A stretch of 64,000 nt of DNA from positions 186,001 through 250,000 of the forward strand of contig NZ_JAJOMB010000006.1 in NCBI RefSeq assembly GCF_021129305.1, read 5' to 3'. The notes under the pieces are model-generated. The model worked only from the letters and a program-made list of their open reading frames with translations. It did not search any database and was not told the DNA's origin. The position numbers and the translations under genes were made by a program. The first letter of the stretch is position 1; the number at the start of each line of letters is the position of its first letter. This DNA is from Kineosporia babensis (lineage in GTDB: Bacteria; Actinomycetota; Actinomycetes; Actinomycetales; Kineosporiaceae). Positions 1 through 64,000 of the stretch are shown here, piece after piece.

Positions 1-519
1 GCACTGCATCATCATCCGGGCCAGTTCCCAGTCCTGCTCTCCGGACCGGGACACGAAACCCACCAGCCGCACCGTGCGGCCCTCCAGGGACTTCGACTCG
101 TCCCAGTAGGCCCGTTCGTTGAATTCGGCCAGGGTGAGTTCCAGGACATCGTCCTGGGCCAGTGCCTCGAACCCGGCCTCGATCTCTTCGTCGCTGCGGT
201 TGTCCACCGCCGACACGTCGACCGCCCGCTGAGCCGAGTACGAGCCCAGCGCTGGTGGGGTGAGCGCCCCGATGCACAGCACGGGCAACAGCAGCAGCCA
301 CGTCGTCCGGGGCGCCGCCCCGTGCCCCTGCTCGTGGTGACCGCGGCGCAGGGCCATCAGCAGATCGGCCAGCCCGAGCAGCACGAGAACTGCTCCAGTG
401 ACGATCAGGGCCGGGCGCATGAACGGCTGCACGTAGCGTAGGTGCAGATCGGTCAGGCCCACGTGCGCAACCACGCACCCGAGCGTGACCAGGACCAGCC
501 ACTGCAGTTGCCGCCTCAC
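1..519 (-). CDS. TIGR03943-family membrane protein, partial at window start
   Basis: The gene reads leftward and runs off the window, leaving 173 codons. Two hydrophobic segments lie near the N-terminus (about residues 7-20 and 28-45) and another at about 65-85, followed by a soluble part containing SAQRAVDV and LEGRTVRLVGFV. This is the layout of the TIGR03943 putative permease-subunit family, which usually sits beside a YraQ/ArsP-type permease, as here. The GTG start overlaps the permease stop by GTGA, so the two are translationally coupled. The family role is unproven; metal or anion export is usually inferred. The C-terminal part is not visible. Confidence 0.8.
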   Translation of the reverse strand, partial: MRRQLQWLVLVTLGCVVAHVGLTDLHLRYVQPFMRPALIVTGAVLVLLGLADLLMALRRGHHEQGHGAAPRTTWLLLLPVLCIGALTPPALGSYSAQRAVDVSAVDNRSDEEIEAGFEALAQDDVLELTLAEFNERAYWDESKSLEGRTVRLVGFVSRSGEQDWELARMMMQC

Positions 520-1526
520 AGCAGCACCGTACCGATGGCGACGGCGCAGGCCACGGCGACCACGAAGGTGGCCGGCGCGAACCGGGCCGCGAAAGCCCGT
601 CCGAACGTCCCGGCCTGCATCGAGGCGAGTTTCACGTCGACCATCGGGCCGACCACCATGAAGGCCAGCATGGCGGTGGGCGAGAACTGGGTGAACGAGG
701 CGGCCACGAAGGCATCGGCCTCGGAGCAGATGGCGACCGCCACGGCCAGCAGCGACAGCACGATCACCGACACCACCACCTGCCCGCCCAGGGTGGCCAG
801 CCAGTCGGTCGGCACCAGCACGTTCACGGTGGCGGCGAGCATCGCGCCGAGCACCAGGAACCCACCGGCGTGGAGCAGATCGTGCTGCATCGCCTGCGCG
901 AACGCCGAGGCCCGACCGTGCTGGTGGGCATCCTGGTTCAGCGAGGGCAGCCGTAACCATTCCGGGCGCCCGAACCGCAGCCACAGCCAGCCCATCGCGG
1001 TGGCGGCCAGCAGTGAGGCCACCAGTCGGGCCACCATCATCTCCGGTCGCCCGGGAAAGGCCACTGCCGTCGCCACCAGCACGATCGGGTTCACGGCGGG
1101 AGCCGCCAGCAGGAAGGCCAGGGCCGGGGCGGCCGGCAGGCCCTGGCGCATCAGAGCACCGGCCACCGGCACAGAGGCACATTCGCAGCCGGGCAGGACC
1201 ACCCCGGCGGCGCCGGCGACCGGTACAGCCAGAGCCTGACGGCGGGGCAGGGCCGCCTGCAGCCATCGGGCCGGGACCAGCACGCTGATCACCGCGCCGA
1301 GCGTGACGCCCAGCAGCAGGAACGGCAGCGACTGCAGGGTGATCGAGACGAACACGGTGACCCAGGCCTGCGCGGCCGGGTGGTGCTGCCCCCAGTCCGC
1401 CAGCCAGAAGCGCCCCAGGGCGAGGGCGGCGAAACCGGCCACGACCAGGAGAGCGAGTAGGCCGGCCGGCTCACGGTACGGGGGCGCCGGAGCGGGACGG
1501 ACCTGGGCCGGGTGCTGCTGGGGCAT
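516..1526 (-). CDS. Permease of the UPF0718/ArsP_1 family
   Basis: A 336-residue polytopic membrane protein with about eight hydrophobic segments. The conserved core LPGCECASVPVAGALMRQG (about residues 112-130) and the later GPMVDVKL match the YraQ/ArsP_1 permease family (PF03773), which includes proposed metal or metalloid exporters. It lies 36 bp downstream of the ArsR-type gene and overlaps the TIGR03943 gene by 4 nt, so the three probably form one leftward operon. The ArsR protein carries a zinc-type sensing motif, so the substrate may be zinc or a related divalent metal. That is inference; arsenic is less likely because the repressor lacks the ArsR CVC site. Confidence 0.85.
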   Translation of the reverse strand: MPQQHPAQVRPAPAPPYREPAGLLALLVVAGFAALALGRFWLADWGQHHPAAQAWVTVFVSITLQSLPFLLLGVTLGAVISVLVPARWLQAALPRRQALAVPVAGAAGVVLPGCECASVPVAGALMRQGLPAAPALAFLLAAPAVNPIVLVATAVAFPGRPEMMVARLVASLLAATAMGWLWLRFGRPEWLRLPSLNQDAHQHGRASAFAQAMQHDLLHAGGFLVLGAMLAATVNVLVPTDWLATLGGQVVVSVIVLSLLAVAVAICSEADAFVAASFTQFSPTAMLAFMVVGPMVDVKLASMQAGTFGRAFAARFAPATFVVAVACAVAIGTVLL

Positions 1527-1562
1527 GAAGAATCCTGACGGGCGGTTCGACGGTCAAAGGGC

Positions 1563-1868
1563 CTACGGTTTGCTGCCTTCCAGGACGTGGGCGACGGCAT
1601 CGGCGACCACATGGGTGACGTGGGTGTCGGCGATCTCGTAGGTGACCTCCTTGCCGCTGCGCACGGCGGTGACCAGGCCGCCCTGGCGCAGGGTGCGCAG
1701 GTGCTGCGAGACCAGCGGCTGGGACATGGCGGTCCGCTCGGCCAGTTCGCCCACGGTGCTTGGTTGCGCGCTGATCAGCCGCAGCAGCCACAGCCGGGAC
1801 TCGTGGCCGAGGATCTTGAACAGCTGGGCGGCCTCCGCCAGTCCGGGTTCCGCCTGCACCGCAGTCAC
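1563..1868 (-). CDS. ArsR/SmtB-family metal-responsive repressor with alpha5 zinc-site motif
   Basis: A 101-residue winged-helix regulator. The HTH region reads LFKILGHESRLWLLRLI ... VGELAERTAMSQPLVSQHLRTL. The C-terminal helix ends in DTHVTHVVADAVAHVLE, which has exactly the D-x-H-x10-H-x2-E spacing of the SmtB/CzrA alpha5 zinc site. The N-terminal CVC arsenic site is absent. I chose the GTG start at 1868 because upstream codons look non-coding; an in-frame extension to 2042 is possible but unlikely. It leads the permease/TIGR03943 operon and should repress it until metal binds. The upstream AT-rich patch near 1930-1950 may hold the promoter; its GTTATCATT on the minus strand also recalls half of a Zur box, but I cannot prove that. 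Confidence 0.85.
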   Translation of the reverse strand: MTAVQAEPGLAEAAQLFKILGHESRLWLLRLISAQPSTVGELAERTAMSQPLVSQHLRTLRQGGLVTAVRSGKEVTYEIADTHVTHVVADAVAHVLEGSKP

Positions 1869-2066
1869 TCCATCGCATAAGCAGTTTGCAATGTGTCGCA
1901 CTCTACCGGCCCGGCGACGCCGTGGGGAGAATGATAACGGTTCCCGATGGGATGCTGTGGAGAAGACGGGAAGTCCGCCGTGGTCGCTCGTCTGCTGGTG
2001 CGGCGTGGCACCCATGCCGAGTTGGCCACCGCACGGGCACACCGTTGCGATGGCGCAGGACAGTCC

Positions 2067-3083
2067 CTAAGGGCGGTCGTGGAGGAACCAGGCGTTGGTG
2101 TGGGCCAGATCCCAGGCCAGGTGGATCTGGGGCATGTCGAGGTTTCCGGCCAAAGAGAGCTGCTGCCGGGCGAGTTCCAGAGCTTCGGGCCCGAAGTCCG
2201 GGCGGCGTGTGGTGGTGAACTGGAGCATGGTGTCCCAGGACGCGACGAGTTCGGCGCCCCACCTCTCGTGCCAGTGCCGCAGGCAGGCGACCAGGGTGGC
2301 GGTGTCGTCCTCACCGAAGTAATACAGCCAGGCCATCGCGAGCCAGGGGCTGGTGGTGGGTAGCAGCGCCAACTGCACCCGACCGGGAACGTACCAATCG
2401 AGCGCGCCGGACGTCTTGAGCACCTGATCGCTGTGCAGTGGTGTGCTCAGGGCAGGGTCGCTGGTGATCTTCTCCAGCAGGTGGCGCTGAATGACGTCCA
2501 GCGTGGCCGAGGGCGTGATACCGGGGAGCAGGTCCCGGGCCACAGTTCGGGCGTCCCAGTCCGGTCCGGCCTGGTAGAAGTCCAGGAGGTGTTCAACGGT
2601 CTCCAGGTCGAGAGGTTCCTCGGGCTCGTCGGTGTCCCAACGGTTCAGCGGCGGCCACGGGTCCGGGTTGAGCGACGCTGCCTCAAGTTCGGGCAGTTCG
2701 TCCGGCCCGGGGCCGAAGAACTCAAGGTTGCAGTCATGGAGAACGTCGTCACTGACATCAGAGCCGTCGGCATGGATGCCGTAGTCGTCTCCGCTGACCG
2801 CGACCGGCCGCCGCCCCGTCACGGCCATGACGTCCCGGGCCGCCCGCCAGCCGGTGAGCAGGTCTTCCGGCTCGGGCCATTCGATCACCAGCACGTCGTC
2901 GCAGTCCGGCACCCGCTTGACCGGCAGTCCGTCCAGCGCCGTCCCGCGGAAGGCGGCCATGAGTTCGGCAGGGCTGTTCAGCACAGGCGGCACGGTACCT
3001 ACTGGTCCAGGAAAACGTCCGTTCGCAACACGCAGATCAGCCTCGTGCAGCGTCCCGTCCTCGGCCGCGAGAATCAGCGTCAA
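2067..3083 (-). CDS. DUF4253-like hypothetical protein
   Basis: A 338-residue soluble, acidic protein without signal peptide or membrane segments. The C-terminal third contains ATLVACLRHWHERWGAELVASWDTMLQF followed by an alanine/leucine-rich helix. This resembles the DUF4253 pattern (LRxWxxRxGAxxV). The middle has an acidic linker with PEEPLDLETVEHLLDFY. No catalytic motif is recognisable and the function is unknown. It stands alone between the ArsR operon and a divergent degraded hydrolase gene. Family assignment is by motif memory and is moderate; existence of the gene is well supported by length and codon pattern. Confidence 0.65.
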   Translation of the reverse strand: MTLILAAEDGTLHEADLRVANGRFPGPVGTVPPVLNSPAELMAAFRGTALDGLPVKRVPDCDDVLVIEWPEPEDLLTGWRAARDVMAVTGRRPVAVSGDDYGIHADGSDVSDDVLHDCNLEFFGPGPDELPELEAASLNPDPWPPLNRWDTDEPEEPLDLETVEHLLDFYQAGPDWDARTVARDLLPGITPSATLDVIQRHLLEKITSDPALSTPLHSDQVLKTSGALDWYVPGRVQLALLPTTSPWLAMAWLYYFGEDDTATLVACLRHWHERWGAELVASWDTMLQFTTTRRPDFGPEALELARQQLSLAGNLDMPQIHLAWDLAHTNAWFLHDRP

Positions 3084-3206
3084 GCGCTGGCATGGCGCGT
3101 ATCACAGGCCCTTGTCCGAGGTGCGGACAGGAAGCGAGTAGTGGCGCAGCAGAACGCTTCCGTGAGGCTCGGTCTTCTCCAGGCGTCCGCCCCAGTGCTC
3201 GCGAGC

Positions 3207-4271
3207 AGTCCGGTGCGCTGCTCCAGCGACCTGCTGAAGCAACAGCCCTCGCCGCTGATCCGCAGCCAGGCCGAGTTCAAGGCCACCAAAGTCTTCAACC
3301 AGAAGCTGGCCGCGAACTGCCGTCGCCACACCGGGCCGGTGTACGACCACCTGGACACCCTGAGCACAGTCCGGGACCTGGACGCGCTCCGGCAGGCCCT
3401 CGGCGAGCAGAAGCTGACCTTTCACGGCAGCTCGTACGGCACCCTGCTGGGTCAGCAGTACGCGCAGCAGTTCCCCCGGCGAGTGCGGGCCCTGGTGCTG
3501 GAAAGCGTGGTCGATCACAGCCTCGGCACCCGGGCGTTCATGGACACCCAGGCCGGCACCGAGCAGGAAGCGTTCGAGCAGTTCGTGGCCTGGTGCGGGC
3601 GTACCGAGTCGTGTGCCCTGCACGGGCAGGACGTGAACGCCGTGTGGGACCGGCTGCTGGCCAGGGCTGAGGCCGGTGAGCTGGCGGGCCTGAGCGCTTT
3701 TGCCCTGACCGTGCAGGCCCAGAAGGCGTTCTACGAACCGGACTGGGCCGAGTTCGCCCAGCAGCTCGCCGATCTGAATCAGCCGGCCGTCACCAAGGCC
3801 CAAGCCGACGCCGAACCCGGGCCAGAACTCCAGACGTACCCGATGGCGGTGTTCTGCGAGGACTGGTCCCTGCCGGTGCGCGACCACGCCCAGTACGCCC
3901 AGCTGATGGAACGTATTGCCGAGCGGGCCCCGCAAATGCGTTACCCACGTTCGTTGCTGGCGCTCTCGACCTGCCTGGGCTCACCCCAGCCGGTCCGTAA
4001 CCCGCAGCGGGACCTGCGGGTGAACGGTGCTCCGACGATCTTGCTGACCAACGCCCGCTACGACCCGGCCAGCGGCTACAACTGGGCCACCCACGTCGCC
4101 GAACAGCTCGGCGACCAGGCTGTGCTGCTGACCTACGACGGCTGGGGGCACGGCACCTACAACAGCAGCCCGTGCGCCCAGCAGGCGATCGACGACTACC
4201 TGATCAGGCTCCGGGTACCGGCGCCGGGCACGCACTGCCCGGCGATCGAACCCGCTGTGCCGCAGCGGTAA
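3207..4271 (+). pseudogene. 5'-truncated secreted alpha/beta hydrolase (TAP-like tripeptidyl aminopeptidase)
   Basis: Protein similarity begins abruptly at SPVRCSSDLL and continues through the nucleophile elbow GSSYGTLLGQQYAQ to the TAP-like C-terminal domain with DGWGHG (catalytic His). Family members normally have about 120-150 more N-terminal residues: a signal peptide, the HGGPG oxyanion motif and the strand leading to PRGVGxS. None of these is present, and the sequence upstream (3084-3206) is unlike a coding region of this family. Without a secretion signal and oxyanion loop the product is probably inactive. The reading frame is open further upstream (from 2433), but that part is antisense to the neighbouring gene. 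A GTG at 3213 could still start a short protein. Confidence 0.7.
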
Positions 4272-4296
4272 CGGCCAGGAACCAGGGCCGGGGGGA

Positions 4297-4593
4297 TCAG
4301 GAGGCCGGGACGAAGTCGGTGGCGTTGCAGCTGAGCTGCTGCGTCGCCAGCTTCGCGCGGCGGCGCTCGAGCAGTTCAACGACCACGGCGTGCAGGCCGA
4401 TCGCCGCCCAGACCAGGTTCGAGGCGACGCTGGGCCAGGCCCCGTACATCGCGCTGCCGAGCGCACCCACGGTGCCGCCGATGCCGTTCAGAAGGGAGTA
4501 GCGCAGGGAGGTGGCGCTCCAGCGCCCCCGGCAGAGGAGGACGTAGGCCCCGAGGGTGCCCACCGTGCCCAGCCAGCCGAGCAATGCCGCCAT
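4297..4593 (-). CDS. CBU_0592-like small membrane protein
   Basis: A 98-residue protein with three hydrophobic segments (about residues 3-20, 35-50 and 52-72). The pattern GRWSATSLRYSLLNGIGG ... MYGAWPSVASNLVWAAIGL matches the small integral membrane family named after CBU_0592, whose function is unknown. The C-terminus is basic and cytoplasmic-looking. It is divergent from the LysR gene at 4717, with about 120 bp between the starts, so the LysR protein might control it. That is inference only. Confidence 0.75.
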   Translation of the reverse strand: MAALLGWLGTVGTLGAYVLLCRGRWSATSLRYSLLNGIGGTVGALGSAMYGAWPSVASNLVWAAIGLHAVVVELLERRRAKLATQQLSCNATDFVPAS

Positions 4594-4716
4594 TTCAGCA
4601 GCCCTTTCAAGCGTGAGGGAGGAGACCGGACCGCCGATCCCCGCCGATGACTATGAGGCTTCGCGGACTTCAGCACAATTGCAAATCACTGCACCGGACG
4701 TTTAGCGTTTCTGAAC

Positions 4717-5637
4717 ATGCGGATCGACCCCCGGCGGCTGAGGTTCCTCCTGGCCATCTCGCGTGAGGGCGGCGTGCTCGCGGCCGCCGACGAGTTGGGC
4801 CTGACGCCCTCTGCCGTTAGCCAGCAGTTGGCCAGACTTGAGTCCGAGACCGGGTTCGCCTTGGTGACGCGCACCACGCACGGGGTGCTGCTGACCGAGG
4901 CCGGGCATGCCCTGGTGGAGGCGGCCGAGGAGATCGAGCGGGCGCTGAACCTGGTGCGGGCCAAGCTGTTGGAGGACGAGATCGATCCGGTCGGAACGGT
5001 GCGGATCGGCATCTTCCAGACCTTCCTGCGGGTGGCGCTGGCCCCGAACCTGCCGGAGTGGAAGCGCCGGCATCCCCGGCTGCGCTTCGAGGTCTACGAG
5101 GAGGACCAGGAAGAGCTGCTGCGGATGCTCCGTTCAGGTGACCTGGACATGGTGACCCTGGAATTCGACGCCCAGCAGGCCTCGCCGCGCCTGCCCAAGA
5201 ACATGACCGAGACCCCGCTGCTGGACGAGCCCTGGCGGCTGGTCGTGCCCTCCAACGTGGCGCTGCTGGACACGGTGGACATCGGCCGGCTCTCGCTGCC
5301 CTGGCTGGGGCTGGTCTCGGGTGCGGCCGGCGCGGAGGCCACGCACCGGGTGCGGCGGGCCCTGAACATCTCCACCCCGATGGTGCACACCTACCAGGAC
5401 ATCCAGACCGCGCTGGCGTTGGTCGGTGCGGGTGAGGGCATGGCGCTGGTGCCTTCACTGGCGCTGCTGGACGTCTCGCACCCGAACATCAGCCCGCTGG
5501 AGGTGCCCGGCCTGGGTACACGCCGGATCGTCCTGCGCCGCTTCGAGGGCCGCGGCGTCCCCGAGGCCGTGGATGTGGCGGCCTCCCTGATCCGGGAAGC
5601 TGCAGCGGCGGTCAGCCTGGACCACGCCGTGGTGTGA
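4717..5637 (+). CDS. LysR-family transcriptional regulator
   Basis: A 306-residue protein with an N-terminal winged HTH (RRLRFLLAISREGGVLAAADELGLTPSAVSQQLARLE, residues 5-41) and a type-2 periplasmic-binding-like effector domain (from about residue 90). This is the standard LysR length and order. It is divergent from the CBU_0592-like gene; LysR regulators often control the divergent neighbour and themselves from the shared region (here 4594-4716). A small-molecule ligand cannot be predicted. The ATG start follows a lower-GC patch containing TTGCAAATCACTGCA, a plausible promoter or operator area. Confidence 0.9.
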   Translation: MRIDPRRLRFLLAISREGGVLAAADELGLTPSAVSQQLARLESETGFALVTRTTHGVLLTEAGHALVEAAEEIERALNLVRAKLLEDEIDPVGTVRIGIFQTFLRVALAPNLPEWKRRHPRLRFEVYEEDQEELLRMLRSGDLDMVTLEFDAQQASPRLPKNMTETPLLDEPWRLVVPSNVALLDTVDIGRLSLPWLGLVSGAAGAEATHRVRRALNISTPMVHTYQDIQTALALVGAGEGMALVPSLALLDVSHPNISPLEVPGLGTRRIVLRRFEGRGVPEAVDVAASLIREAAAAVSLDHAVV

Positions 5638-5661
5638 CAAATGGTGCAATAGGCTCCAGAA

Positions 5662-6597
5662 GTGGCTTACTCTCAGCGGTTCCATTCAGCGATCGTCGAC
5701 GGCCGACTATGCGCCTACCGCCTGACCGACGGCGTCGAAGGTGTCCTTGAGCCGGTACGGAGTTGGCTCCTGCCCGAGGCCGATACTGCGCTGGGACATG
5801 CCGTCACCGTCGATCTGCAGCGCGCCTACTACGTCACGCTCGATGAGATCGTCGCCCTGTCGGCGGACGGTGGGCAGGTGTGGCGTTCGAGCTTCGAGCC
5901 GAAGGCGACCAGCAAGTTCGGGCACTGGCCGGGCTGCTTGCTCTCACTGGGCGAGAGCGCGATCTGGGTCTACCGGCCTGACGCCATGGCGGGTCGCGAC
6001 CGTTCCGACCAGTGGGTCGTCCTGGACAGCAGGACCGGTGCCGTCATCGCCCAGGCCGACCTGGAAACGGCCGGCCATGGGGGTGGGCAATTCCTGCATC
6101 GGGGTGATGGCAGCGTTCTGCTTGATGTCGGTGAGGGGCAGGACGGTTCGGCGCTGTACCGGGGATCGCTGACCGAGACGGGGATGGACCTTTTCGTCTA
6201 CCCCTGGCGCGACCGCGTCCTGGTGGGCTTTTCGCCCGACGGTCAACGGTTCCTGACGGTCGAACATGGACAGGTCGACCTGAAGGTCCATGCCTACCCC
6301 CAGGGCGAAGTTCTGCTGTCCCTGTCGCTGGAGGATTTCGGGCACGGCGACGAGGAGGAGGTGTACGTGGACTGGAACGGCGGCTATCTCGACTCCGAGA
6401 CGGTGATCCTGACGGTCACCGGGGAGGACGAGGAGAAGGAGTGGTTCCAGAGCTACCGGGTGGATACCCGCACCGGTGAGGTGAGGGGGGCGTTCGACAC
6501 TCGCACCGACAATGCCGACGGCATCAAGTTTCTCGGCGACGGTACCTGGCTCACCGTGGGCCCGTCCGGTCACCCGGTCCGCCATTCGGATCGGTGA
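5662..6597 (+). CDS. Hypothetical protein, beta-propeller-like
   Basis: A 311-residue soluble protein with recurring beta-rich segments such as VTLDEIVALSADGGQVWRSS, QWVVLDSRTGAVIAQADLE and SYRVDTRTGEVRGAFDT. The repeated D-x-R/T-G-x-V pattern suggests WD40- or PQQ-type propeller blades. I recognise no signal peptide, catalytic residues or family name. The GTG start lies 24 bp after the LysR stop, so it could be transcribed with that gene, but the ribosome-binding site is weak. The function is unknown. A more internal start would lose the first blade and is less likely. Confidence 0.6.
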   Translation: MAYSQRFHSAIVDGRLCAYRLTDGVEGVLEPVRSWLLPEADTALGHAVTVDLQRAYYVTLDEIVALSADGGQVWRSSFEPKATSKFGHWPGCLLSLGESAIWVYRPDAMAGRDRSDQWVVLDSRTGAVIAQADLETAGHGGGQFLHRGDGSVLLDVGEGQDGSALYRGSLTETGMDLFVYPWRDRVLVGFSPDGQRFLTVEHGQVDLKVHAYPQGEVLLSLSLEDFGHGDEEEVYVDWNGGYLDSETVILTVTGEDEEKEWFQSYRVDTRTGEVRGAFDTRTDNADGIKFLGDGTWLTVGPSGHPVRHSDR

Positions 6598-6684
6598 GCA
6601 AAGCACGCAAGCCGGGGCAGCGTCCCCCATTTTGCTCTGACCGTATGGCCGGGAATCTCAGCTGACGTGTGATACCTCAAGGGG

Positions 6685-8751
6685 ATGCAGCCCACCGCCG
6701 TCACCGAAGAACAGCGCTTCCTCGACGCTGCCCTTGCCCGTCAGGCCCAGATCCTCCGGCAGATCGAGCAGGAGATCGGGGACGCGGCGCAGGAGCGCAC
6801 GGAAGCTGTTCGGGTGCGGGGGCTTCAGCAACGTCACAAGGAGATTCTCCGGGCTCAGGACGGGTTGATTTTCGGACGTCTGGACGCTCTGGACGGCGTG
6901 GTCCGGCACATCGGCCGCCTGGGGGTGCGCGAAGGCGACGAGGATGCTGAGCCCCTGGTGCTGGACTGGCGGGCGCCGGCAGCGCGAGCGTTCTACACCG
7001 CCACTCCGGTCGACCCCCAGGGGCAGGCCCGCCGTCGGCATGTTCGCACCAGTGGGGCAACGGTTCTCGACGTCAATGACGAGCCTTTGGACGGCGGCGC
7101 GCAGACGGATCTGGTGGGGGAGGGCGCTCTGCTGGCGGCGCTGGGTCAGCGTCGTACCGGGCAGATGAGCACAGCCATTGCCACGCTGCAGCGTGAGCAG
7201 GACGACATCATCCGGGCCGACGCCAGTGGTCCGCTGATCGTTCAGGGCGGTCCGGGTACCGGCAAGACGGTCGTCGCACTGCACCGGGTTGCCTACCTGC
7301 TGTTCACCTACAGCCAGATCAGTGAGCAGGCCGTGCTGGTGCTGGGCCCCTCCGCGCGGTTCCTCGACTACATCGCGCAGGTGCTGCCCGCGCTGGGCGA
7401 GACCGCCGTGGTCTCGGCGACCTGCGACACCTTGCTTCCGGGGGTGGTGGTCGGGCGCGAGGAGTCACGGCGGGTCTCGGAAATCAAAGGACGGGGTTTG
7501 TGGCAGTCGGCGCTGCAGGCTCACGTTGCGTCGCTGCAGCCGGTGGAGCGGGACCTGACGGTGCGCTGGGAGGGCGAGGAGTACACCCTGGGCACCGCCC
7601 AGGCACTGCGCGCTTCGTTGCCGGGGCGCTCGTATCACGCGGCGCGGGCGGTCTTCACCGAGCACGTGCACCGGCTGCTGACCGACGCGGTGGTGCACCG
7701 GCGGGAGGCGATCATGGCCTCGATGGAGGACGGCTTCGAGGACATCCTGAGCGGTCTGGACCGGAAGAAGGGGGCCGAGCAGGACGTCGGCCCGGCTACC
7801 CGCGCCTCCAGCCAGGACGTGGACGGAACGCTCTCCGAGGACGAGGTCGAGGAACTGCGCGACCGGATCAGTGCCAGCCCCCAGGTGACGGACGCGGTGG
7901 TCCAGTGGTGGCCGTCGCTGGATGCGGGGGAGGTGTTGCGGGAACTGCTTGAGGACGCTTCCCGCCTCACCTTCTTGCCCGCGGGGGAGGCCGCGCTGGT
8001 CGCCGCGGAGCCCTCCGGCTGGGCCTCCAGCGACATTCCCCTCCTGGATGCTGTGGCCGACCTGCTGGGTGACGTGGCCGTGGAAAGGCTGCAGGGGGAG
8101 TTCGTGGCGGACCGGGCGCGGCGGCAGCGGGGGTGGATCTACGGTCACGTGGTGGTGGACGAGGCCCAGGAACTGTCAGAGATGCAGTGGCAGATGGTGG
8201 TCCGACGCTGCCCTGCCCGTTCGATCACCGCGGTCGGCGACATCGACCAGGCCGAGGCCTCGCACCAGCACACCAGCTGGGCTCAGGCGGTCGAGAGTTC
8301 GTTCGGTGAGCGCTGGAGCGCAGCCGAGCTGACCATCTGCTACCGCACCCCCAGCGAGGTCATGGACCTCACGGCGCCGGTTCTGCAGAAGGCCGGCAGC
8401 CACAACACCCCACCCCGCGCCGTCCGTTCCTCCGGCGTTGCTCCCTGGCAGAAAACAGTGGACGCGCAAGACCTGCCCACCGCCGTCAAGAACGCCGTCC
8501 AGGAACTGCAGCACCGTTGGGCCGGCGGCACGGTCGGCGTCGTAGCCCCGGCCGCCCGCCTGGCCGAGCTCACCGCGGCCGCCCCCACCGACGTCCCCTG
8601 TTTGAGCGCGCCGCAGGCCAAAGGTCTGGAGTGGGACGCCGCGCTGGTGGTCGACCCGGACGGCATCGCCGCCGAGCCGCGCGGCTGGAACGGGCTGTAC
8701 GTGGCGCTGACCCGGTGCACCCAGGAACTCGGCCAGATCGTGCTCGGCTAG
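6685..8751 (+). CDS. helD: HelD-like UvrD/Rep-family ATPase, RNA polymerase recycling factor
   Basis: A 688-residue superfamily-1 helicase-like protein. The N-terminal coiled-coil (residues 1-60, rich in Q/E/R) can reach into RNA polymerase. Walker A is GGPGTGKT (residues 188-195), Walker B with motif II is VVDEAQE (about 492-498), and YRTPSEV is motif IV-like; LYVALTR near the C-terminus is motif VI. HelD proteins use ATP to release stalled RNA polymerase from DNA, and some actinobacterial homologues (HelR) give rifamycin tolerance. I do not see the palindromic rifamycin-associated promoter element upstream. The stop codon TAG lies at the outer edge of the palindromic repeat that follows. 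Confidence 0.85.
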   Translation: MQPTAVTEEQRFLDAALARQAQILRQIEQEIGDAAQERTEAVRVRGLQQRHKEILRAQDGLIFGRLDALDGVVRHIGRLGVREGDEDAEPLVLDWRAPAARAFYTATPVDPQGQARRRHVRTSGATVLDVNDEPLDGGAQTDLVGEGALLAALGQRRTGQMSTAIATLQREQDDIIRADASGPLIVQGGPGTGKTVVALHRVAYLLFTYSQISEQAVLVLGPSARFLDYIAQVLPALGETAVVSATCDTLLPGVVVGREESRRVSEIKGRGLWQSALQAHVASLQPVERDLTVRWEGEEYTLGTAQALRASLPGRSYHAARAVFTEHVHRLLTDAVVHRREAIMASMEDGFEDILSGLDRKKGAEQDVGPATRASSQDVDGTLSEDEVEELRDRISASPQVTDAVVQWWPSLDAGEVLRELLEDASRLTFLPAGEAALVAAEPSGWASSDIPLLDAVADLLGDVAVERLQGEFVADRARRQRGWIYGHVVVDEAQELSEMQWQMVVRRCPARSITAVGDIDQAEASHQHTSWAQAVESSFGERWSAAELTICYRTPSEVMDLTAPVLQKAGSHNTPPRAVRSSGVAPWQKTVDAQDLPTAVKNAVQELQHRWAGGTVGVVAPAARLAELTAAAPTDVPCLSAPQAKGLEWDAALVVDPDGIAAEPRGWNGLYVALTRCTQELGQIVLG

Positions 8752-8913
8752 GGCCTGTCCTGTGGATCTTTGCCTACTGCGGGGCACCCGGGACGCCGTC
8801 TGGACGCGTCCGGCGTGGCCCCACGCAAAACCATTGCGAGGGGCCCCACCGGCCACGCCCAGCCGACGCCCCGGGCACCTCCTCGCTACGGCCATGATCC
8901 ACAGGACAGGCCC
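8751..8913. repeat. 163-bp palindromic MITE-like element (copy A)
   Basis: Perfect 18-bp terminal inverted repeats, GGGCCTGTCCTGTGGATC at 8751-8768 and its complement at 8896-8913, enclose an imperfectly palindromic interior. The right part holds GGGCACCTCCTCGCTACGG (within 8871-8892), identical to a stretch in the element at 52815-52889. The left part holds CCTACTGCGGGGCACC, a diverged counterpart. The left edge is CTAG and the right edge CGAG, possibly a decayed CTAG target duplication. There is no coding capacity. The left edge contributes the last base of the helD stop codon. The element may also act as a terminator. Confidence 0.8.
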
Positions 8914-9026
8914 GAGAAAAATCCGGCTCGGGCCGTAACACCGGGGCCGGTGCCGGACCTTGACCGGTGACAAGGGACGCACCGATGGCCAGGAAAGGCA
9001 GTTGTCTACCGTGAGCAAGACTCGTC

Positions 9027-9584
9027 ATGGGTGATCAGGACGATTTCGAGGAACTGTTCCAGCGGCACTACCCGAAGGTGCTGGCCTACGCCTCCCGCCG
9101 GACCGAGGCGTCCCGGGCCCATGACGTGGTGGCCCAGACGTTCACCGCGGCCTGGTTGCACTTCGACCGGTTGCCGCCGGAGCCGTTGCCGTGGCTGTAC
9201 CGCACGGCTGCCAACCACCTGGCCAACGAGAACCGTTCCTCCCGGCGGCAGGAGCGCCTGGCCGCCCGGCTCCGGGGACGCCGTAGCACTCCGGTGCCGG
9301 ACCCGGCCGTGCAGGTCGTGGAGGACGATCACCTGCGTGCTGCTCTGCGCGCCCTGGACCCGGTCGGCCGCGAGGCACTGCTGCTGATCAGCTGGGAAGA
9401 ACTGGACTACGCCGACGCGGCCGCCGCCATGGGCTGTTCGGTGGCCACGTTCCGGGTCCGGGTGCACCGGGCTCGCCGAAAACTCGAACAGCTGCTGGCG
9501 ATGGACCCCATCGGCCAGGAAGCAGCCGATCTCGCTGTTACGCCAACGATTCCCGCGCATCCCGGAGGAGCGTCCGATGCCTGA
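9027..9584 (+). CDS. ECF-type RNA polymerase sigma factor
   Basis: A 185-residue sigma-70-like factor. Region 2 is FEELFQRHYPKVLAYASRRT ... AHDVVAQTFTAAW (about residues 7-50). Region 4 is LRALDPVGREALLLISWEELDYADAAAAMGCSVATFRVRVHRARRKL (about 108-160). It lacks the long SnoaL extension of ECF41. The ATG at 9027 follows the repeat element and about 110 bp of spacer. The stop overlaps the next gene by 8 nt, pairing it with a membrane protein of the kind that often accompanies such sigma factors. The signal and regulon are unknown. Confidence 0.9.
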   Translation: MGDQDDFEELFQRHYPKVLAYASRRTEASRAHDVVAQTFTAAWLHFDRLPPEPLPWLYRTAANHLANENRSSRRQERLAARLRGRRSTPVPDPAVQVVEDDHLRAALRALDPVGREALLLISWEELDYADAAAAMGCSVATFRVRVHRARRKLEQLLAMDPIGQEAADLAVTPTIPAHPGGASDA

Positions 9585-10608
9585 CCCGAACGTCCTCGAT
9601 CGTCTGCGGGCAGCCAACCCGTACCAGGAGCTCCCGGCGCCCGACCTCCGGGCCGACGCTCTCCTGCACCGGATCGTCTCCTCACGGCGTTCCGAAAAGC
9701 GTTACCGTCCGAAGCTCTGGCGGCCGGCCGTCGCCGGCCTGATGGCGGTCGCGCTGCTGTTGACCGTGCTGCACATCTCGGCCCCGGCCGAACTCCCGGT
9801 GATCCGGACCGGTGACGCCCACACGGCCCTGATCGCCGCCGCCGAGCGGGCCGGTGACAACGAGGCCAGGACGGAGTACCGCGTCGTCGCCGAAAGCTCC
9901 GTCGTCCTGCACCACGCCAACGCCGGGCGCGAGTACGACGTGCGCCTCACCTATCCGGTCACCACTCAGGTCGACGACGGCGGTAACCACCGGAGCCTGA
10001 GCTTCGGGACCATGAAGCTCACCCCGCTCACCGCTGCGGATGCGCAGGCCTTCCAGGCCGACGGTTCTCCCGAAGTGGACTCCGGTCCGGACGCCCCCGC
10101 CAGCCCGGGCAACGAGCAGATCCTGCCCGGATTCGACGAGAACCTCATCTTCGAAGGCGATCTCGAGCAGATGCCGACCGATCCGGTGGCTCTGCGGGAG
10201 GCCATGCTGGACTGGGTCGCCGACCACGGTGAGTGGTGGACCCACCTGCCCGGCCTTGCCCAGCGTCCCCAAGATCCTGCGGCCTGGCTGTTCCGGGAAG
10301 GGACCAAGATCCTGAGCAACGACTACGATCTGGAACCGGCCCGCCGGGCCGGCATCTATCAGATGATGGCCGGGCTCCCGGGCGTGCGGACGGTCTCCGG
10401 TACCGATCCGGCCGGGCGTGAGGCGATCGGCCTGGTGATCACCGAGAAGACCGGTAGGTACGGGACGATGGAATGGCAGCTCTACCTGAACCCGAAGCGG
10501 GACGAGGTGCTGGCGATCCAGTCGGTGGTCAAGGAGCCGGGCTCGGAGAACTTCTACCTCACGGCCGGAACCGTCTACTCCAGCTACGTGGTCAAGGAAC
10601 TCTCCTGA
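9577..10608 (+). CDS. CU044_5270-like membrane protein, partner of the ECF sigma factor
   Basis: A 343-residue protein with a short N-terminal cytoplasmic part (residues 1-48, basic RRSEKRYRPK just before the membrane), one transmembrane helix (PAVAGLMAVALLLTVLHIS, about 51-69) and a large exported domain. The exported part is about 270 residues and resembles proteins annotated CU044_5270 that lie directly after ECF sigma genes. No zinc anti-sigma HxxxCxxC motif is present, so an anti-sigma role is inferred from position and topology only. It overlaps the sigma gene by 8 nt (ATGCCTGA), implying coupled translation. Confidence 0.75.
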   Translation: MPDPNVLDRLRAANPYQELPAPDLRADALLHRIVSSRRSEKRYRPKLWRPAVAGLMAVALLLTVLHISAPAELPVIRTGDAHTALIAAAERAGDNEARTEYRVVAESSVVLHHANAGREYDVRLTYPVTTQVDDGGNHRSLSFGTMKLTPLTAADAQAFQADGSPEVDSGPDAPASPGNEQILPGFDENLIFEGDLEQMPTDPVALREAMLDWVADHGEWWTHLPGLAQRPQDPAAWLFREGTKILSNDYDLEPARRAGIYQMMAGLPGVRTVSGTDPAGREAIGLVITEKTGRYGTMEWQLYLNPKRDEVLAIQSVVKEPGSENFYLTAGTVYSSYVVKELS

Positions 10609-10912
10609 TCTGAGGAGATCGGTCGGTGCGGATCGCGCACCAGACCTGAGCGAAGTCCCGGTCCTGCGGAGCGGTCCGGACCGGCCGATCCCCGGCCGCT
10701 CTGGAGGGCCGGAAAGCTGAATGCTCTGCGCGCCAATACTCCTGGGTCTCGGGAAGGGCAACCAGAATGCCGGATGTTGCGCCGTGCGGTCCGGAACCGA
10801 TATTTCCAAATAACACTCCCGACCGGGGTGAGGCGATACCCAGGTCCGGCTCTAGGTGTTTCAATTCGGCCATTGACGCAGCTGCACCGAGCGACGACAC
10901 TCCATGAACGAA

Positions 10913-10954
10913 CCGGCCGATGGCCGGGGAACGGGGGACCCGGTCATCGGCCGG
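10913..10954. terminator. Possible terminator-like inverted repeat
   Basis: CCGGCCGATG (10913-10922) is exactly complementary to CATCGGCCGG (10945-10954), with a 22-nt GC-rich loop. No U-tract follows, which is common in actinomycetes. It lies between the ECF operon and the sugar-transporter promoter. Termination is inferred from position and pairing only. Confidence 0.3.
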
Positions 10955-11012
10955 ATTCAGTCGCCGAAAAGTTTTCGAACGCCATCGTTTCCCACATCGC
11001 CGCGACCAAAAG

Positions 11013-11026
11013 TGTGAACGTTAACA
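11013..11026. promoter_or_regulatory. LacI-family operator-like palindrome
   Basis: TGTGAACGTTAACA is a CG-centred palindrome with one mismatched pair. It has the TNNNAACGTTANNA shape typical of actinobacterial LacI-family operators. It lies 33 bp before the start of the sugar-binding protein gene, where a bound repressor would block initiation. No LacI gene is adjacent; the nearest LacI-like sensor protein in the window is at 34389-35480, which has a DeoR-type HTH. The regulator is therefore probably elsewhere in the genome. Confidence 0.55.
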
Positions 11027-11058
11027 ACGATGTTGACGTGGTCCCCAGGAGGTAGGGA

Positions 11059-12045
11059 ATGTTCAAGAAGCGGGCCGGTGCCCTGCTCGCGGCGGCGCTG
11101 CTGGTGTCGGCGCTGGCTGCCTGCGGTGACGACGAGGGCGGCGACGCCGGGGGCGGTGGCGGGGACGGCAAGCTGGTCCTCGGGTTCGCCCAGGTCGGCG
11201 CCGAAAGCGGCTGGCGCACGGCGAACACCAAGTCGATCCAGGAGTCGGCCGCCGAGGCCGGCTACGAGCTGAAGTTCTCCGACGCCCAGGGCAAGCAGGA
11301 GAACCAGATCAAGGCGATCCGCTCGTTCATCACCCAGCGGGTCGACGTGATCGCCTTCTCGCCGGTGGTGGAGTCGGGCTGGGACACCGTCCTCAAAGAG
11401 GCCCAGGACGCCGAGATCCCGGTGATCCTGACCGACCGGGCGATCGACTCCCCGGACGAAAGCCTTTACGAGAGTTTTATCGGATCGGATTTCGTTCTCG
11501 AGGGTGAGAAAGCCGGGGAATGGCTCGTCGAGGAGTACAAGGACGAGACCGAGCCGGTCAATATCGTTGAACTCCAGGGAACGCCCGGGGCGGCCCCGGC
11601 CAACGACCGCAAGGCCGGATTCGCCGAGGTCATCAAGGCCGACCCGAAGTTCAAGGTGATCGCCTCGCAAACCGGTCAGTTCACCCGGACCGACGGCAAG
11701 CAGGTGATGGAGACGTTCCTGAACTCGAACGACGACATCGACGTGCTCTACGCCCACAACGACGACATGGGCCTGGGCGCGATCGAGGCGATCGAGGCGG
11801 CCGGGCTGGAGCCGGGCAAGGACATCAAGATCATCACGGTGGACGCGGTGAAGGACGGGATGACCGCGCTGTCCGAGGGCAAGATCAACTTCATCGTGGA
11901 GTGCAGCCCGCTGCTCGGGCCGCAGCTGATGGAGCTGGCCCAGACCGTGGCCGACGGCGGCACGGTGGAGAAGCGGGTGCTCACCGAGGAGACCACCTTC
12001 ACGCCCGAGCAGGCGAAGGAAGTCCTGCCCGAGCGCCAGTACTGA
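11059..12045 (+). CDS. Sugar ABC transporter substrate-binding lipoprotein, YtfQ type
   Basis: A 328-residue exported lipoprotein. The signal peptide ends in the lipobox LAAC (residues about 18-21), followed by a flexible GDDEGGDAGGGGGDG linker. The mature part is a type-I periplasmic-binding fold with LVLGFAQVGAESGWRTANTKSIQE, close to the E. coli YtfQ galactofuranose-binding signature, and TVDAVKDGMTAL near the hinge. It heads a four-gene operon whose order matches ytfQ-ytfR-ytfT-yjfF. The substrate is probably a furanose sugar or another monosaccharide. A strong stem-loop follows the gene. Start: ATG after GGAGGT. Confidence 0.9.
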   Translation: MFKKRAGALLAAALLVSALAACGDDEGGDAGGGGGDGKLVLGFAQVGAESGWRTANTKSIQESAAEAGYELKFSDAQGKQENQIKAIRSFITQRVDVIAFSPVVESGWDTVLKEAQDAEIPVILTDRAIDSPDESLYESFIGSDFVLEGEKAGEWLVEEYKDETEPVNIVELQGTPGAAPANDRKAGFAEVIKADPKFKVIASQTGQFTRTDGKQVMETFLNSNDDIDVLYAHNDDMGLGAIEAIEAAGLEPGKDIKIITVDAVKDGMTALSEGKINFIVECSPLLGPQLMELAQTVADGGTVEKRVLTEETTFTPEQAKEVLPERQY

Positions 12046-12058
12046 TCCGGATCCCGGT

Positions 12059-12104
12059 ATGAGCGTGCACGGCCGGCGGATCACCGCAGGCCGTGCACGC
12101 TCAT
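12059..12104 (+). promoter_or_regulatory. Intercistronic stem-loop between binding protein and ATPase genes
   Basis: ATGAGCGTGCACGGCC (12059-12074) pairs perfectly with its complement at 12089-12104 over 16 bp, with a 14-nt loop. It sits after the stop of the binding-protein gene and 21 bp before the ATPase start, over the upstream flank of the ribosome-binding site. In many sugar ABC operons such structures protect the binding-protein mRNA or attenuate read-through, giving excess binding protein. That role is inferred here. Confidence 0.65.
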
Positions 12105-12125
12105 GACCAGGTCCTGCGAAGGAGC

Positions 12126-13676
12126 ATGGCTGTGGTTGAGCAGAGCCCGGTGACCGGCGTCCCGGTGCTGGAGATGTCCGGCATCCGGAAGGTATTTCCC
12201 GGTGTGGTGGCGCTGGACGGCGTGGACCTGCGCCTGCAGCCCGGCGAGGTGCACGCGCTGATGGGTGAGAACGGCGCCGGGAAATCCACCCTGATCAAGG
12301 TTCTCACCGGGGTGTACGACATCGACGGCGGGCAGATCCGGCTGGCCGGGCAGGACGTGCACTTCTCCGGGCCGCTGCCGGCCCAGCAGGCCGGGATCAG
12401 CACGGTCTACCAGGAGGTGAACCTCTGCGCGAACCTCTCGGTGGCCGAGAACATCCTGCTCGGGCGCGAGCCCCGGCAGTTCGGCCGGATCCGCTGGGGC
12501 CAGACCCGCCGCCGCGCGCGAGAACTGCTCCAGCGCCTGGACCTGGATCTGGACGTGTCCGCCCCGCTGGGCGCCTACTCGCTGGCCATCCAGCAGATGG
12601 TGGCGATCGCGAGGGCCGTCGACATCGATGCCAAGGTGCTGATCCTGGACGAGCCGACCTCCAGCCTGGACGCCTCCGAGGTGGCCCAGTTGTTCGCCGT
12701 GATCCGGCGGCTGAAGGCGCAGGGGGTGGCGATCGTGTTCGTGTCGCACTTCCTGGACCAGGTGTACGAGATCGCCGACCGGATGACCGTGCTGCGCAAC
12801 GGCCGGCTGGTGGGGGAGTACCGCACCGCCGAGCTGCCGCAGATGGAACTGGTCGCCAAGATGATCGGCAAGGACCTGGCCACCCTGGAGGACCTGGAGC
12901 AGCAGCCCCGGGAGACGACCGCGAGGATCGAGCGCGGCGAGGCCCTGGTGCAGGCCGAGGACCTGGGCCGCAAGGGCGGCATCGAGCCGTTCGGGCTGAG
13001 CATCCACCCGGGTGAGATCGTCGGCCTGGCCGGTCTTCTCGGCTCGGGCCGGACCGAGCTGGCCCGGCTGCTGTTCGGCGCTGACCGGGCCGACGAGGGC
13101 CGGCTGAAGGTCGACGGCAAGGCCGTCACGTTGCGCAGCCCACGCGCGGCGATGAACCGCGGGATCGCCTTCTCCTCGGAGAACCGCCGCACCGAGGGCA
13201 TCGTCGGCGACCTCAGCGTCCGCGAGAACATTATCCTGGCCCTGCAGGCCTCGCGCGGCTGGATGCGCCCGATCTCCCGGCGCCGGGCCGACGAGCTGGT
13301 CGGCAAGTACGTGAAGGCGCTGGACATCCGCCCGGCCGATCCGGACCGCCGGGTGCGCGACCTCAGCGGCGGCAATCAGCAGAAGGTGCTGCTGGCCCGA
13401 TGGCTGATCACCGAGCCCCGGCTGTTCATCGTGGACGAGCCCACCCGGGGCATCGACGTCGGGGCCAAGGCCGAGATCCAGCGGCTGGTCGCGGAACTGG
13501 CCGACGGCGGGATGGCGGTGCTGTTCGTCAGCGCCGAGCTGGAAGAGGTGCTGCGGCTCAGCCACAAGATCGAGATCCTGCGCGACCGGCGGCTGGTGGA
13601 GGAACTGGAGAACACCGAGGCCGTGGACGCGGACCGGATCATGCAGACCATCGCCGGAGGGCAGTCCCCGTCATGA
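12126..13676 (+). CDS. Sugar ABC transporter ATP-binding protein, YtfR type (two ABC domains)
   Basis: A 516-residue protein with two nucleotide-binding domains. The first has Walker A GENGAGKST, signature-region YSLAIQQMVAIA and Walker B LILDEPTSSLD. The second has a degenerate Walker A (GLLGSGRTEL), signature LSGGNQQKVLLA and Walker B FIVDEPTRGID. This asymmetric pair is typical of RbsA/MglA/YtfR sugar importers. I chose ATG 12126, which follows GAAGGAGC; an in-frame ATG 33 nt upstream overlaps the stem-loop and is less likely. The stop overlaps the next gene by ATGA. Confidence 0.92.
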   Translation: MAVVEQSPVTGVPVLEMSGIRKVFPGVVALDGVDLRLQPGEVHALMGENGAGKSTLIKVLTGVYDIDGGQIRLAGQDVHFSGPLPAQQAGISTVYQEVNLCANLSVAENILLGREPRQFGRIRWGQTRRRARELLQRLDLDLDVSAPLGAYSLAIQQMVAIARAVDIDAKVLILDEPTSSLDASEVAQLFAVIRRLKAQGVAIVFVSHFLDQVYEIADRMTVLRNGRLVGEYRTAELPQMELVAKMIGKDLATLEDLEQQPRETTARIERGEALVQAEDLGRKGGIEPFGLSIHPGEIVGLAGLLGSGRTELARLLFGADRADEGRLKVDGKAVTLRSPRAAMNRGIAFSSENRRTEGIVGDLSVRENIILALQASRGWMRPISRRRADELVGKYVKALDIRPADPDRRVRDLSGGNQQKVLLARWLITEPRLFIVDEPTRGIDVGAKAEIQRLVAELADGGMAVLFVSAELEEVLRLSHKIEILRDRRLVEELENTEAVDADRIMQTIAGGQSPS

Positions 13677-14698
13677 GCAAGAACCTCCTGAGCCACCGGC
13701 TGTTCTGGCCGTTCGCGGTGCTGGTGCTGCTGCTGGTGCTCAACATCTTCTTCTCCAACAACTTTTTCCGGATCACCGTGCACGACGGCCACCTGGTCGG
13801 CACCCTGATCGACATCGCCCGCCGCTCCGCCCCGCTGATCCTGGTCGGGGTCGGGATGACCCTGGTGATCGCGACCGGCGGGATCGACCTGTCGGTGGGC
13901 TCGGTGATGGCCGTCTCCGGCGCCCTGGCCTGCCTGCTGATCGGCGACCTGAGCGATCCGCACAGCGTGGCCGGGGTCCTCGGCGCGGTGCTCCTGGCCC
14001 TGCTGCTGTGCCTGGTCCTGGGCGTCTGGAACGGGTTCCTGGTCTCGGTGATCGGGATCCAGCCGATCGTCGCCACCCTGATCCTGATGGTCGCCGGGCG
14101 GGGCCTGGCCCAGCTGATCACCGACGGCCAGATCCTCAACGTCAGCTCCGACCCCTACCGGGTGATCGGCGCCGGGTACTTCCTGGCCCTGCCGGTCTCG
14201 GTGCTGATCGCCGCCGCGGTGGTGCTGATCGCCTCACTGCTGACCGGCCGCACCGCGCTGGGCCTGCTGCTGCAGGCGGTCGGCGGCAGCCCGGCCGCCA
14301 GCCGCCTGGCCGGCATCCAGGCCCGCGGCCTGACCTGGCTGGTCTACGTGATCGCGGCGGTCTGCGCGGGCATCGCCGGGCTGATCTACAGCTCCAACGT
14401 GGCCAGCGCCGACTCCAACGCCGCGGGCAACCTGATCGAGCTGGACGCCATCCTGGCGGTGGTGATCGGCGGCACCGCGCTGACCGGCGGGCGCTTCTCG
14501 CTGTCCGGCACGGTGCTCGGCGCGGTCCTGATCCAGACCCTGAACGTGACCACGGTCAGCATGGGCATCCCGGTCGAGGCCACCCTGCTGTTCAAGGCGA
14601 TCGTCGTGGTCGTGCTCTGCCTGAGCCAGTCCCCGGCCTTCCGCGAACGGGTGTTCAGCCGACGTAAACCCGCGCTCACCAAGGAGGCCGCCGCGTGA
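13673..14698 (+). CDS. Sugar ABC transporter permease, YtfT type
   Basis: A 341-residue integral membrane protein with eight to ten hydrophobic helices and the BPD_transp_2 signature GVGMTLVIATGGIDLSVGSV (about residues 58-77), plus AVVIGGTALTGG further on. This family covers the permeases of ribose, galactose and galactofuranose importers. It starts on the overlapping ATGA of the ATPase gene and ends in a GTGA overlap with the second permease, so the four genes are tightly coupled. It would pair with the following permease as a heterodimer in the membrane. Confidence 0.92.
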   Translation: MSKNLLSHRLFWPFAVLVLLLVLNIFFSNNFFRITVHDGHLVGTLIDIARRSAPLILVGVGMTLVIATGGIDLSVGSVMAVSGALACLLIGDLSDPHSVAGVLGAVLLALLLCLVLGVWNGFLVSVIGIQPIVATLILMVAGRGLAQLITDGQILNVSSDPYRVIGAGYFLALPVSVLIAAAVVLIASLLTGRTALGLLLQAVGGSPAASRLAGIQARGLTWLVYVIAAVCAGIAGLIYSSNVASADSNAAGNLIELDAILAVVIGGTALTGGRFSLSGTVLGAVLIQTLNVTTVSMGIPVEATLLFKAIVVVVLCLSQSPAFRERVFSRRKPALTKEAAA

Positions 14699-15732
14699 CC
14701 GAGACCAAAGGCGACCCGGACATCGACCTGGGCGCACAACCGTCCTCAAACACGGGCCGGACCCGCAGCCTGAACCGGCGGCACGTACCCGTCCTGGCCA
14801 CCCTGAGCCTGCTGGCCTTCATGTACGGCCTGGGCGTGATCAACTACGAGGGCTTCGACCACCCCCAGGTGGTGCTGAACGTCTTCGTCGACAACGCCTT
14901 CCTGCTGGTCGTGGCGGTCGGCATGACGTTCGTGATCCTGACCGGCGGGATCGACCTGTCGGTGGGCGCGGTGGTCGCCCTGACCACCACCCTCGCGGCC
15001 ACCCTGCTGGAAGCGGGCTGGCCGGCCGGTGTGGTGCTGCCCCTGGCCCTGCTGCTGGGCACCGGCCTGGGGCTGTCGATGGGCGCGGTGATCCACTACT
15101 TCAAGGTCGAGCCGTTCATCGCCACCCTGGCCGGGATGTTCCTGGCCCGCGGCCTGGCCCTGCTGATCGACCGCAACTCCATCCCGATCACCAACGAGTT
15201 CTGGGTCAGCGTGGCCCAGCAGCGCATCCGCTTCGACCGCGGCGTGTTCATCTCTTCCAGCGTGATCCTGGCCCTGGTGGTGGTGCTGATCGCGGCGATC
15301 GTGCTCACCTGGACCCGGTTCGGCCGCTGCGTCTACGCGATCGGCGGCAACGCCGACTCGGCCCTGCTGATGGGCCTGCCGGTGGCCCGCACCAGGATCG
15401 CGGTGTACGGGATCAGCGGGTTCTGCGCCTCGCTGGGCGGCGTGATCTACAGTTTCTACACCCTCTCCGGCTACAGCCTGCACGGCAACGGCCTGGAGCT
15501 GGACGCGATCGCCGCCGTGGTGATCGGCGGGGTGCTGCTGGCCGGCGGCTCGGGCTACCTGTTCGGCACCGTGCTCGGCGTCCTGGTCCTCGGCCTGATC
15601 CAGACCATCATCACCTTCGAGGGCACGCTGAGCAGTTGGTGGACCCGGATCGTGGTGGGCGCGCTGCTGTTCGCCTTCATCGTGCTGCAGCGGGTGGTGA
15701 CCGGGGTCAGCGCGGTGCGCTCAGGCCCCTGA
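14695..15732 (+). CDS. Sugar ABC transporter permease, YjfF type
   Basis: A 345-residue second permease of the BPD_transp_2 family, with a 30-residue hydrophilic N-terminal extension before the first helix. The signature GMTFVILTGGIDLSVGAVVAL is present, as is AAVVIGGVLLAGG near the end. Having two distinct permeases after a double ATPase matches the ytfT-yjfF arrangement. The GTG start overlaps the preceding stop (GTGA). No sugar-catabolism gene follows directly, so the transporter operon seems to end here; 119 bp separate it from the glycosyltransferase gene. Confidence 0.92.
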   Translation: MTETKGDPDIDLGAQPSSNTGRTRSLNRRHVPVLATLSLLAFMYGLGVINYEGFDHPQVVLNVFVDNAFLLVVAVGMTFVILTGGIDLSVGAVVALTTTLAATLLEAGWPAGVVLPLALLLGTGLGLSMGAVIHYFKVEPFIATLAGMFLARGLALLIDRNSIPITNEFWVSVAQQRIRFDRGVFISSSVILALVVVLIAAIVLTWTRFGRCVYAIGGNADSALLMGLPVARTRIAVYGISGFCASLGGVIYSFYTLSGYSLHGNGLELDAIAAVVIGGVLLAGGSGYLFGTVLGVLVLGLIQTIITFEGTLSSWWTRIVVGALLFAFIVLQRVVTGVSAVRSGP

Positions 15733-15851
15733 ACCCGGAGGGCGGAACCACATCCGGCCCGATCCGGGCATTTCGATATGCCAAAGAGCTCACAAACAGG
15801 TTAAAAAGGATCTCCTAGGGTGACAACGATGTGGCCTTGAGGAGACCGGCG

Positions 15852-18524
15852 ATGCCTGAACCTGTGCTGTGGTGCGTGTCGTTCGACGGGGCGCCGCTGT
15901 CCGGTGTCGTGGTCGAGTCGCTGAAACTGGCCGACGCCTTCCGGCGCCGAGGCCACCGGGTGCTGCTCGACATCGGCTACGACATCAAAGCCGACAAGGG
16001 ACGCTTCTTCTCGCCGTACACCGACGAGGCCGCCTGTCTGCCGGGCTGGGTAGAACTGGTCCGGATCGACGGGATCGACCGGATCCCCTGGTACAACCCC
16101 GCCTTCGTACGCTCCACGCTGGCCGCGATACCCGCCGGCCACCAGCCCGACGGCTGCTACGAAGCCGTGGTCGAGGCGCTGACCCGGCGGATCGTGGCCA
16201 CCTGGCAGCGCCACCAGGTCACCGCTGTCCTGGTCGAGAACGGCACCCTGCCGGAGAACATCGCCTACACCGAGGCGCTGTACCAGGCGATCGAGCGCTA
16301 CGGCCCCACCCTCGGAGCGCCCCGACCGTACGTGCTGTGGCGCGATCACGACCTGATGTGGAACAGCGAACCCTCCTCCGGCAAGTACGGCCAAGCCCCC
16401 TACGCCCTCACCCCCAAGCCCCGCAACTCCCCGTACATCCGCTACCTGGCCCTGCACGAGGAGGCCCGCCGCCGCACCCTGGAATGGGCCCCGCACCTGA
16501 ACAACCTGCAGGTACTGCCCAACACCTTCGACTTCGAGCACACCGCGGTCGGCGCCGGCTTCCGCGAGAGCTACGGGGTACCGGCCGAGGCCGCGCTGAT
16601 CGCCCGCTGCACCCGCCTGATCCCGCAGAAACGCGCCGACCGCGAGATCGAGTTGCTGGCCCGCCTGCGCCACCGGATTCACGACCGGCCGGTCTACCTG
16701 TTCCTGGCCGGCGACACCGCCGAACACCCACCCACCGTCATGGCCCTGCGCGCCCAGGCCGAGCGACTGGGCGTGGCCGACCGGGTCATTTTTGGCGGCC
16801 GGCTGGCTCCCCGCGACCTGCCCGCCGGCGACGGGTACACGGTGGCCGACCTGCTCGCCGAGGCCGACCTGATGTCGTTCCTGACCTCCTACGACTACGA
16901 GAGCTACGGCAACCCGATCGGCGAGGCAGTGGCATCCGGCGTGCCCTACCTGAGTACCCGCTACGCCCTGTACGACACCGTCTACGGCCGAAAAGGACTG
17001 CAGGCGCCGGTCCTCGAGATCACCCCCGACGATCACGCCCCGCTCACCGGCGCATTCGTCGACGAAGTCGTGGCGCTGCTGACCAACCCCCTGCTGCGTA
17101 GCCGCGTCGTCATGAACAACACCGCACAAGGCGCCCGGTACTTCGCCCAGAGCAAGGCCGCCGAGGTGGTAGATCAACTGCTAACTGGGGACGTTCACGG
17201 CGCCGAACGCTCGCCGGTGTACGGAGTCGCTGGTCAGCTTTCTGTGCCACCTCTGGGCGCCACCACCCGGATGACGGTGGTGATCCCGGTCCGCGACGAG
17301 GCCGCCAACCTGCCGGCGGTGATCACCTCGCTCGCCGGACAACAAGGACCCGACGGACCCCTGGACCGTTCGCTGTTCGACGTCCTCTTGGTCGACAACA
17401 ACTCGCGCGACCAAACCGTCACGCTGGCCCAGGAACTCGCCGCCCATCATCCCGGATTCCGGCTCTGGGTGATCGGCGAACCTGAGCAAGGAGTCTCCTG
17501 CGCCCGCCGCACCGGCATGCACCTGGCCGCCCGACGGGCCCAGGAACGCGACGGCGACGACACCACGCGCCGCTTCTACCTGGTCTCGGCCGACGCCGAC
17601 TGCCGGGTGGCGCCGGACTGGCTGTGGGAACTGCTCAGGGCCATGGACAGCGACAAGGCCGCCATCGGGGTGTGCGACTACTACTACGACGCAAGCCACT
17701 TCGTCGGACGTCCGTTGCTGTGGGACGCGATCGACCGCACCATCCGCAGCCGCCGGGTGGCCTGGTCCAGATTCGGCGGCTTCCCCGACGGCAAGGGCTT
17801 CGCCGTGGACCGGCGCTCCTACCAGCGGGTGGACGGCATCGAACTGTCCTACCAGCTGGAGAACGGGCGCTTCGTCAGTCATCTTTCGGACGACTGGGAC
17901 TTCGGCATCCTCATCCGGGCCACCGGCGACGACATCGTCTATGTGCCCGGCTCGCGGGTGGAGATCAACCCCCGCCGGGTGGACCATGCCATCGACGAGG
18001 TGGTGGCTGGGCAGGCGTACGGTTCCGGCGGCATCATCACCATGCGCGACATCCGGGTGGCCGGACCGGGTGGCCGGGACCTGACCCAGGCGGAAGCGCT
18101 GCAGGCATGGGAGTTCTCGATCAAGGACTTCATGCCGAAGAACATGATCCTGGCCGCCGTCCTCACCCCCTCGCTGCTGGACGACGAGGGGGTGATCGAC
18201 CTGCTCTCACCGGCGCTGGCCAAGGCGATGGCCGCCCGTATCCCGCAGATCACCGCCGAGACCGGCCTGGTCGACTACACGCCCATCCACTCCTACAAAA
18301 CCCCCTGTTTCCGGCTGTATTTCGAGTTCGCCGAGGAGCTGTTCGCCCGGCTGCGGGCCAAGGTCGGCCCGGAGATCGGTTACCCGCCCCCGCTGCCACC
18401 GTGCCTGCAGGAAATTCGCGACACCGGCGACGAGGAACGATTCCGCGAGTTCGTGCGGCACTACTGCGAGGACCGCGAATCCGGCGAGGCGCACGACTAC
18501 TTCGGCAACGGAGGAGTTTTCTGA
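15852..18524 (+). CDS. Double glycosyltransferase (GT4-like domain fused to GT2-like domain)
   Basis: An 890-residue soluble protein with two glycosyltransferase modules. The N-terminal module (residues 1 to about 450) has a GT-B fold pattern ending in ESYGNPIGEAVASGVPYLST (about 352-371), the nucleotide-sugar site of GT4 enzymes. The second module (from about 473) starts with MTVVIPVRDEAANLPAVI and has VDNNSRDQT and the DxD-type metal site SADADC (about 580), as in GT2 enzymes. A C-terminal region of about 190 residues follows. ATG 15852 has a GAGGAG ribosome-binding site. The gene ends 1 nt before the radical SAM gene, so the two act together. Acceptor and sugars are unknown. Confidence 0.8.
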   Translation: MPEPVLWCVSFDGAPLSGVVVESLKLADAFRRRGHRVLLDIGYDIKADKGRFFSPYTDEAACLPGWVELVRIDGIDRIPWYNPAFVRSTLAAIPAGHQPDGCYEAVVEALTRRIVATWQRHQVTAVLVENGTLPENIAYTEALYQAIERYGPTLGAPRPYVLWRDHDLMWNSEPSSGKYGQAPYALTPKPRNSPYIRYLALHEEARRRTLEWAPHLNNLQVLPNTFDFEHTAVGAGFRESYGVPAEAALIARCTRLIPQKRADREIELLARLRHRIHDRPVYLFLAGDTAEHPPTVMALRAQAERLGVADRVIFGGRLAPRDLPAGDGYTVADLLAEADLMSFLTSYDYESYGNPIGEAVASGVPYLSTRYALYDTVYGRKGLQAPVLEITPDDHAPLTGAFVDEVVALLTNPLLRSRVVMNNTAQGARYFAQSKAAEVVDQLLTGDVHGAERSPVYGVAGQLSVPPLGATTRMTVVIPVRDEAANLPAVITSLAGQQGPDGPLDRSLFDVLLVDNNSRDQTVTLAQELAAHHPGFRLWVIGEPEQGVSCARRTGMHLAARRAQERDGDDTTRRFYLVSADADCRVAPDWLWELLRAMDSDKAAIGVCDYYYDASHFVGRPLLWDAIDRTIRSRRVAWSRFGGFPDGKGFAVDRRSYQRVDGIELSYQLENGRFVSHLSDDWDFGILIRATGDDIVYVPGSRVEINPRRVDHAIDEVVAGQAYGSGGIITMRDIRVAGPGGRDLTQAEALQAWEFSIKDFMPKNMILAAVLTPSLLDDEGVIDLLSPALAKAMAARIPQITAETGLVDYTPIHSYKTPCFRLYFEFAEELFARLRAKVGPEIGYPPPLPPCLQEIRDTGDEERFREFVRHYCEDRESGEAHDYFGNGGVF

Positions 18525-18525
18525 T

Positions 18526-19962
18526 ATGGACGCCCTGGAATCGCTCGCCCACCTGGACCCCGCCTACCCTCGGCCGCTGGTCTCGGAGCTGCTGGCCGCC
18601 CCCGAGAACGAACGGCTGCTGGACTACGTGGCCAACGACCCGTTCGGCGCCCACGTCTTTCCCGGTGACATCCCCGACGTCTCACCCGAGGCGTTCCTCG
18701 ACGACCTGGACGCCCAACTCGCCGACACCCGTCCGATCCATCTCTGGTCCTACATCCCGACCTGCAGCTACCGGTGCCGGTTCTGCCAGTACCCGGTGGT
18801 CATCGTCAAGGGCCCGGATGACGTGACCAGCGAAAAGGTCGACCACTGGGTAGAACTGAACATCCGCGAGGCGCAGATGTGGCTGCAGCGGGTGCCCCAC
18901 CTACGAGAGGCGCCGGTGGGGGAGTTCAACGTCTTCGGCGGAACCCCCTCACTGATGGGCCTGGACTCGGTCTCCCGGCTGCTGACGTTCTACCGCGAGA
19001 ACTTCGGCTTCGGGCCCTCCACCACGATCCGTTTCGAGGGTGACCCGACCACCCTCACCCCGGACCTGCTGGCCCGGCTGCAGGACCTGGGCTGCGACAA
19101 GGTCTCCTGCGGCGTGCAGTCTTTCGACGACCAGGTGCTGAAACTCAGCGGGCGCGAGCACACCGAGGCCGAGTGCCACGCCTTCCTCGACGCCACCCGC
19201 AAGCTCGGCTACGACTGGGTGACCATCGACCTGATGTACGGCCTGCTCGACCAGAGCGTGGCCGGTGTGGAACGCGACCTGGAACAGTTACGCCGCCACC
19301 AGGTGCCCGGCGTGGTCTGCACCAAGCTGCACCTGCGCTCGTACACCGACACCCGCACCGGCGTAGCGGGCGACCGCCCGGCCGCCTGGCAGTTCCCCGC
19401 CTACCGCAACCGCCTGGCCGAGGCCGGTCACCACTGGCCCAGCCTGGGCGAGCAGTACCAGATGCGCGAGATTCTGGCCTCCGGGCTGCGGGCCGACGGC
19501 TACGGCGAGCACCCGACCATGTACTTCCACCGCGGCGACAAGCCCCCGGAGACCTGGAAATCCATCATGGTCGACCAGGACCGCCAGGACGCCGAGGTCG
19601 CGATCGGCCTGGGTGGCAGCTCCAGCTGCCGCCGATCGGAAGCGATGACCGAGGTCAACGCGGTGAAGTACCGGCAGATGGTCGAGGCCGGCCGGCTGCC
19701 CCTGGCCTCGGCAACCCGCTTCGGACCTACCGCCACCGAATCCCGGGCGATCAAGATGGCCCTGTCTACCCTCCAGCCCGTGCGCGACGACCTGCACCGC
19801 GAGAGGTTCAACGGACGTTCGTTGTTCGACGACCCCTGGTCACAGCGCTGGGACGACCTGCAGCGCCGCGACCTGGTGACGGTGGACCGGGCCGAGGGAA
19901 TCGTGCGGCTGACCGAACCGGGTGAGGTGCTGGTCGAGGGCATCATGAACACCGAATTCTGA
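18526..19962 (+). CDS. HemN/HemW-like radical SAM enzyme
   Basis: A 478-residue radical SAM protein. The [4Fe-4S] motif is C-x3-C-x2-C at C80, C84 and C87 in PTCSYRCRFCQYP. Other HemN/HemW hallmarks are GGTPSLM (about 145), CGVQSFDDQVLKLSGREHT (about 196-214) and DLMYGLLDQS. No other heme gene is near, and the N-terminus has about 65 residues before the cluster loop. HemN-like enzymes outside heme synthesis often act as class C methyltransferases or cyclopropanases in specialised metabolism. The 1-bp gap to the double glycosyltransferase suggests both modify the same product. The reaction is not predictable from sequence. Confidence 0.85.
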   Translation: MDALESLAHLDPAYPRPLVSELLAAPENERLLDYVANDPFGAHVFPGDIPDVSPEAFLDDLDAQLADTRPIHLWSYIPTCSYRCRFCQYPVVIVKGPDDVTSEKVDHWVELNIREAQMWLQRVPHLREAPVGEFNVFGGTPSLMGLDSVSRLLTFYRENFGFGPSTTIRFEGDPTTLTPDLLARLQDLGCDKVSCGVQSFDDQVLKLSGREHTEAECHAFLDATRKLGYDWVTIDLMYGLLDQSVAGVERDLEQLRRHQVPGVVCTKLHLRSYTDTRTGVAGDRPAAWQFPAYRNRLAEAGHHWPSLGEQYQMREILASGLRADGYGEHPTMYFHRGDKPPETWKSIMVDQDRQDAEVAIGLGGSSSCRRSEAMTEVNAVKYRQMVEAGRLPLASATRFGPTATESRAIKMALSTLQPVRDDLHRERFNGRSLFDDPWSQRWDDLQRRDLVTVDRAEGIVRLTEPGEVLVEGIMNTEF

Positions 19963-20177
19963 CCATCTCGACCCGGTTTAGTGGTGTTGACCGGTCGAAC
20001 CGGGGCATTGTTCGACTTTCCGAACGCACTATTGAGACTGGGAGTTTCTGTAATTGAGAAGTTCCCCTTCGGGCAATTCTTGGTATTGGCCAGGGGTTCT
20101 TCATTTGCGCGCCGGCGCGGTCTCCAGTACTCCTTGAAGGGCGTCAAAAGACGGCGCTACTTCTTGAGGGGGAACAC

Positions 20178-20729
20178 GTGAACATTCATCGATTCGCACG
20201 TCGTTCGGCCAAGATTGCAGCATTGGCAGTGACTTTCTCGGCGACCGTGGGTGGGGGATTCGCTCATGCTTCCACGTCTGCCGCTTCGAAGCTTGACCGT
20301 GAGGTTCAGGCCGTGATTTCCGAGTTCGGGGGAACGAAACTGTCGGCGAACCAGGTCGCCTGGGACGACGGCGCCGTGGTGATGACGCTGCCCAGGCCGG
20401 GGGAAGAGCGTGCCCTGGCCGATGGTGAAAAGCGGTCGGCGGCCGGTGAGGCGAATTGCTCCGACGGCTATTCCTGCCTGTACGAACACGCCAACTGGGA
20501 TGGCCGCAGACTGCAGTTCTTCACCTGTCGGTACGAGAACCTCTCGGACTACGGGTTCCAGGATCAGACCTCGTCCTGGCACAACAACCAGAACACGAAG
20601 GCGTCCGTGGTGGAGAACTTTCTGGCGCTGGGGATCTACGAACCGCTCTGGACCGCGCAACCGAAGACAGCCAGTTCCCAGGTCGCAGATGCCCAGAACG
20701 AAAAGGCAGACCGTCTGCTCGTCTGTTGA
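20178..20729 (+). CDS. Secreted peptidase-inhibitor I36/crystallin-like protein
   Basis: A 183-residue exported protein. The signal peptide has an RRSAK basic region, a hydrophobic core (IAALAVTFSATVGGGF) and a cleavage site near AHA-S. The C-terminal domain contains CSDGYSCLYEHANWDGRRLQFFTCRYENLSDYGFQDQTSSWHNNQ, the cysteine and glycine/aromatic pattern of the inhibitor I36 family (Streptomyces metalloproteinase-inhibitor type, beta/gamma-crystallin fold). The GTG start has GAGGGGG upstream. The preceding 215 bp (19963-20177) are lower in GC and hold no convincing gene. A role in inhibiting proteases or binding calcium is inferred from the family. Confidence 0.75.
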   Translation: MNIHRFARRSAKIAALAVTFSATVGGGFAHASTSAASKLDREVQAVISEFGGTKLSANQVAWDDGAVVMTLPRPGEERALADGEKRSAAGEANCSDGYSCLYEHANWDGRRLQFFTCRYENLSDYGFQDQTSSWHNNQNTKASVVENFLALGIYEPLWTAQPKTASSQVADAQNEKADRLLVC

Positions 20730-20903
20730 CCACTGGCTGACGACACTCCAGATCCCGTCCACCGTGGTGCGAATTCGTCCCGCACGCGGTGGGCGGGATC
20801 CTGCCTGGTGCGTGGACAGCCTGGAGATAGAAATTGGAGAACCGCTGGTCTCATTCATGCTGTCGGTCCGCGCTCAAATGTCGGCGATCGACCACATCAC
20901 GAA

Positions 20904-20918
20904 TGTCGGAGTACGACA
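20904..20918. promoter_or_regulatory. Possible HipB operator upstream of hipBA
   Basis: TGTCG-GAGTA-CGACA is a perfect 5-5-5 inverted repeat. It lies just before a weak promoter pair (TTTCCA at 20921-20926, TACACT at 20944-20949, 17-bp spacer). A further TGTCG occurs at 20930-20934. HipB-type antitoxins repress their own operon through short inverted repeats at the promoter, so this is a good candidate; it is not proven. Confidence 0.4.
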
Positions 20919-20991
20919 ACTTTCCAGAGTGTCGGCGAACGCCTACACTGGCCACGCCTGAAGACAACGTCTGCGTGTGAAGGATCCATCG

Positions 20992-21351
20992 ATGCGCGTC
21001 GCGACCGTACGAGACGTCGGTGTGCTTGCGAGGAGGTTCCGGCGCGAGCAGGGCCTGACACAGGCAGACCTCGCTGAACGGGTAGGCGTTGGGCGCGAGT
21101 GGATCGTGCGCCTCGAGAGCGGACATCCCCGCCTGGAAGCCCAAAAGGTTCTGGACACCCTTTTCGTCCTTGGTCTTGTCCTCGATGTAGGTCAACCATC
21201 CCTCGCCGCTGAAGCCGGAGGGCAGTCGGGCGCCCCGAGAACACCGCGAACGGATCGCGAAGCAACGGCGTCGGCCGTTCATCCTCTCCGTAGTCCCAAG
21301 GAGGATGCCCTCGACCCGTTCGAGGCACTGTTCTCGCGACGGGCACGTTGA
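20992..21351 (+). CDS. hipB: HipB-like antitoxin / HTH transcriptional repressor
   Basis: A 119-residue protein with an XRE-family helix-turn-helix: LARRFRREQGLTQADLAERVGVGREWIVRLESGHPRLEAQKVLDTLFVLGL (about residues 9-60). The C-terminal half is polar and low-complexity and may hold the degradation tail or toxin contact. ATG 20992 is preferred over GTG 20977 because GAAGGA lies 7 nt upstream. The stop overlaps the hipA start by 1 nt (TGATG), the standard coupled arrangement. It should neutralise HipA and autoregulate. Confidence 0.85.
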   Translation: MRVATVRDVGVLARRFRREQGLTQADLAERVGVGREWIVRLESGHPRLEAQKVLDTLFVLGLVLDVGQPSLAAEAGGQSGAPRTPRTDREATASAVHPLRSPKEDALDPFEALFSRRAR

Positions 21352-22649
21352 TGGCAGGCGACCAGCAGCTACGGGTCTTCCTCGACGGGGCCCTGATCGG
21401 CGAGGTGCGGCAGACACCGCAAGGAGCCCTGTCCTTCGCGTATGACGAGGAGTACCGGGCCGAGCCAACTGCAACGCCACTTTCGTTGTCGATGCCCCTC
21501 GACGCCGAGAAGCACCCGAACAAGGTGGTCAGCGCTTATCTCGATGGCCTGCTCCCCGACTCCGAAGCAGCCCGCCGACGCTGGGGCCAGCAGTACGGAG
21601 CGAACCCGAGGAACCCATTTTCGCTCCTGCGACACGTCGGTCGCGACGCCGCGGGTGCGGTGCAGATTCTTCCGCCTGATGCAGAAGCATCCGACGCCGC
21701 CGATCAGACCGGCGATATTGAATGGCTCAGCGACGACGATTTCGCCGCGCTCGCACATGATCTCGCCGCGCACGGTGAAGACTGGGATCCAGGTCGATTC
21801 GGCGGCCGATGGAGTCTGGCCGGCGCGCAGCCGAAGATCGCGCTGTTCCAGGACCCAAAGACCGGTGCCTGGGGTATCCCCCGGGACTCGACGCCCACCA
21901 ACTGCATCATCAAGCCCGCCCTACGCGCCTTCCAGCGTCACCACGTCAACGAGGCGTTGTGTCAGCGAACTGCCCACCATGCAGGGCTCCTGACCGCCGA
22001 AGTGAGCTTGGTCGAGGTTGCCGATGTCCACGCCGTCATCTCGCACCGCTACGACCGTGACCAGGACAGCACAGGACGGTGGCACCGGGTTCACCAGGAA
22101 GACCTTTGCCAGGCCCTCTCGGTTCACCCCAGCAAGAAGTACCAGTCCGACGGCGGGCCCGGCGTAGGCGCCGTCGGCAGGCTGTTTCAGAAGCTTTCCG
22201 TCGACGACCGAACCGTCTCCGCAGAGCGCTTTTTCAAAGGGTTGGCTCTCAATGTCCTCATCGGTGGTACCGACGCTCACGCCAAGAACTACTCGCTCGT
22301 CCTGATCGGTAGCCGCGCCCAGATCGGCCCCCTGTACGACGTGGCCTCCGCCGCTTGCTACCCACAATATGTCGGCCTGGACTCCTCCATGAAGATCGGC
22401 GAGCACTGGCGGTTCCTCGACATCGGGATCGCCGACTGGAAGCGAGCAGCCAAGCAACTCGGCCTGCCGGGCGATCAAGCCATCAACTGGGTCGAGGAAC
22501 TACGCACCAACCTGCCTGGGGCGCTGGAGCGTGCTGTTGCTTCACTGCCCCCGAACGTTCAGGTCGAAGCCAACGCCATGGCCGAACGTATCGCCGAGCA
22601 CGTCGCTGGAACCTGGCGCCCCGACCAGACCGTGATTCGCCCCACCTGA
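21351..22649 (+). CDS. hipA: HipA-family serine/threonine kinase toxin
   Basis: A 432-residue HipA-like protein. The N-terminal HipA_N (couple_hipA) region is LRVFLDGALIGEVRQTPQGALSFAYDEEY (about residues 7-35). The kinase core has SLAGAQPKIAL (the phosphate-binding strand) and LIGGTDAHAKNYSLVL, with the catalytic Asp and metal-binding Asn in place. So the toxin looks intact. Known HipA kinases phosphorylate glutamyl-tRNA synthetase and induce dormancy; the target here may differ. It is translationally coupled to hipB. Confidence 0.9.
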   Translation: MAGDQQLRVFLDGALIGEVRQTPQGALSFAYDEEYRAEPTATPLSLSMPLDAEKHPNKVVSAYLDGLLPDSEAARRRWGQQYGANPRNPFSLLRHVGRDAAGAVQILPPDAEASDAADQTGDIEWLSDDDFAALAHDLAAHGEDWDPGRFGGRWSLAGAQPKIALFQDPKTGAWGIPRDSTPTNCIIKPALRAFQRHHVNEALCQRTAHHAGLLTAEVSLVEVADVHAVISHRYDRDQDSTGRWHRVHQEDLCQALSVHPSKKYQSDGGPGVGAVGRLFQKLSVDDRTVSAERFFKGLALNVLIGGTDAHAKNYSLVLIGSRAQIGPLYDVASAACYPQYVGLDSSMKIGEHWRFLDIGIADWKRAAKQLGLPGDQAINWVEELRTNLPGALERAVASLPPNVQVEANAMAERIAEHVAGTWRPDQTVIRPT

Positions 22650-22795
22650 TCCGGCTTGACGGGCAGTCGCCCAGGCCATCGATCAGATCCACGTTCTGGA
22701 ACTCGATTTCCGCAGTCGGGTCTCGGTCCTGGCCGGCTGCACGGAACCGGGCCCGGGTCGGCTGCGTCCAAGGGCGGCGAACACGGGAGGATCTG

Positions 22796-23287
22796 ATGAA
22801 GAAGACCTGGATGGTCATGCCGGCGCTGCTGGCCGTGGTGCTGGCCGGTTGTGGTGCGGACAGTTCTGGTGATGCGGTGACGCCGCAGGATGCTGAGCCG
22901 GCGCTGGAGGAGCAGATCCTGGGCGTGTGGTACCCGTGGGACATTCCCTCGTACGAGCCCTCGAAGTTCGGGGTGCAGACGTTCGGGGAGGCCTCGGTGG
23001 AGTTCAAGGACGACGGGACCTGGTCGGGCAGCGACGGCTGCAACGGGCAGAGTGGTGAGTACGAGGTCGCTGCGGACGGGAAGTTCTCGGCGTCGGAGCC
23101 GGGGGTGCAGACCATGATCGGGTGCGCCAACGTGCCCAACGCTTCGGTGCTGCATTCCTCGTTCAAGGCCGAGATCGTGGACGGTGTGCTGGTTCTCAGC
23201 AGCCAGAGCGACCAGGTCAACGGGCGTTACGTGCGTGAGCCTCAGGCCGGGCCGTCGCCGACGGCTTCGGCGGTTGCGGAGAGCTGA
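22796..23287 (+). CDS. META-like secreted lipoprotein
   Basis: A 163-residue lipoprotein with a signal peptide ending in the lipobox LAGC (residues 17-20). The mature part has GVWYPWDIPSY, VEFKDDGTWSGSDGCNGQSGEY and MIGCANVP. The GSDGCN motif resembles META/HslJ domains, which bind no known ligand. ATG 22796 follows GGGAGGATCTG. The last 46 nt overlap the end of the convergent acetyltransferase gene. The function is unknown; an envelope or stress role is common for the family. Confidence 0.7.
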   Translation: MKKTWMVMPALLAVVLAGCGADSSGDAVTPQDAEPALEEQILGVWYPWDIPSYEPSKFGVQTFGEASVEFKDDGTWSGSDGCNGQSGEYEVAADGKFSASEPGVQTMIGCANVPNASVLHSSFKAEIVDGVLVLSSQSDQVNGRYVREPQAGPSPTASAVAES

Positions 23288-23910
23288 GCGTTCTCGGCCC
23301 GGTCGGCAGCCGGGCGGAGCATGACCTGGGACTGAGCGCCGGGCAGCAGGTTCACGGTGGCGACGGTGACGAAGCCGTGGCGGGCGTACAACCGGGCGCT
23401 GCCGGTGGTGGTGGCCTCCAGCGCCGCGGGGGCTCCGGCCTGGTCGATCTGGGCCAGGCGGTAGCGCAGCAGGGCCGAGCCGATGCCCTGCCCCTGTCGT
23501 TCCGGGTCGGCGGCGACGTCCTGCAGGTACCAGTGCGGCTCGCGCGGCCGATGCGCCCGGACCGCCCGCTCCTGCTGCAGGCCGCGGCCGAGGGAGCCGC
23601 CCAGCAGGTTGCCCAGCGCCCAGCCGATCCGGGCGGCCTGGCGGCGCCACCACGGAGTGGGGCCCTGCTCGATCCGGGGTGCGGACCAGCGCAGGGCGCC
23701 GACCACACGCCCGTTCTCGTCCACCGCGACGTCCAGCGGCCGCGGGCCCGGGCCGGCCAGGTCGGCGTGCATGATCCAGCGGATGGTGCGGGCGCGGTGC
23801 CGGGTCCGGGGCATCAGGGCGACCCAGACCGGGTCGTGCTCGAAGGCCCGGGCGAAGAGGTCGGCGGCGGCAGCGATGTCATCGGTGGTGGCGGGTCTGA
23901 CGTGGACCAT
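23242..23910 (-). CDS. GNAT-family N-acetyltransferase
   Basis: A 222-residue protein. MVHVRPATTDDIAAAADLFARAF at the start and VAADPERQGQGIGSALL (acetyl-CoA motif A, RxGxG, about residues 128-144) identify the GNAT fold. GSARLYARHGFVTV is motif B. The last 46 nt overlap the convergent lipoprotein gene, so the final 15 residues are the least certain. The promoter probably lies in 23911-23970, where minus-strand TTGCTC and TAGACT stand 18 bp apart around a tandem repeat. The acyl acceptor is unknown. Confidence 0.85.
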   Translation of the reverse strand: MVHVRPATTDDIAAAADLFARAFEHDPVWVALMPRTRHRARTIRWIMHADLAGPGPRPLDVAVDENGRVVGALRWSAPRIEQGPTPWWRRQAARIGWALGNLLGGSLGRGLQQERAVRAHRPREPHWYLQDVAADPERQGQGIGSALLRYRLAQIDQAGAPAALEATTTGSARLYARHGFVTVATVNLLPGAQSQVMLRPAADRAENAQLSATAEAVGDGPA

Positions 23911-23926
23911 GCGAAGAGTCTACGAA

Positions 23927-23968
23927 CCGTTCGGTCGGCTGAGCAATCCGTTTGGTCGGCTGAATGAC
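23927..23968. repeat. Tandem 21-bp direct repeat in a divergent promoter region
   Basis: Two adjacent 21-bp units begin CCGTTCGGTCGGCTGA (23927) and CCGTTTGGTCGGCTGA (23948); the first 16 bp differ at one position. They lie between the starts of the acetyltransferase gene and the YbhN-like gene and overlap the likely acetyltransferase promoter. A regulator binding site is plausible but no regulator is identified. Confidence 0.5.
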
Positions 23969-25043
23969 GCCGGTCGCAACTGTTCGCCCATCGGTACGGT
24001 GCCGTTCCCGGCCCGTCGGGTTGAGTTCAGCCGGTCGACGTCATCCTCGACAGGTGTTCACCGCTACCCCTCGCGGCCTGCTGCACGGCGCCGGCGCGGC
24101 GCTCGGCGCAGCGGCCCTGGCCTGGATGTTTCCCGCGGTCATGGGGACTGGCTGGAGCGAGATCACCGGCACCCTGCTGGCCCTGGACGCCTGGCCCCTG
24201 GCCGGGCTGATCGTGCTCTGGGCCCTGGGAAAGCTGGCCCACTCGGTGGCCCTGAGCGCAGCCATGCCCGGCCTGGACTGCCGCCGCGCCCTCACCCTGA
24301 GCCTGACTGGCAGCGCGGTGGCCAACGTCCTGCCCCTCGGAGGCGCCGCCGGCATCGCGCTGAACTACCGGATGAGCCGCGGCTGGGGTTTCGCGCCGGC
24401 TGCGATCGCCGGCTACACCGTGGTGGTCAACCTCTGCGACGTCATGGTCAAGCTCTTCCTGCCGCTCACCCTGATCCCGCTGGTCCTCGGCGGCCACCTG
24501 CCCCCGCCGTTCTCCGGTTCGCTGATCGTCTCCAGCGTGCTCGTCCTGGCTCTGGCCGGGCTGACGGTGATCACTCTGCTCGCTGCGCCGGAGCCACTGC
24601 GCCAACTCAGCCGCAGCCCGTGGTGGCAGCGGATGCTCTCCGGCGCCGAGCAGGTCGCGGCCGCGGCCCGGACCACGATCGGCCGATCCTGGGCCCGGCT
24701 GGTCGCGGGCATGTCCACCTACTCGGCGTTGCTGCTGCTCCTGCTCACCGCCTGCCTGCAGATCTCCGGCGCCGACGTGCCACTCGCCCTGATCCTGGCC
24801 GCCTTCAGCGTGGAGCGGCTGCTCACCCTGGTCGGCATCACCCCGGCCGGATTCGGCGTGGTCGAGCTCGGCCTGGCCGGAGTGCTCATGCTGGCCCCGG
24901 CCGCCTCCGGCGCCGACGTGGCCTCGGGGATCCTGCTCTACCGCCTACTCACCGTCGGGATCAACATCCCGGTGGGCGGGGCCCTGCTGGCGGGATGGCT
25001 CTGGCGCAATCAAGCACCTCGACCACTGGCCGTCACCGGCTAA
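23964..25043 (+). CDS. YbhN/UPF0104-like membrane protein (LPG synthase transmembrane-region homologue)
   Basis: About 330-359 residues with eight or so hydrophobic helices. Characteristic pieces are LIVLWALGKLAHSVALSAAMPGL, NVLPLGGAAGIALNYRM and LVGITPAGFGVVELGLAGVL. These match the YbhN/UPF0104 family related to the membrane half of lysylphosphatidylglycerol synthase, often proposed as lipid flippases. The first 30 residues from ATG 23964 look non-conserved, so GTG 24054 may be the true start. The stop overlaps that of a small convergent gene. The substrate is unknown. Confidence 0.75.
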   Translation: MTPVATVRPSVRCRSRPVGLSSAGRRHPRQVFTATPRGLLHGAGAALGAAALAWMFPAVMGTGWSEITGTLLALDAWPLAGLIVLWALGKLAHSVALSAAMPGLDCRRALTLSLTGSAVANVLPLGGAAGIALNYRMSRGWGFAPAAIAGYTVVVNLCDVMVKLFLPLTLIPLVLGGHLPPPFSGSLIVSSVLVLALAGLTVITLLAAPEPLRQLSRSPWWQRMLSGAEQVAAAARTTIGRSWARLVAGMSTYSALLLLLLTACLQISGADVPLALILAAFSVERLLTLVGITPAGFGVVELGLAGVLMLAPAASGADVASGILLYRLLTVGINIPVGGALLAGWLWRNQAPRPLAVTG

Positions 25044-25195
25044 AAAGCAATGAAGAACCCGGCGGTGAAGACGAGCAGCCCGACGATCGCCGGGACCTCG
25101 CCCGATGCGCCGATGAACTGAGCCACGGCGGCCCAGGCCAGGCACGCTGCTCCGGTGACCAGCAGAAGCAGCCCAGCGGATCTCTTCGGACGCAT
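25040..25195 (-). CDS. Small two-helix membrane protein, 51 residues
   Basis: An open frame from ATG 25195 to TAG 25040 encodes MRPKRSAGLLLL, a first helix (about residues 7-30), a short polar turn (GASGEV) and a second helix (PAIVGLLVFTAGFFIAF). The basic N-terminus and two balanced hydrophobic segments make chance unlikely. Its stop overlaps the YbhN-like stop (convergent CTAA). No family is recognised. It could be a small membrane-regulator protein. A palindromic repeat lies 13 bp upstream of the start. Confidence 0.55.
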   Translation of the reverse strand: MRPKRSAGLLLLVTGAACLAWAAVAQFIGASGEVPAIVGLLVFTAGFFIAF

Positions 25196-25208
25196 GGCGG
25201 CGATGCTA

Positions 25209-25248
25209 GGGCCTGTCCTGCGGACTTCGCCTACTGCGTGGCAGGCCC
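25209..25248. repeat. Short MITE-related palindrome (copy B)
   Basis: GGGCCTGTCCTG at 25209-25220 is identical to the first 12 bp of the element at 8751, and the following CTTCGCCTACTGCG matches its interior with one indel. A short inverted repeat GGGCCTG ... CAGGCCC closes the 40-bp unit. It is preceded by CTAG like the other copies. It looks like a solo or internally deleted end of the same family. Confidence 0.6.
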
Positions 25249-25308
25249 TGGCAACGGCGTTTCGGCCGGTGGGCCAGGTGAATCCCGACGTACTACGCTG
25301 GAACGGAC

Positions 25309-26262
25309 ATGCTCATCACCAGCCCCAACGTCTGGGCCGCCCAGCTCGCGACCGCCGACCTTCCCCCACTGCGCAGCAACATGCCCGCAGACAAGGAGTT
25401 CCGTGGGCGGATGGTGAACGGCCACCTCGGCCCGGTCCAGCTCGCCGGTTTCGAGACGCCGCCCGGTGACTGCATCCGCGACCCGGAGATCCTCCGGCCC
25501 GAAGACCAGCAGCTCTGCCAGGTGGACCTGATCCTGGCCGGTGAGGTGCAGGTCGAGCACGAAGGCCGCAACAGTCGGCTGAATCCCGGCGACTTCGTGG
25601 TGACCGACCCGTCACGGCCCGTGCGGATCCGCAGCACCCGCTCCAGCCACCTCAGCGTGCTGATCCCGCGCACGATGCTCGAGCACCGCACCCGCGACCT
25701 CGGTAACGCGGCCGGAAAACGGCTTTCGGGAGCCCACGGCTCCGGCGCCCTGCTGATTCCGTTGGTACAGGCCGCCGTCCGTTCGATCGACACCTTCACC
25801 GAGCCCGAGGCGAGCCGGACCGCGTCGGTGCTCGCCGACGTCCTCAGTTCGGCCCTGACCGGACAGCTGGAGAACCAGAGCACCCCGGAAGAGGTTCTGC
25901 GCGTGCGCGTGCGGGCCTACATCGATGCGCAACTGCCCGAGCCCGGACTGAATCCGGCCTCGGTGGCGGCCGCGCATCACATCTCACTCAGCCGCCTGCA
26001 CAAGCTGTTTCGTGATCAGCCGCACACGGTGGCCGCGCTGATCCGCCGCCGTCGGCTGGAGAAGTGCCGGAGCGAGCTGGTCCGGGCCGGCGCCGGGGTG
26101 GCCGCGGTGGGCGCCCGCTGGGGTTTCACCGATCCCGCCCACTTCAGCCGGGCCTTCAAGGCAGCCTACGGCACCTCCCCGCGGGACTTTCGCGACCTGC
26201 ACGCCGACGGGGGACGGATGTCCAAGCAGCTGGGCACGCATCGTCATGGTGGTGCCGGGTAG
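25309..26262 (+). CDS. AraC-family transcriptional regulator
   Basis: A 317-residue regulator. The N-terminal half is an AraC-binding-like cupin domain (CQVDLILAGEVQVEHEGRNSRLNPGDFVVTDPSRP). The C-terminal two-HTH domain spans about residues 205-300: LNPASVAAAHHISLSRLHKLF and AVGARWGFTDPAHFSRAFKAAYGTSPRDFR. This layout is common in actinobacteria (AraC_binding_2 type). The next gene follows after 11 bp on the same strand and is probably co-transcribed or controlled by it. Confidence 0.9.
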   Translation: MLITSPNVWAAQLATADLPPLRSNMPADKEFRGRMVNGHLGPVQLAGFETPPGDCIRDPEILRPEDQQLCQVDLILAGEVQVEHEGRNSRLNPGDFVVTDPSRPVRIRSTRSSHLSVLIPRTMLEHRTRDLGNAAGKRLSGAHGSGALLIPLVQAAVRSIDTFTEPEASRTASVLADVLSSALTGQLENQSTPEEVLRVRVRAYIDAQLPEPGLNPASVAAAHHISLSRLHKLFRDQPHTVAALIRRRRLEKCRSELVRAGAGVAAVGARWGFTDPAHFSRAFKAAYGTSPRDFRDLHADGGRMSKQLGTHRHGGAG

Positions 26263-26273
26263 GAGCCACCACG

Positions 26274-26750
26274 ATGGACGCTCGTTGCCCGGTTCCGAGT
26301 GAGAAGAGCGTTCGAAAGATGGATCAGTCGGTAGAGGCGTTGGCGGCCATTCCGGTCCGGATGGGTCAGGCCTGGGACCGCGGGGACGCGGCCGGTTTCG
26401 CGGCGGACTTCGCCGAGGACGCCGAGTTCGTGGCCTTCGACGGCACTTTGCTGAGCGGGCACGAGGCGATCGTGGCATTCCACCAGCCGCTGTTCGACAC
26501 CGTGCTCAAGGGCACCCGCCTGGTGGAAAACCAGACCGTCCTGGCCCGGATCGTGCAGCCCGGCGTGGGGTACGTGCACAACCGGCTCGGGGTGGTGATG
26601 GCGGGGGAGAGCGAGCCGCTGCCGTCCCGTAACTCCATGCAGTTGTTCGTGATGCAGTGGCGCGACGACCGGTGGCAGGTCGTGGTCTCGCAGAACTCTC
26701 GGATCGTCACCCTCGAACGCCAGTTGCAGCTGGACACTCTGGAGAGCTAA
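26274..26750 (+). CDS. SnoaL-like (SgcJ/EcaC-type) small alpha+beta barrel protein
   Basis: A 158-residue protein with the pattern of the DUF4440/SnoaL superfamily: AWDRGDAAGFAADFAEDAEFVAFDGTLLSGHEAIVAFHQPLFDTVLKGTRL and a final MQLFVMQWRDDRWQVVVSQNSR. Members range from cyclases to proteins of unknown role (SgcJ/EcaC), so no reaction can be assigned. ATG 26274 is favoured because AGGAG lies 8 nt upstream; ATG 26319 is an alternative. It follows the AraC gene closely and ends 4 nt inside the convergent ThuA-like gene. Confidence 0.75.
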   Translation: MDARCPVPSEKSVRKMDQSVEALAAIPVRMGQAWDRGDAAGFAADFAEDAEFVAFDGTLLSGHEAIVAFHQPLFDTVLKGTRLVENQTVLARIVQPGVGYVHNRLGVVMAGESEPLPSRNSMQLFVMQWRDDRWQVVVSQNSRIVTLERQLQLDTLES

Positions 26751-27406
26751 GAGTGAAGCAACCAGGCAACCTCGGCGCGCAGCAGCGTGAGCCGATCCGG
26801 TTGCCTGGTTGCCCGCACGTCGTGACCGAGACCGTCGTAGATCACCCGGCCGTGCTGGGCAACCCAGGCCACCGGGTGCGTCTTCCCCTCGAACTCGGTG
26901 GTCACCAGCACGGTCGAGGTGTCGCTGACCTCCAGCCGGCAGTACCGCTCGTCGTCCGTAGTCAGGGTTTTCAGATCGGGAGCAGCCGGATGCCCACCGG
27001 CTACTGCGAACTGGGCCGGGCCCCGCGGCGGGTGCATGGAGGTACCAACCACCCAACGCCCACCCAGCAGCGAGGCCCAGCCCGACGCGTCCCCAAAGGT
27101 ATTGGCCGCAGCGTGCAGTCCCAGCAGGGGAGACCCTTCCGCGACCAGTGAAGCCAGTCGGTCGTGGAACGGGACCCAGGACGCGTCGTCCCCGTCGAAA
27201 TCCGGATCGATCCGGCCCCGGCCGGCGCAGACCACGATCAGGGCGCCAGGTTCGACGTCGTCCAGGGCAGTGCGGTAGGTGCCCCGTAGTTGTGCTTCCA
27301 CCCCAAGATCAGCAAGCACAGAACGGATCTGGTCGGCCACCGCGGCGTCGTCGTGCCACGGGTCGTCGTACCGGCCACGTCCGACGAGGATCACGGCTTG
27401 CGTCAT
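26747..27406 (-). CDS. ThuA-like domain protein
   Basis: A 219-residue protein with a class-I glutamine-amidotransferase-like fold: AVILVGRGRYDDPWHDD at the start, VEPGALIVVCAGRG, SPLLGLHAAANTFGD and HPVAWVAQHGRVIYDGLGHD. These are the ThuA (trehalose utilisation) family landmarks. ThuA proteins are often found in sugar-uptake operons. It is the last gene of the leftward polysaccharide operon; its ATG overlaps the YesL-like stop by ATGA. The exact role is unclear; 3-keto-disaccharide metabolism is suggested for relatives. Confidence 0.8.
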   Translation of the reverse strand: MTQAVILVGRGRYDDPWHDDAAVADQIRSVLADLGVEAQLRGTYRTALDDVEPGALIVVCAGRGRIDPDFDGDDASWVPFHDRLASLVAEGSPLLGLHAAANTFGDASGWASLLGGRWVVGTSMHPPRGPAQFAVAGGHPAAPDLKTLTTDDERYCRLEVSDTSTVLVTTEFEGKTHPVAWVAQHGRVIYDGLGHDVRATRQPDRLTLLRAEVAWLLHS

Positions 27407-28083
27407 TCAGGCTGCTCCAGAATCGGGCGGAGGGTGAACCGGCAACCGGCCCACACTACGTACAGCAAGGGGGCCAGTGCCAGACCCAGCCCCAGCGCTG
27501 GACGAGCGGCGACGAGGGTGGCCAGAAGAGCCAGCACCACCAAGGAGAACGCCGTGAGGTACCAGCGCCGCAGCGCCAGATACACGCTGGCCCGGGCCAG
27601 GTGCCGCACCCGCAGATCCGGACGTTCGGCCAGCGCGACCAGCACGTGCAGCGTGACCACGAGCACCAGCAGCGCCAGCACGGCCAGCAGCGGCAGCGTC
27701 ACCGCACCCAGCAGCGTGCCGGACAGGGCGTACACGTCGACCGCCAGGACCACCCAGGCCGCCGAGGCCATCGCGCCGGTCCGCAGCGCAGGCCTCAGGG
27801 CCCGCCGCCAGCCTCGCCCGAAAGTCGCCAGCACAGTGGTGTTCCCGTCATCGGTGAACGAGCGGAAGACCGCCGACGCCGCCACGGTCGCCGGAGCTCC
27901 CAGCGGGGCCAGCAGCGCCAGAAGCGGCCAGCTGTGCACCGGATTCGTGCTGATCACCACCGTCAGGAACGGCAGCGTGGCCAGCCCGAAGAGGAAGCTG
28001 GTGCCGAGGAACACCCAGACCGTGCCGATCACGTACGCCCAGGTCTCGTGCCGCGCGGGCGAGGCGGGAAGGACGGCGCTCAT
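27403..28083 (-). CDS. YesL-like (DUF624) membrane protein
   Basis: A 226-residue polytopic membrane protein with about five helices. The start GTVWVFLGTSFLFGLATLPFLTVVIS and the polar loop with RALRPALRTGAMASAAWVVLAVDVYAL resemble YesL/DUF624 proteins, which are encoded with carbohydrate ABC transporters for pectin or rhamnogalacturonan fragments in Bacillus and many actinobacteria. The ATG at 28083 overlaps the permease stop by ATGA. The function is unknown but the genetic link to oligosaccharide uptake is strong. Confidence 0.75.
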   Translation of the reverse strand: MSAVLPASPARHETWAYVIGTVWVFLGTSFLFGLATLPFLTVVISTNPVHSWPLLALLAPLGAPATVAASAVFRSFTDDGNTTVLATFGRGWRRALRPALRTGAMASAAWVVLAVDVYALSGTLLGAVTLPLLAVLALLVLVVTLHVLVALAERPDLRVRHLARASVYLALRRWYLTAFSLVVLALLATLVAARPALGLGLALAPLLYVVWAGCRFTLRPILEQPE

Positions 28084-28961
28084 CCCTTGATCCCGGTGGT
28101 GGCGATGCCCTGGACGAAGTACTTCTGGCCGAGGGCGAAGACGATCGCGATCGGCAGGACCGACAGCACCGAGCCGGTCATGATCAGCGCGTACTGGGCG
28201 TTGTACTGCCCGATGAACGTCTTCAGGCCGATCTGGATCGTCCACAGGTCCGGGTCGCGCAGGTAGATCAGCGGCCCGAGATAGTCGTTCCAGACGTTCA
28301 CGAAGGTCAGCAGGGTCAGCGAGGCGATCGCCGGGATCGACAGCGGCAGCATGATCCGCCGCCAGATGCCGTACTCGGACAGCCCGTCCAGCCGCGCCGC
28401 CTCGGACAGCTCCTCCGGCACGGTCTCGTAGAACTGCTTCATCAGGAACACCCCGAAAGCGCCGAACGCCTGCAGCGCCACCATCGCCCAGAGGGTGTTG
28501 GAAAGGTTCAGTTTCGAGAACAGGATGAACTGCGGAATCATGTACGCCTGCCAGGGCACCGCGATGGTGGCCAGGTAGGCCAGGAACAGCACGTCGCGGC
28601 CCGGCCAGCGCAGCCGGGAGAACCCGTACGCGGCAAAGCTTCCGGTCAGCACCTGCAGGAAGGTGATCACCACCGACAGGATCAGGGTGTTCTTGACCCA
28701 GGTCAGCATGTCGGACTTGGTCCAGATGTCCACGTAGTTGCCGAACTGCCAGTCCGGGACCCAGCGGATCGGCACGGTGAAGACGTTGTTGTTGGTCTTC
28801 AGCGAGGACAGCACCATCCAGAAGAACGGCGCCAGCACGCCGATCGCCGCGACAGTGAGCGCGATGTAGCCCAGCACGCGCCAGAAGCTGATCCTGCGCC
28901 CGGGTCCCGCAGCGGCGGGTGTGCGCAGATCCGGGGTGACCCGGGTGTCGGTGAGGCTCAT
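28080..28961 (-). CDS. Carbohydrate ABC transporter permease, MalG/LacG type
   Basis: A 293-residue permease with six hydrophobic helices and the EAA loop EELSEAARLDGLSEYGIWRRIMLPLSIPA (about residues 187-215), the contact for the ATPase. Its length and C-terminal VQGIATTGIKG end are typical of the CUT1 MalG family. The start overlaps the preceding permease stop by 1 nt (TGATG). No ATPase gene is in the operon, so a shared MsmX/MsiK-type ATPase elsewhere must energise it, as is usual in actinobacteria. Confidence 0.92.
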   Translation of the reverse strand: MSLTDTRVTPDLRTPAAAGPGRRISFWRVLGYIALTVAAIGVLAPFFWMVLSSLKTNNNVFTVPIRWVPDWQFGNYVDIWTKSDMLTWVKNTLILSVVITFLQVLTGSFAAYGFSRLRWPGRDVLFLAYLATIAVPWQAYMIPQFILFSKLNLSNTLWAMVALQAFGAFGVFLMKQFYETVPEELSEAARLDGLSEYGIWRRIMLPLSIPAIASLTLLTFVNVWNDYLGPLIYLRDPDLWTIQIGLKTFIGQYNAQYALIMTGSVLSVLPIAIVFALGQKYFVQGIATTGIKG

Positions 28962-29878
28962 CAGGCATTCCTCCGGCGGTTGACCAAGAACTGCACCAGC
29001 GTCACCGAGACACAGATCAGGAAGAGGACGACGGAGATGCTGGAGGCGTAACCGAACTGGTTCTGCACGAAGCCCTTCTGGTAGATGTACTGGCTCAGCA
29101 CCAGCGTCGACTGCCCGGGCCCGCCCTGGGTCATCACCAGGATCAGGTCGAACACCTTCAGGCTGCCGATCGTGCAGATCACGCTGATGAAGAAGGTGGT
29201 CGGGCGCAGACCGGGCAGGGTCACGTGCCGGAACCGCTGCCAGGCGCCGGCCCCGTCGATGGTCGCCGCCTCGTACAGCTCTCGCGGAATGGTCTGCAGC
29301 CCGGCCAGGAACAGCAGCATGTAGAAGCCCAGGTCCCGCCAGACCCCGACGATGATCACCGAAGGCATCGACCAGTCGGTGGAGGTGGTCCAGCCCGGAG
29401 GGTCGGCGATCCCGGCCGCTGCGAGCAGCTGGTTGATCGGGCCGGAGTCGGGGCTGAACATCATGTTCCAGACCGCCGCCACGGCCACGATCGAGGTGAC
29501 GTAGGGGAAGAACGCGGCGGTCCGGAAGAACCGCACGCCCCGCAGCCGGGTGTTCAGCAGCAGCGCCAGGGCCAAGGACAGGGCCATGGTCACCGGGACG
29601 TGAACACCGGTGTAGTAGAGGGTGTTGCGCAGTGCCGTCCAGAAGCTGCTGTCGTTCAGCAGCCGCTCCAGGTTGGCGGTGCCGGTCCAGTTCGCCCGCC
29701 CGAACACGTTCCAGTCGGTGAACGAGAGGTAGAACAGCGCCAGGACGGGCACCAGGGTGAGCACCGCGAAACCGATGAAGTTCGGCAGCACGAAGCTCAG
29801 GCCGATCAGGGTGTTGCGGCGGCGCAGCGCGCCCGGCCGGGGTGGGCGGGCCGCGCGAAGCTCTTTCGTGAGGGCCAT
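28961..29878 (-). CDS. Carbohydrate ABC transporter permease, MalF/UgpA type
   Basis: A 305-residue inner-membrane permease with six helices. The EAA motif is ELYEAATIDGAGAWQRFRHVTLPGLRPT (about residues 206-233). The preceding GPPRPGALRRRN region is a cytoplasmic basic tail. It forms the heterodimeric channel with the MalG-type partner and receives substrate from the lipoprotein encoded 21 bp upstream. The arrangement binding protein, MalF, MalG is the standard CUT1 order. Confidence 0.92.
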   Translation of the reverse strand: MALTKELRAARPPRPGALRRRNTLIGLSFVLPNFIGFAVLTLVPVLALFYLSFTDWNVFGRANWTGTANLERLLNDSSFWTALRNTLYYTGVHVPVTMALSLALALLLNTRLRGVRFFRTAAFFPYVTSIVAVAAVWNMMFSPDSGPINQLLAAAGIADPPGWTTSTDWSMPSVIIVGVWRDLGFYMLLFLAGLQTIPRELYEAATIDGAGAWQRFRHVTLPGLRPTTFFISVICTIGSLKVFDLILVMTQGGPGQSTLVLSQYIYQKGFVQNQFGYASSISVVLFLICVSVTLVQFLVNRRRNA

Positions 29879-29899
29879 GTCTGCCTCCGAGGACGACGA

Positions 29900-31198
29900 T
29901 CAGTTACCGATCTGGTTGCCGAACTCCTGCTTGGCCTTCTCCAGAGCGCCGGTCACGTCGCTGCTGCCGGACATGATCGCGGTGTGCGCGTCGGTCAGGA
30001 TCGTGTTGATCGTCGCGGTGTTCTCCGAGACCGGCACCTCGGGCCGGATCACGTGGTTGGTGAACGTGGAGCGGGACAGCTCGTCGGTCGGCACGCCCTC
30101 GACCGAGAAGAGCGACTCGGCCACGGTCTCGCTGGTGTTGGCCGGGGTGATGCCGATCTCGGCCAGGGTGGAGGCACCTTCGGCGCCGGAGATGTAGGTC
30201 AGGAACTCCTTGGCCGCAGCGACCTTGTTCTCGTCGATCCCGGCGTTGATCCCCATCCCGGTCGGGCCGCCGAAGGTCACCGGTGCGTCCAGGGTGGAGG
30301 TGTCGACCTGCGGGGCGGGCGCGAAGCCCCACTCGAACTTCTCCGCGTCTCCCGATTCCTGCTGGGCGATCAGGGTGCCGATGTACCACGAGCCCATCAG
30401 CATCATCGGGACCTTCTGGGTGCCGAACTCGCTCTGGTACGTCAGGCTGTTCGTGGTCGCGGTGTTGTAGTCAACTGCGGCGCCGGACTCCTGAAGTGCT
30501 AGGGCCCGCTGGTAGAACGGCTCCATGAAGGCGAAGTTGCCGGCCAGGAAGTCCTGGTAACCGTTCGCGCTCTGGGCGTTGGCGAAACCCTGCACGGCCG
30601 AGGGCCAGACGTGGTTGTACGTGCCCGCGTCCGCGCCGTCCGCGGTCGAAAGCTGCTGTGCCGCCTGGGCGAAGTTGTCCCAGGTCCACTGCCCGTTCGG
30701 GAGCTCGGCCTTGGCCTGCTCGAACATGTCCTTGTTGTAGAACAAGTACCAGCCGTCCTCGCGGTACGGGATGGCGTAGGAGGCGCCGTCCACGGTGTAC
30801 GGCTCCACCGCGGTCTTCACCGTCTCGTCCAGGCCCTCGGCAACGTCCGAGACGTCCAGGAGCTGACCGCCACCCTGGTACGTGGAGAACGTGCACAGGC
30901 ACTTGATCGGGTACAGGTCCGGGGCCGAGCCGGCGGACAGGTCCGCGGTCATCTGGGTGTCGTAGTTGGCCGCGTCGTATTCCTTGATCTCGACCGTGAC
31001 GTCCGGGTTCGTCTTCTCGAAAGACTCTGCGAGCAGCTTGAACTCGGGGGTGGTGGCGATGCTCCAGCCGGCCACCGTCAGGGTGACCGGCCCGTCGGCG
31101 TCGGCGCTGTCCCCGGAACTGCAGCCGGTCGCGGTGAGGGCGGCGACGGCGAGAAGGGCGGCGAACCTGGTCGGCCGGGAACGGCTCGAGTGATCCAT
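29900..31198 (-). CDS. Sugar-binding lipoprotein of a CUT1 ABC transporter
   Basis: A 432-residue extracellular solute-binding protein (family 1). The signal peptide ends in the lipobox TATGC (Cys about residue 26) followed by a SSGDSADADG linker. The mature part has VTLTVAGWSIATTPEFKLLAESFEKTNPDVTVEIKEYD and GFFSGxxG-like GNFAFM patterns. The ligand is probably an oligosaccharide released by the lyases of this locus. It is separated by 79 bp from the DUF2264 gene upstream and likely has its own translation control there; I see no strong terminator. Confidence 0.9.
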   Translation of the reverse strand: MDHSSRSRPTRFAALLAVAALTATGCSSGDSADADGPVTLTVAGWSIATTPEFKLLAESFEKTNPDVTVEIKEYDAANYDTQMTADLSAGSAPDLYPIKCLCTFSTYQGGGQLLDVSDVAEGLDETVKTAVEPYTVDGASYAIPYREDGWYLFYNKDMFEQAKAELPNGQWTWDNFAQAAQQLSTADGADAGTYNHVWPSAVQGFANAQSANGYQDFLAGNFAFMEPFYQRALALQESGAAVDYNTATTNSLTYQSEFGTQKVPMMLMGSWYIGTLIAQQESGDAEKFEWGFAPAPQVDTSTLDAPVTFGGPTGMGINAGIDENKVAAAKEFLTYISGAEGASTLAEIGITPANTSETVAESLFSVEGVPTDELSRSTFTNHVIRPEVPVSENTATINTILTDAHTAIMSGSSDVTGALEKAKQEFGNQIGN

Positions 31199-31277
31199 GT
31201 CTCTCCTTTGAGATGGCTGTTGCAGTTCAGAGCAAATGGGGGACGTTCACGCGCCTTTGGGCGGCGATCCGTGCCGA

Positions 31278-33143
31278 TCAGTGGGGGAGGGTGTGGTGCG
31301 AGCGGGCCGCATCCGGCCAGCGCACCGAAACCTCGGCGTTGTTCAGCAGTACCTCGGGGGTCCTGGCGTCCGGTTCGCCGGTGAGGGTGATGACGGCTGC
31401 CTGCCAAAATCCCGGCTGTACGTCGAGTTCGGCCCAGGGGACACTGACCTCGGAAGCCAGCGGGCTGGCGTCCTTACGTACTTGGTGCCCTTGATCTTTC
31501 GGGGTGACGAGCTGGACGTCCACCCGCGAGGTCAGGGGATCGGTGGCCGGCCATCCGGCCACGCGCACCGCGGTGACGTCCTCGGCGGCCTGCTCCACCC
31601 GTACCAGCCGCACTTCCCAGGGCCCGCGGACCAGCGAGCAGATCGTGACCTCGCCGATCGTTCGGTGCTCGCCCTGGATGCCGTTGGAGTGGCCCGCACC
31701 GGGTCCGCCCAGATCCACCTCACCGTGCACAATCCGTTGCGGGCCGGAGGAACTCAACTGGCCGACGTGCCCAGTGCCCTCGTCCACCGGAACGAGCGTG
31801 GGGCCGTCCTCAATGATCTGCATGCCTGCCCGGTGCGCAACCTGACCGTCGGCCAGCATCAGGGCGGCGCACTGATCGAACGGCTGCGCCCACGAGGCCA
31901 CATCCAGCGGAGGGAGCGTGGCCGTGGAGTAGCCGATCCGGGTGTACAGCGGTGAGTCGCCCGCGTTCGTGCCCGGAAGATCCTTGTCGGTACCGTGATT
32001 CAGTACGCGGACAATGCCGTCGCTGTTGGTTCCGTGAACCAGCCAGCCCGGAGCCTTGATCGCCCGCAGGGTGTCGCCGGTCTCGATCGGCAGGGGTTCC
32101 TCCGGGGTGGACCACACGGGATGCTCTGCCGGAAGCGAGATTCCGAGCATGCCCTTGCTGGCCCAGTACGGTGATCCCGTACCGGAGTACGACTGGCCCA
32201 GGGCCCGCCAAGGACCGAACCAGCCCATGGTGAGCAGGTTGTCCGCATCCGGGGCGTCGTGGTCGACGAAGTGCTGGACGATGCTCGAGGCGGCCCGCTT
32301 GAGCTGCCCGCGCGGCACGGACGGGACCTCGGCCAGGACACCGGTCCAGAACGGGGCCGCGGCGGCGAACCGGTAGATCAGGCTGCGGCCCTGCAGGAGC
32401 GGTCCGCCGTCGGCGCCGACCAGATGAACCGCGTCCTGCAGGAACCGGTCCAGCTCGGCGACGTCTCGCTCGCGGCGCGGGGCGGCCAGGTCTTCGGCGC
32501 CGGCCATCCGGGCCCACAGCGTCGGGTACAGGTGCAGGGCCCAGCCGGCGTAGTGGTCGTAGGAGCGGTGCCGGCCGTCGGAGAACCAGCCGTCCGGGCG
32601 TCGAAACGATTCATGCCGGGCCAGGTCTGCCTCGATGTCCTCCAGTGACCACGGCCCGCCGACCGAACGCAGGAACGTCTGGACCACCACGCGGAACCAC
32701 AGCCAGTTGTTCTGCGGGTAACCGGTGTCCCCGACCACCTCGGCGAAGTAGGCGATCACCCGTTCCTGCACGCCGGAGTCCAGCCGGTCCCAGATCCAGG
32801 GCCGGGTCAGGTCCAGGACCAGCGCCAGTGAGGCGGCCTCGACCTTGGCCTGCCCGTGTTCGGAGGGCCGGACCCAGCGCTCGTCCGAGTGCGGGTCCGT
32901 CCCGGCGGCAATGCCCTGGGCGTACCACTCGGCCAGGTTGAGGGGATCCTCGCCCTTCTCGCCGGCCAGCCGGAAACCGGCCATCAGGAACGTCCGGGCG
33001 AAGCCTTCCAGCCCGTCGATCGCGGTGCCGTAGCCGCCGGCCGGGCCCGGGAACGTGATTCTGCCGTGCCGAGGAGAACCCCAGGGCCGGGCGGCCAGCA
33101 GCATCCGGTCGGCCAGGCCGGTCCATTCCGTGCGCGTCTTCAA
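31278..33143 (-). CDS. DUF2264-like glycan-degradation protein
   Basis: About 621 residues without a signal peptide. The N-terminal (alpha/alpha)-toroid-like part has EWTGLADRMLLAARPWGSPRHGRITFPG, EGFARTFLMAGFRLAGE and PQNNWLWFRVVVQTFL, matching the DUF2264 family. A beta-rich C-terminal third follows. DUF2264 proteins occur with polysaccharide lyases and YesL-like proteins and are thought to be intracellular glycoside-active enzymes. I prefer the TTG start at 33143, which forms TTGA with the upstream stop and has GGAG 8 nt upstream; GTG 33152 is the alternative. The longer open frame upstream belongs to the dehydrogenase in another frame. Confidence 0.8.
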   Translation of the reverse strand: MKTRTEWTGLADRMLLAARPWGSPRHGRITFPGPAGGYGTAIDGLEGFARTFLMAGFRLAGEKGEDPLNLAEWYAQGIAAGTDPHSDERWVRPSEHGQAKVEAASLALVLDLTRPWIWDRLDSGVQERVIAYFAEVVGDTGYPQNNWLWFRVVVQTFLRSVGGPWSLEDIEADLARHESFRRPDGWFSDGRHRSYDHYAGWALHLYPTLWARMAGAEDLAAPRRERDVAELDRFLQDAVHLVGADGGPLLQGRSLIYRFAAAAPFWTGVLAEVPSVPRGQLKRAASSIVQHFVDHDAPDADNLLTMGWFGPWRALGQSYSGTGSPYWASKGMLGISLPAEHPVWSTPEEPLPIETGDTLRAIKAPGWLVHGTNSDGIVRVLNHGTDKDLPGTNAGDSPLYTRIGYSTATLPPLDVASWAQPFDQCAALMLADGQVAHRAGMQIIEDGPTLVPVDEGTGHVGQLSSSGPQRIVHGEVDLGGPGAGHSNGIQGEHRTIGEVTICSLVRGPWEVRLVRVEQAAEDVTAVRVAGWPATDPLTSRVDVQLVTPKDQGHQVRKDASPLASEVSVPWAELDVQPGFWQAAVITLTGEPDARTPEVLLNNAEVSVRWPDAARSHHTLPH

Positions 33144-34150
33144 GCGATCCACTCCAACTCTGCAGCGGTAACCGGGGTCAGGAAGTCCTTGCCGAGGGCG
33201 AAGCGTTCGAGTTCGGTGATCGCGTGCGCGGACATCCGGCGCACCTCCGAGCCCAGCGATCCGGCCAGATGCGGGGTGATCATCACGTTCGGCAGGCTCA
33301 GCAGCGGGTGGCCGGTGGGCAGCGGCTCGGGATCGGTGACGTCCAGCACCGCGTGCAGCCGTCCGGCGGCGCATTCGCGGGTCAGGGCCTCGTGGTCCAC
33401 CAGGGTTCCGCGCGCGGTGTTGATCAGGGTGGCGCTGTCGGGCATCAGGGCCAGTTCGGGGGCGCCGATGATGTGGCGGGTGTTCTCCAGGGCGGGGGCG
33501 TGCAGGGTCAGGATGTCGCTGCGGGAGAGCAGTTCTGGCAAGGGGACGAGTTCGGCACCGGCGGCGGCGACCGCGTGCGGGTCGGCGAACGGGTCGGTGA
33601 CCAGCACTGCGCTGGTCTGCAGGAGGCCGAGCATCTCCACCACCCGCCGCCCGATCCGGGAGAATCCCAGAACGCCGACGACCCGGCCGTAGTTCGACAG
33701 ATCCTCCCGGCCCCGGATGTCCGGCCAGGCCAGTGGCCCCTCGATGCGGGCCCGAGAGGACAGGGTCCAGGCTTGTTTTCCGGCCATGATCACCGCGGCC
33801 AGGGTGAACTCGGCCACCGGGACGGCGTTGATGTCGGCCGCGGCGCTGACTGCGATGCCGCGCTGCCAGACGTGGTGTCCCAGCAGGTCACGCACGCTGC
33901 CGGCGGCGTGGATGATCGCCCGCAGTTGGGGCGCGGCCTGCAGGTGCTCGGCGGTCAGGGTCGGCGCGCCCCACGAGGTGATCAGGACGTCGGCGGCAGC
34001 CAAGGCCGAGCGGGCGCCGGGGGAGTCGAATGCGGTGATCGGCTCGGCGCTCACCAGATCGGCCAGCTCTTGCAGCCGTTCTTGCTCCGACGGCCCGAAC
34101 TGCGAGGACGCGGCCTCGTGGTCCATCACCAGCAACGTGCGTGGCCTCAT
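33140..34150 (-). CDS. 2-hydroxyacid dehydrogenase family protein
   Basis: A 336-residue D-isomer-specific 2-hydroxyacid dehydrogenase. The NAD-binding motif is VGVLGFSRIGRRVVEML (about residues 158-174). The catalytic set is Arg in INTARGTLVD, Glu in DVTDPEPLP and His in ITPHLAGS. It probably oxidises or reduces a sugar-derived hydroxyacid such as a keto-gluconate or uronate product. It is the first gene of the leftward operon and is divergent from the DeoR/LacI hybrid regulator. The shared 238-bp region (34151-34388) contains candidate operators. Confidence 0.88.
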   Translation of the reverse strand: MRPRTLLVMDHEAASSQFGPSEQERLQELADLVSAEPITAFDSPGARSALAAADVLITSWGAPTLTAEHLQAAPQLRAIIHAAGSVRDLLGHHVWQRGIAVSAAADINAVPVAEFTLAAVIMAGKQAWTLSSRARIEGPLAWPDIRGREDLSNYGRVVGVLGFSRIGRRVVEMLGLLQTSAVLVTDPFADPHAVAAAGAELVPLPELLSRSDILTLHAPALENTRHIIGAPELALMPDSATLINTARGTLVDHEALTRECAAGRLHAVLDVTDPEPLPTGHPLLSLPNVMITPHLAGSLGSEVRRMSAHAITELERFALGKDFLTPVTAAELEWIA

Positions 34151-34190
34151 CGCCGCCCACCGCTTCTCTCAGCACAGCCTGTGCGTGTTT

Positions 34191-34205
34191 GTTTCGGTGC
34201 GAAAC
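34191..34205. promoter_or_regulatory. Operator-like palindrome in the divergent promoter region
   Basis: GTTTCG-GTG-CGAAAC is a perfect 6-3-6 inverted repeat, 41 bp before the dehydrogenase start and in the region shared with the divergent regulator. A TTGACA hexamer (34234-34239, plus strand) is nearby. It may bind the hybrid regulator encoded at 34389. This is a positional inference. Confidence 0.4.
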
Positions 34206-34340
34206 TGCGCGTTTGTGGTTCAAGTTGCGCGTGTTGACATCACAGCGACCACGAGCCGAACTTGTCAAGAGTTATCTGGATATGGGCAAAATCGAGCACT
34301 GCGGAGCTGGCCCGGAGCTCGGCCGCGGCATCTGATATGT

Positions 34341-34360
34341 TCACAAACGATCACGAACGC
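34341..34360. promoter_or_regulatory. Tandem direct repeat, possible DeoR-type operator
   Basis: TCACAAACGA is followed directly by TCACGAACGC, two 10-bp units differing at two positions. DeoR-family HTH proteins typically bind such tandem direct repeats at one-turn spacing. The site lies 28 bp before the regulator's own start. A perfect palindrome, GCGCACG-CT-CGTGCGC (34359-34374), follows next to the ribosome-binding site. Autoregulation is likely but unproven. Confidence 0.45.
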
Positions 34361-34388
34361 GCACGCTCGTGCGCCCAGGGGAGGACGC

Positions 34389-35480
34389 TTGAGTGCGGGA
34401 CCTGAACCCGATCGCCCGCTCCTGGCCATCGATCGTCAGCAGCAACTGCTCGATCTGATCCATCAGCGGGGCACCGTCCGGGTCGCCGATCTCGCCGCAG
34501 AACTCGATGTGGCCGCGGCGACCATCCGCCGCGACATCGCCACCCTGGCCGCCGACGGGCGGGTGCATCGGGTCCACGGCGGCGCCACCGCCTTGCGGGC
34601 CGAGACCGCTGCGGAAGCTTCGTCGAGTTCCCTGGCCGGCCTGGGCATGCTGGTGCCATCGCTGGACTACTACTGGCCGGGCGTGGTGCGCGGCGCCGAG
34701 CAGACCGCCCGGGACGCCGGGATGCGGGTCATGCTGCGCGGCTCCTCCTACACGAGCGACGACGAGCGTCCCCACCTGGTCCGCCTGCTCGAGCAAGGGG
34801 CCTCGGCGCTGCTGGTCTCGCCCTCGGTGGTGGGCGCGCAGATCGCCGAAACCATTGCCTGGATGAGCGAACTCACGGTTCCGGTCGTGGTGGTGGAACG
34901 GCCGAGCCTGGCCGATCTGGGGCCCGCCCCGTTCGAGCAGGTCTACTCCGACCACGCTTTCGGCGGCGCCCAGGCCGTGCGGCACCTGGCCTCGCTGGGG
35001 CACCGCCGGATCGCCTTCGCCGCTGCGCCGGACAGCCCGACCGGCCCTTCGGTGCGCGAAGGCTGGTCCCGGACCTTGGACACCCTCGACGTGCCCACCT
35101 CCTCCCGGGTGGATCTGGGCATCCCCAAGGACGGGCTGAAGATCTCCGAGGCCGCCCTCGACCAGGTGATCGAGCAGATCCAGGCCCAGGGCTGCACCGC
35201 CGCCCTGGTGCACGCCGACGCCCAGGCCATCGCCCTGGTCCAGCGCCTGGAAGAGCATGGCTACTCGGTGCCCGCCGACCTTTCCGTGGTGGCGTACGAC
35301 GACGAGTTCGCCGGCCTGTTCAGCCCTTCGCTCACTGCCGTCCGCCCGGCCCGGGCCGCGATCGGCCGCGCCGCCGTGGAGTTGGCCATCTCCCGCCTGC
35401 GGGATCCGGAGCGGCCGATCCACCGCACCGCCATCCTGCCCACCCTGCACGTTCGCGAATCCAGCGCCCCACTCACCTGA
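34389..35480 (+). CDS. Hybrid transcriptional regulator: DeoR-type HTH with LacI-type sugar-sensing domain
   Basis: A 363-residue protein. Residues about 17-68 form a DeoR-family winged HTH (RQQQLLDLIHQRGTVRVADLAAELDVAAATIRRDIATLAADGRVHRVHGGA). From about residue 80 the sequence is a periplasmic-binding-like LacI sensor (LGMLVPSLDYYWPGVVRGAEQTA, VYSDHAFGGAQAVRHLASLGHRRIAFAA, LSVVAYDDEFAGLFSPSLTAVRP). The TTG start at 34389 follows GGGGAGG. It is divergent from the transport/dehydrogenase operon and precedes the lyase gene, so it is the likely sugar-responsive repressor of the whole locus. Confidence 0.85.
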   Translation: MSAGPEPDRPLLAIDRQQQLLDLIHQRGTVRVADLAAELDVAAATIRRDIATLAADGRVHRVHGGATALRAETAAEASSSSLAGLGMLVPSLDYYWPGVVRGAEQTARDAGMRVMLRGSSYTSDDERPHLVRLLEQGASALLVSPSVVGAQIAETIAWMSELTVPVVVVERPSLADLGPAPFEQVYSDHAFGGAQAVRHLASLGHRRIAFAAAPDSPTGPSVREGWSRTLDTLDVPTSSRVDLGIPKDGLKISEAALDQVIEQIQAQGCTAALVHADAQAIALVQRLEEHGYSVPADLSVVAYDDEFAGLFSPSLTAVRPARAAIGRAAVELAISRLRDPERPIHRTAILPTLHVRESSAPLT

Positions 35481-35516
35481 TCACCGGTACCCAGCGCCGT
35501 CGATGCCGCTAGGAGA

Positions 35517-37391
35517 GTGTCAACCACCGTGCCCGATCGTTTCCACGGCCCGCTCGCCGAGGCCTGGCCTGCCGCCGGGCATCTTCAGGCTATCCTGCTC
35601 CCACCGGAGGAATGCCTGCCCGTGCGCTCCCTCGGCGACGCCGACCCCACCACCGTGGCGGACCTGCTCACCCGCGCCGAGCAAGATCTTGGCCAACCCT
35701 GGCCCCACACCCTGGCCCACGCTGCCGCCCGCTACGTCCGCGACGGCGACCGCGAGGAGTACCAGGAGCAGATCTTCGCCCGCCAGCATCGCCTCAGCCG
35801 CGCCGTGGTGGCCGCTGCCGTCACCGAATCACCGCACTGGCTGGACGAAGTCGCCAACGGCGTGGTGCTGCTGTGCGAGCAGAGCTCCTGGTGCTGGCCG
35901 GCCCACGACGACACCTGGCCCCGCCACCACTCCGTCCTGCCCACCGTCACCGACCCCTACCTGGACCTTGGCGCGGGCGAGGTCGTCGGCCAGCTGGCCT
36001 GGATCGACCAACTGCTCGGAACAGCAATGGACGAGCGGTACCCCGGCCTGCGCGCGCGGGTGCGGCACGAGACCCGGATCCGGGTGATCGAGCCGTTCCT
36101 GCGCCGGCGCGACTGGCACTGGATCGGCCTGGCCGGGAACGTGCACAACTGGAACCCGTGGATCCACGGCAACGTCCTCGTCACCGCGCTGCGCCTGGTC
36201 GACGATGGCGAACTACGCTCCACCGTGGTGGATCTGGCCATCCAGGGCCTGGACCGGTACGTGGCCGTGCTACCGCCCGACGGAGCGATCGACGAGGGCT
36301 ATGCCTACTGGTGGAACGGCGCCTGCCGAGCCGTCGAAGCGCTCGACCTGCTCCGGCACGCCACCGCCGGGCAACTGGACGCCACCGGAATTCCCTCTCT
36401 GCAGCAAACTCTGGCTTTCCCGCACCGCATGCACCTGTCCGACGACTGGTACCTCAACCTCGCCGACGGCCAGGCCCGCCCACCCACGGATCAGCCCTGG
36501 CACGCCCTGCACCGCGCCGCCCGAGCCAGCGGCGACGAAGCGGCCGCCCGTCACGCCGCCGCCCATCGCATCCCCGGCACGCCGATAGCCAACGAACGCG
36601 AAGGCCTCGGCCGACTGCTGCGCGCCCTGGTCGACCAGGATTGGGCCCAGGCCACCGCCGAATCATCCCCGCTACCAAGGGATGTCTGGCTCCAGTCCAT
36701 CCAGCTTCTCGTGGCCCGCCCCACCGAAGGCTCCGCTCACGGCCTCACCCTGGCGGTCAAGGGCGGCCACAACGACGAACACCACAACCACAACGACGTT
36801 GGCCAGGTCGTCATCGCCGTGCACGGCATCCCGGTGGTGGTCGACGCCGGCCGCCCGACCTACACCGCCCAGACCTTCGGCCCCGACCGCTACCAGATCC
36901 CCACCATGCACAGCGACTGGCACAGCGTGCCCCAGATCCGCGGCACCGCCCAGCACCACGGCCGCCAGTACGCCGCTCGCCACGTCGAACCCACCATCGT
37001 CGAAGACGGCGCCGGCCTGAAACTTGACCTCGCCGCCGCCTACCCCGGCCACTCGCAGGAAACCTGGCTCCGCACAGCCTACTTGGACCGCTGGGCCGAA
37101 ATCGTGGTGATCAACGACGAATGGAACCTCACCCCCGGCCCGCAACACTCTCTGGTGCGCTACCTCCTCGCCGGCGACGTCCAGCTCGCCCCCGGACAAG
37201 CCACCATCGGCGACCTCGCCCTTTCCTGGGACCCGGCCGTCCCCGCCACCCTGGACGTCCTACCGCTGGAAGACCCCATGCTCTGCGACGTCTGGGGCGA
37301 CCACCTCACCCGCCTGTCACTGGACGTCGGCCCCGAAAGCCAGGGCACGCTCAGCGTCATCGCCCGATTGGTCCCCGCCGCCCTGAGGTGA
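35517..37391 (+). CDS. Heparinase II/III-like polysaccharide lyase
   Basis: A 624-residue protein without a clear signal peptide. The N-terminal half is an alpha-toroid domain (GNVHNWNPWIHGNVLVTALRLVDD, AIDEGYAYWWNGACRAVEALDLL). The C-terminal half begins with KGGHNDEHHNHNDVGQVVIAVHGIPVVVDAG, the HNHND-x-G signature of the heparinase II/III domain, which binds zinc and shapes the active site. Family enzymes cleave uronate-containing glycans by beta-elimination. Lack of secretion suggests action on imported oligosaccharides. The GTG at 35517 lies close to AGGAG; GTG 35529 is an alternative. It is downstream of the hybrid regulator. Confidence 0.85.
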   Translation: MSTTVPDRFHGPLAEAWPAAGHLQAILLPPEECLPVRSLGDADPTTVADLLTRAEQDLGQPWPHTLAHAAARYVRDGDREEYQEQIFARQHRLSRAVVAAAVTESPHWLDEVANGVVLLCEQSSWCWPAHDDTWPRHHSVLPTVTDPYLDLGAGEVVGQLAWIDQLLGTAMDERYPGLRARVRHETRIRVIEPFLRRRDWHWIGLAGNVHNWNPWIHGNVLVTALRLVDDGELRSTVVDLAIQGLDRYVAVLPPDGAIDEGYAYWWNGACRAVEALDLLRHATAGQLDATGIPSLQQTLAFPHRMHLSDDWYLNLADGQARPPTDQPWHALHRAARASGDEAAARHAAAHRIPGTPIANEREGLGRLLRALVDQDWAQATAESSPLPRDVWLQSIQLLVARPTEGSAHGLTLAVKGGHNDEHHNHNDVGQVVIAVHGIPVVVDAGRPTYTAQTFGPDRYQIPTMHSDWHSVPQIRGTAQHHGRQYAARHVEPTIVEDGAGLKLDLAAAYPGHSQETWLRTAYLDRWAEIVVINDEWNLTPGPQHSLVRYLLAGDVQLAPGQATIGDLALSWDPAVPATLDVLPLEDPMLCDVWGDHLTRLSLDVGPESQGTLSVIARLVPAALR

Positions 37392-37416
37392 TCGCCTCTG
37401 GAACTCCTGGTTCTCG

Positions 37417-37469
37417 GCTTATCGGGAAGACAAAACCACTCTATGACGTGCTTTGTCTTCCCGATAAGC
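37417..37469. repeat. 53-bp perfect inverted repeat after the lyase gene
   Basis: GCTTATCGGGAAGACAAA (37417-37434) pairs exactly with its complement at 37452-37469, with a 17-nt spacer. The arms are markedly less GC-rich than the surroundings. It sits between the polysaccharide locus and the peptide-transport operon, both rightward. It could be a transcription terminator, or a recombination or mobile-element site. No U-tract is seen. The remaining intergenic DNA to 37635 shows no gene. Confidence 0.6.
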
Positions 37470-37635
37470 GGGAACGGCGACAGCGGGGGAGACCGCTGGG
37501 TGGGTAGGGGGCGGATTGGTCGGCCGCTGGGCGCAAGGTGAACGCCAAACGCAACGCGGACGAAACGAAGCCGGTCTAGCGTCTCGGATTGTATACGTTC
37601 CGGATTTCCCACCGGCCGTCCCCGGAGGTGCTCAC

Positions 37636-39264
37636 ATGAGGGTTCGCGTCTTGTGCGCAACCGCCGCCCTGTTCCTGCTGACCGGTTGTGTTGCGGTGCA
37701 GCCGGTCGAAGCCCCGCCCGAGCGCGAGGACGTCACCGGCGTCGCGATCGGGACCAGAGCCGTCGCCGAGGGCGGTGATCTGGTGATGGCGCTGTCGGCC
37801 GAGCCCGACCAGCTCGACCCGACCACCTCGTCCTCGCTCTACACCCGCTACGTGATGAACGCGGTCTGCGAGAAGCTGTACGACATCGACGCCGAGGGCA
37901 ACCTGGTGCCGCAGCTGGCCACCGAACTGCCCACCATCTCGGACGACGGGCTGAAGGTCACGATCCCGGTACGCACCGATCCGGTGTTCGCCGACGGAAC
38001 GCCGTTCGATGCCGATGCGGTCGTCACCACGCTCAAACGCAACCTGACACTCGAGGGCTCCTCCCGCAAGAGCGAACTCGGCCCGGTCGCGGACATCAGC
38101 GCGCCCGATCCGCAGACGGTCGTCGTCACCTACGAGACGCCGTTCTCGCCTCTGGCGGCAGCGCTCGCCGACCGGGCCGGAATGATCATGTCCCCGACCG
38201 CTCTGGCCGAGACCGGCGAGAACTTCGGTGAGCATCCGGTGTGCGTGGGACCCTTCCGGTTCGTCGAACGGGTGCCCCAGACCTCGATCAGCGTCGAGCG
38301 GGATCCGCGCTACTACGCGGCGGACGAGGTCCACCTGGACACCATCACGTACCGGATCATGGCGGACGCCAACATTCGGGCCGCCAACCTGCGCTCGGGA
38401 GACGTGCAGGTGGCCGACAGCCTGTCGCCGCAGGATGTGGACGCGCTCACCAGGGAGAAGGACGTCGGTCTGCTGCAGACCGGATCGTTCGGGTACCAGG
38501 CGGTGACCTTCAACATCGGCAACACCGAGGGCACCGGCAAGCAGCCGGGGCAGATCGAGACCCCGCTGGCCACCGATCCGCGCGTGCGCCAGGCGTTCTC
38601 GCTCGCGGTCGACCGCGCTGCCCTGGTGAACTCCGTGTTCAACAACTGGTACGACCCCGCGTGCTCGTTCATCGCCCCGGACAGCACCTACAGCACCGAG
38701 GCCAGCGAAGCCTGCCCCACCTACGACCCGGAGCAGTCCAAGCAGCTGCTCACCGAGGCCGGGCTCGAACTGCCCTACCGGTTCACGCTTTCGGTCTCCA
38801 ACACCGCCGACTCACTGCGGCTGGCCCAGGCGTTGCAGGCCAGCGTGGTCGAAGGTGGTTTCGAGATCGAAATTCAGCCGGTGGAGTACTCCACGCTGCT
38901 GGACCTGCAGTCCAGCGGCGGTTTCGAGGCGGTGCAGCTGGGCTGGTCCGGCCGGGTCGACCCGAACGGCAACACGGCCAGCTTCCTCAGCACCGCCGCG
39001 GGCAACAACTATTCCGGCTATTCCTCGGACGAGGCGGACGAACTGATCCGGGCCGCAGCTCAGGCCACGGACCCGGACGAGCGGGCCGAGATCTACGGCC
39101 GGCTGGTGGAAGTCGTCCAGCGGGACAACCCGATCGTGTACGTCTACCGGACTCGCAGCATCACCGGTTACACCACGACCGATCCGGGCGTCGCGGGGAT
39201 CGAGACCTATGCCGACGGAGTGGTCCGGCTGTCCCGAGCTGCCTTCCTGGAAGGAGGGAACTGA
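37636..39264 (+). CDS. Peptide ABC transporter substrate-binding lipoprotein (family 5)
   Basis: A 542-residue lipoprotein. The signal peptide ends in the lipobox LLTGC (Cys about residue 19). The body is the DppA/OppA fold: LVMALSAEPDQLDPTTSSSLYTRYVMNAVCEKLYDID, GTPFDADAVVTTLKRNL and VGPFRFVERVP. ATG 37636 has GGAGGTG upstream. It heads an operon of two permeases, a gamma-glutamyltransferase and a double ATPase, so gamma-glutamyl peptides or glutathione are likely substrates. Three nt separate it from the first permease. Confidence 0.92.
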   Translation: MRVRVLCATAALFLLTGCVAVQPVEAPPEREDVTGVAIGTRAVAEGGDLVMALSAEPDQLDPTTSSSLYTRYVMNAVCEKLYDIDAEGNLVPQLATELPTISDDGLKVTIPVRTDPVFADGTPFDADAVVTTLKRNLTLEGSSRKSELGPVADISAPDPQTVVVTYETPFSPLAAALADRAGMIMSPTALAETGENFGEHPVCVGPFRFVERVPQTSISVERDPRYYAADEVHLDTITYRIMADANIRAANLRSGDVQVADSLSPQDVDALTREKDVGLLQTGSFGYQAVTFNIGNTEGTGKQPGQIETPLATDPRVRQAFSLAVDRAALVNSVFNNWYDPACSFIAPDSTYSTEASEACPTYDPEQSKQLLTEAGLELPYRFTLSVSNTADSLRLAQALQASVVEGGFEIEIQPVEYSTLLDLQSSGGFEAVQLGWSGRVDPNGNTASFLSTAAGNNYSGYSSDEADELIRAAAQATDPDERAEIYGRLVEVVQRDNPIVYVYRTRSITGYTTTDPGVAGIETYADGVVRLSRAAFLEGGN

Positions 39265-39267
39265 ATC

Positions 39268-40224
39268 ATGGCGCATTTCTTGCTGACCCGGTTGTGGCAG
39301 AGCGTAGTGACGCTCGTGCTGGCTTCCATGGTGGTGTTCGCCGGGGTGCGGGCGCTTCCGGGCGACCCGGCCCTGGCGGCGGCGGGCGAGGAAGCCACCC
39401 CGGAGATGGTCGCTGCGGTGCGGGCGCAGCTGGGCCTGGATCAGCCGCTCTGGGTGCAGTACTGGCGTTTCGTCAAGAACCTGCTCTCCGGTGACCTTGG
39501 AACCTCGGTGCGCACCGGAACGCCGGTCAGCGAACTGATCGGCGCCACGTTGCCGGTCACGGCCTGGCTGACGGTGTACGCGCTGGGGTTCGCGGTGGTC
39601 GTGGGGCTGATCGCAGGCACCGTCGCCGCGGTCCGCCGGGGCACGGTGACCGAGTTCGGGCTGAACACGCTCTCGGTGGTGGGACTGTCGGTGCCGAGCT
39701 TCTGGCTGGGCCTGCTGGCGATCCTGTACCTCGCGGTCGGGCTCGGCTGGTTTCCGGCGTCCGGCTACGTCTCGCCCGTGGAGGATCCGCTGCGGGCGCT
39801 GCATCATCTGACCTTGCCGGCGGTGATCCTGGGCACCGGTATCGCGGCGGTCGTGATGCGCCAGACCCGGGCCTCGATGCTGGCCAACCTGGAGGCCGAC
39901 TACGTGAGGACGGCCCGGGCCAAGGGGGTTTCGCAGGCGCGGGTCGTGGTCCGGTTCGCCCTGCGCAACTCCCTGGTCGTGGTGGTGACGCTGGTCGGGC
40001 TGCAACTGGGCGGGCTGATCTCCGGGGCCGTGGTGACCGAGCGGATCTTCGGTCTGCCCGGGTTCGGAAAACTCACCCTGGACTCGGTCTTCAGCCGTGA
40101 CTACCCGGTGATCGAAGGAGTCGTCCTGATCGTGACTTTCGCCTACATCATCATCAATCTGGTGGTCGACGTGCTCTACAGCATCCTGGACCCGCGGATC
40201 CGGGTCACCGGAGCGAACTCGTGA
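39268..40224 (+). CDS. Peptide ABC transporter permease, DppB type
   Basis: A 318-residue permease. The N-terminal helix (FLLTRLWQSVVTLVLASMVVFAGVRALPGDPA), the cytoplasmic EAA loop YVRTARAKGVSQARVVVRFALRNSL and the end VDVLYSILDPRIR are all classic DppB/OppB/GsiC features. It forms the membrane channel with the next gene product, with which it overlaps by 4 nt (GTGA). Confidence 0.93.
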   Translation: MAHFLLTRLWQSVVTLVLASMVVFAGVRALPGDPALAAAGEEATPEMVAAVRAQLGLDQPLWVQYWRFVKNLLSGDLGTSVRTGTPVSELIGATLPVTAWLTVYALGFAVVVGLIAGTVAAVRRGTVTEFGLNTLSVVGLSVPSFWLGLLAILYLAVGLGWFPASGYVSPVEDPLRALHHLTLPAVILGTGIAAVVMRQTRASMLANLEADYVRTARAKGVSQARVVVRFALRNSLVVVVTLVGLQLGGLISGAVVTERIFGLPGFGKLTLDSVFSRDYPVIEGVVLIVTFAYIIINLVVDVLYSILDPRIRVTGANS

Positions 40225-41090
40225 GCGCCCCGGTCGTCGAGGCCGACCTGGGCTCCAGCCGGGGACGGGTGCTGCGGCATCTGCTGCACAACAAACTCGG
40301 TGTGGCGGGCGGGGTTGCGCTGCTCCTGGTGGCCGCGGCAGCTCTGCTGGCCCCGTGGATCGCGCCGTACTCGCCCACCCAGGTGCACTTCGAAACCCCG
40401 CTGCAGCAGCCCCGAACAGTCGGTTTCCCGCTCGGTACCGACGATCTGGGCCGCGACATCCTCTCGCGCATTCTGTACGGCACCCGGGCCTCGCTGCAGG
40501 TGGGCATTCTCGCCGTGGCGTTGTCGATCGTCGTCGGTGCCCCGCTCGGGCTGGCGGCGGGCTACTGGCGGTGGCTGGACGGCATCGTGTCGCGGCTGAC
40601 CGACCTGACCCTGGCGTTCCCGTTCCTGATCCTGGCGGTGGGGCTGGCCGCGATCCGTGGGGCGAGCCTGTCGAACGCCGCGATCGCGCTGGGGATCGCG
40701 CACGTCCCGCAGATGATCAGGGTGGTCCGGGCCGAGACCCTGCGGCTCAAGGGCGCGGAGTACGTCCTGGCGGCGCGCAGCCTGGACGCCTCCGGGGTGC
40801 GGATCCTGGCCACGCACATCCTGCCCAACGCGGTACCGTCGATCATTGTGCAGGCCACGGTCATCATGCCTGCGGTGGTGATCGGTGAGGCCCTGCTGTC
40901 GTTCCTCGGCCTGGGTATTCAGCCGCCCACCCCCAGCCTCGGCATCATGCTGTCGGACGCCCAGCAGTACATCTTCCGGGCCCCCTACGCGGCGCTCTTG
41001 CCCGGCCTGGCCATCATGGTGATCTGCCTGGCCTTCAACCTGTTCGGCGACGCCCTGCGTGACGCCCTCGACCCGGGAGGACACCGATGA
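40221..41090 (+). CDS. Peptide ABC transporter permease, DppC type
   Basis: A 289-residue permease. A first helix at about residues 27-50 is followed by TPLQQP ... FPLGTDDLGRDILSRILYGTRASLQVG, the DppC hallmark. The EAA-type loop is EYVLAARSLDASGVRILATHILPNA, and the end FNLFGDALRDALDPGGHR is typical. The GTG start overlaps the DppB stop and its own stop overlaps the gamma-glutamyltransferase start by ATGA, so expression is coupled. Confidence 0.93.
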   Translation: MSAPVVEADLGSSRGRVLRHLLHNKLGVAGGVALLLVAAAALLAPWIAPYSPTQVHFETPLQQPRTVGFPLGTDDLGRDILSRILYGTRASLQVGILAVALSIVVGAPLGLAAGYWRWLDGIVSRLTDLTLAFPFLILAVGLAAIRGASLSNAAIALGIAHVPQMIRVVRAETLRLKGAEYVLAARSLDASGVRILATHILPNAVPSIIVQATVIMPAVVIGEALLSFLGLGIQPPTPSLGIMLSDAQQYIFRAPYAALLPGLAIMVICLAFNLFGDALRDALDPGGHR

Positions 41091-42874
41091 CCTTCACCCC
41101 GCCCATCGCAGAGACCACCCGCCCGACCCTGCAGGGCACCTTCGGGATGACCGCGAGCACGCACTGGATCGCCACCGCGGTCGGGCAGTCGGTGCTCGAG
41201 CGCGGCGGGAACGCCTTCGACGCAGCCGTGGCGGCGGGGTTCGTGCTGCACGTCGTCGAACCGCACCTGAACGGGCCGGGCGGAGACCTGACCGCGGTGT
41301 TCGCCACGGCCGAGAACCCGCAACCCGTCGTCCTGAACGGGCAAGGACCGGCCCCGGCGGCCGCGACGATCGCCCACTACCGTTCCGAGGGACTCGATCT
41401 GGTGCCCGGCGCCGGCGGACTGGCCACCGCCGTCCCCGGTTCGGTGGACGCCTGGATGCTCCTGCTGTCCACCCATGGCACCTGGGAGGCCGCCGACGTC
41501 CTGGCTCCCGCCATCGCTTATGCCCGCGACGGGCACCCGGTGCTGGCCCGGGTGGCCAGCACGATCACCTCGGTCGCGGATCTGTTCAGAGATCACTGGA
41601 CGACGTCCGCGGCTTTGTGGATGCCGGACGGCCGGATCCCGCAACCGGGAGAGCAGGTGAAGAACCCGGCGTATGCCGACACGCTGGAGCGGCTCCTGGC
41701 GGCGGGCCAGCACGAACCGACCCGGCAGGCCCGGATCGAGGCTTTCCGGCGGGAGTGGCGCGAGGGTTTCGTGGCTCGCGAGGCCGTGGAGTTCCTGCGG
41801 GCCCCGCACCGCCATTCCTCCGGGACCGACCACGCCGCCGTGATCTCGGCCGAGGATTTCGCCGGTTTCCAGGCCGGTTTCGAGGAACCCACCACGATCG
41901 AGTTCCGCGGCACCACGATCGCCAAGACCGGGCCCTTCGGTCAGGGGCCGGTCCTGCTGCAGGCCCTGCGCATCCTGAACGGCTTCGAGGACGGCGACCT
42001 CGATCCCTCGACCGAACGAGGTGCCCACACCGTCCTTGAAGCACTGAAACTCGCCCTCGCCGACCGCGACGCCTACTACGGCTCCGAAGCCGACCCGGAC
42101 GTCCTCAAGCACTTGCTCTCCCCGGAGTACGCGGCCACCCGCCGCGATCTGATCACGGACCGGGCCTCGCACGAGTTCCGTCCCGGCGAAGTGCCGGGGG
42201 TACAGCCGTTCCGGCCTCCGCTGGAAACGAAATCCGTGGACGCGGTGGGCGTGGGGGAGCCGACGGTCCAGGCGACAGGGACGACGCGCGGCGACACCTG
42301 CCACGTCGACGTGGTCGACCGCTGGGGAAACATCGTCTCCGTCACCCCGTCCGGGGGCTGGCTGCAGTCCTCCCCGACGATCCCCGCCCTGGGGTTCTGT
42401 CTCGGGTCGCGCCTGCAGATGACCTGGCTGCAGGAGGGCGCACCCTCGTCCCTGACGCCCGGTCGCCGGCCACGGACCACCCTTACCCCCACTTTGCTGC
42501 TGCGTGACGGCGTTCCGGTGTCGGCGCTGGGAACCCCGGGTGGGGATCAGCAGGATCAGTGGCAGTTGCTGTACCTGCTGCGCACGCTGGTTGGCGGGTA
42601 CACCCCGCAGCAGGCGATCGACGCGCCTGCCCTGCACACGACGTCCATGCCGGGGTCGTTCTGGCCGCGGACGTGGACGCCCGGTGGAGCGGTGGTGGAA
42701 GACCGTATGGGAGACGCTGTCATCGCCGGTTTGCGAGCGCGTGGACACGTGGTCACGGTGGCCGGGGGCTGGACCTTGGGACGTTTGTCAGCAGTCGAGC
42801 GCGACCCCGCCACGGGTGTTCTCCAGGCGGCGGCCAACCCGCGTGGCGCCCAGGGTTACGCGGCAGGGAGGTAG
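41087..42874 (+). CDS. Gamma-glutamyltransferase (Ntn-hydrolase)
   Basis: A 595-residue GGT-family proenzyme. The large-subunit region has SVLERGGNAFDAAVAAGFVLHVVEPHLNGPGGDL (about residues 32-65). The autocleavage site is before Thr404 in TRGDTCHVDVVDRWGN; the usual TTH is TCH here. The small subunit has SLTPGRRPRTTLTPTLLL and LGTPGGDQQDQW. No signal peptide is evident, so it would act in the cytoplasm on imported peptides, hydrolysing gamma-glutamyl bonds or making acyl transfers. It sits inside the peptide-importer operon, overlapping dppC by 4 nt. Confidence 0.9.
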   Translation: MTFTPPIAETTRPTLQGTFGMTASTHWIATAVGQSVLERGGNAFDAAVAAGFVLHVVEPHLNGPGGDLTAVFATAENPQPVVLNGQGPAPAAATIAHYRSEGLDLVPGAGGLATAVPGSVDAWMLLLSTHGTWEAADVLAPAIAYARDGHPVLARVASTITSVADLFRDHWTTSAALWMPDGRIPQPGEQVKNPAYADTLERLLAAGQHEPTRQARIEAFRREWREGFVAREAVEFLRAPHRHSSGTDHAAVISAEDFAGFQAGFEEPTTIEFRGTTIAKTGPFGQGPVLLQALRILNGFEDGDLDPSTERGAHTVLEALKLALADRDAYYGSEADPDVLKHLLSPEYAATRRDLITDRASHEFRPGEVPGVQPFRPPLETKSVDAVGVGEPTVQATGTTRGDTCHVDVVDRWGNIVSVTPSGGWLQSSPTIPALGFCLGSRLQMTWLQEGAPSSLTPGRRPRTTLTPTLLLRDGVPVSALGTPGGDQQDQWQLLYLLRTLVGGYTPQQAIDAPALHTTSMPGSFWPRTWTPGGAVVEDRMGDAVIAGLRARGHVVTVAGGWTLGRLSAVERDPATGVLQAAANPRGAQGYAAGR

Positions 42875-42879
42875 AAAAC

Positions 42880-44424
42880 GTGTCGTTGCTGAAGATTGAA
42901 GGGCTGGACGTTGCTTACGGCTCCAGCGCAGTTGTTCACGGTGTAGACCTGGAAGTTGGCCGAGGGAGGCGGGTTGCGGTCGTCGGGGCTTCCGGCTCGG
43001 GGAAGTCGACGACCGCAGCCGCAGCGATCGGTCTGCTTCCCGGGCGCGGGCGCATCACCGGGGGCCGGGTTCTGCTCGACGGGGAGGACATCACTCCTGC
43101 CCTGCAGGGCAAGGATGAACGGCGGGTCCGGCGGCTGCGCGGACGGCAGATCGGGCTCGTACCGCAGGACCCGATGTCCAACCTCAACCCGTCCGCCCGC
43201 ATCGGCCGTCAGGTGGCCGAAACGCTGACTGTGCACGGCCTGGCCCGAGGCGCCGCAGCTCGCTCCCGGGCCGTGGAACTGCTGGAGGAGGCCGGCATTC
43301 CCGACGCCGCCCGCCGGGCCAAGCAGTACCCGCACGAGTTCTCCGGCGGTATGCGCCAGCGCGTCCTGATCGCCATGGCGCTGGCCGCCGAGCCGGAACT
43401 GCTGATCGCCGACGAACCTACGTCCGCGCTCGATGTCACCGTGCAACGGCAGATCCTTGACCATCTCGAACGCCTTACCGCCGCCCGCGGTGCCTCCCTG
43501 CTGCTGATCACCCATGACCTCGCGCTCGCCGCCGATCGGTGTGACGAGGTGGTGGTGATGTCCGAGGGCCGGGTGGTGGAGACCGGCCAGGCTTCGCGGG
43601 TGCTGCGCGAACCGGCGCACGAGTACACGCAGAAGCTGGTCGCCGCGGTTCCCGGCTTCGGTGCTGCGCGGGCGGAGGTGGCCGAGACGCGGGAGGTGCT
43701 GCGCGTCGAGAACCTGGTCAAGGAGTACCGGGTGCGGGGCCGGCGCGAGCGGATGCGGGCGGTGGACGATGTCTCGTTCGTGGTCCGGGCGGGCACCACG
43801 ACGGCGGTGGTCGGGGAGTCCGGCTCGGGCAAGACCACCACCGCGCGGATGGTGCTCGGGCTGGAGACGCCTACGTCGGGCCGGGTGGTGCTGGACGGTG
43901 GGCGACGCGACATGCAGCCGGTGTTCCAGGACCCGTTCGGTTCGCTCGATCCGACCAAGACCGTGGAGCGGCTGATCGACGAGCCGTTGCGGGTGTTCTC
44001 GGTCGGGGACGGGCGTTCACGTCGCGAGCGGGTGGGGGAGTTGCTGGACCAGGTTGCCCTGTCGCGTTCGCTGGCGCAGCGTCGGCCGGTGGAGTTGTCG
44101 GGTGGTCAGCGGCAGCGGGTGGCGATTGCGCGGGCTCTGGCGCTGAACCCGAAGCTGGTGGTCTGTGACGAGGCCGTGTCGGCGCTGGACGTCCTGGTCC
44201 AGCGGCAGGTTCTGCAGTTGCTCGAGCGGCTGCAGGTGGAGCTGGGTGTCAGTTACCTGTTCATCACCCACGATCTGGCCGTGGCCCGCAGCATCGCGCA
44301 CGACGTCCTGGTGATGCGCCGCGGGCAGGTGGTCGAAGCTGGCAAGATCAGCGACGTGTTCGACAACCCTCAGCATCCGTACACCCGCGAACTGCTCTCG
44401 GCCATTCCCGGCCGCGCCGCCTGA
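42880..44424 (+). CDS. Peptide ABC transporter ATP-binding protein, fused DppD-DppF type
   Basis: A 514-residue protein with two ABC domains. Domain 1: Walker A GASGSGKST, signature FSGGMRQRVLIA, Walker B LLIADEPTSALD. Domain 2: Walker A GESGSGKTT, signature LSGGQRQRVAIA, Walker B LVVCDEAVSALD (Ala replaces Pro, as is common in DppF). Both ATP sites look functional. Each ends with the oligopeptide-transporter tail (HEYTQKLVAAVP, HPYTRELLSAIP). The GTG at 42880 follows GGGAGG, 5 bp after the GGT stop. It energises the DppBC channel. Confidence 0.92.
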   Translation: MSLLKIEGLDVAYGSSAVVHGVDLEVGRGRRVAVVGASGSGKSTTAAAAIGLLPGRGRITGGRVLLDGEDITPALQGKDERRVRRLRGRQIGLVPQDPMSNLNPSARIGRQVAETLTVHGLARGAAARSRAVELLEEAGIPDAARRAKQYPHEFSGGMRQRVLIAMALAAEPELLIADEPTSALDVTVQRQILDHLERLTAARGASLLLITHDLALAADRCDEVVVMSEGRVVETGQASRVLREPAHEYTQKLVAAVPGFGAARAEVAETREVLRVENLVKEYRVRGRRERMRAVDDVSFVVRAGTTTAVVGESGSGKTTTARMVLGLETPTSGRVVLDGGRRDMQPVFQDPFGSLDPTKTVERLIDEPLRVFSVGDGRSRRERVGELLDQVALSRSLAQRRPVELSGGQRQRVAIARALALNPKLVVCDEAVSALDVLVQRQVLQLLERLQVELGVSYLFITHDLAVARSIAHDVLVMRRGQVVEAGKISDVFDNPQHPYTRELLSAIPGRAA

Positions 44425-44425
44425 G

Positions 44426-45070
44426 GTGGGCGCCGCTGCCGAGCGCGTCACCGAGGCGCTGCGCCAGGACGTCCTGACCGGCGTCCTGGCGCCGGGCTCG
44501 CGCCTGACCGAAGCTGCCCTGGCCGAGCGTTACGGGACCTCGCGCGTCCCCGTCCGGGAAGCCGTCCGTGCTCTGGCCGCCGACGGTTTCCTGGAGCTAC
44601 GCCCCAACGCCGGGGCCACCGTCGCCGCGGTTCCCGTGGACGACCTGGCCGACCTGTACGCGGTGCGCCGGGTCGCCGAGGGCATCACCGCGTCGCGCTG
44701 CGCCCAGCGGGTGGCCGCCGGCCGGGCCGAAGGGCTGGTGGCCGAACTGTCCGGCATCGTGGACGCGGGGTTCGAGGCTCTGGCCCAGGACCGTCCCGCC
44801 GAGGGGGCGCGCCTGAACGCCGAGTTCCACGCCGCCGTCGCCCGTGGGTCGCAGGCCCAGAGCATGACGATGGTGCTGCGGCGGGTGAGTGAGCGGATCC
44901 AGTGGGCCTACTCGACCACCGTTGCGCAGCAGGGCAAGCGGGCCTGGACCGAGCACCGGCAGATCGTGGTGGCGATCGCGGCCGGTAACGAGGTCCGGGC
45001 CGGGCAGGCGATGGAACGGCACATCGAGCGGTCCCGGGCGAGTTTTCACACCGGGGTGCGCGAGCGGTAG
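44426..45070 (+). CDS. GntR-family (FadR subfamily) transcriptional regulator
   Basis: A 214-residue regulator. The winged HTH is VTEALRQDVLTGVLAPGSRLTEAALAERYGTSRVPVREAVRALAADGFLELRPNAG (about residues 8-64). The all-helical FCD effector domain follows, with the metal/ligand-type residues in LNAEFHAAVARGSQ. The GTG start lies 1 nt after the ATPase stop, so it is the last gene of the peptide-importer operon and probably its regulator. Its 3' end overlaps the convergent siderophore permease gene by 25 nt. Confidence 0.9.
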   Translation: MGAAAERVTEALRQDVLTGVLAPGSRLTEAALAERYGTSRVPVREAVRALAADGFLELRPNAGATVAAVPVDDLADLYAVRRVAEGITASRCAQRVAAGRAEGLVAELSGIVDAGFEALAQDRPAEGARLNAEFHAAVARGSQAQSMTMVLRRVSERIQWAYSTTVAQQGKRAWTEHRQIVVAIAAGNEVRAGQAMERHIERSRASFHTGVRER

Positions 45071-47130
45071 AGCAGCCAGACGAAGTAGGGGGCTCCGATC
45101 AGGGCCATCATCAGCCCGGCGGGGATCTGGGAGGGGGCGATCAGGGTCCGGCCCAGGGCGTCGGCGATCACCACCAGCAGGGCGCCGAGCAGCATGGCGA
45201 CCGGGATGATCCGGCCGTGGCGCACCCCGACCAGGGCCCGGGCCAGGTGCGGGGCGACCAGGCCGACGAAGCCGACCACGCCGATCGCGACCGTGCTCAC
45301 CGCGGCGGCGGCCGCGGCGACGATCAGCAGGACCAGCCGGGCCTGTTCCCGGCGCACCCCGAAGATCTGCGGGGTGTCCTCGTCGATCGCGAGAAGGTCG
45401 AGCTGGCGGCGCATCCCGTAGACCAGTGGGGTCGCGGCCAGCAGCAGGACCACGACCGGGATGACGTCGGCGAAGGTCCGGCCGTAGGTGGTGCCGGAGA
45501 GCCAGGTGAGGATGCGCGGGGTGTCGTACGGGTCAGCGCGCAGCAGGAAGAAGGTGCTGAGGCTGGTGACCGCGTAGCCGCAGCCGATGCCGATCAGCAG
45601 GAACCGGTCGGGCAGGAATCCGCCGCGCCAGGACAATGCGGAGATCACGGCGAAGGTGCTCAGCCCGGCGCACAGGGCCAGGACGATCAGGGCCGGGCGG
45701 CCGCCGAGCCCGCTGGTCACCACGATCACGGCGCCGAGGCCGGCGCCGGCGGTGATCCCGAGGATGCCGGGTTCGGCCAGCGGGTTGCGGACCGTGCCCT
45801 GGACGACGGTGCCGGCCAGCGCGAGGGCGGCCCCGGCGGTGGCGGCCGCGGCTACCCGGGGAGCCCGGTCGTCCAGGGCCAGGGAGATCAGGTTCGGGGC
45901 GGTGCCCTGCAGCCACAGCACGATGTCGCCGATGCGCAGCCACAGGCTTCCGGCCAGCAGACCGGTCAGCGCGGCGGCCACCAGCAGGACTGTGGCCACG
46001 ACGGTGACCAGGACGAAGCGGCTCTGGGAGCGGACGGCGACGTAGGCTCGCGGGACCGAGCCCATGTCGCGCAGCCGCAGCGCCAGGACGACGATCACCA
46101 GGGCGCCCAGCAGGGACGTCGGGATGCCGGTCGGGATGGACGCGGCGGCCTGGGCACCCATGATCGCCCGGAGGACGACGTCGGCCAGCAGGACCAGCAG
46201 CGCGCCGGCCAGGGCGCAGGCCGGGATCAGGAAACCGTGACGGCTCAGGGCCCCGACCCGGTTGGCCGCCAGGCGTACCGCCACCGGGGCAGCCAGGCCG
46301 ACGAACGCGAGCGGGCCCGCCAGCGTGACCGAGACGCTGGTCAGGGTCACGGCGCAGAGCACGGCCACGATCCGGGTGGTGCGGACCGGGACGCCGAGCG
46401 AGGAGGCGGCGTCGTCACCCAGCCCCAGCACGTCCAGGCGGCGCGCGAGCAGGAGGGCGATGACGAGGACGACGGCGATCACCGGGGCGGCCCGGGTCGC
46501 GGCGTCGAGGTTCAGCTGGGCCAGGGAGCCGCTGCCCCAGGCGTACAGGCCGGTCGTGCCCTCGCGGAACAGGATCAGCAAGGTGGCGGAGGCGGCGTCC
46601 AGGGCCATGGCTACCGCGGAGCCGGCCAGGATCAGGCGGGTGGAGGCGGCGCCTGATCCGGCGCCGGCCAGGCCGAGCACCAGGGAGGCGGCGAGGATCC
46701 CGCCGCAGAACGCGACGGCGCTCGAGGCCCACAGCGGGGTCGTGATCCCGAAGGCGGCGAACGCGACCAGCGCGAAGTAGGCCCCGGCGGTGACGGAGAG
46801 GGTGTCGGGCGAGGCCAGGGGGTTGCGGGTGACCGACTGCAGCAGCGCTCCGGCGGTTCCCAGGGCGAGGCCGACGGCGATCCCGGCCAGGACCCGGGGC
46901 AGCCGGGAACCGGTCAGCACCTCGGTGATCGGGACGCCCCCGACGCTCTCGCGGGCTCCGAGCAGGTAGCGCAGCAGGTCCCAGAAGCCGACGCCCGAGG
47001 TTCCCTGGGTGATGTGCCCCAGCCCGGTCACGAAGACGACGACGAGCAGGGCGGCGAGCACGGCCGCCCCGCTCGCGCCGCGGCCGAACCCGATCCCGGG
47101 CAGCGGCCGCGGCGCGGCGGTCTCGCTCAC
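45046..47130 (-). CDS. Fused double FecCD-type permease of a siderophore ABC importer (FhuB-like)
   Basis: A 694-residue membrane protein that joins two FecCD permease units of about 340 residues. Unit 1 has EVLTGSRLPRVLAGIAVGLALGTAGALLQSVTRNPLASPDTL; unit 2 has APRVAAAATAGAALALAGTVVQGTVRNPLAEPGILG. The repeated R/A-x-L-A-G-x-x-L-x2-GxxxQ-x3-RNPLAxP pattern and EDTPQIFGVRREQ support this. FhuB of E. coli is a comparable fusion. It is downstream of the binding protein (ATGA overlap) in an iron-box-controlled operon, and its end overlaps the convergent GntR gene. Confidence 0.9.
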   Translation of the reverse strand: MSETAAPRPLPGIGFGRGASGAAVLAALLVVVFVTGLGHITQGTSGVGFWDLLRYLLGARESVGGVPITEVLTGSRLPRVLAGIAVGLALGTAGALLQSVTRNPLASPDTLSVTAGAYFALVAFAAFGITTPLWASSAVAFCGGILAASLVLGLAGAGSGAASTRLILAGSAVAMALDAASATLLILFREGTTGLYAWGSGSLAQLNLDAATRAAPVIAVVLVIALLLARRLDVLGLGDDAASSLGVPVRTTRIVAVLCAVTLTSVSVTLAGPLAFVGLAAPVAVRLAANRVGALSRHGFLIPACALAGALLVLLADVVLRAIMGAQAAASIPTGIPTSLLGALVIVVLALRLRDMGSVPRAYVAVRSQSRFVLVTVVATVLLVAAALTGLLAGSLWLRIGDIVLWLQGTAPNLISLALDDRAPRVAAAATAGAALALAGTVVQGTVRNPLAEPGILGITAGAGLGAVIVVTSGLGGRPALIVLALCAGLSTFAVISALSWRGGFLPDRFLLIGIGCGYAVTSLSTFFLLRADPYDTPRILTWLSGTTYGRTFADVIPVVVLLLAATPLVYGMRRQLDLLAIDEDTPQIFGVRREQARLVLLIVAAAAAAVSTVAIGVVGFVGLVAPHLARALVGVRHGRIIPVAMLLGALLVVIADALGRTLIAPSQIPAGLMMALIGAPYFVWLLYRSRTPV

Positions 47131-48185
47131 TTGGCGGTCAGGATATTCACGTAGGCGTCGATGGCCTGCTCGTTCGACTTCGGGCCGCCGGCGCCCCAGA
47201 CGCTGTTCGGGAAGGCGTGTGCGCGGCCTTCCTTCACGGCCGGCAGGGTCTTCCAGATCGGGCTCTTCTCCAGCTCGGTGACGTAGTTGTCGGCCGTGCC
47301 GTCGTTGGCGTAGAAGAGCGTGGCGTCGCCGACCGGGATCAGGCCCTCGATGTCGGTCTGGGCCAGGCCGTAGGACTTGTCCACGCCGCCGCTGCCGTAG
47401 GCCGAGTTGATCTCGTCGGTCCAGGCCGAGGTCATCCCCAGGGCCTCACCGATCTCGGTGAACAGGGCGCCCTGGCCGTAGGGGCGGATCACCACGTTGC
47501 CGCTCTCGATCCAGCCGTCGAAGAACAGGAAGTCGGTGGCCGGCACGTTCGCGGCGGTCAGCTTCTCCTTGGCCTCGGCGAAGTGCTGGTCGAAGTCCTT
47601 CAGGACGGCGTCGGCCCGCTCGGTCCGGCCGGTGGCCTGCCCGATCATCGAGAAGACCTCCTTCATGTTCTCGATCTGGCCGGAGGCGTCGGCGCCGACG
47701 GTGGCCAGCACGGGGACCCCGCGCTTCTCGAGCTTCTTGAGCAGCTCGTCGTCGGCCTGGTAGACCTCCATGACGATCAGGTCGGGGTTGCTGGCGTAGA
47801 GCGCGTCCAGGTCGGGCTCACCGCGCTCGCCGGCGCTGGCCACGCTGTCCGGCAGCGTCTCGGCGGTGACGTACTGGGCGTACCCGTCGATCGAGGCGGC
47901 CGCGACCGGGGTCACGCACAGGGTGAGCAGGTCCTCGGTCTGCTGCCACTCCAGCACGGCGACCCGCTCGGCCGGCTTGTCCAGCTCGACCGTGCGGCCG
48001 ATGCCGTCGGTCATCGAGACCGGGCCGGTCGAGGTCGTCGTGGTGTCGTCGGCGCAGGTCTGCGACGCGGGAGCGGCGGTGCCACCGGAGGCTTCCTCGA
48101 CGTCGGTGGTGCCGCAGGCGCTCAGGGCCAGGGCGATCGCGGCCAGGGTCGCGGCGCCGGCGGTGCGGCGGTTGAGGGAGATCAT
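47127..48185 (-). CDS. Iron-siderophore-binding lipoprotein
   Basis: A 352-residue lipoprotein with lipobox LSAC (Cys about residue 24) and a short TTDVEEASGG linker. The class-III binding-protein core has GRTVELDKPAERVAVLEWQQTEDLL and SAGERGEPDLDALYASNPDLIVME, a helix backbone, and the end GGPKSNEQAIDAYVNIL. These fit the FepB/FhuD/FecB family for ferric-siderophore uptake. It overlaps the ATPase gene upstream and the permease gene downstream by ATGA, consistent with one transcript. Confidence 0.9.
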   Translation of the reverse strand: MISLNRRTAGAATLAAIALALSACGTTDVEEASGGTAAPASQTCADDTTTTSTGPVSMTDGIGRTVELDKPAERVAVLEWQQTEDLLTLCVTPVAAASIDGYAQYVTAETLPDSVASAGERGEPDLDALYASNPDLIVMEVYQADDELLKKLEKRGVPVLATVGADASGQIENMKEVFSMIGQATGRTERADAVLKDFDQHFAEAKEKLTAANVPATDFLFFDGWIESGNVVIRPYGQGALFTEIGEALGMTSAWTDEINSAYGSGGVDKSYGLAQTDIEGLIPVGDATLFYANDGTADNYVTELEKSPIWKTLPAVKEGRAHAFPNSVWGAGGPKSNEQAIDAYVNILTAK

Positions 48186-49033
48186 GCGAGCTTCTCTTTC
48201 GGGGTGGCAGGGAGGTCGCGGACGGCGGGGTGCCGTCCGACGGGGTCGATGCGCAGGCGTCCGGTCTGCGGGTCGGTCTCGACGTCGACCCGCAGGCCGT
48301 AGACCTCGCTGAGGTGCTCGGTGGTCAGCACCTCGCGGGGGCCACCGGCGGCGTGCACGCGCCCGGCGTGCAGCAGCACGATCGAGTCGGCGATCCGGGC
48401 GGCGTGGTCCAGGTCGTGCAGCACGATGCCGACCGCGACACCGCGCTGGTCGGCGAGATCGCGGACCAGGTCGAGCGTTTCGATCTGGTAGCGCAGGTCG
48501 AGGTGGTTGGTGGGCTCGTCGAGGAGAACGACGCCGGTCTCCTGGGCGATGCAGGCGGCCAGCCAGACCCGCTGCATCTCGCCGCCGGACAGCTCGCCGA
48601 CCGGCCGTTCGGCCTTGTCGGCGGTTCCGGTGGCCAGCATCGCCTGCTCGATCGCCTCGCGGTCGTGGGCCGAGGGCCCGCTGAAGCGCCGGCGGTGCGG
48701 ATGGCGCCCGAAGGCCACCACCTCACTCACCGTGAGCCCGTGCGGAGCGTGCCGGGACTGGGTGAAAAGGGTGACTTTCTGGGCGAACTGCCGCACCGTG
48801 AGCGCGGAGACCGGCTGCTCGCCGAGCAGCACGGCCCCGTCCTCGAGGCGGTGCAGCCGGGCCAGAGCCCTTAGCAGCGTGGACTTTCCGCTGCCGTTCG
48901 GCCCGACCAGGGCGGTGATCCGCCCGGGCTCCAGCGTTACCGACACCCCGTGGACCACGGTGGTCCGGCCGTAACGGAGGACGAGCTTCTCGCCGCGCAG
49001 AACTGCGCCGGCGGGCGCACCCAGTGTGGGCAT
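48182..49033 (-). CDS. Siderophore ABC transporter ATP-binding protein (FhuC/FepC-like)
   Basis: A 283-residue ATPase. Walker A is GPNGSGKSTLLRAL, the signature LSGGEMQRVWLA and Walker B VVLLDEPTNHLDLRYQIE, the last being typical of siderophore importers. The final 25 residues form a variable tail. It is the first gene of the leftward iron-uptake operon. An iron box lies 19 bp upstream of its start. It drives import with the lipoprotein and fused permease encoded next. Confidence 0.92.
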   Translation of the reverse strand: MPTLGAPAGAVLRGEKLVLRYGRTTVVHGVSVTLEPGRITALVGPNGSGKSTLLRALARLHRLEDGAVLLGEQPVSALTVRQFAQKVTLFTQSRHAPHGLTVSEVVAFGRHPHRRRFSGPSAHDREAIEQAMLATGTADKAERPVGELSGGEMQRVWLAACIAQETGVVLLDEPTNHLDLRYQIETLDLVRDLADQRGVAVGIVLHDLDHAARIADSIVLLHAGRVHAAGGPREVLTTEHLSEVYGLRVDVETDPQTGRLRIDPVGRHPAVRDLPATPKEKLA

Positions 49034-49051
49034 CGTTCGGGCTCCGTGTAG

Positions 49052-49070
49052 GTAGGTGTGCCTTACCTAA
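49052..49070 (-). promoter_or_regulatory. Iron box (IdeR/DmdR-type operator)
   Basis: Read on the minus strand this is TTAGGTAAGGCACACCTAC, a 19-bp near-palindrome close to the actinobacterial consensus TTAGGTTAGGCTCACCTAA. It lies just before the siderophore ATPase gene, so IdeR/DmdR with iron should shut off the operon. No other good iron box is seen near the biosynthetic cluster. Confidence 0.8.
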
Positions 49071-49110
49071 CGGAGAGTAGGGCCGATCGGGACTGTCGAC
49101 AATCCCGTGC

Positions 49111-49962
49111 TCAGGACAGCTGATAAAGGTTTTCGGACAGGGTTTCCTTGGCCAGGAGACCCGGCGTCACCTTCATCACCCGCCGGAAGGCCGCGATGAA
49201 GGTGCTCGGGTGCGAGTAGCCGAGCTGATCGGAGACGTCCTGGACATCCGCCCCGGCCGAGAGCAGGGCCAGCGCCTGGTGCACGCGCAACGCCTGGCGC
49301 CACTGCGCGAACGACAGCCCGGTGCTCTCCCGGAAGGCCCGGGTGATCGTCCGGTCGCTCATCCCCAGCAGCGTGGCCCACTCGGCCAGGCCCCGGTCGT
49401 CGGACGGGTCGCGCAGTAGGGCCTCGGCGATCGCGTCGATCCGGGGGTCCCCGGGAAGTTCCAGGGCGAACTGGCGCTCGGTGGCCTCGATCACATCGAA
49501 CACGACCGCTTCCGTCCGGGCCCGGGCCTGCTCGTCCAGATCCTTGCGGGCCAGCCGCAGCAGCAGCGACTCCAGCAGCGGGGTGACGGTGATCGAGGTC
49601 GGCCCGGAGTACCCGATCGGAGTACGTTCGGGAACGAAGAAGGCGTCGTGCAGTTGTGCCGCCGCGGTCACCCGGCCCCCGTGGACCACCCCGGCCGGCA
49701 GCCACAGGCCGAAACCGTTCGGCACGGTGAAGATCCGATTGCCGATCCGGGCGGTCAGCGTCCCGCCCCGCACCCAGACCAGCTCGTGCATCGGATGCGA
49801 GTGCGGCGACCACTCCGCCGCCACCTTGTGCGCCTCGGACTCGGCCACGATCGCCTGCGGCGAGGGATCACTCACCGGCACCGCCGCCCCCGGCCGCAGC
49901 ACCGTGCCGCGATCACGTCGCCAGGCGCCCAGGCCGAGATCGTCAGGGGCCGAGGCAGTCAT
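49111..49962 (-). CDS. AraC-family transcriptional regulator next to iron uptake genes
   Basis: A 283-residue regulator. The N-terminal cupin part contains EWSPHSHPMHELVWVRGGTLTARIGNRIFTVPNGFGLWLPAGVVHGG. The C-terminal HTH pair is LAEWATLLGMSDRTITRAFRESTGLSFAQWR and VQDVSDQLGYSHPSTFIAAFRRVMKVTPGLL. It is on the same strand, 77 bp upstream of the siderophore operon, and follows the TetR gene after 15 bp. Substrate-induced activation of siderophore uptake is a reasonable inference, as for other AraC proteins at such loci. Confidence 0.88.
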   Translation of the reverse strand: MTASAPDDLGLGAWRRDRGTVLRPGAAVPVSDPSPQAIVAESEAHKVAAEWSPHSHPMHELVWVRGGTLTARIGNRIFTVPNGFGLWLPAGVVHGGRVTAAAQLHDAFFVPERTPIGYSGPTSITVTPLLESLLLRLARKDLDEQARARTEAVVFDVIEATERQFALELPGDPRIDAIAEALLRDPSDDRGLAEWATLLGMSDRTITRAFRESTGLSFAQWRQALRVHQALALLSAGADVQDVSDQLGYSHPSTFIAAFRRVMKVTPGLLAKETLSENLYQLS

Positions 49963-49977
49963 GCGCCGAGCATACGT

Positions 49978-50592
49978 TCAGCCCCGCAGGTACCGGGTGA
50001 TCATGTCGGTGAGCTCGTTCTCCAGCGTCTCGACCGGGGCGGTGCGCGGTGCCGCCATCAGCTTGTGGGTATTGATCTCCACGGTGAAGACGATCAGTTC
50101 GGTGGCGGTGTCCAGGTCGCGCACCCGAACGTCCGGATGCCGGGCCAGCAGGTCGCGGATCTGCTGGGTGCGGTCCTGGCCGTGGCGCTCGATCGTGTCC
50201 AGTAACTCCTGTGACAGCGAGGCCTCCTCGATCATGATCCGCAGCAGCTGCGGGTCGTCGCGATGGTGCTCGATGGCATCGCGCACCATCGCCCGCACCA
50301 GCTGCTCCAGCGTGCCGGGCGCGAGGTCCACCTCCTCGGCCCCGGTCCAGACGCCCCGGTCGATGTGCCGGATCAGCAGGCTGGCCAGGATCGCGTCCTT
50401 GTTGGGGAAGTACTGGTACAGCGACCCGATCGAGACCTGGGCCCGCTCGGCGATGCGATTGGTGGTGCCCGCGGCGTAGCCGTACTCGGCGAAAACGTGA
50501 GCAGCCGCGGTGAGGATGCGCTCTCGGGTCAGCTCGGCGCGCACCTGACGAGGCGTGCGACGTGCCTGAAGACGGCGATCGGCCGAGGGCAT
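49978..50592 (-). CDS. TetR-family repressor
   Basis: A 204-residue protein with the N-terminal HTH RILTAAAHVFAEYGYAAGTTNRIAERAQVSIGSLYQYFPNKDAILASLL (about residues 25-73) and a helical ligand domain. The ATG at 50592 follows AGGAAGGAC. It is divergent from the flavin/ferredoxin oxidoreductase gene, with 107 bp between the starts, and a palindrome in the gap is its probable operator. The stop lies 15 bp before the AraC start. Confidence 0.9.
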   Translation of the reverse strand: MPSADRRLQARRTPRQVRAELTRERILTAAAHVFAEYGYAAGTTNRIAERAQVSIGSLYQYFPNKDAILASLLIRHIDRGVWTGAEEVDLAPGTLEQLVRAMVRDAIEHHRDDPQLLRIMIEEASLSQELLDTIERHGQDRTQQIRDLLARHPDVRVRDLDTATELIVFTVEINTHKLMAAPRTAPVETLENELTDMITRYLRG

Positions 50593-50638
50593 CGGCGGTC
50601 CTTCCTGGGCGGGCAAAAGCGAGTACCGGAAAGCTGAG

Positions 50639-50654
50639 CTATTGCTCACAATAG
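50639..50654. promoter_or_regulatory. Candidate TetR operator
   Basis: CTATTG-CTCA-CAATAG is a perfect 6-4-6 palindrome in the gap between the divergent TetR gene and oxidoreductase gene. It is AT-rich against its surroundings and centred for control of both promoters. Assignment to the adjacent TetR protein is by position. Confidence 0.5.
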
Positions 50655-50699
50655 TGCCATGAACTGCGAAAACCTGATGGAGGACGGGGTGGCTGGCGG

Positions 50700-52817
50700 A
50701 TGCTGACGGCAACCGGAGGGCCGGCGGCCCGGGTGCGTACGGTCGCCGGGCTCGAGGATCGCGTCGGGGCGGCGCCATCGGTGATCAAGCTCAAGGAACT
50801 CGGCTTCCTGGACGAGGGTTGCCGTTCGGTCCTGGCCGCCAGCCCGATCGCCGCCTTCGGCTACCGCAGCGAAGACGGCTCCAGCACAACCACCTTCGTC
50901 GGTGGGGCGCCCGGATTCACGCGAGTTCACTCGTCCCAGCGCATTTCCTTCTCCCTGGCGAACGGGAGCCGGCCGACCGGCGCGGTCTCCCTGTTCTTCC
51001 TGCTGCCGGGAGTCGGCGAGGTGCTGCGGGTCAACGGCACGGTTGCGGCGGTGAAGGGCGAACGCGTCAGCATCGAGGTCGCCCAGGCCTACGTGCATTG
51101 TGCCCAGGCGGTTCTGCGCGCCCGGCTGTGGCAGCCACCGGCCCCGGCGTCCAAGGCCGGCCCGGTCTCCGGCTCGGGGCCGCTGACCAGCCCGGATGTG
51201 GCCGAATTCCTGGCGGCAGCACCTTTCCTGGCCCTTTCGTCCTGGGACCAGGACGGTGGCAGCGACACCAGCCCGCGCGGCGATCAGCCCCTGGTGGCGC
51301 GGATCCTGGACGGGCGCACGCTGATCATTCCAGACCGCAAGGGCAACAAGCGGGCCGACACCCTGCACAACCTGCTTCAGGACGAGCAGCTTTCGCTCGC
51401 CGCCCTGGTGCCGGGCCGAACCGGCGTGCTCCAGGTACGCGGGCGCGGCATCATCACCACCGACGCCGAGCTGCTGAAGCCGCATGCGCTCAGGGGCGTC
51501 TCACCCCACGCGGCCCTGCTGATCGAGGTGGAGCACGCCGAGGTCAGCAGCAACGACGCGGTGCGGGCGGCACGGCTGTGGGACCCGCAACGGCAGGTAC
51601 AACCGGGCGCTGTGCCAGACCTCATGGCGCTGGCCAGTCGGCACCTGGCCACCAACCTCGCCACAGCCGGCGGCGGCGGTCTGCCCGCGCTGCTGCTGCG
51701 ACTGCTCGGATCGATCCCGGGCTTCGAGCGGCTGATCCGCCGGATCATGAACCAGGCCTACCGATCCGGCCTGGTCAAGGAGGGCTACGAGCAGATCACG
51801 ACCGGACCTTCGCCGCAGGACGCGGTGAGCCCGCTGCGGCCGGTGCGGATCGTCCAGGTGCACCGCGAGACGCCCAGCACGGCCCGGATCACGTTGCAGG
51901 ACACCGGAGAAAACCCGGCACCATTCGACTTCCGGCCCGGGCAGTACTTCACCCTGGTGGCCGACGTGGCCGGACAATCGGTGCGCCGCGCCTACTCGGC
52001 CTGCTCGGTACCGGGCACGGACCAGCTGGAGATCGCCGTGAAACAGGTTCCTGGCGGCTTGCTCTCCACTCATCTGCACGCTCTGGCCGCGGGCGCTTCC
52101 CTAGGGCTGATCGGCCCGTCCGGTTCCTTCCACAGCGGGGCGCAGCCGGACGGCGAGATGCTGCTGATCGCGGCGGGCAGCGGGATCACCCCGATGATCA
52201 GCCTGATCCGTACCCACCTGCCGAAGCGGCCGATCGCCCTGCTCTACTGCAGCCGCAGCGAGGCCGAGATCATCTTCGCCGACGAACTGGCCCGGCTCGA
52301 GCGCGAATTCCCGGGACAGTTCTCCGTGACTCACGTGCTGAGCAGCCGGGACGGCCGGCTGGACGCGGCCGGGTTGCAGGCCTGGATCACCCAGCAGGCG
52401 CCGGGCCCGCAGGCGCACTACTACGTCTGCGGTCCGCAACCGCTGACCGACCTCGTCCAGGACGCGGTGAAGGACCGGCCCGAGCGGGTGCACCACGAGC
52501 AGTACACCAGGGGAGCGCTGGGCGAGATCCCCCGGGAACCGCAGCCACTCCTCGTTCGGAGCGGCGAAAAGACCCTGGGAGACAAGACGGTCGAGCCGGG
52601 GCAGACTCTGCTGGACGCGGGTCTGGCGGCCGGCCTGCCGATGCCCTACTCGTGCACGATCGGCAACTGCGGTGACTGCCGGGTGCGCCTGATCAGCGGG
52701 CAGGTCGCGCTCGCCGAGCCGAACTGTCTCACCGAGGCCGAGAAGGCGGACGGCTACGTGCTGACCTGCGTGGGCCGTCCGCTCTCCGAGGTAGTTCTGG
52801 ACATCGCCGAGTCCTAG
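50700..52817 (+). CDS. Three-module oxidoreductase: PPOX-like flavin domain, ferredoxin-NADP reductase-like domain, 2Fe-2S ferredoxin
   Basis: A 705-residue soluble protein. Residues about 25-320 form a split-barrel pyridoxamine-5'-phosphate-oxidase-like module (FLAAAPFLALSSWDQDGGSDTSPRGD). Residues about 375-610 are a FNR-like reductase, with FDFRPGQYFTLVAD, RRAYSACS (FAD) and LLIAAGSGITPMISLI (NAD(P)). The C-terminus is a plant-type ferredoxin with C-x4-C-x2-C in SCTIGNCGDC and a last Cys in LTCVG. Such fusions may transfer electrons from NAD(P)H to a small substrate bound in the PPOX module. It is divergent from a TetR gene, so it is probably inducible. Its stop codon lies at the edge of a palindromic repeat. 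Confidence 0.85.
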   Translation: MLTATGGPAARVRTVAGLEDRVGAAPSVIKLKELGFLDEGCRSVLAASPIAAFGYRSEDGSSTTTFVGGAPGFTRVHSSQRISFSLANGSRPTGAVSLFFLLPGVGEVLRVNGTVAAVKGERVSIEVAQAYVHCAQAVLRARLWQPPAPASKAGPVSGSGPLTSPDVAEFLAAAPFLALSSWDQDGGSDTSPRGDQPLVARILDGRTLIIPDRKGNKRADTLHNLLQDEQLSLAALVPGRTGVLQVRGRGIITTDAELLKPHALRGVSPHAALLIEVEHAEVSSNDAVRAARLWDPQRQVQPGAVPDLMALASRHLATNLATAGGGGLPALLLRLLGSIPGFERLIRRIMNQAYRSGLVKEGYEQITTGPSPQDAVSPLRPVRIVQVHRETPSTARITLQDTGENPAPFDFRPGQYFTLVADVAGQSVRRAYSACSVPGTDQLEIAVKQVPGGLLSTHLHALAAGASLGLIGPSGSFHSGAQPDGEMLLIAAGSGITPMISLIRTHLPKRPIALLYCSRSEAEIIFADELARLEREFPGQFSVTHVLSSRDGRLDAAGLQAWITQQAPGPQAHYYVCGPQPLTDLVQDAVKDRPERVHHEQYTRGALGEIPREPQPLLVRSGEKTLGDKTVEPGQTLLDAGLAAGLPMPYSCTIGNCGDCRVRLISGQVALAEPNCLTEAEKADGYVLTCVGRPLSEVVLDIAES

Positions 52818-52889
52818 GTCGTGTTTTGGACGTCCATACCTACACCGGGCACCTCCTCGCTACGGCAGCGACGTCCAAAACACTCCCTA
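52815..52889. repeat. 75-bp palindromic MITE-like element (copy C)
   Basis: Terminal inverted repeats TAGGTCGTGTTTTGGACGTC (52815-52834) and its counterpart at 52870-52889 match at 18 of 20 positions. The whole element is flanked by CTAG on both sides, a possible target duplication as for IS5-type elements. The interior 52845-52866 is identical over 22 bp to 8871-8892 in copy A. The left repeat supplies the TAG stop of the oxidoreductase gene. It has no coding capacity. Confidence 0.75.
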
Positions 52890-53098
52890 GCGACCACGTC
52901 GAAGTACGCCCAAAGGTTTACCGGGCGTTGGGGGTCGCGTCACCTTCCGGGAAGTCTGGCTGCGGAATTGAGGACGGTGGGGAGGCTCCCGATTTGGCGG
53001 CACCTGTAGCGGTGGCCTGGGTTACGGACGTTTACGGACGGCGGCGGTCCGGGCGCGCCGACGTGGCCGATGCTGCGGCGCGCTCCTACGCTGACGGC

Positions 53099-53491
53099 GT
53101 GGCCCACCCCCAGATGTTCGATGATGCTGATCCGTTCCTGGCCCGCGTCCGGGAACTGGCGCTCGGCTTCCCCGACGCGGCCGAGAAGGTCTCGCACGGA
53201 CGTCCCGCGTTCTACACCACCAAGGTCTTCGCCTACTACGGCGGGTCGGTGCGCGAGGACGGCCAGTGGCAGCCGCACGACCAGGCCGTTCTCGTGCTGG
53301 CCGAGCCGGAGACCCGGGCGGCGCTGGAGCAGGATCCGCGCGGATTCGTCCCGGCCTATCTGGGTCCTTCCGGCTGGATCGGCCTGGATCTGCAGGGCCG
53401 GACCGACTGGGCGGAGGTGGCGGAACTGCTGGAGGAGTCGTACCGGCTCACCGCCGGAGTGCGCCGGGTGGCCCGTCTCGACGACCGTTGA
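53099..53491 (+). CDS. MmcQ/YjbR-family protein
   Basis: A 130-residue protein: DPFLARVRELALGFPDAAEKVSHGRPAFYTTKVFAYYGGS and the end YLGPSGWIGLDLQGRTDWAEVAELLEESYRLTA are the MmcQ/YjbR signature (a small CyaY-like fold with possible DNA or nucleotide binding). I take GTG 53099 (VAHPQMFDDADP) as start because relatives begin with a similar MAHP; ATG 53117 is an alternative. The role is unknown. It is preceded by about 210 bp without a gene after the palindromic element. Confidence 0.8.
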   Translation: MAHPQMFDDADPFLARVRELALGFPDAAEKVSHGRPAFYTTKVFAYYGGSVREDGQWQPHDQAVLVLAEPETRAALEQDPRGFVPAYLGPSGWIGLDLQGRTDWAEVAELLEESYRLTAGVRRVARLDDR

Positions 53492-53602
53492 CGGCACGGT
53501 GCGGGCGGATCGGCGGTTCGGAGTCATCCCATGTAACGCTCGGTGCTGTTACGTGACAGAATGGAGTCGGGTCGACGCTCGATGTTCCAACCGGGGGCCG
53601 TC

Positions 53603-54238
53603 ATGTCTGAGCCCGCAGAACTTCCCGGCCGGCCGGGGCCGGACCGACGCACGTCCGGCGCGCGGATCTGGATGCGGGACGAGCGTTTTCGGCTGCTGAT
53701 GGGGCGGATCACGCCCGGTGGGCTGATGCTGGCGGGGGCCGGGATCGCCTGGCAGCGGCCGGATGCCGTCGGCTGGTTGATCACCGGGGCGCTGGGGCTG
53801 GCCGGGGCAGGGCTCGAGGCCTGGCGGACCTGGCTGGCCTACCGGTACGCGATCGCCGAACTGCGCCACGCCGACCGGGTGCAGGAGCGGGCGGGCGCCC
53901 TGGAGCACCGGCGGCTCGATCTCGGTGACCGGGATGCCGCCCGTCGGCACGAGGTGGAGATGCTCGCGCATGCCCTGCACGACGCCCACCGCGCCGCCCG
54001 CCTGGCGAAGGTCGGCGAGGAGCGGGTCGCCGAGCTGGCCCGGATCGAGGAGGTCGAGGATCTCTGGTCGACGCCGGTGCCCGAGCGCTCCGCCTCGCTC
54101 ACCATCGACCTTCGGGAGATACCGGCTTCGGACGGGGCGGCCGGCCCGTCCGGCATCGGCAGCTCGGTGCCGATGCCGCTCCCGCGACGGCCGCGCGGAG
54201 CCGACCGCTATCGCGGTCCGGATTCCGGAGTCCCGTGA
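53603..54238 (+). CDS. Hypothetical protein with two membrane segments and coiled-coil region
   Basis: About 211 residues. Two short hydrophobic segments (ITPGGLMLAGAGIAWQ and AVGWLITGALGLAGAGLEAW, about residues 37-78) are followed by a long charged helix rich in A, E and R (residues about 85-160) and a proline/glycine tail. Nothing in it is recognised. The start is uncertain: ATG 53603 has a G-rich ribosome-binding region, and ATG 53582 and ATG 53543 are in frame upstream. An inverted repeat ATGTAAC ... GTTACGT (about 53529-53554) precedes it. Confidence 0.5.
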   Translation: MSEPAELPGRPGPDRRTSGARIWMRDERFRLLMGRITPGGLMLAGAGIAWQRPDAVGWLITGALGLAGAGLEAWRTWLAYRYAIAELRHADRVQERAGALEHRRLDLGDRDAARRHEVEMLAHALHDAHRAARLAKVGEERVAELARIEEVEDLWSTPVPERSASLTIDLREIPASDGAAGPSGIGSSVPMPLPRRPRGADRYRGPDSGVP

Positions 54239-54776
54239 GGTTGGCTGTCCGTCAAGCCTTTTGGTGGTGAATTCCAGGGTGGGTGCTGTAACAGTGCGGT
54301 AAAAGCCAGGAATGGATGCAGTGGCCGTTCTGGCGTGGTGCGCACGAGCGTCCTTTGATGTTTGAAGGTGGCGACAAAGTGGCTACTGGGGAGGAAGTTT
54401 CTACTGGCCAGTTGTCCAATGGTGGGCCGATTTTCGATGCCGTCGCTGAAGTTGCGATTACGTCGTTCGCGGGTAGTGAACATCGGCCCGGTGGTGTGGG
54501 ACGATGGAAGTCCGCACGCAGGGCCGTGATCCGCAGCCCCGTCGCGAAAGATCAACTAACCAGGTGTATCAGGCGGGATGTATCCGTCTCATTTCATCGA
54601 AGACCTGTGGGGGCAGGGGCTGCGCCGGTGCCAGGGGCGAGCCGTTCTCGGGCAGAACGGGATTCGCCGGACAGGTCGCACCGGTGCTGGTGACACGGTG
54701 CGCCAACGCACCGCACAACCGCAGCCGAGGTGGCGCGAAGGATGTCCGAGACAGTCTTCGCGCGGGGAGGATCACG
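54239..54776. other. Low-GC intergenic region before the SARP regulator
   Basis: About 540 bp without a convincing gene; short open frames on both strands show no family pattern. The first 350 bp are clearly lower in GC than the flanks and contain TTTTGGTGG and GTTGCGATTACGTCG patches. A long, AT-richer leader is typical for cluster-situated regulator genes, which integrate several signals. The SARP ribosome-binding site GGGGAGG lies at its end. Confidence 0.5.
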
Positions 54777-57209
54777 ATGAGGGAAGGCGCCGGGCGCCTG
54801 AAGGTCTACCGGGAGAACGGCAGCCCGGACAGACCCGCGGACGAAGGGGGCGAAGGGCAGGCCGAGTTCCGGATCCTGGGACCGGTCGAGGTCTGGCTGG
54901 ACGGGGTGCAGCACTCGCTGGACGGTTCCAAACAGCGCACCGTCCTGGCGTCGCTGCTGCTGGCCCGGGGGCGGATCCTGACCGACGAGCGGCTCAGCTC
55001 GCTGCTGTGGGGGGAGGAGCCACCCACCACCGCGGCCGCGCAGCTCTACACGCACGTGTCGCGGCTGCGCAAACTGCTCGGTACCCGGGCGACGATCCGC
55101 CGGCACCGGCCGGGCTACCTGATCGAGGTCGGCCCGGCGCTGATCGACCACGTCGAGTTCGAGCGGCTCAGCGCCGCCGGGCAGAGCGCCCTGCAGGCCG
55201 GCTCGCACGAGGAGGCCTCGACCACGCTGGCCCGGGCCCTGCGGCTGTGGCGCGGCCCGGCCCTGGCCAACGTCACCGAGCACCTGTCCGAGCTGGGCCT
55301 GCCCGGCCTGGAGGAGGCCCGGATGGTGGCCCTGGAGAGCCGGCTCGAGGCCGACCTCGCCCTGGGCCGCGCCGACCGGCTGCTGGCCGAGCTGACCAGC
55401 ATGGTCACCCTCTACCCGTTGCGCGAGCGGCTGCGCGGCCTGCTGATGATCGCGCTGTACCGGTGCGACCGGCAGGCCGATGCGCTCGGCGCGTTCCACG
55501 ACGGGCGCACCCTGCTGGCCGAGGAACTCGGGGTCGACGTCGGCCCGGTGCTGACCGGCCTGTACCAGGAGATCCTCAGCGGTGAGCCGGAGGTCGGCCC
55601 GGTCACCGAACTGGAGCGCGTCCCGCTGCGGGTGAGCGGTGCCGAGCCGGTGGTCAGCGACCCTCGCCCGGCCACGCTGCCCTCCCCGGCCGCGGACTTC
55701 ACCGGCCGCGAGGCCCAGGCCCGGCAGACCGCCGACCTGCTCACCCCGGCCCAGGAGACCGGCCGCTCCGGGATCGCGATGATCACCGGCATGCCCGGCG
55801 TGGGCAAGAGCGCGCTGGCCGTGCACACCGCGCACCGCTGCCGGGACACCTTCCCCGACGGCCAGCTGTACGCCGACCTGCGCGAGCCGAACGGCGCCCC
55901 GGTCGACAGCGTCCAGGTCCTCGGCTCGTTCCTGCGCTCGCTCGGGATGCCCGAGGCCGAGGTGCCGGCCGAGCGGGCCCAGCGGATCCGCTGCTACCGC
56001 AGCCTGCTGGCCGACCGGCGGGTCCTGGTCGTGCTCGACAACGCGGCCAGCGACCGGCAGGTGCGCTGCCTGCTGCCCTCGGGCCCGGGCTGCAGCGTGC
56101 TGATCACCAGCCGGGCCCCGCTGACCACCCTGGAGGGCACCCAGCTGGTCGACCTGGACCCGCTGGACGAGCCCGAGTCGGTGGCCCTGCTGGGCGCGAT
56201 CATCGGTGCGGCCCCGGTGGCGGCCGAGGCCGAGGCGGCGGCCGAACTGGCCGGCCTGTGCGGGGGCCTGCCCCTGGCGGTCCGGGTGGCCGGGGCCCGG
56301 ATCTCCAGCGGGAGCCACCATTCCCCGGGCCGGCTGCTGAACCGGCTGCAGGACGAGTCCGCCCGCCTGGACCAGCTGCGGCTGGGCAGCATGGACGTGC
56401 GGGCCAGCCTGGAGAGCGCCTACTGGGACCTGGACCCCCGGGCCCGGGCCGCGCTGCGCCGGCTGGCCCTGCTGGACGTGCCCGACTTCGCCAGCTGGGT
56501 GGCCGCGGCGGTGCTGGAGGTCAGCGAGGAGGACGCCGAGGACGTGATGGACGTGCTGGTCGGGGCCCGGCTGCTGCACGTGGTCACCGACCAGCCGGAC
56601 CCTTCCGGCGGGATCCGCTACCGGCTGCACGACCTGGTCCGGCTGATGGCCCGCGAGCGCGCGATGGGCGAGGAACCGGCGATCGAGCGCAAGGCGGCGA
56701 TCGACCGCGCGATGGGCGCCTGGCTCTCGGTCGCCACCGAGGCCGACCGGCGGCTGACCGGCGCGCCTCGCCCGGGTGCCCCGGCCCCGCCGGGCCCGGC
56801 CAGTCGCTGGCGGCTGGGCGCGACCCACGTGCGGGTGCTGCTCACCGATCCGCTGAGCTGGTTCGACCAGGAGGAGGGGGCGCTGCTGGCGGTGCTGGAG
56901 CAGGCTGCCCGCACCGGCCGCGCCGCGCACGCCTGGGAGACCGCGCAGAGCCTGTCCGGGTACTTCGGCCACCGGCACCGGCACGAGGACTGGCGCTCCA
57001 GCCATCAGCGGGCCTGGACGGTGGCCCACTCCAGCGGCGACGTGCTCGGGCAGGCGGTGATCCTGCAGGGCCTGGCCGAGTTGTCGGCGGCGCTCGGCGA
57101 TGCCGGGGCCGAGCGCGGCTACGCAGGTCAGGCCGAGGTGCTGCACCGGGTGCTGGACGCCCGTCCGGAGGCGGGCGGGCGCAGGAGCACCGCAGTGGGG
57201 TGGACCTGA
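54777..57209 (+). CDS. SARP-family transcriptional regulator with NB-ARC-type ATPase domain
   Basis: An 810-residue regulator of the AfsR type. A winged-helix Trans_reg_C domain (FRILGPVEVWLDGVQHSLDGSKQRTVLASLLL, about residues 30-105) is followed by a BTAD domain (VEFERLSAAGQSALQAGSHEEASTTLARALRLWRG, about 125-275). An NB-ARC-like module follows, with Walker A GMPGVGKS (about 338-345) and RVLVVLDNA as Walker B (about 414-422). The C-terminal TPR portion is short. ATG 54777 follows GGGGAGGATCAC. It is the probable activator of the biosynthetic genes that start at 57873. Confidence 0.9.
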   Translation: MREGAGRLKVYRENGSPDRPADEGGEGQAEFRILGPVEVWLDGVQHSLDGSKQRTVLASLLLARGRILTDERLSSLLWGEEPPTTAAAQLYTHVSRLRKLLGTRATIRRHRPGYLIEVGPALIDHVEFERLSAAGQSALQAGSHEEASTTLARALRLWRGPALANVTEHLSELGLPGLEEARMVALESRLEADLALGRADRLLAELTSMVTLYPLRERLRGLLMIALYRCDRQADALGAFHDGRTLLAEELGVDVGPVLTGLYQEILSGEPEVGPVTELERVPLRVSGAEPVVSDPRPATLPSPAADFTGREAQARQTADLLTPAQETGRSGIAMITGMPGVGKSALAVHTAHRCRDTFPDGQLYADLREPNGAPVDSVQVLGSFLRSLGMPEAEVPAERAQRIRCYRSLLADRRVLVVLDNAASDRQVRCLLPSGPGCSVLITSRAPLTTLEGTQLVDLDPLDEPESVALLGAIIGAAPVAAEAEAAAELAGLCGGLPLAVRVAGARISSGSHHSPGRLLNRLQDESARLDQLRLGSMDVRASLESAYWDLDPRARAALRRLALLDVPDFASWVAAAVLEVSEEDAEDVMDVLVGARLLHVVTDQPDPSGGIRYRLHDLVRLMARERAMGEEPAIERKAAIDRAMGAWLSVATEADRRLTGAPRPGAPAPPGPASRWRLGATHVRVLLTDPLSWFDQEEGALLAVLEQAARTGRAAHAWETAQSLSGYFGHRHRHEDWRSSHQRAWTVAHSSGDVLGQAVILQGLAELSAALGDAGAERGYAGQAEVLHRVLDARPEAGGRRSTAVGWT

Positions 57210-57273
57210 GTACACCCCCGGTGCGGTAACTCGCACCATTGCTGGGAACAGCTGACGGGCCTACCGTTTCAGG

Positions 57274-57768
57274 GTGCCGAGTTACCGTGTGCAGCCGATC
57301 GAGCCCGACCTCGCCTGGAGGGTGCGGGCCACCCTGCGCTCACCCGGATACGACTATCCGGCCTACGTCGACCTGGCCACGGCCGAAGGCCCCTGCCGGG
57401 TCTGCCTGAATCCTTTCCGCTCCGGCGCCGACCGGGCCGTCTGGTTCGTCTACGACCCGGCCCGGGGCCGGGGCCCGGGGCCCGTCCCCGGCCCGGTACA
57501 GATTCACGAGGAAGGCTGCCAGGCCTACCGGAGTATCACCCCCAGCCCCGTCACCGGGCTGGACCCGGCCCTGTTGCGGTCAGGCTGCGGCCTGCTGCTG
57601 CAGGGCTTTTCCGCGTGCCCGCAGGGCGGCGGTACCGCGCTCGAGTCCGCGGACGGGGCCGATGCGCTGGGCGCCGCCCTGACCCGGCTGTTCGCCGAGC
57701 CCTCGATCGAGTACGTCCACGTGCGCCGGGCCGACGACGGGTGTTTCCTGTACGAGGTCACCTGCTAG
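57274..57768 (+). CDS. DUF1203 family protein
   Basis: A 164-residue protein with the DUF1203 pattern: YPAYVDLATAEGPCRVCLNPFRSGADRAVWFVYDP, GPVQIHEEGCQAYRSI and a C-terminal IEYVHVRRADDGCFLYEVTC. Cysteine pairs (CRVC) and a conserved His-Glu-x-x-C could bind a metal, but the function is unknown. It starts with GTG, 64 bp after the SARP stop. Whether it belongs to the biosynthetic cluster is unclear; DUF1203 genes often occur alone. Confidence 0.75.
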   Translation: MPSYRVQPIEPDLAWRVRATLRSPGYDYPAYVDLATAEGPCRVCLNPFRSGADRAVWFVYDPARGRGPGPVPGPVQIHEEGCQAYRSITPSPVTGLDPALLRSGCGLLLQGFSACPQGGGTALESADGADALGAALTRLFAEPSIEYVHVRRADDGCFLYEVTC

Positions 57769-57811
57769 GAGACTGCGCGCAGGTTCCGGTCAGAGCAGAG
57801 AAGACAAGGCC

Positions 57812-57850
57812 GGGATAGAGAAGATATAGATCCCGATAGAAGCGGGATAG
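57812..57850 (+). promoter_or_regulatory. Direct repeats, candidate SARP operator before fabG
   Basis: Heptamers GGGATAG (57812-57818), CCGATAG (57833-57839) and GGGATAG (57844-57850) lie in the same orientation, 21 and 11 bp apart. SARPs bind heptameric direct repeats at 11- or 22-bp spacing near the -35 region. A TATAGAT -10-like sequence is at 57825-57831, and AGAGAAGA is repeated at 57797 and 57817. The site is in the 104-bp gap before the first biosynthetic gene. Binding is inferred. Confidence 0.5.
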
Positions 57851-57872
57851 GGCCCGGGCAGAGGCTTTCGCC

Positions 57873-58619
57873 ATGCCTGATGGACATCGACCGGTCGCCC
57901 TGGTCACCGGAGGATCGCGGGGGATCGGCGCCGCGATCGTGGACCGCCTGGCCGTCGACGGATACGACGTGGCCTTCTGCTACTCGGCCAGCACGCAGGC
58001 CGCGGCCCTGGTGGCCGAGAAGGCCCGCGCGCACGGCGGCCGGGTGCTCGAACGCCGGCTCGACGTCTCCGACGGGCCCGCGGCCCAGGAGTTCGTCGCG
58101 CTCACCGAACGCGAGCTCGGCCCGGTCAGCACCGTGGTCACCTGCGCGGGCATCATCCGGGACCGGCCGCTGGCGCTGATGGACGACGAGAGCTGGGACG
58201 ACGTCCTGCGGATCAACCTGGACGGCACCTATCACGTCTGCCGGGCCGTGGTCCGCAAGCTGATCCGCCGTCGCCAGGGCAGCGTCATCACCGTCTCCTC
58301 GGTCTCCGGAGTCAGCGGAAACGCCGGGCAGACCAACTATTCCGCCTCCAAGGCCGGGATCATCGGCTTCACCCGGGCGATGGCCAAGGAGGTCGGCCGC
58401 TACGGGGTGCGGGCCAACGTGGTCGCCCCCGGCCTGATCGAGACCGACATGATCGCCGGGATGCCGCAGACGGCCGCCGACGGCCTGCTCGGGCAGATCC
58501 CGCTGGCCCGCTTCGGCCAGGCGCACGAGGTGGCCGGCACGGTCTCCTTCCTGGCCTCCGGGCAGGCCTCCTACATCACCGGCCAGGTGATCCAGGTCGA
58601 CGGCGGCATCGCCGTCTGA
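57873..58619 (+). CDS. 3-oxoacyl-ACP reductase (FabG-like SDR)
   Basis: A 248-residue short-chain dehydrogenase. TGGSRGIGAAIV (residues about 10-21) binds NAD(P)H. The catalytic set includes Ser in VSSVSGVSGN, Tyr and Lys in YSASKAG (Tyr about residue 156). The end GQVIQVDGGIAV is typical of FabG. Here it most likely reduces a beta-ketoacyl group on the free carrier protein encoded two genes later. It opens the biosynthetic operon and is followed after 28 bp by the KAS III gene. Confidence 0.9.
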   Translation: MPDGHRPVALVTGGSRGIGAAIVDRLAVDGYDVAFCYSASTQAAALVAEKARAHGGRVLERRLDVSDGPAAQEFVALTERELGPVSTVVTCAGIIRDRPLALMDDESWDDVLRINLDGTYHVCRAVVRKLIRRRQGSVITVSSVSGVSGNAGQTNYSASKAGIIGFTRAMAKEVGRYGVRANVVAPGLIETDMIAGMPQTAADGLLGQIPLARFGQAHEVAGTVSFLASGQASYITGQVIQVDGGIAV

Positions 58620-58647
58620 AACTCCGTTCCCAGCAGGAGGAACAGTC

Positions 58648-59604
58648 ATGCCGCAGCACTACGAGTCCCGGATCAGCGGGGTCGCCGCCTACCGGCCGGC
58701 CCGGCTGATCAGCAACACCGAGATCTCGGCCCGGACCACGGTCGCCCCGGAATGGATCGTGGAACGCACCGGCATCCAGACCCGGGCCCACGCGGGGCCC
58801 GAGGAGGACCTGGTCACCATGGCCGTCGAGGCCGGGCAGAAGGCGATCGCGATGGCCAGCGCCGAACCCGGCGACATCGGCCTGGTGGTCCTGGCCACCG
58901 CCACCCGGCGCCAGCGGATCCCCGGCATCGCCCCGCAGGTCGCCAGCCGGCTCGGGCTGAGCACGGCCGGGGCCTTCGACCTGAACGCGGTCTGCGCCGG
59001 CTTCACCTACGCCGTCGCGATGGGATCCAACGCCGTCCGTTCCGGCGAGACCCAGCACGCCCTGGTGATCGGGGCGGAACGGGTCAGCGACTGGATCACC
59101 CCGGACGACCCGGACACTTTCGTCATCTTCGGCGACGGGGCCGGTGCGGTCGTGGTCTCACGCTCCGCGGAATGGGGTGTGGGGCCCTCGATCTGGGGCA
59201 ACGACGGCGACCGGCACGCGGTCCTGGCGATGACCGAGGACGAGTCGGGCAGCGAGTACGTCGGGATGAACGGCCCGCTGGTGTACAAGTGGTCCACCTC
59301 CGCGATGCCCGACGCCGCCCAGCGCGCCTGCGTCGCCGCCGGCGTCACCCTCGCCGACATCCAGTGGTTCGTGCCGCACCAGGCCAACTGCCGGATCATC
59401 GACACCCTGGCCCACCGGCTCGGCCTGCGCGAGGACCAGGTGGTCCGCGACGTGGTCGAGGCCGGCAACACCTCGGCGGCCTCGGTGCCGCTGGCCCTGT
59501 CCCGGCTGTACGAGAGCGGGCGCACCTCGCCCGGAGACCTGGTGCTGCTGCTGGGTTTCGGGGCCGGGCTGACCTACGCCGGGCAGGTCGTCCGGATGCC
59601 CTGA
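58648..59604 (+). CDS. Beta-ketoacyl-ACP synthase III-like protein (FabH family)
   Basis: A 318-residue thiolase-fold enzyme with an intact triad: Cys116 in NAVCAG, His244 in VPHQAN and Asn274 in EAGNTSAAS. EWIVERTGIQTR is the FabH start region and FGDGAGAVVV the glycine-rich core. KAS III enzymes condense an acyl-CoA with malonyl-ACP; some in natural-product clusters acylate other groups. With FabG and ACP next to it, priming a short or unusual acyl chain is the best reading. It has AGGAGGA before ATG 58648. Confidence 0.9.
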   Translation: MPQHYESRISGVAAYRPARLISNTEISARTTVAPEWIVERTGIQTRAHAGPEEDLVTMAVEAGQKAIAMASAEPGDIGLVVLATATRRQRIPGIAPQVASRLGLSTAGAFDLNAVCAGFTYAVAMGSNAVRSGETQHALVIGAERVSDWITPDDPDTFVIFGDGAGAVVVSRSAEWGVGPSIWGNDGDRHAVLAMTEDESGSEYVGMNGPLVYKWSTSAMPDAAQRACVAAGVTLADIQWFVPHQANCRIIDTLAHRLGLREDQVVRDVVEAGNTSAASVPLALSRLYESGRTSPGDLVLLLGFGAGLTYAGQVVRMP

Positions 59605-59657
59605 GCAGATCCGTCCCTAGGCAGTTCCTTTCACCATCAACCATCAAGGAGACCACC

Positions 59658-59903
59658 ATGAACAACGACCAGATCCTCGGCGAGATCGCCCGGCAGATCC
59701 GGATCCTGATGCCCGGCCTGCAGGGCCAGATCCGGATGGAGACCGTCTTCGAGGAACTCGGGATGGACTCGCTGACCCGGGTCGACCTGCTCTCGGCGGC
59801 CGAGATGTCCTTCGGCATCGAGGTTCCCGACGACGAGGTGGGCTCGCTGGTGCGGGTCCAGGACCTCGTCGACTTCGTGATGTACAGCCAGGCCGCCGCC
59901 TGA
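59658..59903 (+). CDS. Free acyl carrier protein
   Basis: An 81-residue protein with the phosphopantetheine site in LGMDSLTRVDLL (Ser38) and acidic helices. Its length and composition fit an ACP rather than a peptidyl carrier. It lies between KAS III and the stand-alone condensation domain, so it probably carries the acyl chain that is built and then joined to the first amino acid. AAGGAG lies before ATG 59658. Confidence 0.92.
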   Translation: MNNDQILGEIARQIRILMPGLQGQIRMETVFEELGMDSLTRVDLLSAAEMSFGIEVPDDEVGSLVRVQDLVDFVMYSQAAA

Positions 59904-59935
59904 ACGACACCAACCTCGACGGACGGAGCCAACCG

Positions 59936-61279
59936 GTGGAACTCGTGGAACACCGCCTGACCGTGGGCCAGCAGAAGCTGTGGCTGCTGCACTCGATGGT
60001 CCCGCACAGCTCGGCCTACAACACAGGTGGGGCGTGCCGGTTCAGCCCCGGCCCGGACCTGCCGGTCCTGGAGAAAGCGGTGCGGGCCGTGGCCCGGCGC
60101 CACGACATGCTGCGCTCGCGGTTCGTGGAACGGGACGGGCAGGTGGTGCGGACCGTCGTACCGGCCGGGCCGGAGCACTCGCCGCTGCGGGTGGTCGACC
60201 TGGGCGACGCGGACGAGTCGGAACTGCTGCGGGCCGCCACCGCCGCGTCCCGGCAGCCGTACGACCTGAGCAACGACGGCCCGTTCCGGGCCGTGCTGCT
60301 GGGCCGTCCCGACGATGCGGTGCTGCTGCTCGGCACCCACCACATCGCCTCCGACGCCACCTCGCAGTGGCTGATCTGGCGCGACCTGATGGACGCCTAC
60401 GAGGCCTACGCCACCGGCCGGGGCCCGGCCTGGATGCCGGCGCACACCGGCTACCACGACCACGTGGCCCGGGAGGAGGACCTGCTGGCCTCGGCCCGGG
60501 GCACCCGGATGCGGGAGTACTGGCGCCAGGTCACCGACGGCGCCGCCGAGGTGCGCCTGCCGCTGGACCAGCCCCGCCCGAACACACCGTCCTTCCGCGG
60601 GCAGACCGCCACCCGGCAGATGCCCGAGTCGCTCACCCGCACCGTCCGCCAAACCGCGGCCCAGGCCGGGGTCTCGTCGTTCGCGCTGCTGATGGGCGCC
60701 TTCCAGATGCTGCTGCACCGCTACACCGGCCAGCGCGACTTCAGCCTGGTCTGCCCGGCCTCCACCCGCCGGCACGGCAGCGCCGAGGTGGTCGGCTACT
60801 TCGTCAACCCGATCACGCTGCGGGCCCGGATCGGCGAGAGCGCCACGGTGGCCGAGGTCGTCCAGGAGGCAGCCGTCCAGCTGCGCAACGGGATGGCCCG
60901 GGCGGCCTGCCCTTACGAGCACGGGGCGTTCCGGGTGGCGATGACCATGGTCCCGGCCGACCGGCTGGGTGGGCGGATGCAGCAGCTGTACGACCACGGG
61001 GTCGATCTGGCCGGCCGGCGCCTGACCTACTTCGACGTGCCGCACATGGAGGGCCAGTGCGACCTGTCGGCCGAGATCACCGAGGGGGCGGACCGGTTCA
61101 CGGTGGCCTTCCGTTACGACACCGACCTTTTCGAGCCGGGGACGATCGAGCGGATGCTCGAGCAGTACCTGACTCTGACCGAGCACGCCGCCCGCGGCCC
61201 GCAGGGCCAGGCCGACCGGGTGCCGATGGTCGAGGCCGACGAACGGATGCGTCTGCTGGCTCTCGGGGGTGCGCGATGA
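59936..61279 (+). CDS. Stand-alone NRPS condensation-domain protein
   Basis: A 447-residue condensation domain. The active-site motif is HHIASDA (residues 135-141, H-H-x3-D-A; Ala in place of the common Gly is seen in some C domains). Other C-domain landmarks are LTVGQQKLWLL at the start, RHDMLRSRF, and VGYFVNPITLRARI. It is alone, without adenylation or carrier domains. It likely joins the ACP-bound acyl group to the first amino acid (N-acylation), acting in trans with the NRPS downstream. The GTG start lies 32 bp after the ACP stop; its end overlaps the SbnA-like gene by ATGA. Confidence 0.88.
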   Translation: MELVEHRLTVGQQKLWLLHSMVPHSSAYNTGGACRFSPGPDLPVLEKAVRAVARRHDMLRSRFVERDGQVVRTVVPAGPEHSPLRVVDLGDADESELLRAATAASRQPYDLSNDGPFRAVLLGRPDDAVLLLGTHHIASDATSQWLIWRDLMDAYEAYATGRGPAWMPAHTGYHDHVAREEDLLASARGTRMREYWRQVTDGAAEVRLPLDQPRPNTPSFRGQTATRQMPESLTRTVRQTAAQAGVSSFALLMGAFQMLLHRYTGQRDFSLVCPASTRRHGSAEVVGYFVNPITLRARIGESATVAEVVQEAAVQLRNGMARAACPYEHGAFRVAMTMVPADRLGGRMQQLYDHGVDLAGRRLTYFDVPHMEGQCDLSAEITEGADRFTVAFRYDTDLFEPGTIERMLEQYLTLTEHAARGPQGQADRVPMVEADERMRLLALGGAR

Positions 61280-62280
61280 GGGCACCGGTGGAAGGGGTGC
61301 TGGGCGCGGTGGGCGACACCCCGCTGGTCCGGCTGACCCGGCTGTCCGACGAGCTCGGGATCAGCGCCTACGCCAAGCTGGAGCGGTTCAACCCCGGCGG
61401 CAGCGTGAAGGACCGCACCGCGATGAGCATGCTGCGCGCGGCGATGCGGGACGGAGTGCTGGTGCCCGGCCGCTCCACAGTGGTCGAGTCCAGCTCCGGC
61501 AACCTGGCGATCGGCCTGGCCCAGTTCTGCCTCTACCACGGGCTGGACTTCGTCTGCGTGGTCGACGCCAAGACCACCGCCGCCAACGTGCGGCTGCTGC
61601 ACGCCCTCGGCGCCCAGGTCGAGGTGATCACCGAGCCGGACCCGGAGACCGGGGAACTGCTGCCGGCCCGGCTGCGCCGGGTGCGGGAACTGGCCGCCAC
61701 CCTGCCCGGGGCGTTCTGGCCGAACCAGTACGCGAATCCGCTGAACGCCCGGGCCCACCACGAGACCATGCACGAGATCGCCCAGGCCCTGGACGGTCAC
61801 GTCGACTACGTGCTCTTCCCAGCCGGCAGCTGCGGCACCCTGGTCGGCAGCGCCCGCTATCTGCGGGTGAACGGCCTGCCCACCAAGGTGGTCGCGGTCG
61901 ACGCGGTCGGCAGCGTGCTGTTCGGCCGGGCCGAGGGCCGGCGACTGATCCCCGGCCACGGCGCCTCGGTACGCCCACCGCTGCTGGACACCACCCTGGC
62001 CGACGACGTGGTCCGGGTCACCGACCTGGACTGTGTGGTGAGCTGCCGCCGCCTGGCCCGCTCCGAGGCGATCCTGGCCGGCGGCTCCTCCGGCGCCGCC
62101 GTCGCCGCCCTGAACATCCTGGCCCAGCGCATCCCGGCCGGCTCGCGCTGCGTGATGATCTTCCCGGACGGCGGGGACCGCTACCTGGACACCATCTACT
62201 CCGACGAGTGGGTCAGCCGGCACTTCGGTGACGTCTTCGACCACTGGCGCCCGGCCCAGCCGGTGGGGGCAGCATGCTGA
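61276..62280 (+). CDS. sbnA: SbnA-like O-phosphoserine-dependent synthase for 2,3-diaminopropionate
   Basis: A 334-residue PLP enzyme of the cysteine-synthase fold. FNPGGSVKDRTAM has the PLP Lys at position 45; ESSSGNLAIGLAQF and GGSSGAAVAAL bind the substrate and the phosphate. SbnA proteins combine O-phospho-L-serine with glutamate to form N-(1-amino-1-carboxy-2-ethyl)-glutamate. The directly following SbnB-like gene (7-nt overlap) makes the identification firm. The product feeds L-2,3-diaminopropionate to the NRPS. Confidence 0.9.
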   Translation: MRAPVEGVLGAVGDTPLVRLTRLSDELGISAYAKLERFNPGGSVKDRTAMSMLRAAMRDGVLVPGRSTVVESSSGNLAIGLAQFCLYHGLDFVCVVDAKTTAANVRLLHALGAQVEVITEPDPETGELLPARLRRVRELAATLPGAFWPNQYANPLNARAHHETMHEIAQALDGHVDYVLFPAGSCGTLVGSARYLRVNGLPTKVVAVDAVGSVLFGRAEGRRLIPGHGASVRPPLLDTTLADDVVRVTDLDCVVSCRRLARSEAILAGGSSGAAVAALNILAQRIPAGSRCVMIFPDGGDRYLDTIYSDEWVSRHFGDVFDHWRPAQPVGAAC

Positions 62281-63281
62281 TCATCGACCACGCCAGCGTC
62301 CGCAAGATCCTGCACAACCGCGAACACGAGCTGATCTCGCTGGTCGGGCGGACCTACGCCGAGCACGACCGGGGGCGCAGCGCCCTGCCACACTCGATCT
62401 TCCTGCGCTTTCCCGACCAGCCGGCCGACCGGATCATCGGCCTGCCCGCCTACCTGGACGGCCCGCCCCGGGCCGGGATCAAGTGGATCTCCTCGTTCCC
62501 CGGCAACATCGAGACCGGTCAGGAACGGGCCAGTGCCGCGATCATCCTGAACTCGATGAGCACCGGGCACCCGCAGGCCCTGGTCGAGGGCTCGCTGATC
62601 TCGGCCCAGCGCACCGCTGCGAGCGCCGCTCTGGCCGCCCGCGAGCTCAGCGTCCCGGGCGCCCGGGACGGCCTGGTCCTGATCGGTTGCGGCGTGATCA
62701 ATCTCGAGGTGCTCCGGTTCGTCCGGGCGGCCCTTCCGGAACTGTCCCGGGTGACGGTGTACGACACCGACCCGGCCCGCGCCCAGGCCTTCGCCGCCAA
62801 GATCAAGGGCCTCACCGTCGGGGTGGCCGGGCACCTGGAGCAGGCACTGCAGGCCGACCCGCTGATCAGCCTGGCCACCAACGCCGCCACCCCGCACCTG
62901 GACCTGACCGGCGCCGACCCGCAGACCACCGTGCTGCACGTCTCGCTGCGGGACCTGAGCGTGGAGACCGTCCTGGCCGCCGACAACGTCGTCGACGACA
63001 CCGACCACGTCTGCCGCGAACGGACCTCGCTGCACCTGGCCGAGCAGCAGACCGGTTCCCGCGACTTCGTCACCGCGACGATCGGCGGGCTGATCCGGGG
63101 CGAGGGCCCGTCCGTGCGCACCGACGCGGGCCGCCCCCGGCCGGTGATCTTCTCCCCGTTCGGCCTGGGCGTGCTCGACCTGGCCCTGGCCGACCTGGTC
63201 GTCACCCGGGCCCGGCAGCAGGGGCTGGGCGTGGCGGTCGATGACTTCCTGCCCGTCGCAACCCCACAGACCGTGCACTGA
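62274..63281 (+). CDS. sbnB: SbnB-like dehydrogenase for 2,3-diaminopropionate
   Basis: A 335-residue protein of the ornithine cyclodeaminase/mu-crystallin fold. KWISSFPGNIETGQERASAAIILNS is the substrate region and LVLIGCGVINLEVLRFV the NAD-binding strand; the glycine pattern is GCGVIN rather than GxGxxG. SbnB oxidises and splits the SbnA product to L-2,3-diaminopropionate and 2-oxoglutarate. It overlaps sbnA by ATGCTGA and precedes the NRPS gene by 11 bp. Confidence 0.9.
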   Translation: MLIIDHASVRKILHNREHELISLVGRTYAEHDRGRSALPHSIFLRFPDQPADRIIGLPAYLDGPPRAGIKWISSFPGNIETGQERASAAIILNSMSTGHPQALVEGSLISAQRTAASAALAARELSVPGARDGLVLIGCGVINLEVLRFVRAALPELSRVTVYDTDPARAQAFAAKIKGLTVGVAGHLEQALQADPLISLATNAATPHLDLTGADPQTTVLHVSLRDLSVETVLAADNVVDDTDHVCRERTSLHLAEQQTGSRDFVTATIGGLIRGEGPSVRTDAGRPRPVIFSPFGLGVLDLALADLVVTRARQQGLGVAVDDFLPVATPQTVH

Positions 63282-63292
63282 AAGGACTTTCG

Positions 63293-64000
63293 ATGAACTC
63301 CTTGGTCACCAGCTCCGCCGGTCCGGCCGTGAAGCGCGGGGACGGCGACCAACTACGGGTGCTGCTGCCCGGCCTGGTCGCCGAACGGATCGACAGCGAC
63401 CCGGACGCCCCGGCCGTCACCTTCGGCGGCCGCAGCACCGACTACGCCACCCTCGGGGCCCGGGCCGCGGCCGTGGCGCAGCGCCTGCGCGCTCGCGGCG
63501 TGCGCCGGGGCGACCCGGTCGGCGTGTGCCTGAACCGACACCCCGACCTGGTCGCGGCCCTGCTCGGGGTCTGGTGGGCGGGGGCGGCCTACGTGCCGCT
63601 CGACCCGAACCACCCGGACGATCGGCTGGCCTGGATGGCCGCCGACGCCGGCGTCCGGGTCACCCTCACCCACAGCGACCTGGCCGGCCGGCTGGAGCGC
63701 GAGGTCGAGATCCTGGACGACCTGACCGCCACCGCCACCGACGAGCCGGTCAGCGTGCTGCCGGTGACCGCCGAGGACGCGGCCTACATCATGTACACGT
63801 CCGGTTCGACCGGGCGGCCCAAGGGCATCGTGATCAGCCACGGCGGCATCGCCAACCGGGTGCTGTGGACGGTGCGCACCCACGGCCTGGGCCCGGGCGA
63901 CCGGGTGCTGCAGAAGACCTCCACCGGTTTCGACGCCGCGGTCTGGGAGTTCTTCGCCCCCCTGGTCAGCGGCGCCACCGTCGCCCTGGCCCCGCTCGGC
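63293..64000 (+). CDS. Nonribosomal peptide synthetase, N-terminal adenylation domain, partial at window end
   Basis: The first 236 residues are visible. The protein starts directly with an adenylation domain: LVAERIDSDPDAPAVTFGGRSTDYATL is core A1/A2-like, YIMYTSGSTGRPKG (Tyr168) is core A3, and FDAAVWEFFAPLVSGATVAL is core A4. The specificity pocket starts with Asp in this last stretch, but most of it is beyond the window. No condensation domain precedes it, which fits the separate condensation protein encoded upstream. The neighbouring SbnA/SbnB genes suggest diaminopropionate as a substrate of this NRPS. Confidence 0.9.
   Translation, partial: MNSLVTSSAGPAVKRGDGDQLRVLLPGLVAERIDSDPDAPAVTFGGRSTDYATLGARAAAVAQRLRARGVRRGDPVGVCLNRHPDLVAALLGVWWAGAAYVPLDPNHPDDRLAWMAADAGVRVTLTHSDLAGRLEREVEILDDLTATATDEPVSVLPVTAEDAAYIMYTSGSTGRPKGIVISHGGIANRVLWTVRTHGLGPGDRVLQKTSTGFDAAVWEFFAPLVSGATVALAPLG

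Follow-up and report, generated by a model that had tools for sequence, protein, structure and literature searches.

The 64,000-nucleotide stretch of Kineosporia babensis DNA that we analysed (the window) ends within a SARP-linked biosynthetic gene cluster that probably directs synthesis of an N-acylated hexapeptide with beta-ureidoalanine (Uda) as its first residue. Gene content, gene order, motifs, adenylation (A) domain codes and conservation were read from the sequence, and from these we infer all of the chemistry. The predicted product is a short 3-hydroxy- or 2-enoyl-Uda-(OH)Asn-Thr-(OH)Asn-(OH)Asn-Gly-like peptide. Its individual parts are known, their combination appears to be new, and the product itself may be new.

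In the proposed pathway, KAS III, FabG and a double-hotdog dehydratase would build the acyl chain on a free acyl carrier protein (ACP). SbnA and SbnB would form L-2,3-diaminopropionate (L-Dap), which a carbamoyltransferase of the Dap transcarbamylase (DPTCase) type would convert to Uda. Module 1 would load Uda, which would then be acylated by a stand-alone condensation (C) domain. Extension at modules 2-6 would bring in, in this order, an Asn-like residue, Thr, two further Asn-like residues and a Gly-like one. Hydroxylation would fall to two TauD/SyrP-like oxygenases, with TauD1 most likely acting on the Asn-like residues. A PBP-fold domain on the last NRPS would release the chain by hydrolysis or side-chain closure; head-to-tail closure is excluded in this proposal because the N-terminus would be acylated.

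Gene block, cluster extent and acylation

The gene order from SARP to NRPS and the close spacing described in an earlier note are confirmed by homology, Pfam matches and measured gaps (Table 1); from FabG through NRPS 1, the intergenic gaps are 28, 53, 32, -4, -7 and 11 bases. All genes named in that note had been read correctly, although the DUF1203 gene was skipped, and the active-site residues it quoted for KAS III, ACP, the C domain and SbnA are in place. Dap synthesis is also upheld, as SbnA scores 409.2 bits against NCBIfam TIGR03945 (curated cut-off 349.95) and SbnB 384.7 bits against TIGR03944 (curated cut-off 326.9). The FabG-to-SbnB block is no chance arrangement, because the same order is found in Kineosporia rhizophila and two Phytohabitans species.

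Table 1. Genes at the end of the window (positions counted from its first letter).
Feature	Position	Strand	Evidence and remarks
SARP-family regulator	54777-57209	+	BTAD, Trans_reg_C and NB-ARC matches
DUF1203 protein	57274-57768	+	Between SARP and FabG
FabG-type ketoacyl-ACP reductase	57873-58619	+	Profile matches; YSASK at 156
KAS III (FabH-type)	58648-59604	+	Cys116-His244-Asn274
Free acyl carrier protein (ACP)	59658-59903	+	Ser38
Stand-alone condensation (C) domain	59936-61279	+	HHIASDA; proposed acyl-ACP to aminoacyl-PCP1 transfer
SbnA (Dap synthesis)	61276-62280	+	TIGR03945 above cut-off; Lys45
SbnB (Dap synthesis)	62274-63281	+	TIGR03944 above cut-off
NRPS 1 start, module 1 A domain	63293-64000, continues past window	+	Code DAWQFATIDK

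The contig continues past the window, and the cluster ends about 30 kb further on, its remainder occupying C56:254251-280365. NRPS 1 runs to C56:254251 (1652 aa, A-PCP-C-A-PCP). When followed beyond position 64000, the NRPS is neither truncated nor broken: three proteins of 1652, 3651 and 908 aa read through, with six modules in total. The dehydratase gene lies at the far end of the cluster, which also encodes the two TauD/SyrP-like oxygenases, an MbtH protein and, by Pfam, an MFS exporter, an ABC/FtsX pair and a two-component system. These exporter and sensor genes are of a kind found beside antibiotics.

Module 1 lacks an integral C domain. This supports the earlier suggestion that a pathway-specific acyl chain, carried by the free ACP, is transferred by the separate C domain. 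Against this, among solved chains the stand-alone domain matches 7kvw, which we take to be an LCL-type C domain, better than the CDA starter domain 4jn3 (160 vs 69.5 bits). The free C domains of seven clusters (this one and six others) form a single clade in the tree (support 100/100). No dehydratase match was found in the stretch around the P. flavus cluster. In calcium-dependent antibiotic and the cinnamoyl lipopeptides, dedicated FAS/PKS-II-like enzymes make the acyl group for N-acylation, whereas here there are a stand-alone C domain, one KAS III and a proposed Uda start.

Uda as the predicted first residue

The gene directly after NRPS 1 (C56:254251-255147) encodes a carbamoyltransferase with TTRWQTTG and HDLP. 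The available part of PMC4581275 gives a (T/S)RWQTTG loop and an HDLP motif as the DPTCase signature. Among 57 related loci, the exact DPTCase loop is present in 39 and HDLP in all 57. Because of these motifs, Uda is more likely than a Dap residue, and conversion of Dap to this glutamine look-alike by the predicted DPTCase is most likely. The “diaminopropionate-containing” peptide of the earlier note is thus disfavored, since no Dap code was recognised in the six A domains (judged without a table of Dap codes) and the DPTCase motifs favor Uda.

The A-domain codes of modules 1-6 are DAWQFATIDK, DLPKVAEVGK, DFWNIGMVHK, DLPKVAEVGK, DLPKVAEVGK and DIAQITLVWK. They appear Gln-like for module 1, Asn-like for modules 2, 4 and 5, Thr for module 3 and Gly-like for module 6. 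The exact codes were not found in the open-licence literature.

The module-1-type A domain occurs together with DPTCase. A DPTCase relative, called by similarity alone (E 1e-75), is present in 8 of 246 genomes of the class, and all six genomes with a module-1-type domain also carry one (Fisher 1e-10); the sampled genomes are related, so this and the second test given below overstate independence, and the threshold separating module-1-type from Ser-type domains was chosen once the gap (2.1e-53 to 8.7e-43) had been seen. In genome G061, domain and DPTCase sit on separate contigs. DPTCase is present in genome G263, where no module-1-type domain was found, and no such code lies within 20 kb of the DPTCase in S. 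clavuligerus (L114). A DPTCase relative also occurs in 28 plasmid records; four of them were checked later, and three of these have the code. Around the module-1-type code in L112, L113, G165, G173, G211 and G061, SbnA and SbnB were unmatched in the partial stretches covered; in L115, likewise a partial stretch, SbnA alone was matched.

It is unlikely that module 1 loads plain glutamine, with Dap or Uda being used elsewhere (e.g., at the DLPK modules) or later. The module 1 code is near the Gln code, DAWQFGLIDK, and locus L055 has precisely that code near a DPTCase of 56%. DLPK-type domains are themselves enriched with DPTCase, which accompanies them in five of ten genomes (Fisher 2e-6), and genome G246 has such a domain near an SbnB relative (42%), with no TauD1 match in 20 kb. 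However, the module-1-type domain is never without DPTCase (6/6 in the 246 genomes), while DLPK domains lack it in the other five of ten, and two of those clusters pair DLPK with TauD1 with no Dap genes nearby.

Less probable still is free Dap in the product, in which case the carbamoyltransferase would modify a different amine or an intermediate late in the pathway. SbnA and SbnB are present, and DPTCase and DBTCase motifs overlap and differ only slightly in the available part of PMC4581275, specificity being assigned from motifs only. Yet the six A domains are without a recognised Dap code, and SbnA, SbnB and DPTCase co-occur in all six clusters with a module-1-type code that were compared by neighbourhood. 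A siderophore of the hydroxy-Asp type, in which SbnA, SbnB and SyrP-like oxygenases also occur, is very improbable: SbnA and SbnB take their names from staphyloferrin B and SyrP-like hydroxylases act in siderophore NRPS systems, but no siderophore uptake or iron gene was recognised among those cluster proteins that were compared with Pfam, which showed the exporter, ABC/FtsX and two-component genes instead.

Asn-like modules and chain release

Modules 2, 4 and 5 share an Asn-like code that is often, though not always, accompanied by a TauD hydroxylase. TauD1 is present at 60% or above in 12 of 16 loci with a DLP-type code, compared with none of 25 loci without it. Genomes G183 and G109 have the code beside TauD1, with no SbnA, SbnB or DPTCase matches nearby. 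No TauD1 match accompanies the code at loci L023, L035, L037 and L038 or, in the stretches examined, in G246, G165, L112 and one G155 cluster.

A possible, though somewhat doubtful, addition to the acyl-Uda hexapeptide is dehydration of donor residues by the three C domains that precede modules 4, 5 and 6. Thr3 would become Dhb and hydroxy-Asn dehydro-Asn, as in AMB, where hydroxylation is followed by AmbE-C2. McyA and AmbE represent the dehydrating/CmodAA group of C domains, whose role is described in the available part of PMC10880069. They are the best solved relatives of C4 (168 and 145 bits; next 98) and C6 (208 and 166 bits; next 116), whereas the control C3 gives 58 and 53 bits vs 294 for Txo1. 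Furthermore, 47 such C domains join AmbE and McyA in the tree (support 100/99), in which the McyA, BacC and Txo1 rows are flagged for letter make-up and BacC also for a long branch. However, C4, C5 and C6 have CHxxxEG in aligned columns, while AmbE-C2 has HHxxxDG (PMC10880069, available part). C5 is placed by the tree only, and the S. lavendulae domains of this clade come after Gly-like modules, Gly not being dehydratable.

The last NRPS carries a fused beta-lactamase/PBP-fold serine domain with the motif SISK, and SxSK is present in all 16 aligned clusters, which were picked for matching this domain. It matches a D-Ala-D-Ala carboxypeptidase (9e-17) and SurE 6ksu (6.5e-7), and has the PBP fold with Ser-x-x-Lys of PBP-type thioesterases. 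In 16/16 clusters the domain is encoded in frame with NRPS sequence, and it is followed by no residues here and by at most 62 across the set. SurE is defined as stand-alone, acting in trans, with a C-terminal lipocalin-like domain (PMC11735501); the present domain is not classed as SurE, as it is fused in frame and has no such C-terminal domain. A structure prediction using ten relatives' sequences was too poor for use (mean pLDDT 41.7). In BifB of biffamycin A, the NRPS likewise ends in a cis-fused PBP-fold release domain, an embedded SurE domain termed a unique observation in the available part of PMC13285481; here, by contrast, the release domain would follow an acylated chain. The 16/16 occurrence, in clusters chosen by that match, suggests that NRPS-fused PBP-fold release domains are not rare.

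Relatives and a possible acyl-Uda peptide family

Nearly identical clusters are found in K. rhizophila and Phytohabitans flavus, with cousins in Streptomyces and other actinobacteria. K. rhizophila, P. flavus and G155 also have six modules in this order, their codes being identical or similar. Both K. rhizophila (74%) and P. flavus (51%) have a SARP relative adjacent to the cluster, that of P. flavus lying on the opposite strand.

SbnA/SbnB-type Dap synthesis also operates in viomycin biosynthesis. Tuberactinomycin (viomycin) clusters have capreomycidine genes and a Dap-Dap-Ser core; such a cluster was excluded, as codes and genes differ. The predicted conversion of Dap to Uda by a DPTCase with TRWQTTG and HDLP is shared with the viomycin and zwittermicin A pathways, as far as the available part of PMC4581275 describes them, but unlike them the cluster described here would add an acyl chain through its stand-alone C domain, and its six modules include Asn-like and Thr codes. 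Lipopeptides with Uda are as such already known: the available part of PMC10077299 describes lipodiscamides A-C, sponge (Discodermia) lipopeptides that combine a 2-enoate chain with L-3-ureidoalanine and a dehydroamino acid, all of which recur in our prediction. They differ in containing citrulline and dehydronorvaline and in their sponge source, the comparison being one of chemistry, not genes.

The cluster of S. lavendulae CCM 3239 (L079-L082) shares SbnA, SbnB, ACP, FabG, the stand-alone C domain, DPTCase, TauD1, SARP and the fused PBP domain, as well as the NRPS start DAWQFATIDK-DLPKLAEVGK-Thr. It differs in that a KS + CLF pair replaces KAS III, and in having nine modules and a Trp-halogenase-like gene. 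We know of no product of this cluster. Krisynomycin, which contains two 7-Cl-Trp residues (PMC13171985, available part), was dropped as a candidate, since the A codes give no support.

We tentatively propose a large actinobacterial family of acyl-Uda peptides with a general Uda A code, DA(W/L)Q(F/S/C)AT(I/V)DK (variant DASQ(F/L)AHIDK); no description of such a family was found in the open-licence literature. Many members would be released by cis PBP-fold domains with Lys in place of the usual YSN tyrosine and without a lipocalin domain, so probably by side-chain closure or hydrolysis, and hydroxylated-then-dehydrated Asn may occur. If true, this would give genome miners a readable Uda code, and the module-1-type A domain together with DPTCase would serve as a marker pair for acylated ureido-peptides.

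Gene content and extent of the cluster

The biosynthetic cluster extends well beyond the window. All genes listed in the earlier note are present and the active-site residues that it quoted are confirmed, but its list missed a DUF1203 gene (window 57274-57768) between the SARP and FabG genes. The window spans C56:186001-250000. Past its end at 64000, the cluster continues for a further 30.4 kb of the 9.4 Mb source genome (89 contigs), apparently intact. Genes beyond the type II thioesterase look unrelated to the cluster.

Genes of the cluster from NRPS 1 onwards. Coordinates are those of contig NZ_JAJOMB010000006.1 (C56).
Gene	Coordinates	Remarks
NRPS 1	C56:249293-254251	A-PCP-C-A-PCP
Carbamoyltransferase	C56:254251-255147	
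MFS exporter	C56:255123-256448	
TauD1	C56:256533-257462	
TauD2	C56:257477-258499	
Sensor kinase	C56:258600-259907	
Response regulator	C56:259895-260572	
DUF4097-like protein	C56:260569-261348	Labeled by eye
ABC ATPase	C56:261416-262225	
FtsX permease	ends C56:264714	
MbtH	C56:264933-265133	
NRPS 2	C56:265175-276130	Three C-A-PCP modules followed by a fourth C domain
NRPS 3	C56:276132-278858	A-PCP-beta-lactamase domain
Double-hotdog dehydratase	C56:278855-279652	GHYPG in first half, ESWAQ in second
Type II thioesterase	C56:279649-280365	

The proposed first residue and the carbamoyltransferase

A review describes transcarbamylases, found in the zwittermicin and the viomycin cluster, that convert L-2,3-diaminopropionate (Dap) to beta-ureidoalanine (Uda). 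It gives (T/S)RWQTTG and HDLP as the signatures of these Dap transcarbamylases (DPTCases) and notes that the motifs are only slightly different in the related DBTCases (PMC4581275). Both are present in the carbamoyltransferase studied here, to which the K. rhizophila relative is 85% identical. Among 57 loci with carbamoyltransferase relatives, HDLP occurs in all and the exact (T/S)RWQTTG loop in 39.

The module 1 adenylation code is also consistent with Uda. Ten-residue codes were taken from an alignment, at the positions defined for PheA. Module 1 reads DAWQFATIDK, which resembles the Gln code, and such a code fits Uda because Uda is shaped like Gln. Given this code and the two DPTCase motifs, we infer that Uda stands in place of the Dap residue proposed in the earlier note; this is our main correction to it.

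Module-1-type domains co-occur with DPTCase relatives. We searched 246 genomes of the class, including our own, for module-1-type cores (E 2.1e-53 or better, a cut placed at a gap after the gap was seen) and DPTCase relatives (E 1e-75 or better). Seven such domains were found in six genomes, all six of which have a DPTCase relative, versus 8/246 overall (Fisher 1e-10); in genome G061 the two lie on separate contigs. The consensus of the seven codes is DA(W/L)Q(F/S)AT(I/V)DK. All 13 weaker matches (8.7e-43 to 7.5e-41) were read: 12 are DVWH-type and one is DAWHFSVVDK, presumably Ser-type. Two DPTCase genomes remain, G134 and G263; the one that was read, G134, carries DASQFAHIDK next to its DPTCase. 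DASQ(F/L)AHIDK also lies beside a DPTCase in loci L033 and L066, and in L055 the plain code DAWQFGLIDK is close to a DPTCase (56%). We later read four of the 28 plasmid records that carry a DPTCase relative: L112, L113, and L115 have a module-1-type code, and S. clavuligerus L114 shows none within 20 kb of its DPTCase.

SbnA and SbnB accompany the module-1-type code in 6/6 code-bearing clusters compared, as well as in L036. Within partial stretches, neither had a match near the code in L112, L113, G165, G173, G211, or G061, and in L115 SbnA was matched and SbnB was not.

Predicted acylation, elongation, and release

Module 1 has no C domain of its own, and the stand-alone C domain is predicted to fill this place. 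It forms one clade (100/100) with its counterparts in K. rhizophila, P. flavus, G155 (two clusters), S. lavendulae, and L112, seven clusters in all. Our domain is closer to 7kvw, of LCL type, than to the CDA starter domain; “starter C” thus describes what the domain would do, not a proven class. The presence of one KAS III and the absence of KS/CLF suggest a single extension round, which would leave a 3-hydroxy chain, or a 2-enoyl chain if the dehydratase acts. The P. flavus stretch examined had no dehydratase match. The S. lavendulae and L112 clusters have a KS pair at the position corresponding to our KAS III, pointing to longer acyl chains there.

Module 3 carries DFWNIGMVHK by alignment, a Thr code. 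Modules 2, 4, and 5 share DLPKVAEVGK (alignment), nearest to the Asn-type DLTKIGEVGK, while module 6 (DIAQITLVWK) is loosely Gly-like relative to DILQLGMIWK, both references coming from PMC12283262.

DLPK-type domains occur in 10/246 genomes, five of which have a DPTCase relative. Four of the other five belong to a single genus; in the two of these that were read (G183 and G109), the domain is in an NRPS adjoining a relative of TauD1 (72% and 70%), and 40 kb of sequence gave no match to SbnA, SbnB, or DPTCase. The fifth, G246, has an SbnB relative (42%) but no TauD1 match in the 20 kb examined, which counts against a pairing of the DLPK code with TauD1. The 57 loci were cut at 10 kb per side and are not independent of one another; an A domain was read in 41 of them. 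Among these 41, TauD1 with at least 60% identity was found in 12/16 loci with a DLP-type code versus 0/25 without the code. G165, L112, and one G155 cluster have a DLP-type code and no TauD1 match of at least 60% in the stretch examined. Taken together, these observations point to the Asn-like residue as the most likely target of hydroxylation by TauD1.

The G183 NRPS (L086-L087, joined coordinates 14251-23398) is a single gene, C-A(DLPKVAEVGK)-PCP-TE, to which an MFS-like transporter is fused; domains apart from A and C were identified by eye. It adjoins the TauD1 relative and an FkbH-like gene in a small separate cluster.

The C domains of modules 4-6 (C4-C6) resemble those of dehydroamino acid pathways. 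McyA and AmbE are the best matches of C4 and C6, whereas the control C3 differs, and a tree groups C4, C5, and C6 with McyA and AmbE references (100/99; the residue composition of three reference sequences was flagged). The biosynthesis of AMB uses two oxygenases for hydroxylation and AmbE-C2 for dehydration (PMC10880069). By analogy, C4-C6 might dehydrate Thr3 as well as the hydroxylated Asn residues. We keep this as a less likely addition to the main reading; against it, C4-C6 read CHxxxEG rather than HHxxxDG and S. lavendulae domains of this type sit downstream of Gly-like modules.

The C-terminal domain of NRPS 3 has a penicillin-binding-protein (PBP)/beta-lactamase fold with SISK. We aligned 16 clusters matching this domain (L072, also matching, was left out). 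It is in frame with NRPS sequence in 16/16, although in L034 the contig begins inside the gene and the A domain was not read. It is followed by 0 to 62 residues, which is not enough for a lipocalin-like domain. At the position of the YSN tyrosine of D-Ala-D-Ala carboxypeptidase, by alignment to 1sde, 15 clusters have Lys and one has Pro. Cis fusion of the PBP-fold domain thus looks common in this family. A 2024 review describes PBP-type thioesterases as stand-alone and head-to-tail only so far (PMC11735501). A 2026 paper reports that biffamycin biosynthesis has an embedded SurE domain, termed a unique observation; this cis-fused PBP-type domain is a precedent for the fusion seen here (PMC13285481). 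Since the N-terminus would be acylated, head-to-tail closure is ruled out, and the NRPS 3 domain would release the peptide by hydrolysis or side-chain ring closure.

Distribution and known chemistry

Within the genus, the stand-alone C domain occurs in 3/6 genomes, our own counted; these include G003, whose coordinates adjoin K. rhizophila G006 and which is probably the same genome. Phytohabitans maris and P. flavus keep the gene order from FabG to MbtH. The arrangement of six modules recurs, with identical or similar codes, in P. flavus, K. rhizophila, and G155. A Thr-DLPK-DLPK-PBP ending is shared by four loci of Streptomyces (L020, L021, L025, and L030).

Carbamoyltransferase (DPTCase) relatives also lie on large plasmids, in 28 Streptomyces plasmid records. 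One of these, L112 (NZ_CP109355.1 330068-370970), has a four-module NRPS with DALQFATVDK and the KS pair, beside EboA/EboE genes. In L113 (NZ_CP108489.1 234764-275678), the module-1-type code, DAWQCATVDK, is at the NRPS end, not the start; both TauD types are present, and a separate serine hydrolase gene is downstream of the NRPS. On the chromosome of S. lavendulae CCM 3239, at about 2.44-2.51 Mb (L079-L082), lies a nine-module cousin with a KS + CLF pair, a stand-alone C domain, and LLM-like and tryptophan-halogenase-like genes (named by eye).

Our search of open-licence literature found no published account of the cluster or its A-domain codes. The cluster is real, apparently intact, and without a known product. 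Acylated Uda peptides already exist as chemistry: lipodiscamides A-C, sponge lipopeptides, combine L-3-ureidoalanine with a 2-enoate chain and a dehydroamino acid (PMC10077299). The component parts are known, and their combination, with the chemistry as we infer it from sequence, looks like a new variation on them.
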